This document shows, one piece after another, positions 1-33,426 of a stretch of DNA of 33,426 nt; positions within the stretch are counted from its first letter, which is position 1; each line of letters opens with the position of its first letter. The DNA lies in assembly GCA_016212215.1 (NCBI GenBank), contig JACRGV010000115.1, positions 1-33,426 on the forward strand, given 5' to 3'. The position numbers and the translations under genes were made by a program. Source of the DNA: Nitrospirota bacterium (GTDB lineage: Bacteria; Nitrospirota; 9FT-COMBO-42-15; HDB-SIOI813). The notes under the pieces were generated by a model. It did no database searches, was not told the origin of the DNA, and was given only the letters and a program-made list of their open reading frames with translations.

Positions 1-461
1 CCCCATCCCCACCCTACCCCTCCCCTTGAAGGGGAGGGAATCAACGTAGCCCCCTCTCCCTCAGGGAGAGGGTTAGGGTGAGGGTGGGGTTTTCATTGCC
101 ATTTGTGAGCGCCCCGCTCATGCGAGTTCATCCGAAAATCCTTCCGGCGGGGTAAGAAAACCCCGCCTATCCATATCTATGAGGATAGGTGGGACATTCT
201 TGTCCCGCTGATTTTCATGTCCCTTTGTGAACCTTGGTTCATGTGGGTTCATCCGAGAATCTCCATAGCTCACCCTCCCCCTACCCCCCTCCCGTCAAGG
301 GAGGGGGAATTCACGTTAGCCTCCCTCTCCCCTTGCGGGAGGGCTGCAATTAAATTCCTTCCAAATTCCTCCCCCCTCTTTTGCGGGGGGAGGCAGGAGG
401 GGGGCACGGGGGAGGGGGCCTCATTTCTTGCTTCTGACATCTTGCCTCTTGCTTCTAACTT
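1..461. repeat. Gene-free repeat block downstream of gatA
   Basis: No credible gene is present. The block is a patchwork of CT/GA-rich palindromes (about 1-92, 268-345 and 366-420), each pairing a C-rich run with a nearby G-rich run. A hairpin-module repeat (about 113-275) and a heptamer-type tract (about 425-470) complete it. An open frame across 217-510 on the plus strand consists only of this repeat DNA and gives a low-complexity product, so it is not called. The hairpins could end gatA transcription, but no clear poly-U tract follows them. Confidence 0.8.
113..275 (-). repeat. Hairpin-module dispersed repeat, copy A
   Basis: Read on the minus strand this copy holds two terminus motifs, GGAGATTCTCGGATGAA near 261-245 and GGAAGGATTTTCGGATGAA near 146-128. 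Between them lie TGAACC..GGTTCA, GCGGGACA-N4-TGTCCCGC, CCTATCC-N10-GGATAGG and CGGGG-N8-CCCCG hairpins. Related copies lie inside uvrD (about 24287-24440) and before the EndoQ-like gene (about 31233-31320). No gene starts at this copy, so it shows the element without a captured ORF. Confidence 0.85.
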
Positions 462-1925
462 CTATCCTATCTCCGGCCTCTTCTTATGCCACTCCGTAGC
501 CTGCTCATAGCTATATGCTATCTGCAATATCTTCTCTTCATCAAAATGCCTGCCGAGTATCTGCAATCCAACAGGGAGGTCTTCTTTTGTAAATCCGCAC
601 GGTATCGAGATACCGGGAATCCCCGCAAGGTTTACTGATATTGTGAATATATCTGATAGATACATCTCAAGGGGGTTCTGTGTCTTCTCTCCGACCTTGA
701 ATGCAGGTGTCGGTGAAGTTGGTGTCAGTATGGCATCTACCTGTGTAAATGCCTTATCAAAATCCCCTTTTATCAGGGTCCTGACCTGCTGTGCCTTTTT
801 GTAATAGGCATCATAATATCCTGCACTGAGGACATAAGTCCCAAGCATTATCCTCCTTTTGACTTCAGAACCGAATCCTTCATCCCTTGTCTTTTTGTAC
901 ATATCAATCAGGTCAACCGCATCCTTTGCCCTGTAACCGTATTTGGCCCCGTCATATCTGGCAAGGTTGGAGCTTGCCTCTGCTGTAGCAATAATATAAT
1001 AGACTGCAACTGCATATTCAGTATGCGGAAGGGAAATTTCAACTGTTTCAGCACCAAGCCCCTCAAGCACACTCAATGCCTTCTTCACACTATTTTCTAT
1101 TGAAGGTGCAAGGCCGCCGATGAAATACTCACGCGGGATACCAAGTCTCATACCTTTTATATCACGCCCCAAAACACTGAGATAATCAGGCACAGGTTGA
1201 TTAACAGAGGTGGAATCTTTACTGTCATGACCGCTTATGGCCTTTAACATTATTGCAGAATCAGTTACATCTTTTGTGATAGGTCCAATCTGGTCAAGTG
1301 ATGAAGCAAATGCAATCAGGCCATAACGTGAAACACGACCATAAGTCGGTTTAAACCCCACTACACCGCATAGGGCCGCTGGCTGGCGTATTGAGCCTCC
1401 GGTATCAGAACCGAGTGCCGCAATACATTCATCTGCTGCAACCGCAGCAGCAGAGCCGCCGCTTGAGCCGCCCGGTACTCTTTCAATATCCCATGGGTTT
1501 CTTGTAGTCTGAAATGCCGAGTTCTCTGTTGAAGAGCCCATTGCAAACTCATCCATATTGGTCATGCCGGTATGAACATAACCTTCATTCTCAAGCCGGT
1601 TGATTACATTTGCATTATATGGCGGGATAAAATTATAAAGTATCTTTGAGGCACAGGTAGTCGGCACACCCTCTGTGCATAGATTATCTTTTATTGCAAG
1701 CGGAATACCTGTAAGATAGGGGACATTCCCTCCACTGCTTATTACTTTGTCCGCATGTTCTGCCTGTGCGAACGCCTTGTCTTCTGTTAGAAACTGATAA
1801 GCACGAACCTTATCATTAACCTCATGTATTCTATCATAGACAGATGCAGTAATCTCACGGGATGAGACCTCTCCTTTTTTCAGAAGATCATGAAGCTCAT
1901 GTATTGTCAGACTATAAAGTTCCAC
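462..1925 (-). CDS. gatA: Glutamyl-tRNA(Gln)/aspartyl-tRNA(Asn) amidotransferase subunit A
   Basis: Amidase-signature subunit of the GatCAB complex. It hydrolyses glutamine and supplies ammonia to convert mischarged Glu-tRNA(Gln) or Asp-tRNA(Asn) in the cytoplasm. The GTG start at 1925 gives 487 residues and places the Ser-cisSer-Lys triad at Lys79, Ser154 (in [10 protein letters not shown]) and Ser178 (in GSDTGGS), the numbering known for GatA. The open frame extends 13 codons further upstream, but those codons are repeat DNA. A GGAG about 9 nt before the GTG lies in the repeat terminus GTGAGCTATGGAGA. It follows gatC and panD on the same strand; gatB is not in the window. Confidence 0.97.
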
Positions 1926-2140
1926 GCGAATATCTCCATAGCTCACCCTCCCCACAAAGAGCACCTATGCCAATTTATCCCCTCCCCCTTGAGGGGGGAG
2001 GGTTAGGGTGGGGGTGAGCAACGGCATCCCATGCTTCATAGTCTCACCCTCCCCCTGACCCCCTCCCCTCAAGGGAGGGGGAATAATCTAAGCATCCCTC
2101 TCTTACGTCTTGCTTCTAACTTCTTACTTCTGCTCCCTGC
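1926..2140. repeat. Intergenic palindromic and heptamer repeats between panD and gatA
   Basis: Two CT-rich inverted-repeat modules (about 1976-2020 and 2041-2085, C-rich run, short loop, G-rich run) are followed by a tract of TTCTAAC/TTCTTAC-type heptamers at about 2101-2138. The gatA-proximal end carries GTGAGCTATGGAGA, which also precedes the GT-C-like gene near 18764 and occurs reversed near 260-273. It supplies the gatA ribosome binding site. Confidence 0.8.
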
Positions 2141-2506
2141 TCATAACTTTGTGTCTGTCGAAACTATCTCATTCTTCTCATTCACAATAATTATCTTAGG
2201 TTTGTAAGTCTTCAGTTCCTCTTCACTATAGGATTCATAACAGAATATAACTATCTTATCCCCAGACAGTGCCTTTCTCGCTGTAGGGCCATTCAGGCAC
2301 ACCTGGCCGCTTCCACGCTGACCAAGGATAACATAAGTCTCAAACCGCTCACCATTATTCAGGTTTGACACCATAACCTGCTCATAAGGTAATATACCTG
2401 CGGCCTCAATCAGGTCTTCATCAATGGTAATACTCCCCTCATAACTAAGGTTAGCATCCGTCACTGTCGCCCTGTGTATCTTAGCCCTAAGCATCTTTCT
2501 CAGCAA
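2141..2506 (-). CDS. panD: Aspartate 1-decarboxylase precursor
   Basis: Pyruvoyl enzyme that makes beta-alanine from L-aspartate for pantothenate and CoA synthesis. At 121 residues it has normal family length. With the TTG start at 2506 the self-cleavage pair falls at Gly24-Ser25 in the motif YEGS, as in E. coli PanD; the pro-enzyme splits there to form the N-terminal pyruvoyl group. The conserved RAKIHRATVTDANLSYEGS block and the substrate-site Arg/Tyr region follow. The in-frame ATG four codons later would shift the cleavage site and leave a strong Shine-Dalgarno too far away. It sits between gatC and gatA, an atypical neighbourhood. Confidence 0.96.
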   Translation of the reverse strand: MLRKMLRAKIHRATVTDANLSYEGSITIDEDLIEAAGILPYEQVMVSNLNNGERFETYVILGQRGSGQVCLNGPTARKALSGDKIVIFCYESYSEEELKTYKPKIIIVNEKNEIVSTDTKL

Positions 2507-2514
2507 AACCTGAC

Positions 2515-2520
2515 CCTCCT
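2515..2520 (-). promoter_or_regulatory. Shine-Dalgarno AGGAGG for panD
   Basis: AGGAGG on the minus strand lies 8 nt before the TTG at 2504-2506. It supports TTG rather than the ATG at 2492-2494 as the panD start. Confidence 0.75.
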
Positions 2521-2599
2521 GAATCTGTTTCTTACGTCTTGCCTCTTCATCTTTCTTTTTACTTCTAACTTCTTGCCTCTTACTTCTATCTTCGACTCC
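2521..2599. repeat. Heptamer repeat tract between gatC and panD
   Basis: Read on the minus strand the spacer is built of degenerate 7-mers (GAAGTAA, GAGGCAA, GAAGTTA, GAAGTAA and so on). Similar 7-nt-phased tracts lie at about 425-470, 2101-2138, 9660-9725, 10093-10157 and 26647-26663, with one inside uvrD at 26236-26273. Confidence 0.7.
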
Positions 2600-2887
2600 C
2601 TACTCAATCACCTTAGGCACCCTGAAAAACTCCTCCGTCCTGTCAGGTGCATTCCCAAGCGCCTTTCTTCTCTCTATTGATTCTGTAGTCTTATCCTCCC
2701 TCATCACATTTTTAACCGGCAATGCATGAGAAGTCGGTTCTACATCCTTCGTATCAAGTTCATTCAACTTTTCCACATAAGTAAGGATGTCGCTCAGTTG
2801 AACAGTAAACTGCTCCATCTCTTCCTCTTTAAGAGCAAGCCTCGCAAGGTTCGCCACATGTTCCACTTCTTTTCTTGTTATCTTCAC
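2600..2887 (-). CDS. gatC: Glutamyl-tRNA(Gln)/aspartyl-tRNA(Asn) amidotransferase subunit C
   Basis: Small GatC subunit that wraps between GatA and GatB and stabilises the transamidosome. The product from GTG at 2887 has 95 residues, close to the usual size. It begins with VKITRKEVEHVANLARL, the typical GatC N-terminal helix, and ends with the conserved TEEFFRVPKVIE tail. The frame is open a further 27 codons upstream, but that segment has no GatC similarity. The start lies at the end of AAGGGATTTTCGAGTGAA, the terminus shared with dispersed repeats elsewhere in the window and the likely source of the AAGGGA ribosome binding site. First gene of gatC-panD-gatA. Confidence 0.93.
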   Translation of the reverse strand: MKITRKEVEHVANLARLALKEEEMEQFTVQLSDILTYVEKLNELDTKDVEPTSHALPVKNVMREDKTTESIERRKALGNAPDRTEEFFRVPKVIE

Positions 2888-2945
2888 TCGAAAATCCCTT
2901 TGTGTAAATATGCAGGAAGAAACTTCTCTTGAAATTCTGCCCCAC

Positions 2946-2951
2946 ATTATA
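2946..2951 (-). promoter_or_regulatory. Possible -10 box for the gatC operon
   Basis: TATAAT on the minus strand, 58 nt upstream of the gatC GTG. No good -35 hexamer occurs at 16-18 bp; that region falls in the left direct repeat that borders the R-M island. Confidence 0.35.
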
Positions 2952-2960
2952 CATATCTTA

Positions 2961-3154
2961 ATTAACAATTTCTATCATATTTTTTTCAAAGCATAAGAGG
3001 CTCTTACAAAAGTCCCAAAAAGCTGTCATTCCCGCATGTTTTTAGCGGGAATCTATCGTTTTTTAACAGAAAAACATATCCGTCCACGAATGTTTTTATC
3101 GGGGATAGATGATTTCGGGGATAACAGAGACTTTTGCAAGAGCCTCATAAAACC
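2961..3154 (+). repeat. Left copy of the R-M island direct repeat, interrupted by a MITE
   Basis: Bases 2961-2996 followed by 3151-3154 match 11745-11786 with one mismatch and a 2-nt gap: ATTAACAATTTCTATC, then a T-rich run, then CAAAGCATAAAACC. The MITE at 2997-3146 plus a duplicated ATAA splits this copy. The two copies bracket the whole R-M locus in direct orientation. Confidence 0.85.
2997..3146 (+). mobile_element. 150-bp MITE-like element with 18-bp terminal inverted repeats
   Basis: The left end GAGGCTCTTACAAAAGTC (2997-3014) is repeated in inverted form at 3129-3146 with one mismatch. ATAA flanks the element on both sides (2993-2996 and 3147-3150) as a target-site duplication. The interior has no transposase, but contains an inner GTCATTCCCGC..GCGGGAAT inverted repeat. 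The uninterrupted sequence at 11745-11786 shows the empty site, so the boundaries are well defined. A non-autonomous element moved by a transposase elsewhere is the natural reading. The insertion provides the TGA stop of the metallopeptidase gene. Confidence 0.85.
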
Positions 3155-3450
3155 TTCAATTTATTATCACGCAATTCCCAACCAGGCATATAAACATTCA
3201 TGTAACTCTTCCAGAGTGAGCCATGATTAGGGGTGCGAAGATGCATCAGCTCATGGACAATGACATATTCCCCGAGTCCTCTCTCTATATTCAGCAGTTC
3301 AGCATTAAAATTCAGGCGGCCGTTTTGGGAACATGAGGCCCACTTGTTTTTCATAGGACGCAGATATATTGATTGAACCTTGATCTCAAGTTTATCCGCC
3401 CATGTCAGAACGGACGATTTAAAATCTTTTCTGTTTTCCCATCTTGTCAT
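3145..3450 (-). CDS. Short YgjP-like (M48-type) zinc metallopeptidase of the R-M locus
   Basis: Predicted zinc-dependent peptidase of 101 residues. HELMH at residues 66-70 followed by His76 (in TPNHGSLW) gives the expected metal ligands and catalytic Glu67; WASCSQNGRLNFN before it matches the conserved WGSC strand of the YgjP/DUF45 family. It is shorter than typical YgjP proteins (about 170-240 residues) and keeps only the catalytic half. Its ATG overlaps the hsdR stop by 4 bp, so it is probably translationally coupled. Small peptidases of this kind are often seen next to hsdR, but the substrate is unknown. Its last codon and stop lie at the MITE junction, so the original C-terminus was slightly longer. 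Confidence 0.85.
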   Translation of the reverse strand: MTRWENRKDFKSSVLTWADKLEIKVQSIYLRPMKNKWASCSQNGRLNFNAELLNIERGLGEYVIVHELMHLRTPNHGSLWKSYMNVYMPGWELRDNKLKVL

Positions 3451-6398
3451 TTATCATTCCTTGACTTCCCGATCAGGCGGAAAAGGTTATCTACTATTTC
3501 AGAAACTTTATCGAGGTTGTCATCAGAGAGTGTGCCAGAGAGTATGGTAGACCGGCAGATCCTGAACGTTGTCTTTTGCCTGGCCTCCCGCATGGATTTA
3601 TCGCTGTGTGCCCAATCAGGATATTCTATCAGTATCTCTTTTATATCTTTACCTGCCTGTTCAGCGTCTGAAAGACCGCCTTCCCTCAGGTAGTTGTAAA
3701 TGAAATAAGTCAACCCATCCAACCTGAGTTCGGCCTGCTCCTTCTTGCGTTGTTCGTTCTGTTCAATCATTTTAAGCAGTGTATCCAGGGCTTCGGAAGT
3801 CGTTGTCTGGCGGTCCTCATAGTTTTCCCGAACGGCTTTTGCCCTTTCAGCCATGGCGATAAGATAAGGGTCATCGCTATGTTCTTCAGCAATCCGTTCA
3901 ATGCCTTTAATAAGGTTAATTATTTTTGTGTTATCCCCGCCTTCTTTCTTTTTGATAATCTCAATAGTTTTTTCGTCTATTGCAATAATCTCGTCTACCG
4001 CCTGCAAGCCACATACACCAACATGCTCCCTTACAAGCTCATTCGTCTTACGCTGAAATTCCTTATCAACATAGACCTTATTTGTGTATGCCTTCCTAAC
4101 AATATCATACATGGCCGAGAGCGCCCTGTAATCATCTATGTACTCTCGTAAGAAGGCATCGGGCGATATGATCTCATAAAGCATTTCCAGCTCTTTGTAA
4201 TCTTTAAAAAACTCTTTGCGCCTTTCTTTGTCACGGAAATGTCCAATCAGGTTATCTACATCCTTGTCATTAAAATTGTGCTGAATTAGTTTAAGGTAGT
4301 CCGGTGCCTTACTCTCCATCTTGTTTCTGAATAACATCTTTAAAAGTGAAAGGTCCTTAACAATGGCGTTTATTTCATCGCTGTCAAAGGCAAGGGCCTT
4401 TTCCAGTTTCTCAAAGATACCTATAAAATCCAGAACAAATCCATGAGGCTTTACCATCTCCTTTTCTTCATCCTCATAAGGGCGATTGACACGGGCTATG
4501 GTCTGCAATAGGGTATGGTCACGCATCGGTTTATCCAGATACATGGCATAAAGAATGGGGACATCAAAACCTGTGAGGAGTTTTTCTGTGACAATAAGGA
4601 TTTGCGGGGGCTCGCCATATTTAGTAAATGCCTTTCGAATCTGCCTCTCTTTCTTCTCTTCAAGATGGAATTCCTTCAGCAGCGCCGTGTCATTATTATT
4701 CCCGGTATAGACAACTTGCGAGTATTCCTGCGGCAGGTATTTATCCAGCGCCTTCTTGTAGAGTGCGCATGCCTCGCGGTCAACACCTACAAGAAATGCC
4801 TTATACCCCAGCGGTTCCACATTCTCCCTGTAATGCCTTGCAACAAACTGCGCAATATTTTCAATACGGTCCTGTGCCTTCAGGAAGTTTTTCAGATTCA
4901 CCGCACGGTCGAGGATCTTATTCAACTCTTCAATATCTGCAATACCTTCTGTCTCTGCGAGGGAGAGAAACTCCTTATCTAATTGTTCATAAGGTACACG
5001 CATGTCGTTGGGCGCAAGGTTATAATAAAGTGGAAGGGTTGTGCCGTCTTCGATACTCTCAGAAATGGAATACTTGTGCAGATACCCTTTCTCATCTTCC
5101 ATGCCGAATGTCTTGAATGTGCCTTTACCGTAGGCTGTTTTATCCACCGGCGTTCCGGTAAAGCCTATATAAGTTGCGTTGGGAAGCCCTGCCATCAGGT
5201 AATTACCGAGGTCACCTCCTGTTGTCCGGTGGGCTTCATCTACCAACACGAAGATATTGCTTCTCGTGCTTATGTTAGCGGGCATGTCCCTGAATTTGTG
5301 AATCATAGTCACGATAATGCCGCGATAATCGGATCTTAAGAGTTCATTGAGGCGGCTGATTTTATACGCATGTTCCACATTTCCCAAACCAAGCGAAAGC
5401 AGGTTTTTGAGCATCTGGTCTTCCAGCTCATTGCGGTCTATCATCAGGATTACCGTAGGCTTGTCAAGTTTCGGAGCCTTGAAAAGCATTTCAGCAGACT
5501 TGATCATTGTATAGGTCTTACCGCTCCCCTGAGTATGCCAGATGAGTCCCCTGTGCCGGGCCGCATCATGAGACCGTTCCATGATCCGCTCAACAGCGGC
5601 AGTCTGGTGCTGGTGGAGAATGAACTTTGACAGCTCTTCATCTTTCTCCACGAAAAGGATGTAGTCTTTGATAAACTTCAAGACCTGAGGAATGGCGCAG
5701 AAGGTCTTGATTTTCCCCTCAAGGTTGCCCGCCTCTTCATCCTTCCAGTTGAAGATATTGCGGCGCAAAGAATTCCATGTCACACCATAGAAGAAACCAA
5801 TGGCCTCGGTAGCAGTATAAATCTGCTCAGGGACAAAAAACTCCGGCGTCTCCCGGTGATAGCGGCGGATCTGGTCTATACCGAGTGCTATGGCTTCATC
5901 TTTATTAGCATTTTTACACTCAATGACCAGCACCGGTATGCCGTTGATGAGAAAAACCACATCCTCGCGATTGCCGTAATGCCCGTTGAACCAGTAGAAT
6001 TCCTCTGTTACCTCAAATATATTGTTACGGGGATTCACATAATCAATCAGTATCAGATTCAGGTCACGGTTTTCTTCCTTATCAAAAAAGGTACCCTCGT
6101 TGCGGAGGTATTTGACAAAATCACGGTTTCCGTAAATGTCAGTTTTTAACTTGCTGAAAAGGCTGACCAGCGCCCCCTCTGTCTCCTGATAGCGGGGGTT
6201 AAACTCCCTGACCTTGGCATAGAGAGTATCTTCAAAATAGAGCGACGCCGTGCGGCACCGTTCCTGAATATCACTTGATCCTGAATTAAATCCACGCCGT
6301 TTTTCCGCAGTACTCCTGTCAACGTAAGACCAGCCGATTCCCTCTGCATATTTCAGGATGCGGGACTGGACGGTTTTGTGTTCAGTGAAAGAATTCAT
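3447..6398 (-). CDS. hsdR: Type I restriction enzyme, R subunit
   Basis: Motor and nuclease subunit of the HsdR2M2S complex, 983 residues. The N-terminal RecB-type nuclease shows Asp146, the ExK motif (IECK, Glu160/Lys162) and the QxxxY motif (Gln176-Tyr180). The SF2 translocase follows, with Walker A TQGSGKT (289-295), DEAH (387-390), FTGTP (413-417) and motif VI QTIARVNRP (632-640). A helical C-terminal region joins the MTase core. All key residues are present, so it should be active. Its ATG lies 3 nt after the stop of the 203-aa gene with no clear Shine-Dalgarno, which implies coupled translation and places the upstream cassette in the same operon. Confidence 0.97.
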   Translation of the reverse strand: MNSFTEHKTVQSRILKYAEGIGWSYVDRSTAEKRRGFNSGSSDIQERCRTASLYFEDTLYAKVREFNPRYQETEGALVSLFSKLKTDIYGNRDFVKYLRNEGTFFDKEENRDLNLILIDYVNPRNNIFEVTEEFYWFNGHYGNREDVVFLINGIPVLVIECKNANKDEAIALGIDQIRRYHRETPEFFVPEQIYTATEAIGFFYGVTWNSLRRNIFNWKDEEAGNLEGKIKTFCAIPQVLKFIKDYILFVEKDEELSKFILHQHQTAAVERIMERSHDAARHRGLIWHTQGSGKTYTMIKSAEMLFKAPKLDKPTVILMIDRNELEDQMLKNLLSLGLGNVEHAYKISRLNELLRSDYRGIIVTMIHKFRDMPANISTRSNIFVLVDEAHRTTGGDLGNYLMAGLPNATYIGFTGTPVDKTAYGKGTFKTFGMEDEKGYLHKYSISESIEDGTTLPLYYNLAPNDMRVPYEQLDKEFLSLAETEGIADIEELNKILDRAVNLKNFLKAQDRIENIAQFVARHYRENVEPLGYKAFLVGVDREACALYKKALDKYLPQEYSQVVYTGNNNDTALLKEFHLEEKKERQIRKAFTKYGEPPQILIVTEKLLTGFDVPILYAMYLDKPMRDHTLLQTIARVNRPYEDEEKEMVKPHGFVLDFIGIFEKLEKALAFDSDEINAIVKDLSLLKMLFRNKMESKAPDYLKLIQHNFNDKDVDNLIGHFRDKERRKEFFKDYKELEMLYEIISPDAFLREYIDDYRALSAMYDIVRKAYTNKVYVDKEFQRKTNELVREHVGVCGLQAVDEIIAIDEKTIEIIKKKEGGDNTKIINLIKGIERIAEEHSDDPYLIAMAERAKAVRENYEDRQTTTSEALDTLLKMIEQNEQRKKEQAELRLDGLTYFIYNYLREGGLSDAEQAGKDIKEILIEYPDWAHSDKSMREARQKTTFRICRSTILSGTLSDDNLDKVSEIVDNLFRLIGKSRNDK

Positions 6399-6401
6399 AA
6401 C

Positions 6402-7013
6402 TTAAGTTCTATCTATAGACTCTCTTATTCTCGTAAAATGAATTGACAATTTAAATAAGAATAAATAGAACCCATAGTTGCTCAACATAAATATTTTTCT
6501 GTTATTCAATGTTGCCCTATCTATGCTTAAATTGTCACAATTACATATTTTATCAAAAAAGACAAAGGAATCGTTTTGCAATTCACCCGCAGACGGGAGA
6601 AAGAAAATCTGTGAGACTCTTTGTGCTCTTATATCCTGAATGTGTTTAGGAATCCTGGTATCCGATAAATCCGGGTACTTGCTTTTTAGCATGCCCTCAT
6701 ACTTGTTTAGCTTAAAAATAGGACAATAACAAATTGATGATGCAAACAGGCCAGAGTTAGAGGTATCCATATCGCAAGAGTTAGAGATAATGATTGCCTT
6801 ACCCGCACCAATCTTTGTATCCGGTAGGTTAACCAGCAACATTCCATTAAGCCCATCGCCCTGAAGAATATCATTTGGGTATAAATATTTATTTGAATAA
6901 AAACGGGCATCAATATTTAAGGGAAATTGAGTAAGTTCCTGAAAGAGGCTTAGTGTGGATTCTTCTGATAAATATTTCGGAAGGAAAATACGGAAATCAT
7001 CTAATGCAATCAT
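6402..7013 (-). CDS. Unrecognised 203-aa protein of the three-gene cassette
   Basis: Family not recognised. The product is soluble, with no signal peptide or membrane helix. It has a central beta-type stretch ending in AIIISNSCDMDTS and later KHIQDIRAQRVSQIFFLPS. The ISNSCDMD segment, with Cys and Asp close to a hydrophobic strand, could be a functional site, but that is only inference. The ATG at 7013 overlaps the TGA of the 99-aa gene as ATGA, so this start is preferred over a TTG four codons upstream. The codons are more AT-rich than hsdR and hsdS, suggesting separate acquisition. It lies directly before hsdR. Confidence 0.8.
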   Translation of the reverse strand: MIALDDFRIFLPKYLSEESTLSLFQELTQFPLNIDARFYSNKYLYPNDILQGDGLNGMLLVNLPDTKIGAGKAIIISNSCDMDTSNSGLFASSICYCPIFKLNKYEGMLKSKYPDLSDTRIPKHIQDIRAQRVSQIFFLPSAGELQNDSFVFFDKICNCDNLSIDRATLNNRKIFMLSNYGFYLFLFKLSIHFTRIRESIDRT

Positions 7014-7309
7014 AAAATATTCCAAAACTCATCATTGATTGCTTTCGAAAATTCAGGAGGGATATCAACAGATTCTTTCAAAATGTTTTCTGTAAATCTT
7101 TTAATGATTTGATATCTGTTTTGACCAATCAAGTCATAATATTGATCTGCTTTTGTTTCTTCCCATGAATATCTTTTTGAGACAATGGGTAAATCGTAGT
7201 TTTTGGAAGGTACAGGCAATGCGTCTTCTAAGGGATAACCCTGTAAAGCAATAAGAGATAGGGAAACTGGAATAATTAGCTTTGAAACAGTATTACGTGT
7301 TTCAGACAT
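7010..7309 (-). CDS. Unrecognised 99-aa protein of the three-gene cassette
   Basis: Small protein with no recognised domain. It has one hydrophobic N-terminal segment (about residues 10-25, KLIIPVSLSLIALQGYP), which is weak for a membrane anchor. The rest is charged and mainly helical, ending in KAINDEFWNIL. A strong Shine-Dalgarno GGAGG lies 7 nt before the ATG in the 13-bp gap after the TIGR04255-like gene, and the stop overlaps the next start as ATGA. Size and position would suit an antitoxin, adaptor or immunity-like partner of its neighbours; nothing in the sequence proves this. Confidence 0.75.
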   Translation of the reverse strand: MSETRNTVSKLIIPVSLSLIALQGYPLEDALPVPSKNYDLPIVSKRYSWEETKADQYYDLIGQNRYQIIKRFTENILKESVDIPPEFSKAINDEFWNIL

Positions 7310-7322
7310 TAGTCACCTCCAA

Positions 7323-8057
7323 TCATTCAGCAGCATAGACAGGATTCATCTCTGCTATTAAATCGTCTTTTAGAAGATCGAAAAACAATCGTTTTTCTTC
7401 ATTATGTGCATTACCGATAATTTCATCCGGATTCTGGAAAATTGGTAAATTATCAATCTCGATGTACGTATCAATATCAATAACTGAGCCTGTTATGATG
7501 GCATTAGTAGTTGCAACCTGCGCATTGTTGGCAATCTGTAAATTAGTAGTGAAGTTGCTCGTTTGAATAATAGTACGTACTGTTGTTTGATTGGCTTTTA
7601 ATCGTCCCCCACTCATAAATATTTCAAGGTTAATCCTATCATATATATCAAAGGGAAACATATTGATGTACCTTATTCCTAATCGGTTAAAGTTTGTCAC
7701 TAATTCCAGTCCTTGAACCTTTAATAGCGCATCTTTTATCCTTGAGTAAAACGCGTCCCATCCTAAATAATTTTTTTGATTTATAAAATTTATAACCCTG
7801 GGACCAATTTGTAAAAGGTAATTTTCATTCTGGAAACGATAATATGGCTGAAAACGGAAATTTGGATCTTGCGAGCGTATCGCTTCAGGTATTTGTAGTA
7901 TTGGGAGGTTTTCAACTTTATCATGAAATTCCTCTCTAAATGATTTATAAATTATCCCAAATATGGCATCAGCAGGCATTACTGAGTCAAACCTGAAGTC
8001 AACAACAGCTTCAATAATTGGACAAGGTTCTATTTTAATAGGTATCTTTTTCGTCAT
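7323..8057 (-). CDS. TIGR04255-like family protein
   Basis: A 244-residue protein that matches the general pattern I know for the TIGR04255 family: about 250 residues, a start of the PCPIIEAVVDFRF type, and a middle with RYINMFPFD. The family is sporadically distributed and has no established function. No signal peptide or membrane span is visible. The ATG at 8057 is chosen because the conserved N-terminus begins directly after it; a GTG eight codons upstream lacks support. It is the first of three tightly packed genes (13-bp gap, then ATGA overlap) that run into hsdR. Codon use is AT-rich compared with hsdM and hsdS. Confidence 0.8.
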   Translation of the reverse strand: MTKKIPIKIEPCPIIEAVVDFRFDSVMPADAIFGIIYKSFREEFHDKVENLPILQIPEAIRSQDPNFRFQPYYRFQNENYLLQIGPRVINFINQKNYLGWDAFYSRIKDALLKVQGLELVTNFNRLGIRYINMFPFDIYDRINLEIFMSGGRLKANQTTVRTIIQTSNFTTNLQIANNAQVATTNAIITGSVIDIDTYIEIDNLPIFQNPDEIIGNAHNEEKRLFFDLLKDDLIAEMNPVYAAE

Positions 8058-8300
8058 AATTTTTTGGCCCGCACAAAACACCGGACTCCTGCCTGGGGAG
8101 AGTCGCTAAACTATTGCACATTCCAAAATGAAAAGCAAGACAGGGACTCAATAGCCCGTATTTTTGTGCCTGTTATTACAGGACTACCCTTTGAAATTTT
8201 TGTCCAACCGCTGACGTTCTCATAATATCCCTCCGGCTAATACTGATTTTTTCAGTTATATAGCATTTTTATTTATTATACAATCAAATTAAAATGAAAG
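8058..8300 (-). other. Gap between hsdS and the three-gene cassette
   Basis: No complete gene. One minus-strand stretch around 8110-8235 reads SKGSPVITGTKIRA after an in-frame stop, faintly like a DUF433 antitoxin core, but without a start or adequate length. A fragment near 8226-8240 resembles the edge of the hairpin-module repeat. The AT-rich part at 8255-8300 could hold a promoter for the cassette-hsdR genes, but no convincing -35/-10 pair was found. Confidence 0.45.
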
Positions 8301-9551
8301 TTAAACCGTAAGATCAATATCATTGACCCTTATCTGCGCTGTCATCAACTGGTGCAACAGGGTGCGGAAGAGGTCAGAAAGTAAGGCATGTTTGCGCTTG
8401 TGCAATTCTTCTTTCGCTGACAATGCATCAAGTGCGGCAACAATTTCGCGCTGCTCATTTAGCTGAGTATATGGAATAGGCAACTCCGCCAGCTTCGATT
8501 GAGATAAGTTCGGGATGGTCGTTACATTTCCCCTGCCAAAATACAGGTGCCCAAACTCAAACGCATACCAGAGCCAATACATCAAGAAGGCCGGCTCAAC
8601 ATTCTCGAGATTGACAGCCCTCACTCGATGAAGATGGTTTTGATGGTAACAAGCAGCCAACTCTCCGTTCCACATTGCTGTACGCCCAATGTCGCCACCC
8701 TCACAAACAAGCAGGTCTCCCGGCTGTAAGGTCAATCGCTTTTCTTCCGCTTCAGTGAAGTACATTTCGTCAAGTTCTGACAAATCAAGTCGGCCCCAAA
8801 AGACATTTTTCGTGCGGAGGAAAGGACACTGGTTATCGCCAATGCGGTTCTTCTTTGAAACCTGCTTACCTTGCTGAATTCGGAACAATGAGTCAAGGCG
8901 CACCACCTTCCAACTCTCCGGTACGGGGCCGATTTCGGTTTGTTTTTGGGGTTCGCCGTGCAGGCCCTGGGTGAAGAGTTGGTGGAGGAGTGTCTTTTTC
9001 AGTTCCGTAGTCAGTGCAATCAGCCGTTCCTGTTGCTCGATCGCCTGCTGTACCTGTCCCAACACTGCTGCAATTTTCCTCTGCTCGGGGAGGGGAGGAA
9101 CATAGAGTTTAAACTCTCGTAATGCCGCCCATGATGTACGCGGATGCTGAACACCCGATGTCGTTTTTTTTGAGTGACCTACGAACTCGTCTGTATGTGT
9201 CAAGAGGCATAAAAACTCAGGGATGCACTTCTCCGTCGCTCGGAATACGAGAATGTCTGTCGAACAGATGCCGTCCTCGCTCACCAACACGGACTTGCGA
9301 AGATAAGGACGCAGCTTGCCGAAAAGAATATCATCTTTGCGGAACGTTGTCTTGCCACTGCGAACATCAGATTCCTTTCCACGGCCCACCAGCGTGGGAA
9401 GCCCAGACGCAAGATGTTCAAGACCGAGATACAAACGTTGCCCGTTAGCCGAGGGCGACGCGGCGTCTTGGACACGCCTGCAAATGTCATCAAGTCTTGC
9501 TTGCATCCAACCGCGAGGAGGGTCTTCCAAGAGTAGCGAGTAGTCAGTCAT
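8301..9551 (-). CDS. hsdS: Type I restriction enzyme, specificity (S) subunit
   Basis: DNA-recognition subunit, 416 residues, with the usual two-part plan. Target recognition domain 1 covers about 1-155, followed by a conserved helical spacer (PLPEQRKIAAVLGQVQQAIE, about 155-200). Domain 2 starts near PESWKVVRLDSLFRIQQGK (about 213), and a second spacer begins at LNEQREIVAALDAL (about 365). Each half begins with the W-x(3)-L-D type motif. The recognition sequence cannot be predicted from here. The ATG lies 5 nt after the stop of a 34-codon ORF whose last codons contain the hsdS ribosome binding site (GGAGGGGGA). Confidence 0.95.
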   Translation of the reverse strand: MTDYSLLLEDPPRGWMQARLDDICRRVQDAASPSANGQRLYLGLEHLASGLPTLVGRGKESDVRSGKTTFRKDDILFGKLRPYLRKSVLVSEDGICSTDILVFRATEKCIPEFLCLLTHTDEFVGHSKKTTSGVQHPRTSWAALREFKLYVPPLPEQRKIAAVLGQVQQAIEQQERLIALTTELKKTLLHQLFTQGLHGEPQKQTEIGPVPESWKVVRLDSLFRIQQGKQVSKKNRIGDNQCPFLRTKNVFWGRLDLSELDEMYFTEAEEKRLTLQPGDLLVCEGGDIGRTAMWNGELAACYHQNHLHRVRAVNLENVEPAFLMYWLWYAFEFGHLYFGRGNVTTIPNLSQSKLAELPIPYTQLNEQREIVAALDALSAKEELHKRKHALLSDLFRTLLHQLMTAQIRVNDIDLTV

Positions 9552-9556
9552 TACAC

Positions 9557-9661
9557 CTATCCCCCTCCATACCGCACCTGTTGGTCCCGCACTATAAGTT
9601 CCCGCTTCCGTTCAATTACTGCCAACAACTCCTCCTCTGTGGGCAGGATCAAGTAATTCAT
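9557..9661 (-). CDS. Possible 34-residue leader ORF before hsdS
   Basis: ATG at 9661 opens a 34-codon frame whose product contains LPTEEELLAVIERKRELI and ends RDQQVRYGGG. It is strongly helical and charged, unlike the AT-rich repeats upstream. It stops 5 nt before the hsdS ATG and overlaps the hsdS ribosome binding site, so translation of the two could be coupled. It may be the C-terminal remnant of a larger R-M accessory gene rather than a functional small protein. No family is recognised. Confidence 0.45.
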   Translation of the reverse strand: MNYLILPTEEELLAVIERKRELIVRDQQVRYGGG

Positions 9662-9725
9662 AATTGAGAATCTGGAATTAGGAATGTAGAAAAACATTTC
9701 GTAATTCATAATTTGGAATTAGTAA
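9662..9725. repeat. AATTC-rich heptamer-type repeat before the 34-codon ORF
   Basis: Degenerate units such as TAATTCATAATT and GGAATTAGGAAT are related to the cleaner array at 10093-10157. The tract encodes the last residues of the four-helix-bundle gene (RITNSKL), so that C-terminus is repeat-derived. Confidence 0.6.
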
Positions 9726-10080
9726 TTCTTTTCGATTTCATAGTTTTGATGATGCTTCCTGTGAGCTTCAAGAGTTCTTCGCAGTCTGTGATGATAGAGG
9801 TAGATTCGTTTGCGCCGAGGTATCCGGAATCACGCAGCAGACGCAGCCAATAATGCGTCTCTCTCGCTTCTTTGTAGGCAATGCTCATTTTAGCCGAGAA
9901 ATCCCTTTCCGATTGTCCGCCAATAGCCTCCTCCACATTGGCCCCGATGGAGGTTCCGCTGCGCAGCACCTGTTTGGAAAGAACAAATTCCTTTTTCTGT
10001 TCCGATAGATGCTGATACAATTTCACCATCCGCAAGGCAAATGCATACGACTTTTCTTGAACAATATTATCATGTTTCAT
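9706..10080 (-). CDS. Four-helix-bundle protein (23S rRNA intervening-sequence type)
   Basis: A 124-residue all-helical protein of the bVP/S23 family, first known from ORFs in 23S rRNA intervening sequences. Typical motifs are visible: YAFALRMVKLYQ in helix 1, LSKQVLRSGTSIGANVEEA, then AKMSIAYKEARETHYWLRLL. Members form pentamers with a basic surface; the cellular role is unknown. The ATG at 10080 is chosen over two TTG codons just upstream because GGGG lies 8 nt before it. It sits between hsdM and hsdS, a common location for this family, where it behaves as a passenger or accessory gene. Confidence 0.9.
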   Translation of the reverse strand: MKHDNIVQEKSYAFALRMVKLYQHLSEQKKEFVLSKQVLRSGTSIGANVEEAIGGQSERDFSAKMSIAYKEARETHYWLRLLRDSGYLGANESTSIITDCEELLKLTGSIIKTMKSKRITNSKL

Positions 10081-10092
10081 CAACAAATCCCC

Positions 10093-10157
10093 ATTCTTAA
10101 TTCTTAATTCCTAATTCTTAATTCCTAATTCCTAATTCCTAATTCCTAATTCCTAAA
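10093..10157. repeat. (CTAATTC)n heptamer tandem repeat
   Basis: About nine units of TTCTTAA/CTAATTC phased every 7 nt fill the spacer between hsdM and the four-helix-bundle gene; the right half is nearly perfect CTAATTC. This is the cleanest of the heptamer tracts in the window. Confidence 0.85.
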
Positions 10158-10174
10158 TAACTCTTTCTCTTTCT

Positions 10175-11728
10175 TCATATCCCTATCCTTGATAGAATCG
10201 CCCGCAATGCCGCATTTGTTTCCTTTGCCTCCTCATCAAGGGCGTTCAGTTCCTCCACAATCTCCGTAATCGGCCGGTATTCTTCGGCTTCGCTCACATG
10301 GATGTAACGGCTGGGTGAGATGTTGTAGTCGTTCCTGACGATTTCTTCTTTTGTCACAATACGGCTGAACTTTTCTATCTCTTCCCATTTGAGGAAGGCC
10401 GAGGCGATTTTTCCGATTCCTTCTTCCGTGATATAGTTTTTCGGGTCGCCTTTGGCGAATTCCTTTGAGGCATTGACAAGGAAGAGCTTGTTCTTCCGGT
10501 CTGCCGGTTTCAATTTATTCAGGAAGAGGATGATCCCCGGTGCAGAGGTATTGTAGAAGAGGTTTTCCGGCAGGTAAAGCACCCCTTCCATAATATCATT
10601 TTCAACAAACCACTTGCGGACTTCCTTTTCCTTATTGCTGTTGGAATTGCCGGAGCCTCGGCTTGCTGCGCCGGTGTCAAAGACTACAGCGGCCTTTCCT
10701 CTGTCATTCAGGCTCGCAAAGATATGCTGCATCCAGCCCCAATCGGCCTTGTTTCCGGGGTATCCGGCGCCGTTAGGGAAGCGTCCGAATGTATCGGCAT
10801 TGTAATCCCTTTCCCCGAACATGGTCTGGTTCCACATGGGATTAGCAACTACGCGGTCAAAGGTCATGAGCCTATTGTTATCCCTGAACTTAGGATTACG
10901 GAAGGTGTCGCCTATTTCTATCTGACCTTCCATGTCATGAATAATCATGTTCATGTTGGCCATGGCCCAGGTCTGGGCGATGTATTCCTGTCCGTAGAGT
11001 GTCAACCCGGAAAACTTCTTTCTCCCCTGACCCTGCATCTTTTCATTCAGCGCCAGTTCACATTTTATAAGAAGCCCTGCGGAGCCGCAGCAGGGGTCGT
11101 AGATGGTCATCCCATGTTCGGGGTTCATAATCTTTGCCATTATCATACCCACTTCTTTCGGAGTGTAGAATTCCCCGGCGCTCTGCCCGCCCCCTTCGGC
11201 GAACTTGCGTATGAGATATTCGTAACTTCTGCCGATGATGTCCGGTTCTACGTCATTAAGCCCAAGACGTTTAGTACTGACCTTTTCTATGAGATTGGAA
11301 AGCCTGTCATCATCTATATCACGTACGCCGTGGGTCGTGGCATTAAAGTCCACACGGTCAATAATTCCGGAAAGAAGGGGGTTTTCTTTGGCAACAGCGC
11401 GCAGGTGCGTTGTAAGGGTTTCACCAATTTTAGCAGTCAGTTTGCGGATAGCAGTCCAGACCGGCTCTTCTGCATTATTTGATTTCAGGGGGATATAAAA
11501 CCGTACCAGCTTTTTATCATGTTCAACGAGTCTGAATGCCTTCTCTCTTGAACCGACTTCTGACGCAATCCGGTTGATTTCATCATCAAAGACATCGCAG
11601 AGACGTTTAACAAAGATGAGTGGCAGGATGAAATCTTTATACTTAGGGGCGTCAACAGCACCGTGGATACTGCACGCTGCATCCCATATCCATGATTCCA
11701 TTGACTTGTTTTCTGGTTCTTTAGCCAT
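10175..11728 (-). CDS. hsdM: Type I restriction enzyme, methyltransferase (M) subunit
   Basis: N6-adenine DNA methyltransferase that modifies the site read by HsdS, 517 residues. The helical HsdM N-domain (about 5-150, starting WIWDAACSIHGAVDAPKYKD) is followed by the catalytic domain. SAM-binding motif I reads DPCCGSAG (211-218), with GEFYTPKEV (185-193) just before it, and catalytic motif IV reads NPMW (296-299) in place of the commoner NPPF. A start at ATG 11728 has GAAGG 6 nt upstream. It is the first R-M gene after the right direct repeat and probably begins the operon. Confidence 0.96.
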   Translation of the reverse strand: MAKEPENKSMESWIWDAACSIHGAVDAPKYKDFILPLIFVKRLCDVFDDEINRIASEVGSREKAFRLVEHDKKLVRFYIPLKSNNAEEPVWTAIRKLTAKIGETLTTHLRAVAKENPLLSGIIDRVDFNATTHGVRDIDDDRLSNLIEKVSTKRLGLNDVEPDIIGRSYEYLIRKFAEGGGQSAGEFYTPKEVGMIMAKIMNPEHGMTIYDPCCGSAGLLIKCELALNEKMQGQGRKKFSGLTLYGQEYIAQTWAMANMNMIIHDMEGQIEIGDTFRNPKFRDNNRLMTFDRVVANPMWNQTMFGERDYNADTFGRFPNGAGYPGNKADWGWMQHIFASLNDRGKAAVVFDTGAASRGSGNSNSNKEKEVRKWFVENDIMEGVLYLPENLFYNTSAPGIILFLNKLKPADRKNKLFLVNASKEFAKGDPKNYITEEGIGKIASAFLKWEEIEKFSRIVTKEEIVRNDYNISPSRYIHVSEAEEYRPITEIVEELNALDEEAKETNAALRAILSRIGI

Positions 11729-11744
11729 TAGACACCTTCAATTG

Positions 11745-11786
11745 ATTAACAATTTCTATCCTATTTTTTTATCAAAGCATAAAACC
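11745..11786 (+). repeat. Right copy of the R-M island direct repeat (intact)
   Basis: ATTAACAATTTCTATC, a T-rich run and CAAAGCATAAAACC, nearly identical to 2961-2996 plus 3151-3154 and in the same orientation. It lies between hsdM and the ATPase pseudogene and contains the last four codons and stop of the latter. It represents the empty target of the MITE at 2997. Confidence 0.85.
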
Positions 11787-12989
11787 ATACTGTGTGTTTT
11801 CAAGCTCTGTATGTTTCCTTGAGATAATTCGACAGCTCTTGAGATTAAGCTCTCCGGTTATTGTCTTTAATCGTTTTAAGTCCTGCTCATAAGGCATCAG
11901 CTTTACTTCGTACGCATGATTTTTATCCAGGATGAAATCAATCTCAGCTCCGCTTTTTCGCTGATAATAATTGACCTCTCCCTTGTCCCTCAGCGCTGAA
12001 TAAATTGCGTTTTCAAATAATGCACCCTCGCCAATGCCGGCAAACTGCCCGGTAATTTGCCCGGTGATATGCCCGGTGATATGCCCGGTGATATGATTGA
12101 TAATCCCAGTATCGCATAAATAAAATTTAGGCATACTGCGTATCTCAGAGTCCCGGCTGCGGCTGAATGGCCTGATAAGGGAGATAAAGTAGGTATTTTC
12201 AAGGAAGGCCATATAGTTATAAATCGTTTCTCTTGATACCCCCAACTCTTTAGAGAGCTTTTGAAAATCCAGTTTGGAACCGACCCGCTCCATAAGAAGC
12301 AGCATCAGATCTCTGATCACATTGGTCTTTCTGAAATCCCCAAGCTGAATAACCTCAAGATGGAAGTAAGAGGAAAAGATATCCTGAAGCATCATCCTCT
12401 TCTCTTCTGACGATTCCTTCAAGACCACTCCGGGGAATCCACCGAACATAATATAGTCACTGTAATACCTGTCAATCTCTTCAAAGAGTCCCCTGGCAAC
12501 CCTGCCTTGAATGTTTTCAAGCCTGAGTGCAGGATTCTTTGCACTCAGATATTCACGGAAGTTAAATGGGTGAAGCTCAAAGAGATACTTTCGCCCTGAC
12601 AGAGACTCTGAAAAAAGATTTTTTAGATAGAAACTTGAAGACCCGCTGAGAAAAAACTTTATCCTGTAATGATCAGCAAGGTATTTGACAACTGAAGGGA
12701 TTTGGCTGACAAATTGTATCTAATCGAGAAATACAAACCCGCTTTCCCCGGTTTTAAGACCCAGGAACATCAGTGCATCTAATATCTTCTCATAATTAGT
12801 CTCTTCAAAATGCTTACGGTTAACAGGATTCTCAAGGTCAATGAATATCTTGTTATCCGACTCAATCTCCTGCATGATATGCCGTAGCAGGGTAGTTTTC
12901 CCAACACGCCGCATCCCGGTAATAACAATGGCCTCCGGTGTATTTATGTATTGCCGTACCTTTTGATATAATTCCCTCACTATTTGCAT
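11772..12989 (-). pseudogene. AAA_14/DUF4143 ATPase interrupted by one amber codon
   Basis: P-loop ATPase of the AAA_14-DUF4143 type, about 405 codons. It has Walker A in GMRRVGKTTL (residues about 25-34), a sensor region SGSSSFYLKN, a winged-helix segment (LSKELGVSRETIYNYMAFLE) and a C-terminal nuclease-like fold ending SGAEIDFILDKNHAYEVKL. The frame is open throughout except for TAG at 12720-12722, exactly where the Walker B sequence should read VFLDEIQ; here it reads VFLD-stop-IQ. One G-to-T change from GAG explains it. Start ATG at 12989. It is probably an inactive allele, unless the amber codon is suppressed. The family is often called a toxin-antitoxin-like ATPase, but its role is unproven. 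Confidence 0.88.
12047..12094. repeat. Four 12-bp tandem units inside the ATPase frame
   Basis: GCCCGGTAATTT followed by three GCCCGGTGATAT units. Translated on the minus strand they give the repeating tetrapeptides HITG and QITG within the DUF4143 half. Being 12 bp long, the units change copy number without a frameshift. Confidence 0.85.
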
Positions 12990-13075
12990 GGCACTACCTT
13001 ACAAATAGTTCAACTATTTGTCAAGTACAACCTTTATTTAATTACTCCAGAATTTATAATCCCTATTGTTCTGCC

Positions 13076-13546
13076 CTATTGTTTTGAAAGACGCTTTAAC
13101 TCCTCTATTGAGATTGATACCGGTTTAGAAAATTCATCATAATTCCTGATAATTTCTATAATCCCAGGGGCTACTTCAGAAAATGTGTGTACGTATCCGG
13201 CAGCATCCCCTTTATCGTATTTAGGGGCAAGTGGATTATAGTCTGCAATCTCCCTGGCCTTATGGAGGTGTTCAAAGAGCCTGCTGTATTTTTTATCCAA
13301 TGTCCCTGGTTTTATGAAATGGAGGTTCAGCATGGAGTAAACCCCTTCATGGCTTTTTGGGTCAAAGCCTTTCTGGTAAAGAAGGGCCTTGATGAGATGA
13401 AAGTAAGCGTAATATAAAGAAGACAGCACCTGGCCGTAATTCCCTCTCCTGTAGGCGTCAATAGCGCCTTCTATCTTCTCTCTTGAAAGGTTCAGTGCAC
13501 CGGTTATGTAGCCGTCTCTCTCTTCTTTTCCGATCTCTTTGACCAT
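13076..13546 (-). CDS. HEPN-domain protein (toxin-like partner of the nucleotidyltransferase)
   Basis: A 156-residue helical HEPN protein. The core has SSLYYAYFHLIKALLYQKG in the first helix pair and HKAREIADYNPLAP in the last, i.e. R-x3-D-Y where HepT-type RNases carry R-x4-H-x-Y. It therefore lacks the expected catalytic histidine. It overlaps the upstream nucleotidyltransferase gene by 43 bp and forms a two-gene MNT/HEPN unit. Such pairs act as toxin-antitoxin systems when the HEPN is an RNase; this subtype may instead be a target or partner of nucleotidyl transfer. The function is inferred from the family only. Confidence 0.85.
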   Translation of the reverse strand: MVKEIGKEERDGYITGALNLSREKIEGAIDAYRRGNYGQVLSSLYYAYFHLIKALLYQKGFDPKSHEGVYSMLNLHFIKPGTLDKKYSRLFEHLHKAREIADYNPLAPKYDKGDAAGYVHTFSEVAPGIIEIIRNYDEFSKPVSISIEELKRLSKQ

Positions 13547-13881
13547 AGCAAAATCCCCTCTTCCCTGATCCTTTTCCCTACTCCGATGTCCCCCTTTAAC
13601 AAGGCATCTTCAATGACAATTGGGCTTAATATGAGTTCTCCACTGATATTCATCTCTTCAACAATCTTTATAGAGGCATCCAACACACTGCGGGTGACAT
13701 CCTTGATCATCTCCCTGTCTTTAACAACAACAGCAATGTCAATATCACTCTCAATACTCCCTTCCCCCCTTGCCCTCGACCCAAAAAGATATACAGACTC
13801 AACATCTATTAATTCTCTGATAACCTCAATGAACCGCTTGATCAAAACTTCCTCTAACGGAGTAAGTGTCTCAGTATACAT
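13504..13881 (-). CDS. MNT-type nucleotidyltransferase (antitoxin-like)
   Basis: Minimal nucleotidyltransferase of 125 residues with the signature VYLFGSRARGEGSIESDIDI, that is GS-x10-DxD, around residues 30-50. The metal-binding aspartates are intact, so AMP or similar transfer to the partner HEPN protein is plausible. The first 79 bp of the gene region (13808-13886) occur again, unchanged, at 24032-24110 behind uvrD. No clear Shine-Dalgarno precedes the ATG at 13881. A second, diverged MNT/HEPN pair lies at 29109-29872. Confidence 0.88.
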   Translation of the reverse strand: MYTETLTPLEEVLIKRFIEVIRELIDVESVYLFGSRARGEGSIESDIDIAVVVKDREMIKDVTRSVLDASIKIVEEMNISGELILSPIVIEDALLKGDIGVGKRIREEGILLWSKRSEKKRETAT

Positions 13882-13886
13882 GTTGG
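13808..13886 (-). repeat. 79-bp exact direct repeat, source copy in the nucleotidyltransferase gene
   Basis: Identical over all 79 positions to 24032-24110 and in the same orientation; flanks differ on both sides. It spans the start codon, the first 24 codons of the nucleotidyltransferase and five bases upstream. Confidence 0.92.
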
Positions 13887-14215
13887 CATTATTTATGAAA
13901 CCAGGGGAAAAGTAAAGGAGAAAACAACTACAGATTTAAGAAGTGGTTGAACTTCCGCCATGGCATTGCTCAAATAGTTCCTTGAAATAAATCGCTGGTG
14001 CATTCCTGCCTTGCTGAATTGCAAACAGTGAGTCAAAGTTCTGTCTTGTTTTATCTCAATTGTTTTCTTCTTTACTTTTACCATTTTTTCATCAATAATT
14101 CAGAAATTCTAATCCTATAAATCCTTAGGAGTAATGTTGCGTTCAAAATGTGAAACTGCTTCATGTTTAATTGAGATTGCAACATTGTTTTCTTCTTGTA
14201 ATCAATGGAGTTTAA
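13882..14215. other. Spacer with a possible decayed fragment
   Basis: No confident gene. A 63-codon minus-strand frame (13893-14084) gives an unremarkable product. In another minus-strand frame around 13960-14045 the sequence reads FDSLFAIQQGRNAP, and 25 or so of 28 bases match the region of hsdS that encodes LDSLFRIQQGK. This may be a decayed specificity-subunit fragment. A short ATG frame begins at 14205 and ends at 14288, overlapping the start of the barrel gene. Confidence 0.4.
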
Positions 14216-15115
14216 TTGGAAACAGCCTCAAGATTATTTTCATATTTGGGATTTATCATTTATCCATGTAAATCATCCATCCATGTAATAAGTATTCAAC
14301 TATATTTGTTGCTCCTTTTATTTTCCGGTAATGTTTATGCAAGTCCGTGGATGCAGAGTGAAGGGGATTCTGTAGGTTCTACCGGCATCAGCTATTCACA
14401 GGCCGATAGTTTCTGGAAGAGGGATGGTAAGCTTATGCAATATACCGATAAACATCAGGAGGCTACGTACTATTTGTACGGTGAGTACGGCTATTCTTAT
14501 TATTACAACCTGATCGCCTCAACCGGTTGGAACTACAGAGACGATGGTATAAGAACAAACAACAGTATTGATGACATTAAGATTGGGATAAGGGGGAGGC
14601 TCAACCGGTTTCGTAACGGCAGGACATGGCAGGTTAATGCGATATTACCAACCAGACGAGGTAATTTGCTTGGTTCCCGCCCTGATGGCGGCAAAGCCGG
14701 GATTGATGCAGGTATTTATTATCGCATCGAGCCTGACCCATATCTAAACCCTTTTACAGTCCACAATAAAGGCATCTGGGGCGGAGGATTCGGCATAACC
14801 TTACGCAGCGGGGGAATCGGCAGTGAATTGTGGGCTTATGGTAAATGGGAAAAGAATGTAATAACTCCATCATGGCAGGCAGGATTCAGATTATCAGCAC
14901 TTTCTTCATTCGCAGGAGCAGAATCCGGAAGTGTTGATATATATGGCCCTAATGATAGTTACCATTATCATCAGATCAACTCAGAGTTCCTGCTGAAATA
15001 CCAACTGAATAGGACAACGACTATCAATACATCTTATGTCATGGACTTAGATGGAAGTAATATTAACCGAAACAGTGGCGTGCATATCGGCATATCAACG
15101 AACTGGAAGAAATGA
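14216..15115 (+). CDS. Predicted outer-membrane beta-barrel protein
   Basis: Exported protein with a hydrophobic signal segment (about 27-42, LYLLLLLFSGNVYA) and a likely cleavage before SPWMQSEG. The mature part has alternating aromatic/polar strands typical of barrels (ATYYLYGEYGYSYYYN, IDAGIYYRIEPDP, INTSYVMDLDG) and ends HIGISTNWKK. No named family is recognised; a channel for the polysaccharide cluster it heads is possible. The start is uncertain: TTG at 14216 has GGAG 5 nt upstream but gives a long n-region, and a TTG ten codons later is also in frame. It is transcribed in line with the following genes. Confidence 0.65.
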   Translation: METASRLFSYLGFIIYPCKSSIHVISIQLYLLLLLFSGNVYASPWMQSEGDSVGSTGISYSQADSFWKRDGKLMQYTDKHQEATYYLYGEYGYSYYYNLIASTGWNYRDDGIRTNNSIDDIKIGIRGRLNRFRNGRTWQVNAILPTRRGNLLGSRPDGGKAGIDAGIYYRIEPDPYLNPFTVHNKGIWGGGFGITLRSGGIGSELWAYGKWEKNVITPSWQAGFRLSALSSFAGAESGSVDIYGPNDSYHYHQINSEFLLKYQLNRTTTINTSYVMDLDGSNINRNSGVHIGISTNWKK

Positions 15116-15116
15116 T

Positions 15117-15290
15117 AGCATGAGCCGTTGGCTCACAAAGGAGCAAGGGAATCCCCCCTCTTAAGATAAGAGGGGGGATAGGGGGAGTTATGAAATGCAT
15201 AGAAGAACGATGCATCCATAGCGATAACCCCCCTTGCCCCCCTTAATTTAAGGGGGGAGCCATTTGCGTTAAAAAAGGATTTTCGGATGA
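15117..15290 (+). repeat. Hairpin-module repeat filling the gap before the CotH-like gene
   Basis: It begins TGAGCCGTTGGCTCACAAAGG directly after the barrel gene, contains two long CT/GA palindromes (about 15150-15185 and 15224-15260) around an ATGCAT-containing core, and ends AAGGATTTTCGGATGAAG. The ATG of the CotH-like gene is part of this end. A diverged copy of the same layout follows that gene at 17083-17270. Confidence 0.85.
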
Positions 15291-17086
15291 AGATAAATCA
15301 GATAATCATTTTAACAGCAATTATTTTGTTCATGGGATGGATTGATGCAGGTGCGGCAGAAAACCATTTCAAGACGCTTGACCTTGAAATGGATACTAAG
15401 GATGCGGAGGTACTGTTCCGCAAGGAACCTTATGATACATCTACTTTCCCTGTAGATATTGTAGAAAATGGCACTCGCATTTCCGGCCGTGTTGAAGTAT
15501 CCGGACAATTTACCCGCACATTTCTCAAAAAGTCCTTACTGATAAGAATTAACGAAGGACATACATGGCAGGGCAACAGAAAAATATCCCTTCACTCTAT
15601 GTCTACTGACCCTTCATATATGCGTGATTGGATAGCGTGGAACCTGGCGTCTTCACTCGGCATGGCCTCTCCAAAAGTAGAATATTACCGGCTGAATATT
15701 AACGGAAAATTCATCGGCCTTTATCTGTTTATCGAATGGATTGATACGTCTATGCTTAACCGCATTGGGCTTGGGAAAGACGGTGAATTCTATCACCCGG
15801 ATGACATTGTATACTGCGGTGACATGGAGCCTGCAAATCAAGGTCGTTTGGAAGAGTGTTGGTTAAAGCTTTCTCCTAAAGACAGGGATTTTGCCTCTCT
15901 GCGTAATCTGATTGAGGAGATTAATTCAACACCGGTTGAGCAGTTCCACAGCTTTTTAAATGAGCATTTTGATGTAGACTCAGTAATTAACTGGCTGGTC
16001 TTAAATACCATAATAGGTAATGGCGATACATACAATAAGAACTACTTCCTCTATCACAGCAAAAAAACAGGTAAATGGGTAATTATCCCATGGGATTTTG
16101 ATCTTACCTTCGGACGCAATGCCGACCCTGTCCTGCCGTTTCCGAGTAATATCCTTAATGATAATTATCAGTATTTTTATACACCTGAGCTTGGCAGTCC
16201 CAACCCATTAAAAGAAAAGACATTAAAGAATGACCAGTTGTTTCAGTACTTTAAAAAACGTATCAGCCATGTCCTCGGTGTAACAATAGAAAAGGAGCAG
16301 CAGGGATTTTTTGAGAAACTACGCAAGGAAAGTAAGCCTGTCGGCGGTTTTGCATGGTTCCGTCCTAATGAATTTAATAGTCTTGTGAACTCATTGGAGC
16401 TTACTATTAAACAGGACTTATCAAAAGAGCTGTATCCGGGTGCAAAAGGGGAACCTTTTGAGCAACAGGTTGAGGCATTGCGATTATACAATCAATGGCG
16501 TTATCCTCTTCTTAAAAAAATGATCCTTGAGCCCACACCATTTAATACTGCCCATTGGCTGCCATACTTCACGTTTCCGCCATTAACACTGCCCGGTGAG
16601 GATGAAAAAAAACTACGTCAGACAGTTCAATTGAATATGACTGCGAGTGCTGAAATCAGAGAAGGTGATAAATCTGTAGTGCTTATGGAGGAGCTTCTCG
16701 CAAGACCAGTCGGCATACTTTATATACAGGAATTGAATAGACCTGCACGAGTCAGGTTAGAGGTTGAGACAGAGCGTATCCCTGAATCGTTGCCACCTGA
16801 AATAAGCCCGTTAAAATGTATACAGCGTACATGGTATCTTGATATCAAAACCCCTGATACTCTCCTTAAGGTTAATCTGCAATTGGATTATCTTCAGGAA
16901 AGTTCCCTCCGGCATGAGCTGGGGGATGGGATAACAGATGAGCATAATATGTCGTTGTGGGTACTACAAAACAACAACTGGCGGAGACTGCAAACGGGTG
17001 TAAACGTAATCGCAAATGTATTAAAAGCCGGGGGCATAGAATTAGTTTCAGGCAGTGTATTACGCTTTGCCGCCTGCGAGGAATGA
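15287..17086 (+). CDS. CotH kinase family protein, exported
   Basis: A 599-residue protein with a Sec signal peptide (about 1-24, IIILTAIILFMGWIDAGAA). It carries the CotH protein-kinase-like domain: early FKKS-type strand (FLKKSLLIRIN), then YRLNINGKFIGLYLFIEWID, then KNYFLYHSKKTGKWVIIPWD and DFDLTFGRN, which holds the metal-binding Asp. A C-terminal beta-rich extension (about 430-599) is unassigned. CotH proteins phosphorylate or otherwise modify extracellular proteins and often accompany exopolysaccharide genes; the substrate here is unknown. The start codon and its AAGGA ribosome binding site belong to the flanking repeat. The following repeat overlaps its TGA stop. Confidence 0.88.
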   Translation: MKINQIIILTAIILFMGWIDAGAAENHFKTLDLEMDTKDAEVLFRKEPYDTSTFPVDIVENGTRISGRVEVSGQFTRTFLKKSLLIRINEGHTWQGNRKISLHSMSTDPSYMRDWIAWNLASSLGMASPKVEYYRLNINGKFIGLYLFIEWIDTSMLNRIGLGKDGEFYHPDDIVYCGDMEPANQGRLEECWLKLSPKDRDFASLRNLIEEINSTPVEQFHSFLNEHFDVDSVINWLVLNTIIGNGDTYNKNYFLYHSKKTGKWVIIPWDFDLTFGRNADPVLPFPSNILNDNYQYFYTPELGSPNPLKEKTLKNDQLFQYFKKRISHVLGVTIEKEQQGFFEKLRKESKPVGGFAWFRPNEFNSLVNSLELTIKQDLSKELYPGAKGEPFEQQVEALRLYNQWRYPLLKKMILEPTPFNTAHWLPYFTFPPLTLPGEDEKKLRQTVQLNMTASAEIREGDKSVVLMEELLARPVGILYIQELNRPARVRLEVETERIPESLPPEISPLKCIQRTWYLDIKTPDTLLKVNLQLDYLQESSLRHELGDGITDEHNMSLWVLQNNNWRRLQTGVNVIANVLKAGGIELVSGSVLRFAACEE

Positions 17087-17270
17087 GGCCCCCTCACAAA
17101 GGCACAAAGGGCAAAGAGAATCCCCCCTCTTAAGATTAAGAGGGGGAAGGGGGAGTTATGAAGTGCGTAGAAAAACGATGCATCATAGCTATAACCCCCT
17201 CTTTCCCCCTTAAATTAAGGGGGATGATTAAGGGCAATCGGTGTTAAGAAGGGATTTTTGAGTGAATAAT
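17083..17270 (+). repeat. Hairpin-module repeat after the CotH-like gene
   Basis: Starts ATGAGGCCCCCTCACAAAGG, overlapping the upstream stop, and ends AAGGGATTTTTGAGTGAA. The interior follows the 15117-15290 copy closely, including the TCCCCCCTCTTAAGAT arm and the ACGATGCATC core. Together the two copies bracket the CotH-like gene as direct repeats. Confidence 0.85.
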
Positions 17271-17294
17271 TCTACAAAGGAGGGAATCTGGTAA
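17262..17294 (+). CDS. Possible 10-residue leader ORF
   Basis: The GTG of the repeat terminus opens a frame that encodes MNNSTKEGIW and then stops. AAAGGAGGG inside it (17275-17283) resembles a ribosome binding site for a downstream start. It may be a translated leader for the carrier gene or simply show that the repeat brings a start codon wherever it lands. Low confidence as a real peptide. Confidence 0.2.
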   Translation: MNNSTKEGIW

Positions 17295-17323
17295 ATCCCG
17301 GACATGCCTTCTTTATTCAGTTC

Positions 17324-18676
17324 ATGGACGTTGTTTGGACACTGCGTATACCGTTATTACTGTTTTTTGCTGCCTATATTGTAAAGGAACTGTGGATATT
17401 GCGTGCCCATGAGAGATGGCATGCGATCCTGATGTTCAGTTATTTCTTTCTCATCATCTCTACATATTGGCTTATCAAGCCTGTTAAAAAGGCCCTGCTT
17501 GTTGGTTATTATCAGGTCTCAGGCTTGACTTTAGCCGGTTGGTATCTTGATGCCGCACAGGTTGAGCTGATAGCAAAAGAGTTAAATATGTTCCTTGCAC
17601 TTGCGGCAGCGATATTATTTTCCTGGCTTGCCTCCCGTTACAAACGTGAAAGATTGACCCTTTTCATTACCGGAATGTTTGCGCTGGGATTTGCCCTTTT
17701 TGCCTCTGCCCTTCTCAATCCCGCACACATCACTGTCTGGATGTTTTATTTATTTGGAGACATCTTCGTTACGATTATGGTGGCAGGCTTTTTCGCGTTT
17801 CTTAATGACAGCGAAGATGTGCACACTGCACGCCGTCTCTATGGCCTGATCGGACTTGGAGGAATCATGGGCGGTTTCTTCGGCAGTGCAGTAGTTGCCG
17901 GATATTCCAGAAAGATAGAGCCGTCTACGGCATCATTGGCCTGTGTGGGGCTGTTGGTATTGATTGCCGGAATCTCATGGTTATTCGGCAGACTGGTTAA
18001 GAGGACTACACCGGTAGATTTACCTGCTGCCGCCTCTGTTGCAGGGTATAAGGTATTACAGCACGGGGTAAAGACAGTGCTATGCTCGCCCTATCTGCTT
18101 GGCATAGCCGCTATCGTAGGGCTGTATGAAATGGTCTCATCTATAATGGATTATCAGTTTACTAACACGGTTCTGCATTTTGTTTCAGGCGACCAGCTAA
18201 AGGCACATTTTGCAAGTGTTTATTCTTTTACGAACTTCATTTCTCTGATACTTCAGGTCTTTATCACCCGGATGGTGATGGTCAGATATGGGGTGGACAA
18301 GGCATTGTTTTTCCTGCCGGTAACAGCTACCTTGGGAGAGGCCGCATTCATTCTTCTTCCAGGCCTGCTGGCGGGGAGCCTTCTTAATACTATGGATAAT
18401 GCCTTCAGCTATTCCATCAATCAATCAGCCAAAGAGGTCTTGTATGTGCCGGTAGAACGGGAGGAAAAATACAAGGCAAAGGCATTGATTGATATTTTTA
18501 TACTACGCGGGGCAAAGGCAATAGCCGTGGCACTCAGCCTTGTACTGGCACTCGTATTCGCAGGGTTTGAGAGTGTGAGATGGCTATCAATAATTGTGGT
18601 TGGCCTGTTAATAGTATGGCTGTTGGTTATCCGGTACATTGGCCAGAGGTACAGAAAAATGGAACGAGGAGTTTGA
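17324..18676 (+). CDS. Npt1/Npt2 (TlcC)-type nucleotide carrier-like membrane protein
   Basis: A 450-residue integral membrane protein with about 11-12 predicted helices. Segments such as STYWLIKPVKKALLVGYY, TARRLYGLIGLGGIMGGFFG and NQSAKEVLYVPVEREEKYKA are typical of the ATP/ADP-carrier-like TlcC family, where the Lys-rich loops contact nucleotide. Free-living bacteria also carry distant members of unknown substrate, so nucleotide exchange is not certain. The start is unclear: ATG 17324 lacks a good ribosome binding site, while AAAGGAGGG at 17275-17283 lies far upstream, close to an in-frame CTG at 17288. It lies within the polysaccharide cluster between two repeat-filled gaps. Confidence 0.8.
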   Translation: MDVVWTLRIPLLLFFAAYIVKELWILRAHERWHAILMFSYFFLIISTYWLIKPVKKALLVGYYQVSGLTLAGWYLDAAQVELIAKELNMFLALAAAILFSWLASRYKRERLTLFITGMFALGFALFASALLNPAHITVWMFYLFGDIFVTIMVAGFFAFLNDSEDVHTARRLYGLIGLGGIMGGFFGSAVVAGYSRKIEPSTASLACVGLLVLIAGISWLFGRLVKRTTPVDLPAAASVAGYKVLQHGVKTVLCSPYLLGIAAIVGLYEMVSSIMDYQFTNTVLHFVSGDQLKAHFASVYSFTNFISLILQVFITRMVMVRYGVDKALFFLPVTATLGEAAFILLPGLLAGSLLNTMDNAFSYSINQSAKEVLYVPVEREEKYKAKALIDIFILRGAKAIAVALSLVLALVFAGFESVRWLSIIVVGLLIVWLLVIRYIGQRYRKMERGV

Positions 18677-18787
18677 GATGAGGCCCCCTCACCCGGACCC
18701 GCCGGGGGAGAGGGGAGTCTGAGATTATTCCCCCTCCCTTGACGGGAGGGGGTTAGGGGGAGGGTGAGCTATGGAGACTTTCATGTG
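18677..18787 (+). repeat. Palindromic repeat before the GT-C-like gene
   Basis: Begins ATGAGGCCCCCTCAC just after the carrier stop, as at 17083, and ends GGGTGAGCTATGGAGA followed by CTTTCATGTGAAG, as before gatA. Two CT/GA inverted repeats lie between. It fills the entire gap and supplies the GGAG ribosome binding site of the next gene. Confidence 0.8.
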
Positions 18788-20194
18788 AAGACCAAGTACT
18801 CAAAATATAACTTACTTCTCATTCTAATACCCGTCTATTTCCTTATCTACTTCTCAATAAATCACCTGCTGGAAGGGCATAACCTCATGCACCCATATCT
18901 CTTATTTTATGGAGAAAAGGCCCTCCTTGCCTTGAATGGTGTACCGCCGAGGCTTGAGAACATAGGATTTATATATCCTCCTCTTCCGATTGTTATTTCC
19001 CTATTATTCATGGCGAATATATCCATTACACAGGGCTTCATCGCATCACTGATCAGTGCATTCATATCATGGGAAATCATTAACAACATTCAATCTAAAA
19101 AACTTGCCATCACACTTATCTTCTTCCTGATCTTCTCCATCCCAATCCTTTTTCTTGCTACCCAGAGATTTGATCTATACCTCCATTTCTTCTTTATTAT
19201 TTACAGTATCAAACTGTTGTATCAATATGTGAGACAGGAATACTCACTATATATTTTCACAGCAGGTCCACTGTTCGGGTTGTCTTTTTTTACGCATTTC
19301 AGCTCAATTTACCTCATCCCCTGGATATTTATTATTATATTCTTTCTGTACAGGAAGACCCTTAGGAAATTTATGGCAGTATCCTTTGTCTATTTTTCCC
19401 CTTATTTCCTCTTTTTCCTCTCCTTTGCATACCTCAACTGGGTATTCACAGGAAAGGCATTCGGGTTTCTCCCAAATTACAAACTGCTGTTTTCCAATTC
19501 AGAAATTACTGCCGCTATCTCTGCGGGAAGCATTACAGGGAGTTTATGGTTCATGCTTTCATATCTGCTGAAAGTAATACTCATAATAGCCCCTTTCCTT
19601 GCAGGAATTTTTTATGAAAAAAGACTTGTTTCATTAATCCCTTTCCTTGTCATCTTTTCTCTGATATATTCTAATCTCTTCTATCCGGCCATCTATGTAT
19701 CCTCAATATTTATTATATATTTCCTGATATTAATGAACTTTGAAAAAAAAGAAGCACATAATGTATTTATTGCTGCAATGGTTATCAGCCTTACATCCTC
19801 TTTTATACTTGCTTTAAATTCAAATGACGCATATGAGAGAAAATTTACTCATGCACTAACAGGTTCAATTGAAGAGAATACAGGGGGATACAAACAGATT
19901 GCAGAGATACTTAAATATAAAAAAGGGAAGATTTTGATTGATGATCAGGGTTTTTATCCTGTTGTCTATTTAATGAAGGACCCTGAACGGTTTATCCTTC
20001 CCTACCAGTATGAATTTAACTCAGCTATTGCAAATCCTGCCCTATTTGCCGATTATGTAATAGGTATGAAAGATAAAAACATGGATAAGGTATACCGGCG
20101 GTTTGAATATGGGGTAAAAGGATACTACACTATATTTGAAAACAAGGACATTATAATATGGGAGAAGACAAAATTAAGAGACAAAACGTCTTAA
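18785..20194 (+). CDS. Polytopic membrane protein, GT-C/GT39-like glycosyltransferase candidate
   Basis: A 469-residue membrane protein with 10 or more hydrophobic helices and a soluble C-terminal part (about 370-469). The first periplasmic loop (HPYLLFYGEKALLALNG, then GFIYPPLP) resembles GT-C enzymes, which use polyprenyl-phosphate sugars, but the diagnostic Asp pair is not clear, so this is tentative. GTG at 18785 is chosen since GGAG lies 8 nt before it; an earlier ATG seven codons upstream is repeat DNA. Its end overlaps the BcsB-like gene by 37 bp, so the two are co-transcribed and probably work in the same polysaccharide pathway. Confidence 0.65.
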   Translation: MKTKYSKYNLLLILIPVYFLIYFSINHLLEGHNLMHPYLLFYGEKALLALNGVPPRLENIGFIYPPLPIVISLLFMANISITQGFIASLISAFISWEIINNIQSKKLAITLIFFLIFSIPILFLATQRFDLYLHFFFIIYSIKLLYQYVRQEYSLYIFTAGPLFGLSFFTHFSSIYLIPWIFIIIFFLYRKTLRKFMAVSFVYFSPYFLFFLSFAYLNWVFTGKAFGFLPNYKLLFSNSEITAAISAGSITGSLWFMLSYLLKVILIIAPFLAGIFYEKRLVSLIPFLVIFSLIYSNLFYPAIYVSSIFIIYFLILMNFEKKEAHNVFIAAMVISLTSSFILALNSNDAYERKFTHALTGSIEENTGGYKQIAEILKYKKGKILIDDQGFYPVVYLMKDPERFILPYQYEFNSAIANPALFADYVIGMKDKNMDKVYRRFEYGVKGYYTIFENKDIIIWEKTKLRDKTS

Positions 20195-22029
20195 AAATCT
20201 TAATATTCCTGCTATTAACTCTCGCATTGTCATCAGTTGTGCCGTCTTATAGTGCAGAGCCTGAACAGTCGGTATTGTCTTTTAGTGACCTCGGTTATTC
20301 AAAAGACATATATCTTTCCGGTGCCACTACTGAATTCAATATTTATCTGCCTAATTACAGGGGGCTGTCAAAGGCAAAGATAGAGTTGTTATTGAGATTT
20401 TCCGGGGTACTTGATAACAGAAGCACCTTTACCATACTTGTTGATGACACCCCGCTATTTACAAAAAACATAGGCCTTACAGGATATGAACCTGTTGTGT
20501 CCTTTAATACAGGACATTCCAGGGCAGACCATATAAAGGTTACTGTACGGGGACATCTCTTCATAACAGGTGATATATGCTATGACCTGCCTACCGGAAA
20601 TCTCTGGATGGTAATATCCAATAACAGTAAGGTCTATATCGCAGCAAAACATGCTGATACGAATATTGCAAACTTCTTTAATAACTATGATAAGGACATT
20701 AATATTGTCTTAGATAAAGAAGCAGACAATCTGAACATATTGCCGCTCATTTATAACCTGAACAGATTGAACGACTGGAAAGAGGTTAACATACAAGTTA
20801 ATAGTGAACCTGTTAAAGGGATGAGAAACATTATAACAGGCAATTTCAGCAATGATATAGAACTAAAAGATGGTGACCTGCTGGTATCAACTAATGGCTT
20901 GTCTATGCTCAAAAAGGACTTAACCGGTTCTTTCATAACCCCATCAGCAAATACCTCAAAATTAAGCACGGCAGCAGAGAACAAAAACAATGAAATAAGC
21001 CTTATGGACATGGGCATTAAAGGCTTTACTGCAACAGGACTCGGTGACCTATCATTTAATGTCCCTATAAGGTTCTCTGCATTTTCCGGTATCCCCGGTA
21101 ATCTCTACATGAAACTAATCCTGAATCATACCCCTGTCCCTGAAAGCGAGAGGGCCTATTTAAAGGTCTTTCTTAACGGGATATTGATTCATGCTATGAA
21201 GATAGAAGGCGGCGGCAGCATTAAATCTTATAACATAAAAATACCCGAGGACCAATTACGAGGTTACAACAATAATCTTAATATAGTTACATCTTACTTT
21301 ATAAGTAAGGGAGAATGTAGAGGGAGTATGCCGAATCTGACTATCTCTATTTTAGACTCCTCATATTTCTACTTTGATGGGGCAGATAGAAAGTGGATTA
21401 CACCGGTAGTGGACGTCATGGGGAGCATGTCAGGTAAAGTCCTCATTATGGTGAATGATAAAGACATGTTCGACCCTTCTGTGTACCTAATGGATGTACT
21501 GGGAAAGTTTAACAGGGAGATAACTGATATTGATGTATTGCCATGGAAAGGAGAAATCCCTGAAAATTATAATTTTGTGATACTTGCCCTTAGTCATTCA
21601 GGTATAAATAACATAAATATCCCGCTAAAGGTGAATCAGGGGAGATTCTCTATAATAAATCCATTGTCAAAGAAAGAGATGTTCAGCTCAGATTACAGCG
21701 ATAGCTTTGGGGTCCTTCAAACCTTTGACAAGGGAAAGGCAAAGGTACTCTTATTATCATATTACAAAGATAAGTCCGCGTTGGAGTTCATGAAAGGATT
21801 TGATAAGGATACTTTAAGCCGGATGTTGGGGAATGTAGTTATATTCAATCAGGACATGGCTAGTTTTGACATTGGTGAAAAATTCAGGGTTGAGTATAAA
21901 GAGATTAAATCCACAGGTTATTACTGGGATAAGTACAAACTGTTTATTATCCTGATACTTGGATTGCTTGCAATTGTATTCCTTTACTTTATCAAAAAGA
22001 AGATTGTAAGGAGCGAGAAGGAGAACTAA
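20158..22029 (+). CDS. BcsB-like polysaccharide synthase periplasmic subunit
   Basis: A 623-residue protein with an N-terminal signal segment (about 11-32, cleavage likely after SYSA), a long beta-rich periplasmic domain and one C-terminal membrane helix (about 590-613, KLFIILILGLLAIVFLYFIK). This is the architecture of BcsB, which guides nascent glucan and anchors the catalytic subunit. Family-like blocks include FNIYLPNYRGLSKAKIELLL, RGHLFITGDICYDLPTGNLW and the RFSAFSGIPGNLYMKLILNH region. It starts inside the preceding gene and ends 5 nt before the GT2 gene, the order expected for a synthase pair. The polymer is not necessarily cellulose. Confidence 0.78.
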   Translation: MGEDKIKRQNVLKILIFLLLTLALSSVVPSYSAEPEQSVLSFSDLGYSKDIYLSGATTEFNIYLPNYRGLSKAKIELLLRFSGVLDNRSTFTILVDDTPLFTKNIGLTGYEPVVSFNTGHSRADHIKVTVRGHLFITGDICYDLPTGNLWMVISNNSKVYIAAKHADTNIANFFNNYDKDINIVLDKEADNLNILPLIYNLNRLNDWKEVNIQVNSEPVKGMRNIITGNFSNDIELKDGDLLVSTNGLSMLKKDLTGSFITPSANTSKLSTAAENKNNEISLMDMGIKGFTATGLGDLSFNVPIRFSAFSGIPGNLYMKLILNHTPVPESERAYLKVFLNGILIHAMKIEGGGSIKSYNIKIPEDQLRGYNNNLNIVTSYFISKGECRGSMPNLTISILDSSYFYFDGADRKWITPVVDVMGSMSGKVLIMVNDKDMFDPSVYLMDVLGKFNREITDIDVLPWKGEIPENYNFVILALSHSGINNINIPLKVNQGRFSIINPLSKKEMFSSDYSDSFGVLQTFDKGKAKVLLLSYYKDKSALEFMKGFDKDTLSRMLGNVVIFNQDMASFDIGEKFRVEYKEIKSTGYYWDKYKLFIILILGLLAIVFLYFIKKKIVRSEKEN

Positions 22030-22034
22030 GTATA

Positions 22035-23975
22035 ATGCCGGAACATGCTGTTGCTATTGAAGATAAACAGATAAAGGCTGTCCTGTCCGGCAGGAAAATA
22101 GGGCAAATATTTTTAGAGCTTGGTTACATTAACAAATCCCAGTTAGATGAGGCATTAGAGTATCAGAAGCAGAAAAAGGGTAGAATCGGATGGATATTAA
22201 CGACACTGGGATTTATTAACAGGTTACAGCTTTTTCAAACCCTTGCCGTCCAGTTTGGGCTTGAGTTCAGGTCTGATATAGAAAACCTTATCAAAGGAAC
22301 AGATAAAAGACTTTTGTCTGCTGTAACACATAAAGATGTGATTGTACATCAGGCGATCCCTTACCAGATGCAGGACGGCAGATTAATACTTCTTACCGCC
22401 TACCCCAATAAGATTGAAACTATCACATTCTTCAAAAAGAAATTCTTTGTAAATGAAGTGGACCAGATTGTTATAACTGACCTTGACTTAACAAAGCTGA
22501 TTAAACAGATAGTAATAACTGATTTGGATCTGACAAAGATTGCAGAAAAGTTATACAGGGACTCCATCCTTGATAAATCTATTTACGGACTGTTTTACAG
22601 GAATCCTTCAGAATCAGCTTATTCCGTATTTACAAACAAGCAGGTACTTTTTATGGGTGCAGGGATATTCTTAACACTGCTATGGATATATTATGATGTT
22701 GTCAATTTTCTAATAGTAACAAATATTATTGTTCAGCTTTTCTTTACAATCTCGATCGGCTTTAAGCTCCTCCTAAGCCTGGCAGGGGTAAAAGGTGAAA
22801 TAGAACGGCCTGTAACTGATGAAGAGGTCAGGGCACTGAAGGATGAAGACCTCCCTGTATATACCATCCTTGTCCCGGTCTTTAAAGAACCTGAGGTCAT
22901 AGGAATACTTATAGATTCTTTAAAAAGGCTGGACTACCCCCAGAATAAACTCGACATAATTTTATTACTGGAAGAGGAAGACAGCATAACTTATGAGGCT
23001 GCAAAAAAATGTAAACCCCCTGGAAACTGGAGATTATTGAAAGTTCCAAACAGCCTTCCAAAGACAAAGCCAAAGGCTTGCAACTATGGTCTTTTCTTCG
23101 GAAGGGGAAAGTATCTTGTAATCTTTGATGCAGAGGATATCCCTGATCCTGACCAGTTAAAAAAGGCTGTTATAGCCTTTACTAAAGGGGGGGAGAGTTA
23201 TGTATGTTTTCAGGCGGCATTAAATTATTTCAACAGAAATGAAAATTTCCTGACAAGGATGTTTACATTAGAATATTCATACTGGTTTGACTATCTCCTT
23301 CCGGGCCTGGACAGGCTGAGATTCCCATTACCGCTTGGGGGCACGAGCAATCACTTTGACATGGAGAAGCTGAAACAGCTTGGGGGCTGGGACCCGTTTA
23401 ATACCACAGAAGATGCAGACCTCGGTGTTCGGGCTTATGCTAATGGTTATCGTGTGGGGGTAATTAATTCAACAACCTTTGAAGAGGCAAACTCACAGAC
23501 CAGGAACTGGATACGGCAGAGGTCAAGATGGGTTAAGGGATACATGCAGACATGGCTTGTATTCTCAAGACACCCTCTAAACCTTCTAAGGGCTATCGGG
23601 TTAAAGGGATGGCTCTCCTTTAATTTCTTTGTGGGAGGAACCCCGCTTACCCTTCTTATAAACCCGCTTACATGGGCCATATTTGTTATATGGGTACTGA
23701 CAAAGACAAAGGTTATAGAACCTTTTTTCCCTCCTGTATTGCTCTATATCTCCATCTTCAACCTCCTCTTTGGAAATTTCTTAGGCATCTACCTCAACAT
23801 GATTGCAGTATTTAAAAGGAAATATTACTACCTTATCCCTTATTCATATCTCAACCCTGTCTACTGGCTGTTTCACTCAGCTGCCTCCTATAAGGCATTA
23901 TGGCAGCTCTTCACCAACCCATTCTATTGGGAAAAAACACAGCACGGGATTACCAAGTTAAGATTTAAATTGTAA
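22035..23975 (+). CDS. MshEN-GT2 processive glycosyltransferase
   Basis: A 646-residue fusion. The N-terminal domain (about 18-170) has two tandem MshEN-type motifs, RKIGQIFLELGYINKSQL and GRIGWILTTLGFINRLQL, a fold that binds c-di-GMP in MshE and in NfrB. After two membrane helices (about 205-250) comes a GT2 domain with DAED (365-368), TEDADL (about 457-462) and QRSRW (about 494-498), the signature of processive synthases, then C-terminal membrane helices. With the BcsB-like partner 5 nt upstream it should make and export a beta-glycan at the inner membrane, probably under c-di-GMP control. GGAG precedes the ATG. A 14-residue tandem duplication lies in the linker. Confidence 0.88.
   Translation: MPEHAVAIEDKQIKAVLSGRKIGQIFLELGYINKSQLDEALEYQKQKKGRIGWILTTLGFINRLQLFQTLAVQFGLEFRSDIENLIKGTDKRLLSAVTHKDVIVHQAIPYQMQDGRLILLTAYPNKIETITFFKKKFFVNEVDQIVITDLDLTKLIKQIVITDLDLTKIAEKLYRDSILDKSIYGLFYRNPSESAYSVFTNKQVLFMGAGIFLTLLWIYYDVVNFLIVTNIIVQLFFTISIGFKLLLSLAGVKGEIERPVTDEEVRALKDEDLPVYTILVPVFKEPEVIGILIDSLKRLDYPQNKLDIILLLEEEDSITYEAAKKCKPPGNWRLLKVPNSLPKTKPKACNYGLFFGRGKYLVIFDAEDIPDPDQLKKAVIAFTKGGESYVCFQAALNYFNRNENFLTRMFTLEYSYWFDYLLPGLDRLRFPLPLGGTSNHFDMEKLKQLGGWDPFNTTEDADLGVRAYANGYRVGVINSTTFEEANSQTRNWIRQRSRWVKGYMQTWLVFSRHPLNLLRAIGLKGWLSFNFFVGGTPLTLLINPLTWAIFVIWVLTKTKVIEPFFPPVLLYISIFNLLFGNFLGIYLNMIAVFKRKYYYLIPYSYLNPVYWLFHSAASYKALWQLFTNPFYWEKTQHGITKLRFKL
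22464..22547 (+). repeat. 42-bp tandem duplication inside the GT2 gene
   Basis: Two adjacent 14-codon units encode QIVITDLDLTKLIK and QIVITDLDLTKIAE. The first 11 residues are identical while several codons differ at third positions, so the duplication is old and the peptide has been conserved. Confidence 0.8.
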
Positions 23976-24009
23976 TCTCAATACAATAATACAAAAAGGG
24001 GGTAGTCGG

Positions 24010-24117
24010 TCAGCTTATTCCATAACAGACCATTAATTCTCTGATAACCTCAATGAACCGCTTGATCAAAACTTCCTCTAACGGAGTAAGTGTCTCAGTA
24101 TACATGTTGGAGTTCAT
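24010..24117 (-). pseudogene. Nucleotidyltransferase 5' fragment behind uvrD
   Basis: ATG at 24117 overlaps the uvrD TGA as ATGA and opens 35 codons. Residues 5-28 equal the first 24 residues of the nucleotidyltransferase at 13504-13881 (MYTETLTPLEEVLIKRF..), after which unrelated codons lead to a stop. The signature GS..DxD part is absent, so the product cannot be an enzyme. Exact identity of the 79 bp implies a recent copy event. GAGGTGAT at the end of uvrD could serve as its ribosome binding site. Confidence 0.75.
24032..24110 (-). repeat. 79-bp exact direct repeat, second copy
   Basis: Identical to 13808-13886 and in the same orientation, about 10.2 kb away, between the end of the GT2 gene and the end of uvrD. 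Confidence 0.92.
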
Positions 24118-26495
24118 ATCACCTCAAGTTTCGCATATTTAACCACGAGTGTCTTTAACCCTTCTGAGGGGAATTTTACAGTCACCTTTTCCATCTCTCC
24201 TGCCCCTTCAGAATGTTCAACAACACCCACTCCCCACATTGAGTGGCGAACACGGTCGCCGGATTTAAACCGGCCTTTGGTTCTGTTGTTCATGTTGTGC
24301 CGTACTGGTGCACCCGAATATCCCTCCGGCGGGGTTAGAAAACCCCGCCTATCCATATAGGTATTTAGGATAGGCGGGACATTCTTGTCCCGCCTATTTT
24401 CATCCCCTTTTGTAAGCCCCCGTCTCACGATGGGTTCGTAAGGAGTCTTGTTCTCTGTATAACTATATGATGGATTCTTCCTCTGAAAATCCTGCCCGTA
24501 GGTATAGTTATCTTTATTTGCAATCTCTATCCTGACATTTTTGCTCTTTTTTATCTCACGGAGGAATCTTGATTCCCTTCTCCTCTGCGTCTGACCGAAA
24601 AGATTTCTCTCAGAGGCAGCGGTCATATACAGATGTTCCCTTGCCCTTGTAATTCCCACATAGCAGAGACGCCGCTCTTCCTCCAACTCTTCGACATTAT
24701 CAAACGCTCTGGCATGCGGTAGCGTCCCTTCCTCAAGCCCTGCAATAAAGACAACCGGAAACTCAAGCCCCTTGGCACTGTGGAGCGTCATCAGTGAAAC
24801 CATATTTTTTGCCGCATGGTCAGGTGATTTACCGGGGTCATGATTAAGCTCATCCTCGCTTAACAGGCTTACATCATCCAGATATTTACTGATAGCAGCG
24901 CCGGCCAAATTAGGTTCCTTCTCTTCAAACCTCTTGACTGCCGCGAGCAGTTCCATCACGTTCTCTTCCCTGTCCTCATAATTCTCATCTTTCCTTAAAG
25001 CCTCAATATAACCTGTCAGCTCAAATATCTTTTTCACAAACTCTGAAGGCGAGAGTTCCCTTACAAGCACCCTGAGTTTTTCTACAAGGTCATAAAATTT
25101 TCCAAGTTTCGGTGTGGATGTTAGGACTTGCGAAACACTCCCATACATGGAAGTCCCGTTGCTTATAGAATAATCCTCCAGCATCTTTATCGTTGTCGTC
25201 CCGATACCTCTTGGCGGCACATTTATTATCCTGCGAAGGCTCACATCATCATCCGGTCTTAGAGAGACCCTGATATAAGCCAGAATATCCTTAATCTCTT
25301 TCCTCTCATAGAACCTGATACCGCCGATTATTTTGTATGGGATACCGGATTCCTTCATCACCTCTTCAATCGCCCTTGACTGTGCATTTGTCCTGTAGAG
25401 TATTGCAAACTGTGATGGTGTCTTTCCATGTATTAACAACGTCTTTATCTCCCTCACAATATACTTTGCCTCTTCCCTCTCATCTGCAACCTTGCAAAAT
25501 AATACAGGCTCTCCTGAAGGGTTCTCAGTCCATAATTTCTTATCCCTCCTATCTGAGTTTTCCTCTATTAACGAGCCGGCCACATCAAGGATAGCGCCGG
25601 TAGAGCGGTAATTCTGCTCAAGCCTGATAATCATAGCTGTTGGATAATCATGGTCAAAACTGAGGATATTCTTTAACTCAGCACCTCTGAAGCGGTATAT
25701 ACTCTGGTCATCATCACCTACAACACAGAGGTTCTTATGCTTATCTGCAAGCAATTGTATCAACTTGTACTGCGACGGGTTCGTGTCCTGATACTCGTCC
25801 ACAAGGATATATCTGAATGTCTCCTGATACCTGCTCAACAGCTCAGGATTGTTCTCAAAAAGATTAACGCATTTCATAATAAGGTCATCAAAATCCATTG
25901 CATTATTCTTCTTCAGCTTATCTTCATAAAGGCGGAAAACCTTCAACACCTTATCATCCATACCAAAGCCATGTGACTGCATCGCAAACTGCTGAGGCGT
26001 AATCAGTCTCCCCTTCATATAAGATATCCGGCTCCCGATGGAGTTCACAGAATATTGCTCTTCATTTATATTAAGCTCCTTAACACACTCCTTAATCAGA
26101 CTCAACTGATCACCCTTGTCATAAATATAAAAATCATTCCGGAACCCGATGAGCTGTCCATATCTCCTGAGCAGACGAAGACAGATTGAGTGAAAAGTAC
26201 CGATCCATAAGCTGCCCAAATGACCTCTGACTTCCTGCATCTTACTGTTTACTGCTAACTGCTTACTGCTCACTAATTTTAAAATGCGTTCCTTCATCTC
26301 CTCCGCAGCCTTATTAGTAAAAGTAACCGCCAAGATATTCTCCGGAGAAACCCCGTGATTATAAATCAGATTGGCAATACGATAAATAATAACACGCGTC
26401 TTCCCGCTCCCTGCACCTGCAATAACAAGAAGAGGCCCGTCAATATATTCAACAGCCTTACGCTGGGGTGGGTTAAGATGACTGAGGTCTATCAT
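24114..26495 (-). CDS. UvrD/PcrA-family ATP-dependent DNA helicase
   Basis: SF1A 3'-5' helicase for excision repair, replication restart and removal of RecA or transcription blocks. Motif I is GAGSGKT (27-33); motif Ia is around AVTFTNKAA; motif II reads ILVDEYQDTN; motif III is GDDDQSIYRFRGA; later come LEQNYRS, VSLMTLHSAKGLEF and RRLCYVGITRA. The C-terminal RFKSGDRVRHSMWGVGVV is the Tudor-like PcrA tail. At 793 residues it is longer than most PcrA/UvrD proteins. Two insertions explain this: heptamer-repeat residues near 74-87 and about 50 residues of a dispersed repeat near 686-736. Both keep the frame and fall in linkers. Confidence 0.93.
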   Translation of the reverse strand: MIDLSHLNPPQRKAVEYIDGPLLVIAGAGSGKTRVIIYRIANLIYNHGVSPENILAVTFTNKAAEEMKERILKLVSSKQLAVNSKMQEVRGHLGSLWIGTFHSICLRLLRRYGQLIGFRNDFYIYDKGDQLSLIKECVKELNINEEQYSVNSIGSRISYMKGRLITPQQFAMQSHGFGMDDKVLKVFRLYEDKLKKNNAMDFDDLIMKCVNLFENNPELLSRYQETFRYILVDEYQDTNPSQYKLIQLLADKHKNLCVVGDDDQSIYRFRGAELKNILSFDHDYPTAMIIRLEQNYRSTGAILDVAGSLIEENSDRRDKKLWTENPSGEPVLFCKVADEREEAKYIVREIKTLLIHGKTPSQFAILYRTNAQSRAIEEVMKESGIPYKIIGGIRFYERKEIKDILAYIRVSLRPDDDVSLRRIINVPPRGIGTTTIKMLEDYSISNGTSMYGSVSQVLTSTPKLGKFYDLVEKLRVLVRELSPSEFVKKIFELTGYIEALRKDENYEDREENVMELLAAVKRFEEKEPNLAGAAISKYLDDVSLLSEDELNHDPGKSPDHAAKNMVSLMTLHSAKGLEFPVVFIAGLEEGTLPHARAFDNVEELEEERRLCYVGITRAREHLYMTAASERNLFGQTQRRRESRFLREIKKSKNVRIEIANKDNYTYGQDFQRKNPSYSYTENKTPYEPIVRRGLTKGDENRRDKNVPPILNTYMDRRGFLTPPEGYSGAPVRHNMNNRTKGRFKSGDRVRHSMWGVGVVEHSEGAGEMEKVTVKFPSEGLKTLVVKYAKLEVI
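24287..24440 (-). repeat. Hairpin-module repeat inserted in frame in uvrD, copy B
   Basis: Core 24322-24402 matches copy A (141-218) and copy C (31241-31320), with CGGGG..CCCCG, CCTATCC..GGATAGG and CGGGACA..TGTCCCG hairpins. Similarity extends outward on both sides to the terminus-like GGAGGGATATTCGGGTG. On the minus strand it is read as part of uvrD and gives residues such as RRDKNVPPILNTYMDRRG. Confidence 0.88.
26236..26273 (-). repeat. AGCAGTA heptamer repeat inside uvrD
   Basis: On the minus strand: AGCAGTA, AGCAGTT, AGCAGTA, AACAGTA and a decayed unit, phased every 7 nt. It encodes SSKQLAVNSKM between motif I and motif Ia of the helicase, where homologues usually have a short loop. Confidence 0.75.
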
Positions 26496-26597
26496 GCTGG
26501 GATAGTCTATAACGTAGTGAGTATTTTTTCAAGTAGTGCAAGTAGTGATGGATAAGCCGCCTATTTAATAATTGCTAATGATGGGCAACTTTGCTAC

Positions 26598-26603
26598 TAT
26601 AAT
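26598..26603 (+). promoter_or_regulatory. Possible -10 box for glgB
   Basis: Perfect TATAAT 69 nt before the glgB ATG. The best upstream hexamer is TTGCTA at 26572-26577, 20 bp away, which is wide for a sigma-70 spacer, so the assignment is tentative. Confidence 0.35.
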
Positions 26604-26671
26604 GCCGTAATAAAGGCAGGCAAGGGATATGCAGTGAGAGGCTATTAGGCTGAAGGCTGAAGGGGAAAAAC

Positions 26672-28879
26672 ATGATTACTAAAAATTCCAGCAACAAAGA
26701 CATTGAATACATAATCAGGGCGGAGCATCATGATCCGTTTTCGTATTTGGGTATGCATCCGGTTGAGATTGGCGGGAAGGCATCAGTTGTGGTGAGGGTG
26801 TTTATTCCTGATGTGGATATGGTTAATGTTATTGCGGTTGAGAACGGTACGTCATACAACATGGATAATATCCATCCTGATGGGCTTTATGAGGTGATAA
26901 TAAAAGAGAGGGGAAGTGTCTTTACATACAAGCTAAGAATAACGGAACATACAGGTAACACTTATGAAATACATGACCCTTATTCATTCCTGCCTGTAAT
27001 CAGCAGTTATGACCTTCACCTTTTTGCAGAGGGGAAGAACTATCAGGTTTATGACAGGCTGGGTTCTCATGTAATAACTGTTAATGATATTCAGGGGGTT
27101 TATTTTGCAGTATGGGCGCCGAATGCAAGGCGTGTCAGTGTTGCGGGTGACTTCAATAAATGGGATGGCAGAAGGTACCCGATGCGTGTACTTGGGAGTT
27201 CAGGTGTATGGGAGCTTTTTATACCGGGTTTGACAGAAGGGACTATATACCAATTCGAGATTAAGGGTTCCGACGGCCTTATTATGTTAAAGAGTGACCC
27301 TTATGCCCATTTTTATGAGAAGAGGCCTAATACCGCTGCTATTGTGCATGATATAGATAAATACACTTGGGGTGATGAAGGCTGGATGTCATGGCGGCAT
27401 AACAGTGATGCGCTTCATGCACCGGTCTCTATATATGAAGTCCACCTCGGTTCATGGAAAAAGAGGGCGGAAGATAATAACAGTTTCCTTACATACAGGG
27501 AACTTGCCCATGAACTTGTTGATTATGTAAAAGAGATGGGATTCACGCATATAGAACTCCTTCCAGTTGCAGAGCATCCGTTTGACGGATCATGGGGGTA
27601 TCAGGTAACAGGATATTTTGCACCGACAAGCCGTTTCGGTGTTCCTGAAGATTTCATGTATTTTGTAGACCAGTGCCATCAGAATGGCATAGGGGTTATA
27701 TTAGATTGGGTCCCGGGACATTTTCCAAAGGATGCACACGGCCTTGCATGGTTTGACGGCACTGCCCTTTATGAACACCTTGATTCACGATTGGGTGAGC
27801 ACAAGGAATGGGGGACACTCATCTTTAATTATGGCCGTAATGAGGTGAGGAATTTTCTCCTCTCAAATGCACATTTCTGGTTTGAGAAATATCATATAGA
27901 CGGTATCCGCGTGGATGCAGTGGCGTCAATGCTTTACCTTGACTATTCCAGGAGCGCTGGGGAATGGCTTCCCAATAAATATGGCGGAAGGGAAAACCTT
28001 GAGGCTATCGCCTTTATCAAAGAGCTTAATGAACTTATCTACAAATACTACCCGGGGGCAATGACTATTGCTGAAGAATCAACTGCATGGCCGTCTGTAT
28101 CAAGACCGGTTTATCTGGGCGGGCTTGGATTTGGTTTCAAATGGAATATGGGATGGATGCACGATACGCTTGAATATATCTCAAAAGATTCAATTCACAG
28201 GAAGTATCATCAGGGCAGTCTTACATTTTCCTTGCTATATGCGTTCCATGAAAATTTTATGCTGCCATTCTCACATGATGAGGTGGTGCATGGAAAGAGG
28301 GCAATACTTGATAAGATGCCCGGAGATTTCTGGCAGAGGTTTGCAAACCTCAGGGCATTATACGGATACATGTTCGGGCATCCCGGAAAGAAACTCCTTT
28401 TTATGGGGGGAGAGATAGGTCAGTGGATAGAGTGGAATTTTAATCAAAGTCTGGACTGGCACCTGCTTCAATATGAACCCCATCAGAAATTACAGAGATT
28501 TGTAAGAGACATTAACCATCTGTACCGGAGCGAGCCTTCCATGTATGAGGTGGATTTTGATTATACCGGCTTTGAGTGGATAGACTTTCATGATGCCGAC
28601 AACTGCATACTCTCATTCCTGAGAAGGGGTAAGAACCCTGATGATATTCTTATATTTGTCTGCAATTTTACCCCTGTGCCGAGGGAGTCTTACAGGCTTG
28701 GAGTTCCTAAGCCCGGATTCTACAGGGAGGTACTGAACAGTGACTCTGAGATTTACGGCGGCAGCAACATGGGGAACTCCGGCGGAGTGAATGCAGTATC
28801 ATTATCATGGCAGGGGAGGCCGTATTGCGTGGAGATGACCCTGCCGCCGCTTGCAGTTGTTATTCTGAAACCTTTGTAA
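26672..28879 (+). CDS. glgB: 1,4-alpha-glucan branching enzyme
   Basis: GH13 enzyme that introduces alpha-1,6 branches into glycogen, 735 residues, normal for GlgB. An N-terminal CBM48-type region (about 15-225, including [20 protein letters not shown]) precedes the catalytic barrel. Catalytic residues are visible: nucleophile Asp415 in [11 protein letters not shown], acid/base Glu468 in IAEEST, and Asp536 in FSHDEVVHG; each is about ten residues later than in E. coli GlgB. A C-terminal beta domain closes the protein. The ATG has AGGGG 6 nt upstream, formed by a GGCTGAA heptamer repeat. No other glycogen gene is nearby; the gene is divergent from uvrD. Confidence 0.97.
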
Positions 28880-29112
28880 TAACAGACTTTGCCACCTCTT
28901 TTGATAAGTTAGGGATTCGCGGAGAGGCCCCTCAGGGCATCGGAGGCCTGAATAATCACGATATCTTCCTCCAATCCATGCTCTCCTCAAACCTCGCCGA
29001 CAGCCTCAACTTTGAAACCGGCGTTGACATGTTCTTCGGAAACGATGACGGCTTCTTAGGGAGATTTGAAAATAACCAGCGGGTGTTTGTGAGGATGAGG
29101 TATGTTTTCTAA
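28880..29112 (+). pseudogene. C-terminal remnant of an outer-membrane barrel protein
   Basis: Immediately after glgB, a plus-strand frame without a start encodes a tail ending LGRFENNQRVFVRMRYVF. A final strand with alternating hydrophobics and a terminal Phe is the usual assembly signal of outer-membrane beta-barrels, and the text resembles the last strands of large porin-like families (DUF1302 or alginate-export type). The upstream part is missing, apparently lost when glgB came to lie here. It overlaps the end of the convergent HEPN gene by 4 bp. Confidence 0.6.
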
Positions 29113-29531
29113 ACTATCCACTCACTTTTCAAACGTGTAATTGCATGTTCCACATTGGCAATGAACTCTCTGGCCTTGTTTAAGGAATCTTCAGCCTCTT
29201 CAACCGTTGTTTCTGAAAAATCTCCATAATCCACATCTGTTCTGCGTGCCAGAAGAATTCTGAAGCTATCTATAATATTTTTAGGCAGGTAATCTTCCTT
29301 TACAAAATGTAATGACAGCATGGTCTTTGCCCCATCATGGGTAGCCGCATCTATTCCTTTTAGAATCAGTAAAGACCGTGAAGCAGACAAGATAGCATAA
29401 TAAGACCTGTTAATGGTTAAACCATATTTTCCTTGTTTGAAGGTATCTTCAGCATCCTTCAAATTAATGTGTGCCTTTTCAATCCGTATGCTTGAAAGAT
29501 TAATCTTTTCATCAAGAGTTAACGCCATCAT
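29109..29531 (-). CDS. HEPN-domain protein of the second MNT/HEPN pair
   Basis: A 140-residue helical HEPN protein: AHINLKDAEDTFKQGKYGLT and SYYAILSASRSLLILKGID form the first helices, and LLARRTDVDYGDFSETT the last. The motif is R-x3-D-Y, again without the histidine of RNase-type HepT proteins. Its start overlaps the nucleotidyltransferase stop by 4 bp; a second ATG directly follows the first (29528) and has better spacing from AGAGGA. It is only distantly similar to the HEPN protein at 13076-13546, so the two pairs are separate acquisitions rather than a recent duplication. Confidence 0.85.
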   Translation of the reverse strand: MMALTLDEKINLSSIRIEKAHINLKDAEDTFKQGKYGLTINRSYYAILSASRSLLILKGIDAATHDGAKTMLSLHFVKEDYLPKNIIDSFRILLARRTDVDYGDFSETTVEEAEDSLNKAREFIANVEHAITRLKSEWIV

Positions 29532-29872
29532 GTCCTCTTTCTGTAAATTATAACCCCTTCTTCTTCAATTGCACGTGCAAAGCCGGTACGATATAACCTT
29601 TCATTATCAAGCACTTTCCAGTCTTTTATTACCGGTGCAAAGGGGATTCCTGTCTGGTCTTCTTTTGTTCCGAAATATTTTATAATTGCAGTCTCTGTCT
29701 TAATATCCTTATCCTTGACAATAACCAATACATCAAAATCAGACTCTCCTTTATAGTCACCTCTTACACGGGAGCCAAAAACGACTATCTCCTCTACTCT
29801 TTCTGCAAACAAAGGAGATGCTTCTATCTCCTCAGCAATATTGTCAAGCACTTTTCTCTCTTTTAAAAACAT
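29528..29872 (-). CDS. MNT-type nucleotidyltransferase of the second pair
   Basis: A 114-residue minimal nucleotidyltransferase with VVFGSRVRGDYKGESDFDVL, the GS-x10-DxD core at about residues 31-47, and a third acidic strand later. Metal-binding residues are intact. It is translationally coupled to the HEPN gene through an ATGA overlap. Related antitoxins silence their HEPN toxin by adding AMP to a tyrosine; here the HEPN has Asp-Tyr in that position, so Tyr modification remains possible. It is transcribed on its own strand, away from the EndoQ-like gene upstream. Confidence 0.87.
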   Translation of the reverse strand: MFLKERKVLDNIAEEIEASPLFAERVEEIVVFGSRVRGDYKGESDFDVLVIVKDKDIKTETAIIKYFGTKEDQTGIPFAPVIKDWKVLDNERLYRTGFARAIEEEGVIIYRKRT

Positions 29873-29987
29873 ATTTTCCTTTTTTAGAAGTCATCTTAAC
29901 AATAATAAATAAACGCGTCAACGTTGAGAAATTCCCTGAGGCATGGGTGACCCTGCTACTAACTGTCTTCAGCCTATTTACCTGTTA

Positions 29988-31232
29988 TTATTCAAAGATA
30001 CTTATCGTCCCGTACTCCCCGTCATATCCCGGTGCTATCTTAACCTTTCCATCTCTTACCCTTGCGATTCCTTCGGCAATCATGGGGGTACTGACATCTT
30101 CTATCTCTTTTACAGGGATGTCCTGAAGTATGGAAAGTTCATTGCCGAGGGCGGAAATTAATTTATTATACATGGCCGCTACTTTTTTTGTATTAACACC
30201 GGCATCATATACCTCTGCGATTATCTCCTGAAGAGGGATGAGCCTCCTGAACGGTATGGCCCCTTCCGGCATGTCACCCTCTTTCCTGTCTGCAAGGTCA
30301 TCTACCCGATGCATTACACCTACTGTAACTCTGCCGCCGCATTTGAGGCATAATCCGTTGTTCTGTTTTGTTTCTGAAGGTGTCATCCTCTGCTTGCAAT
30401 CCCTGTGGCCGTCAAGATGATATTTTCCTTCCTCAGGAAAGTATTCTATTGTGCCGATAAATCTTGATTTATCTTTTGTCTTTATTGCCTCATAGATTGC
30501 GTTATACGAGAGTTCTGTATTGAATATGTTTGCCTCTCTCGCGAGTTTAGAGGGTGAGTGTGCGTCAGAGTTTGATATAAAGGCAACTCGGTCAAGCCCT
30601 GACAACCTCCAGTTCATAAGCGGGTCAGAGGAAAGCCCTGTCTCAATCGCATAGATATGAGGTGTCAGCTCTTCAAAACACTCTTCAAGAGAGTTGAATC
30701 CGGAGTTTGAGCCGAGCACAGCAAAATGCGGTGTCCATGCATGTGCAGGGACAAACAGGACATCAGGAGAGGATTGAAGTGTCAGATTCAAAAGCACCTT
30801 GCTGTCAAGTCCAAGTATGGGCCTCCCGTCCGACTTCAGATTTCCTATTTTTGAAAGTACAGTGTTAATTTTCTCTGCTGCATTAAATGAAGGTACTATA
30901 AGGAGATTATGAACCTTGCGGGTGCGGCCGTTCTTACTGTATATACAGCTAATCTCTGCTGAGAGGATAAACCTTACATCACTGCGGCAGATCGAAGGCA
31001 CATTGTTATCGCCTGCGGTTTTAAATTCCGGTTTGAGTTTAAACAGCCCTTGTTCAGCAGGCTCCAGTTTTTTCTGTATATTTGCAAACCACGCAGGATG
31101 CGTAAAGTCTCCTGTACCGATTACAGAGATACCCTTTATCTGTGCATACCTGTTAAGCGTCTCAATCTCCATATCCGGACTCGTCGCCCTTGAGTATGGT
31201 GAGTGAATGTGAAAGTCAGCTTTAAATTTCAT
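29988..31232 (-). CDS. Endonuclease Q-like PHP-domain protein
   Basis: A 414-residue PHP phosphoesterase-type protein of the TIGR00375/EndoQ group. Metal-site motifs include DFHIHSPYSRATS at the N-terminus, GTGDFTHPAW, the VPAHAWTP region and ISNSDAHSPSKLARE. A zinc-binding segment (CLKCGGRVTVGVMHRVDDLA) follows near residue 290, as in archaeal EndoQ. EndoQ enzymes cut 5' of deaminated bases such as uracil and hypoxanthine and start alternative excision repair; in bacteria the family is patchy. The ATG at 31232 sits at the end of repeat copy C, which provides a GGGGGA ribosome binding site. Confidence 0.87.
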   Translation of the reverse strand: MKFKADFHIHSPYSRATSPDMEIETLNRYAQIKGISVIGTGDFTHPAWFANIQKKLEPAEQGLFKLKPEFKTAGDNNVPSICRSDVRFILSAEISCIYSKNGRTRKVHNLLIVPSFNAAEKINTVLSKIGNLKSDGRPILGLDSKVLLNLTLQSSPDVLFVPAHAWTPHFAVLGSNSGFNSLEECFEELTPHIYAIETGLSSDPLMNWRLSGLDRVAFISNSDAHSPSKLAREANIFNTELSYNAIYEAIKTKDKSRFIGTIEYFPEEGKYHLDGHRDCKQRMTPSETKQNNGLCLKCGGRVTVGVMHRVDDLADRKEGDMPEGAIPFRRLIPLQEIIAEVYDAGVNTKKVAAMYNKLISALGNELSILQDIPVKEIEDVSTPMIAEGIARVRDGKVKIAPGYDGEYGTISIFE

Positions 31233-31320
31233 ACAAAATCCCCCGGCGGGGTTGGAAAACCCCGCCTATCCACACATAGATTGAGGATAGGAGGGACATT
31301 CTTGTCCCGCTGATTTTTAT
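31233..31320 (-). repeat. Hairpin-module repeat, copy C, abutting the EndoQ-like start
   Basis: The same triple-hairpin core as copies A and B (31241-31320). On the minus strand it ends GGGGGATTTTGTATGAA, so the terminus is continuous with the ATG of the EndoQ-like gene. Confidence 0.88.
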
Positions 31321-31360
31321 GGCTCTGGTACATGAAGGTACATAATCGTCTCAAAATTTC

Positions 31361-31390
31361 TTGCACTTCGTAATTAAGACGTGCTATTAT
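31361..31390 (+). promoter_or_regulatory. Promoter of the tRNA-Val gene
   Basis: TTGCAC (31361-31366), 18-bp spacer, TATTAT (31385-31390), about 30 nt before the tRNA: a good sigma-70 type promoter. The -10 box lies within the palindrome CGTGCTATTATAGCACG (31380-31396), which could be an operator or a hairpin. Confidence 0.65.
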
Positions 31391-31419
31391 AGCACGACTT
31401 TTCAATAATAGGTCAAATA

Positions 31420-31495
31420 TAGGCGCGTAGCTCAGGGGGAGAGCGCTTCCTTGACACGGAAGAGGTCGGCGGTTCGAGACCGCCCGTGCCTACCA
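31420..31495 (+). tRNA. tRNA-Val (anticodon GAC), CCA encoded
   Basis: A cloverleaf of 76 nt including CCA. The acceptor pairs TAGGCGC with GTGCCTA (one G-U). The D-stem is GCTC/GAGC, the anticodon stem CTTCC/GGAAG with loop TTGACAC giving GAC, and the T-arm GGCGG-TTCGAGA-CCGCC. It reads GUC (and GUU by wobble) valine codons. A tyrosine integrase gene lies 31 bp beyond its 3' end on the opposite strand, so the 3' half of the tRNA is the probable attachment site of the element to the right. Confidence 0.95.
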
Positions 31496-31526
31496 TTAAA
31501 ATCAATGGGTTACGTAGGTTCTCTTT

Positions 31527-32588
31527 TTAATCACTCCCTGAATTGTATAGTTTTTGTATAGTTGACCTTGAAGTCAGTGTCAAATCTAAGATATTTACTG
31601 CCTTATTTATATGAGATTGTGCAAGATGAGAATATCTTAATGTCATGGTTAGGCTTTTGTGTCCCATTAATTTTGATACTGTAGTCAAATCAACCCCTGA
31701 CATTACAAGGTGACTTGCAAAGGTATGTCGCAGATCATGGAATCTAAAATCTTTTATTCCTGCCTTCTTACAGGCACTTGCAAAAGACCTCTTAACTTCC
31801 TTGTATGGCTTACCTGTAATATTGTCATGGAATACATAAGCAACATCTAAACGCCTTGTTATACCATGTAGAACATTTTTCAGGGTATCATTGAGGGGAA
31901 CTTCTCTTCTTTCTCCGTTCTTGGTCACATCCAACATGATGAATCCATGCTTGATATCTACATTATCCCATTTCAGAGATAATATTTCTCCTTTCCTCAT
32001 GCCGGTATTAACTGCAATAATAATAATAGGCTTTAGCCGTTCATCGCAAGAATCTATTAACAATCTACATTCTTCTACTGTCAAAAAGCGGATCCGCTTG
32101 CCCTCACCTTTCAGGTTTTCAACCTTATGTACCCTCTTTGACGTTTCCAGTTCTATCATTTCCCACTCTATGGCCTTTGAGAACATGGCCTTTAACACAT
32201 TGAGTATCTTATTGACGCTTGCCGGTTTCAACCCCCTTACCATTAAATCAGTCTGAAGCTGCTCCACGATCAGGGTATTGAACCGCCGTAATGGTAGACT
32301 CCCGAAGACCTGCTTTAATTCCCCTATGATATAACCCTTAGTTCTTGCTGATTTTTGCCGCCCTGTCATCCATTCAATATATTTGTCTGCCAATTCCATA
32401 AAGGAATAATTGGCAATCCTTTTTGTCTCCGGCTGTATACCATCCTGCACAGACTTCTTTCTCTCTGTCAATAGGTTTACTGCATCCTTGAAGTTAGTCC
32501 CGCCGGTAGATTCATAACGTGTTCTGCCGTCTATACCTGCATACCGTATCCAGTAAATAGCACCCCTTTTATAAACTCCTCTTGTCAT
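31527..32588 (-). CDS. Tyrosine recombinase (phage-type integrase)
   Basis: Site-specific recombinase of 353 residues. The N-terminal arm-binding segment (about 1-60, GAIYWIRYAGIDGRTRYEST) and a SAM-like core-binding domain (about 62-155) precede the catalytic domain. Its catalytic residues are visible: Arg198 (TGMRKGE), Lys223 (VTKNG), His284 and Arg287 (HDLRHTF), His310 (MGHKS) and Tyr319 (LRYSHL). It points toward tRNA-Val, the usual arrangement for elements integrated in a tRNA 3' end. The last codons lie in a 23-bp sequence repeated in inverted form at 32878-32901. The adjacent Xis-like gene supports an excisable element. Confidence 0.95.
   Translation of the reverse strand: MTRGVYKRGAIYWIRYAGIDGRTRYESTGGTNFKDAVNLLTERKKSVQDGIQPETKRIANYSFMELADKYIEWMTGRQKSARTKGYIIGELKQVFGSLPLRRFNTLIVEQLQTDLMVRGLKPASVNKILNVLKAMFSKAIEWEMIELETSKRVHKVENLKGEGKRIRFLTVEECRLLIDSCDERLKPIIIIAVNTGMRKGEILSLKWDNVDIKHGFIMLDVTKNGERREVPLNDTLKNVLHGITRRLDVAYVFHDNITGKPYKEVKRSFASACKKAGIKDFRFHDLRHTFASHLVMSGVDLTTVSKLMGHKSLTMTLRYSHLAQSHINKAVNILDLTLTSRSTIQKLYNSGSD
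31542..31564 (-). repeat. Inverted partner of 32878-32901, at the integrase 3' end
   Basis: Read on the minus strand: CAACTATACAA then AACTATACAAT, near-identical to 32878-32901 apart from the central bases. Each contains two ACTATACAA units. It is a possible integrase arm-type site. Confidence 0.6.
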
Positions 32589-32641
32589 ACCTTACCCTTT
32601 TTCCCTGAAAAATATATATAGAGACGTATACCTTAAAATTT

Positions 32642-32668
32642 CAGTTACATCAGTTACATCAGTTACAG
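32642..32668 (+). repeat. Three 9-bp iterons (CAGTTACAT/G)
   Basis: Contiguous CAGTTACAT, CAGTTACAT, CAGTTACAG. Further single copies of the motif at 32748-32755 and, inverted, at 32714-32720 suggest one protein binds them all. Confidence 0.75.
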
Positions 32669-32877
32669 AAATGTAAAAACCTTTATTTATCAATAGGTTG
32701 ATGTTACCGATTTTGTAACTAATGCTAAATATTTCAGCTACAATTTCAGTTACAAAAGAGATAATATGTTGTCTCTTATCAAATTTCATCCTGAATTGCA
32801 GAGATTTTGCACCCTTAATAATGCTACAAAACTTGAATCCTACCCCTCTTCGCTATCGCAAAAAGAGTGCCATACAC

Positions 32878-32901
32878 CAACTATACAATTTACTATACAA
32901 T
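32878..32901 (+). repeat. Doubled ACTATACAA element
   Basis: CAACTATACAATTT followed by ACTATACAAT: two near-identical half units. Its inverted counterpart overlaps the end of the integrase gene (31542-31564), so the pair brackets the integrase. Confidence 0.6.
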
Positions 32902-32985
32902 GAAACTTACACCCTTATAAAACAAAGTGTTATAACTGTACAACTTCCTTTATAGGGAAGTGGTCACTATAAATATTATGTGAGG

Positions 32986-33294
32986 TCATTTGATGATTTT
33001 TAAATATCCTGAAGATGGAACTATGGCAGGCATCTTGTGTTGATCTAAATGTTTATCAATATCCCTTTTCCTGAACCGTAACAGATTCCCTTTTTTGATA
33101 TATGGGATACTCTTTGAATGTGTCTGAGCATAAACCCATTCAGGAGTAACCTTGAGGTATTCACAAAGGCCCGCTACATCAAAAATAACATTTTCCGGCA
33201 AGTGCTTATCATGGTTATGCAGTATTGCCCTTAACTCCTCTTTCACCGCCGTTGCTATTGCCTTTATATCTTCCGGTTCAAGAGTACTTTTCAA
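32986..33294 (-). CDS. Excisionase/MerR-like helix-turn-helix DNA-binding protein
   Basis: A 102-residue protein with a winged helix-turn-helix of the excisionase (HTH_17) type at about residues 38-82: DVAGLCEYLKVTPEWVYAQT, then IPYIKKGNLLRFRKRDIDKHL, the usual recognition-helix-plus-wing text. TTG at 33294 overlaps the stop of the upstream gene within TTGA, and GGGAAGGGAAG just before it acts as ribosome binding site. Such proteins steer the integrase toward excision or regulate the element. It is transcribed in the same direction as the integrase, separated by the iteron-bearing control region. Confidence 0.85.
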   Translation of the reverse strand: MKSTLEPEDIKAIATAVKEELRAILHNHDKHLPENVIFDVAGLCEYLKVTPEWVYAQTHSKSIPYIKKGNLLRFRKRDIDKHLDQHKMPAIVPSSGYLKIIK

Positions 33295-33426
33295 TACTTC
33301 CCTTCCCTTAATCCATACAGTCCGATTAAAACAGCATCCGCTTTGTTATGGTCTTTCTTTCTGATTAACTTCATATCAGGATACAATTGTTTTACCCTGA
33401 TGATGGAAGACCCTTTATCCTTGCCC
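33291..33426 (-). CDS. RuvC-like nuclease of a mobile element, C-terminal part (cut by window edge)
   Basis: Only the last 44 codons are inside the window. They include SSIIRVKQLYPDMKLIRKK and then DHNKADAVLIGLYGLREGKY. The KDHNKADAVLIGLYGLR tail closely resembles the K-D-x-R-A-E-A-L-L motif of RuvC-like Holliday-junction nucleases found in phages and islands, where the Asp contributes to the metal site. It is coupled to the Xis-like gene by a stop/start overlap. The N-terminal half, which would confirm the family, is not visible. Confidence 0.6.
   Translation of the reverse strand, partial: GKDKGSSIIRVKQLYPDMKLIRKKDHNKADAVLIGLYGLREGKY

Follow-up and report, generated by a model that had tools for sequence, protein, structure and literature searches.

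What do three tightly packed genes do between hsdS and hsdR of a type I restriction-modification (R-M) operon, and are they tied to restriction? The question is posed by a 33,426-nucleotide stretch of Nitrospirota DNA (the window, i.e. the whole stretch analysed), in which a minus-strand operon runs in the order hsdM, a gene for a 23S-IVP-type four-helix protein, hsdS, genes A, B and C (the cassette), hsdR and a YgjP domain. Profile matches identify HsdM, HsdS and HsdR as genuine. The features concerned are as follows.

10175..11728, minus strand: hsdM of the host operon (N6_Mtase/HsdM_N)
9706-10086, minus strand: 23S-IVP-type four-helix protein, between hsdM and hsdS
8301..9551, minus strand: hsdS, upstream of the cassette (Methylase_S match)
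8058..8300, minus strand: gap of 243 nt between hsdS and gene A, possibly holding the cassette's own promoter
7323..8057, minus strand: gene A, TIGR04255 protein of 244 aa with an ATG start; proposed third component (antitoxin partner or sensor)
7010..7309, minus strand: gene B, 99 aa; proposed antitoxin
6402..7013, minus strand: gene C, 203 aa, phrog_4575; predicted MazF/PemK-fold toxin
3447..6398, minus strand: hsdR, downstream of the cassette (TIGR00348, 468 bits)
3145..3450, minus strand: ORF with a YgjP-like metallopeptidase domain, overlapping the end of hsdR

The cassette and its genomic settings

The close packing described in the first-pass annotation is exact at every coordinate: 13 nt separate A from B, B and C share an ATGA overlap at 7010-7013, and C lies 3 nt from hsdR. 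The AT-richness that it remarked on is equally clear, with GC3 values of 0.29, 0.24 and 0.35 for A, B and C respectively against 0.52-0.56 in HsdM/S/R. A candidate promoter (TTAACT-18-TATAAT) was located at 8304-8275; promoter-like sites are no more numerous than in the shuffled background, and that the cassette possesses its own promoter upstream of gene A is only a suggestion.

The three genes travel together. A simple ORF scan recovered the A-B-C series, in the same order and with the same tight spacing, in no fewer than 91 of the 100 loci with gene C, the remaining nine being mostly contig edges or broken frames; gene A comes first in 91 of 100 trio loci. The distance matrices of the three proteins are correlated (Mantel r 0.64-0.76; permutation maximum 0.17). 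Relatives of gene C were found on 52 genome contigs and 43 viral contigs, spanning Bacteroidota, Verrucomicrobiota, Pseudomonadota, Desulfobacterota and others, and likewise on a Phocaeicola circular integrative element with an integrase and in the Pseudomonas phages VW-6S and Dobby. These copies on phages and the integrative element occupy cargo positions: the trio lies between CI and the integrase in VW-6S, and between the integrase and the portal gene in Dobby. Published hotspots of antiviral genes include the interval between CI and integrase in a P2-related phage and the flank of the portal gene in P2-like phages (PMC9122126). A-B-C is a real, separable and mobile unit.

Five homologous hsd operons, whose HsdR proteins are 74, 67, 68, 49 and 46% identical to that of the window, share the order hsdS-[cargo]-hsdR-ygjP where the contig shows it, and differ in the cargo. 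Between hsdS and hsdR lie SIR2 and HerA in one operon (L239), McrBC in a second (L240), an OLD-TOPRIM ATPase with a UvrD helicase (Gabija-like) in a third (L241) and a BECR-type RNase with a small partner in a fourth (L242); the fifth (L243), in which no HsdS match was found, carries a nucleotidyltransferase-like protein (recognised by eye) and HepT, i.e. an MNT-HepT pair. Since homologous operons hold different defence or toxin-antitoxin genes, we regard the hsdS-hsdR slot as a site for such cargo and the trio as one of its occupants. Type I hsd genes lie close to only two of the other 52 genomic loci (L030 and L040), so the cassette is independent of R-M, and the special link with restriction that had been read from its tight coupling to hsdR is not borne out. 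The accompanying proposal of an undescribed defence module stands in so far as the cassette is coherent, foreign and of a defence type, judging from its cargo slot, its positions in phages and an integrative element, and the MazF-type fold predicted for C.

Families and predicted folds of the three proteins

Gene A was initially described as TIGR04255-like, and it matches the NCBIfam model TIGR04255 over its full length (134.4 bits against a cut-off of 30; 5.9e-39; positions 2-252 of 252); 61 of 67 gene A homologues match the model too. Its AlphaFold2 model (pLDDT 94.7) predicts a duplicated beta-alpha-beta-alpha, TBP-like saddle fold, for which Foldseek returned weak matches to TBP and AdoMetDC (TM ~0.3), with no SecB among the structural matches listed; a fold search in viral models gave unnamed proteins and, weakly, proteins resembling early transcription factors. 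The NCBIfam entry calls the family 'sporadically distributed' and gives no function or partners. Neither TIGR04255 nor phrog_4575 is mentioned in the freely accessible, non-preprint literature searched, and TIGR04255 is likewise unmentioned in the HicA context paper.

Genes B and C have no family match in Pfam, NCBIfam or PADLOC, none of the three proteins matches the known anti-phage systems of PADLOC-DB 2023 in an HMM search, and comparison of the A, B and C profiles with PDB chain sequences yielded no credible relative; a match of gene B to 7yvb (E 0.0012) was discounted as compositional. All 68 gene C homologues match phrog_4575, which itself carries no function and no Pfam assignment. In contrast to these sequence searches, the AlphaFold2 model of C (pLDDT 91.4, from an alignment of 65 homologues) has only MazF proteins as its top PDB matches in Foldseek (E 9.2e-5, prob 1.00, TMt 0.72). 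An hhalign comparison with a MazF profile built on sequences from related genomes is co-linear but weak (E 9.6e-4, prob only 22%), pairing, in order, QGD of C with RGD of MazF, SN.CD..N with IQND..N, and esIv.lD with DSvv. Neither gene C nor any of the 68 aligned homologues matches PF02452, the MazF/PemK Pfam model, so that C is grouped with MazF by fold and not by family.

The conserved Arg and Thr of MazF are catalytic. The positions of C aligned with this Arg (before strand 3) and Thr, approximately K72 and S92-93, vary among homologues, and RNase activity of C is therefore not assured. The protein instead has a signature of its own, comprising QGD (51-53), SNSCD (77-81) and a C-terminal KLSIHFTR (188-195), within and around which Q51, G52, D53, C80, P140, L177 and R195 are invariant and S77, N78, D81, N86, R88, K188, S190, H192 and R202 nearly so. 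Distant C proteins at other TIGR04255 loci retain exactly QGD, CD and R195, and on this pattern of conservation these residues are likely to form the active site.

Gene B encodes a hydrophobic N-terminal stretch (~residues 8-22), a variable linker and a conserved C-terminal helix ending FWNIL. Its homologues diverge fast and range from 93 to 184 aa (mostly 95-125); 97% have an uncharged hydrophobic stretch that begins within the first 45 residues, and 56 of 68 a C-terminal helix-like segment ending FWDL(L/Y) or similar. By themselves, stretch and tail give B no identity, and as a sign that B needs A for stability the hydrophobic segment is only suggestive. The case for B as an antitoxin comes from the wider family.

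Exchange of partners across the TIGR04255 family

TIGR04255 genes were collected from the window's phylum (present in 57 of 296 genomes), from Pseudomonadota, the phylum of Trinickia (24 of 299), and from Bacteroidota, the phylum of Thermophagus (12 of 248), giving 98 readable loci. About 80 of these have a small gene that abuts A or overlaps it, mostly through an ATGA, with a third gene generally coming next. Most have no C of the window's type. That TIGR04255 homologues may lack these two partners, an outcome to which the first-pass annotation had given adverse weight, is thus literally true of the majority, but in many of them these two positions are taken by different pairs of antitoxin/toxin type, and a toxin-antitoxin interpretation gains from this. 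Among 64 C-slot proteins, Pfam identified PemK in three, PIN in three, HEPN in three and zeta in one; by motif, QGD..CD MazF-like proteins stand behind TIGR04255 in 13 loci, and further occupants include additional HEPN-looking proteins (also by motif), a frequent 'RHANI..WP' protein and DUF7689.

The small second gene varies correspondingly. At the PIN-type loci L124 and L217 the B protein ends in a VapB-type antitoxin tail, and both tails match the antitoxin of L270, a conventional PIN pair of two genes with no TIGR04255 gene within the stretch examined; for L217, 18 of 29 residues are identical. The PIN protein that follows in L124 is 43% identical to that of L270. Pfam further places an HTH_3 domain in three B proteins of the census. 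MazE-type tails in the canonical MazF loci (L173, L197 and L198) are only suggestive, as 6-74 of 500 shuffles aligned equally well with two annotated plasmid antitoxins, and HicBA-like pairs at L212, L214, L222 and L230 were seen by eye only, Pfam giving no match. Considered jointly, the VapB-type tails, the HTH_3 domains and the toxin families in the C slot indicate that slot B most likely holds an antitoxin and slot C a toxin, with A as the constant third component.

For roughly 15 TIGR04255 genes no partners are apparent, and a different explanation is called for. Those of L126, L208, L213, L225, L226 and L229, apparently without B or C neighbours, possibly form a separate subfamily with another role. 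The commonest partners in the window's phylum are a B protein of 160-170 aa and a C protein of 125-165 aa (RHANI..WP) that belong to no Pfam family (L108, L110, L112, L115, L117, L119, L130, L131 and others); this set is likely to be a new toxin-antitoxin pair. The window's own genome has a second TIGR04255 gene (L244, G000:C133:15564-16316), after which come a gene of 118 aa and a distant MazF-like gene with QGD..SQSCD (L113); farther on, this contig also carries a gene of the PemK family.

A candidate tripartite toxin-antitoxin system

The reading that we favour, and hold to be rather more probable than its competitors combined, is that the cassette constitutes a mobile tripartite toxin-antitoxin system resembling the SecB-type TAC modules, with TIGR04255 as third component and serving as a second line of defence. 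C would be a MazF-fold toxin, probably a ribonuclease, and B an antitoxin that occupies it by means of the conserved helix at its C-terminus and the FW(D/N)LL-type tail; without A bound to it, B would lack stability or solubility on account of its hydrophobic N-terminal stretch. Should A be stripped from B, by infection or because the operon is lost, B would fail and the freed C would halt growth or phage production. Positioned in the hsdS-hsdR slot, comparably to PrrC within EcoprrI, the trio could act as a second defence line behind restriction. The conserved unit and its mobility, the MazF fold predicted for C, the exchange of toxin types behind TIGR04255, the antitoxin tails at PIN-type loci and the cargo slot are observed; we infer the toxicity and RNase activity of C, its neutralisation, binding of B to C and of A to B, and triggering by or sensing of phage.

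Within TAC modules a single chaperone family is paired with HigBA, HicAB and MqsRA (PMC5105189), the antitoxin being addicted to its chaperone, and in CmdTAC, which has a known role in defence, a phage capsid protein titrates the chaperone and so releases the toxin (PMC11618068). Similar to these systems (Mtb HigBA1-SecBTA, CmdTAC), the cassette comprises three adjacent genes, combines a conserved third component with several toxin-antitoxin families, and has an antitoxin of which one segment may depend on that component. Unlike them, its third component is a TIGR04255 protein of predicted duplicated TBP-like fold and not SecB, its genes run from third component through antitoxin to toxin, the candidate addiction segment lies at the N-terminus, and the toxin families are MazF-like, PIN, HEPN and zeta. 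As gene A is not SecB-like, the system is described as TAC-like and not as a member of TAC.

MazEF/PemIK (PF02452) offers parallels in the predicted fold of C, in the overlapping small upstream gene and in the true PemK that fills the C slot of other TIGR04255 loci. However, C, at 203 aa, has helices at both termini plus a helical hairpin insertion, its QGD..CD..R signature stands in place of the conserved Arg/Thr, B has no recognisable DNA-binding domain, and gene A is additional. The classical case of an RNase gene embedded in a type I operon is prrC in EcoprrI (PMC3874165, PMC2610378), and with EcoprrI/PrrC and the Rlo genes the cassette shares a predicted RNase effector inside a type I R-M operon. 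The proteins are nonetheless unrelated: the PrrC/RloC hallmarks (ABC ATPase, Arg-Glu-His nuclease domain) are absent from the small A, B and C proteins in Pfam, NCBIfam and PADLOC searches. Moreover, it is the R-M enzyme that keeps PrrC silent; the trio brings its own B and A, and mostly occurs without R-M. A cassette of this kind inside a restriction operon would extend the PrrC principle, with RNA targeting as a reserve behind DNA restriction.

Gene A is a member of TIGR04255, and it is the present analysis that links changing antitoxin/toxin pairs to that family. Whether TIGR04255 as a whole marks an unrecognised tripartite toxin-antitoxin superfamily, in which a conserved sensor or antitoxin chaperone serves interchangeable toxins (MazF-like, true MazF, PIN, HEPN, zeta and several unnamed), with the window's cassette representing a phage- and R-M-borne branch and a new MazF-fold enzyme class, is in our judgement evenly balanced. 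Were it the shared sensor or chaperone, many 'hypothetical' genes would fall into one class of defence system, independent of SecB.

Of the alternatives, a plain addiction module that stabilises mobile elements or operons, in which A is required just for antitoxin folding or autoregulation and phage is not sensed, fares best. Maintenance would suffice as a reason for copies on phages and an integrative element, and a MazF-type toxin fold is compatible with it; but the trio lies at positions of the phage-defence hotspot type, and the other occupants of its slot, SIR2-HerA, McrBC and Gabija-like genes, are not addiction modules, and we consider this explanation unlikely. Less probable still is a membrane-anchored abortive infection system, with B as transmembrane anchor for A and C at the inner membrane and with C or A as an effector other than an mRNA interferase. 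The non-canonical active-site residues of C would suit it, as would the hydrophobic stretch that nearly every B protein carries close to its N-terminus, were that stretch not short (~15 residues, median KD 1.75) and weak in L026 and L047, and were B in the PIN-type loci not antitoxin-like rather than anchor-like. Lastly, regulation by these proteins of the activity or timing of HsdR in the surrounding R-M enzyme, as their place inside the operon 3 nt from hsdR might imply, is highly improbable given the rarity of hsd genes at the other genomic loci (two of 52) and the unrelated cargo that fills the slot in homologous operons.

Apart from the candidate tripartite system, the hsdM-hsdS interval also varies: the window has the IVP-type protein there, L239 has GIY-YIG and L240 a YhcG nuclease. 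All six operons (the window's and L239-L243) have a YgjP-like metallopeptidase ORF that either overlaps the end of hsdR or comes after it, which suggests a functional link with HsdR. At 11772-12449 the window encodes a DUF4143-type protein that covers just the C-terminal half of PDC-S01-like models and contains an in-frame HITGHITGHITGQITGQ repeat; it is probably a truncated ATPase relic. An Rfam search of the window found just one tRNA and no known RNA antitoxin family. Finally, a CotH kinase gene, a match to a TLC-type ATP/ADP transporter, a BcsB-like protein and a glycosyltransferase at 15287-23975 form a possible exopolysaccharide cluster beside the R-M locus.

Follow-up and report, generated by a model that had tools for sequence, protein, structure and literature searches.

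The palindromic repeats described here are probably short, non-autonomous mobile elements that insert at the pentamer RTGAA and leave RTGAA on both sides of themselves. The units share one composite anatomy, carry RTGAA at both ends, coincide with start codons, lie in frame within protein genes, and are missing from the corresponding loci of relatives. Their common 3' end is GGATTTTCGGRTGAA, which, allowing up to one mismatch, has 328 matches in the 2.99-Mb genome, 89 of them exact, while the reversed-pattern control gave 0. Exact matches occur in 10 of 10 sampled species' genomes of the host family and in 0 of 51 other genomes of the phylum. The detailed survey of elements covered 713 kb of sampled stretches, or 24% of the genome. 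The window (the whole stretch of 33,426 nucleotides analyzed) has 9 matches with up to 3 mismatches versus 2.6 expected; the exact or near matches are at 127-141(-), 248-262(-), 2883-2897(-), 15277-15291(+), and 17252-17266(+). Several contigs, including that of the window (C115), start ~130 nt from such an end, and hence the repeat also breaks the assembly.

Aligned copies, ~90 to 330 bp long, yield the consensus RTGAA-[optional hairpin CYNNCATGAGC..GCTCACAAAGG-NN-RTGAA]-AAYC-(palindromic module)-GATTTTCGG-RTGAA, and the hairpin-bearing form reads RTGAAC-YNNCATGAGC-loop-GCTCACAAAGG-NN-RTGAAAAYC-module-GATTTTCGG-RTGAA. At least six unrelated palindromes serve as the central module, the commonest being M1 (CGGGACAAGAA..CCCGCC; 103 copies in 713 kb) and M2 (TCCCTCCCCTTCAAGGGGAGGG; 105 copies in the same 713 kb). 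M1 also occurs without the 5' hairpin, still preceded by an RTGAAAATCAG-like sequence, and both forms of the M1 element are bounded by RTGAA-like sequence. A short inverted repeat, GAAAATC/GATTTTC, lies at the element ends with RTGAA on both sides. The 713 kb contain 119 complete units in 82 clusters, each of 1 to 4 units arranged head to tail. In support of an RTGAA target, 15 of 25 solitary 5' ends differ from ATGAAC by no more than one mismatch (control, 5.5%). The 5' ends of solitary copies are degenerate all the same, which makes the duplication approximate in many cases. The right-hand RTGAA could be a true target duplication or a part of the element; both yield identical sequence and cannot be separated. 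A fixed position of stop codons at the 5' end was considered and rejected, as stops lie nearby but are scattered. The M1 cores from the 713 kb have a mean identity of 93% and include 15 identical pairs, and such near-identical copies suggest a recent spread.

The original prediction for the window was that unrelated genes take their leader and start from one shared repeat end and that the repeats fill gaps from a stop codon to the next start; both points are borne out. The CotH kinase gene is preceded by a complete unit (15109..15291, + strand), the 5' end of which is RTGA-like and overlaps the stop before it (15113-15115). Next come a hairpin (CATGAGCC..GGCTCAC) and a palindromic module rich in C/G, and the unit closes with the 3' end GGATTTTCGGATGAA, in which ATG 15287 starts the CotH gene. 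A second copy of this type follows the CotH gene (17082..17266, + strand); its 5' ATGAGG contains the CotH stop (17084-17086), and its 3' end, GGATTTTTGAGTGAA, does not serve as a start. The 10-codon open reading frame noted there, at 17262, is not a gene, and a transporter gene starts at 17324. This gene (17324-18676) encodes a TLC ATP/ADP transporter domain, of a kind that elsewhere characterizes intracellular bacteria and plastids, and adjoins the CotH-like and BcsB-like genes. From its stop (18674-18676), a GAGGCCCCCTCACCCGGACCC..GAGCTATGGAG-type unit (18675..18789, + strand) runs to GTG 18785 of the next gene, and divergent units upstream of gatA (1923..2098, - strand; GAGCTATGGAGATATTCGCGTGGAA) place the gatA start, GTG 1925, at a unit end; both starts had been predicted as repeat ends, and the 3' end at 18785 is likewise divergent (GGAGACTTTCATGTGAAG). 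The EndoQ-like gene start, ATG 31232, is carried by the 3' end, GGATTTTGTATGAAA, of an M1-type element without the 5' hairpin (31230..31325, - strand). The gatC gene also has such an end at its start, GTG 2887, but there the claim of a repeat-started gene holds for the terminal ~20 nt only: the fragment CACAAAGGGATTTTCGAGTGAA (2883..2906, - strand) has no full repeat body. The gatC start reads ATGAA in G004 and GTGAA in G003. The predicted gene-free copies with the same end belong to an array at the contig end (1..345, - strand), composed of a module (CCCCACCCTCACCC..), a hairpin, an M1 module, a hairpin, and a module beginning CCCTCCC, with 3' ends at 127-141 and 248-262.

The window has further features. 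Many stop-to-start gaps contain, beside palindromic units, a degenerate AAGAAGTTAGAAGTAAGAGGCAAG-type filler (2099-2129 and 2548-2592 in the window; leaders in L041, L053, and L060). The gatC (2600-2887) and uvrD (24114-26495) genes are 21 kb apart in the window; in G003 and G004 (L253, L263), gatC directly follows uvrD, with stop and start overlapping or close. An exact 79-bp direct duplication (13808-13886 and 24032-24110, 10.2 kb apart) is unrelated to the palindromic family. The type I restriction-modification genes hsdR, hsdS, and hsdM occupy 3447-11728, with extra small open reading frames in between.

Relatives provide empty versions of occupied sites. Between a GGDEF-like and a CheW-like gene, the empty site in G001 reads TGA-TTACCAA|ATGAACATG and the occupied site in G000 reads TGA-GCCAAAAATGAA|CCGTCATGAGCC..ATTTTCGG|ATGAATCTT (right end also given as GGGGATTTTCGG|ATGAATCTT); the old leader is on the left of the insert, the gene is on the right, and ATGAA flanks the insert on both sides. 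The genes lolD and macB overlap by 4 nt in five relatives (ATGA in G001, G003, G006, and G008; GTGA in G009) and are split by units in G000 and G004, where both genes are whole. The pattern at leuC/leuD is similar. Some sites hold different modules in G000 and G001 (leuD, purD, and, in frame, PyrK), indicating that sites are reused or modules exchanged. NadD and some other insertion sites also have other filler repeats or lost residues. It has to be considered whether existing arrays spread by homologous recombination and gene conversion and not by transposition. The differing modules at one site fit this explanation, as does the uvrA-glcD gap of G001, where a bare 3' end remains as if an array had collapsed; however, the clean empty sites (L245, macB) need new insertion, and we regard recombination as quite improbable.

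How, then, do the ends come to lie at start codons? Of 263 ends with up to 2 mismatches in the 713 kb, 100 are inside arrays, 49 provide start codons opening at least 60 codons, 31 are called in frame inside long open reading frames, with some weak matches among them due to chance, and 83 are none of these. Start codons are 2.4 times commoner (odds ratio) at non-array ends than at element-free non-coding RTGAA sites (49:81 versus 187:737; P = 2.5e-5). From their N-termini, we take the genes begun by element ends to include purD, leuD, kdsA, kdsC, hisB, macB, nadB, lspA, trxB, mreD, recR, proB, and gatC. Orthologues that lack the unit start at the corresponding residue, and their start reads RTGAA in 39 of 65 cases (60%; 29 genes), compared with 40 of 299 (13%) SD-supported starts of long open reading frames by crude start calling. 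Hence, RTGAA predates the element, and the start codon is its landing site. The original idea that the repeat lands with a ready-made translation start survives in part: an SD-like leader is supplied, whereas the start codon was already there.

In its stronger form, this idea would have the repeat carry ribosome binding site and start codon as cargo and donate them to the downstream gene, displacing the original start. The first base of the start indeed sometimes differs from that in element-free relatives (purD and trxB have GTG in G000 versus ATG; mreD has ATG versus GTG), RTGAA is conserved also in arrays with no gene after it, and SD-like sequence is enriched at starts (upstream of 67% of start ends versus 49% of array ends; P = 0.037). 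Nevertheless, the first-base discordance, at about 6 of 20 genes, is no clearer than among the element-free relatives themselves, and their starts, as described above, lie at the matching residue and for the most part already read RTGAA. Donation of the start is therefore unlikely. The SD enrichment suggests that the sequence at these ends is used as a ribosome binding site; it is modest, and the contribution of the element would appear to be the upstream SD-like and spacer sequence. Because the excess over free RTGAA sites is just 2.4-fold, the target sequence together with selection against coding insertions would account for the greater part of the overlap with start codons, leaving a modest extra.

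Could the motif be no mobile repeat but a leader conserved in certain genes, or an RNA regulator such as an attenuator or riboswitch? Strong hairpins (z -5 and -7) do lie in the 5' leaders of biosynthetic genes. However, the orthologous genes of relatives have either an empty leader or one with a different module; only 49 of the 263 ends are starts; and the units have no match in Rfam, which excludes a known RNA family for them. Copies of the same sequence in frame inside proteins refute this reading, and we give it next to no weight.

These in-frame copies, in the window and elsewhere, had escaped the original prediction. In the window, a unit (24309..24433, - strand) is inserted in frame in the PcrA/UvrD helicase gene (24114-26495) and has no counterpart in UvrD of 6 relatives. 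Its peptide, LTKGDENRRDKNVPPILNTYMDRRGFLTPPEGYS / RRGLTKGDENRRDKNVPPILNTYMDRRGFLTPPEGYSGA, lies in the linker that joins the helicase C domain to the tudor domain, and the flanking domains are intact. Inserts of G000 are missing from UvrD, NadD, NadB, PyrK, a U32 peptidase, and a polymerase-like protein of relatives, and G001 has its own in-frame copies in other proteins, presumably CheA/W-like and MurI-like. Of the 103 M1 copies in the 713 kb, 17 are inside long open reading frames, all in one sense frame; by our reading, the other two sense frames hold stops, and one antisense frame is open yet unused. The in-frame peptide is 30 to 60 residues long (..LTKGHENQRDKNVPPILxxxMDRRGFLTPPEGFSDE..), and in UvrD and NadD it spans ..NVPPIL..DRRGFLTPPEGFS... 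At least four tandem TPR/membrane glycosyltransferase-like paralogues (L047:8753-18000) share the same in-frame M1 remnant, DIQRDKNVPPIDSRGFLTP, and a single M1 insertion copied by gene duplication accounts for this sharing.

We infer that an enzyme inserts the elements by transposition, with RTGAA as the recognized target, and that the leader they bring is used in translation. Each insertion would regenerate the target, allowing units to chain head to tail. Insertion at a gene start (ATG AAR/AAY) would turn the right-hand RTGAA into the start codon and make a leader of the element end, where GGAAGG or GGAG often lies 8 to 9 nt upstream. At a stop/start overlap (ATGA), the left copy would preserve the upstream stop and the right copy the downstream start, so that neither gene is broken. 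Within a gene, at (A/G)AT-GAA, copies of a length divisible by three would add a peptide of 30 to 60 residues, and copies elsewhere in genes would be lost by selection. A target left on both sides would thus give rise to arrays, fixed orientation, stop-to-start filling, start codons, and in-frame sites at D/N-E. A more far-reaching version, which we put forward tentatively as having slightly less than an even chance, is that an element whose target matches starts and stop/start overlaps, and whose ends restore SD and start, enters operons between coupled genes, breaks neither, and uncouples them, so that initiation at the downstream gene takes place in a new region made by the element. Extrapolated from 49 in 24% of the genome, about 200 genes would start in this manner.

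As to the mover, single-strand transposition of the IS200/IS605 type (HUH, Y1), in which the target stays on the left and the right end has a matching cleavage site, as in REP/RAYT, would account for the subterminal hairpins, an orientation that is fixed with respect to the target, the RTGA found at either end, and the insertion beside a short fixed sequence. Against it, the ends have no GTAG tag and no Y1 transposase (PF01797) was found in the 100%-complete genome that has the most copies; PF01797 is present in 7 of 10 genomes of the host family. We consider this route doubtful. A search for a reverse transcriptase in the genome found none. IS110 was rejected as the mover, being present as a single copy in the genome and not linked to units, as was an autonomous copy: the 713 kb contain no transposase open reading frame between such ends.

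Protein-coding palindromes are an oddity best known from Rickettsia and Wolbachia. Our data add another bacterium with hundreds of such palindromes, here with a readable target and with empty sites in relatives, which makes the insertion mode of such elements testable. One simple rule would cover start-codon use, stop-to-start filling, arrays, and in-frame peptides. Caution is warranted with gene starts and conserved-protein alignments in this lineage, as they contain element-made leaders and peptides. The M1 palindrome core is also found in Omnitrophota, Schekmanbacteria, and Dadabacteria (L162-L181), usually with its arms in reverse order and without RTGAA ends, as a plain intergenic repeat that is not in frame, a hint that palindrome cores have moved between phyla or have a common origin.

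Among known elements, REP/BIME sequences of the GTAG and CGTC superfamilies are likewise palindromes in hundreds of copies, sometimes inside open reading frames; GTAG REP ends often give the stop codon TAG to flanking reading frames, and CGTC REPs have no transposase (PMC3733652). The units described here differ in being longer and composite, with direct-repeat RTGAA ends and an orientation that follows that of the downstream gene; they end at start and not at stop codons. They lack the unpaired GTAG tag at the hairpin foot (the ends are RTGAAC..CATGAGC and ATTTTCGGRTGAA) and have no RAYT/Y1 transposase in their own genome. CGTC REPs have a CGTC/TGTC/CCTC tag, then AT, an 8- to 9-bp stem, and a 4- to 5-nt loop; the hairpin here frequently follows CGTC, TGTC, or CCTC, with a stem of only 5 to 6 bp and an unpaired first A. 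ERIC/RU-1, YPAL/RU-2, RU-3, and other MITEs are small mobile repeats with terminal inverted repeats and open reading frames fused into genes (PMC2759123, PMC2229807), and enterobacterial RU elements carry open reading frames (PMC2759123). Our units may resemble them in these respects, with the short GAAAATC/GATTTTC as a candidate terminal inverted repeat; they differ in having RTGAA as target and no TA flanks, and the 713 kb hold no parent IS with the same ends. The open-licence papers yielded no element with a start-codon-context target, no insertion sequences targeting ATGA overlaps, and no start-codon use by Rickettsia palindromic elements (RPEs). RPEs and Wolbachia palindromic elements are palindromes of 100 to 150 bp, found between genes and in frame in unrelated housekeeping proteins (Ogata 2000, 2002, 2005, cited in PMC2229807, PMC10969869); they have a constant open frame and no known mover (PMC2229807, PMC3767692, PMC10969869). 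RPE-4, -6, and -7 are rich in ATGAC (PMC3767692). Our elements come from a different bacterial family, differ in sequence, are modular with many alternative cores, form head-to-tail arrays, have RTGAA on both sides, and lend that end as a start codon. Like RPEs, a 128-nt unit forms a long stem-loop palindrome (-58 kcal/mol, z -5.2), and copies are inserted in frame in unrelated protein genes and absent from the orthologues. Judged by these features, the elements appear to be RPE-like in behavior, with RTGAA as their target.
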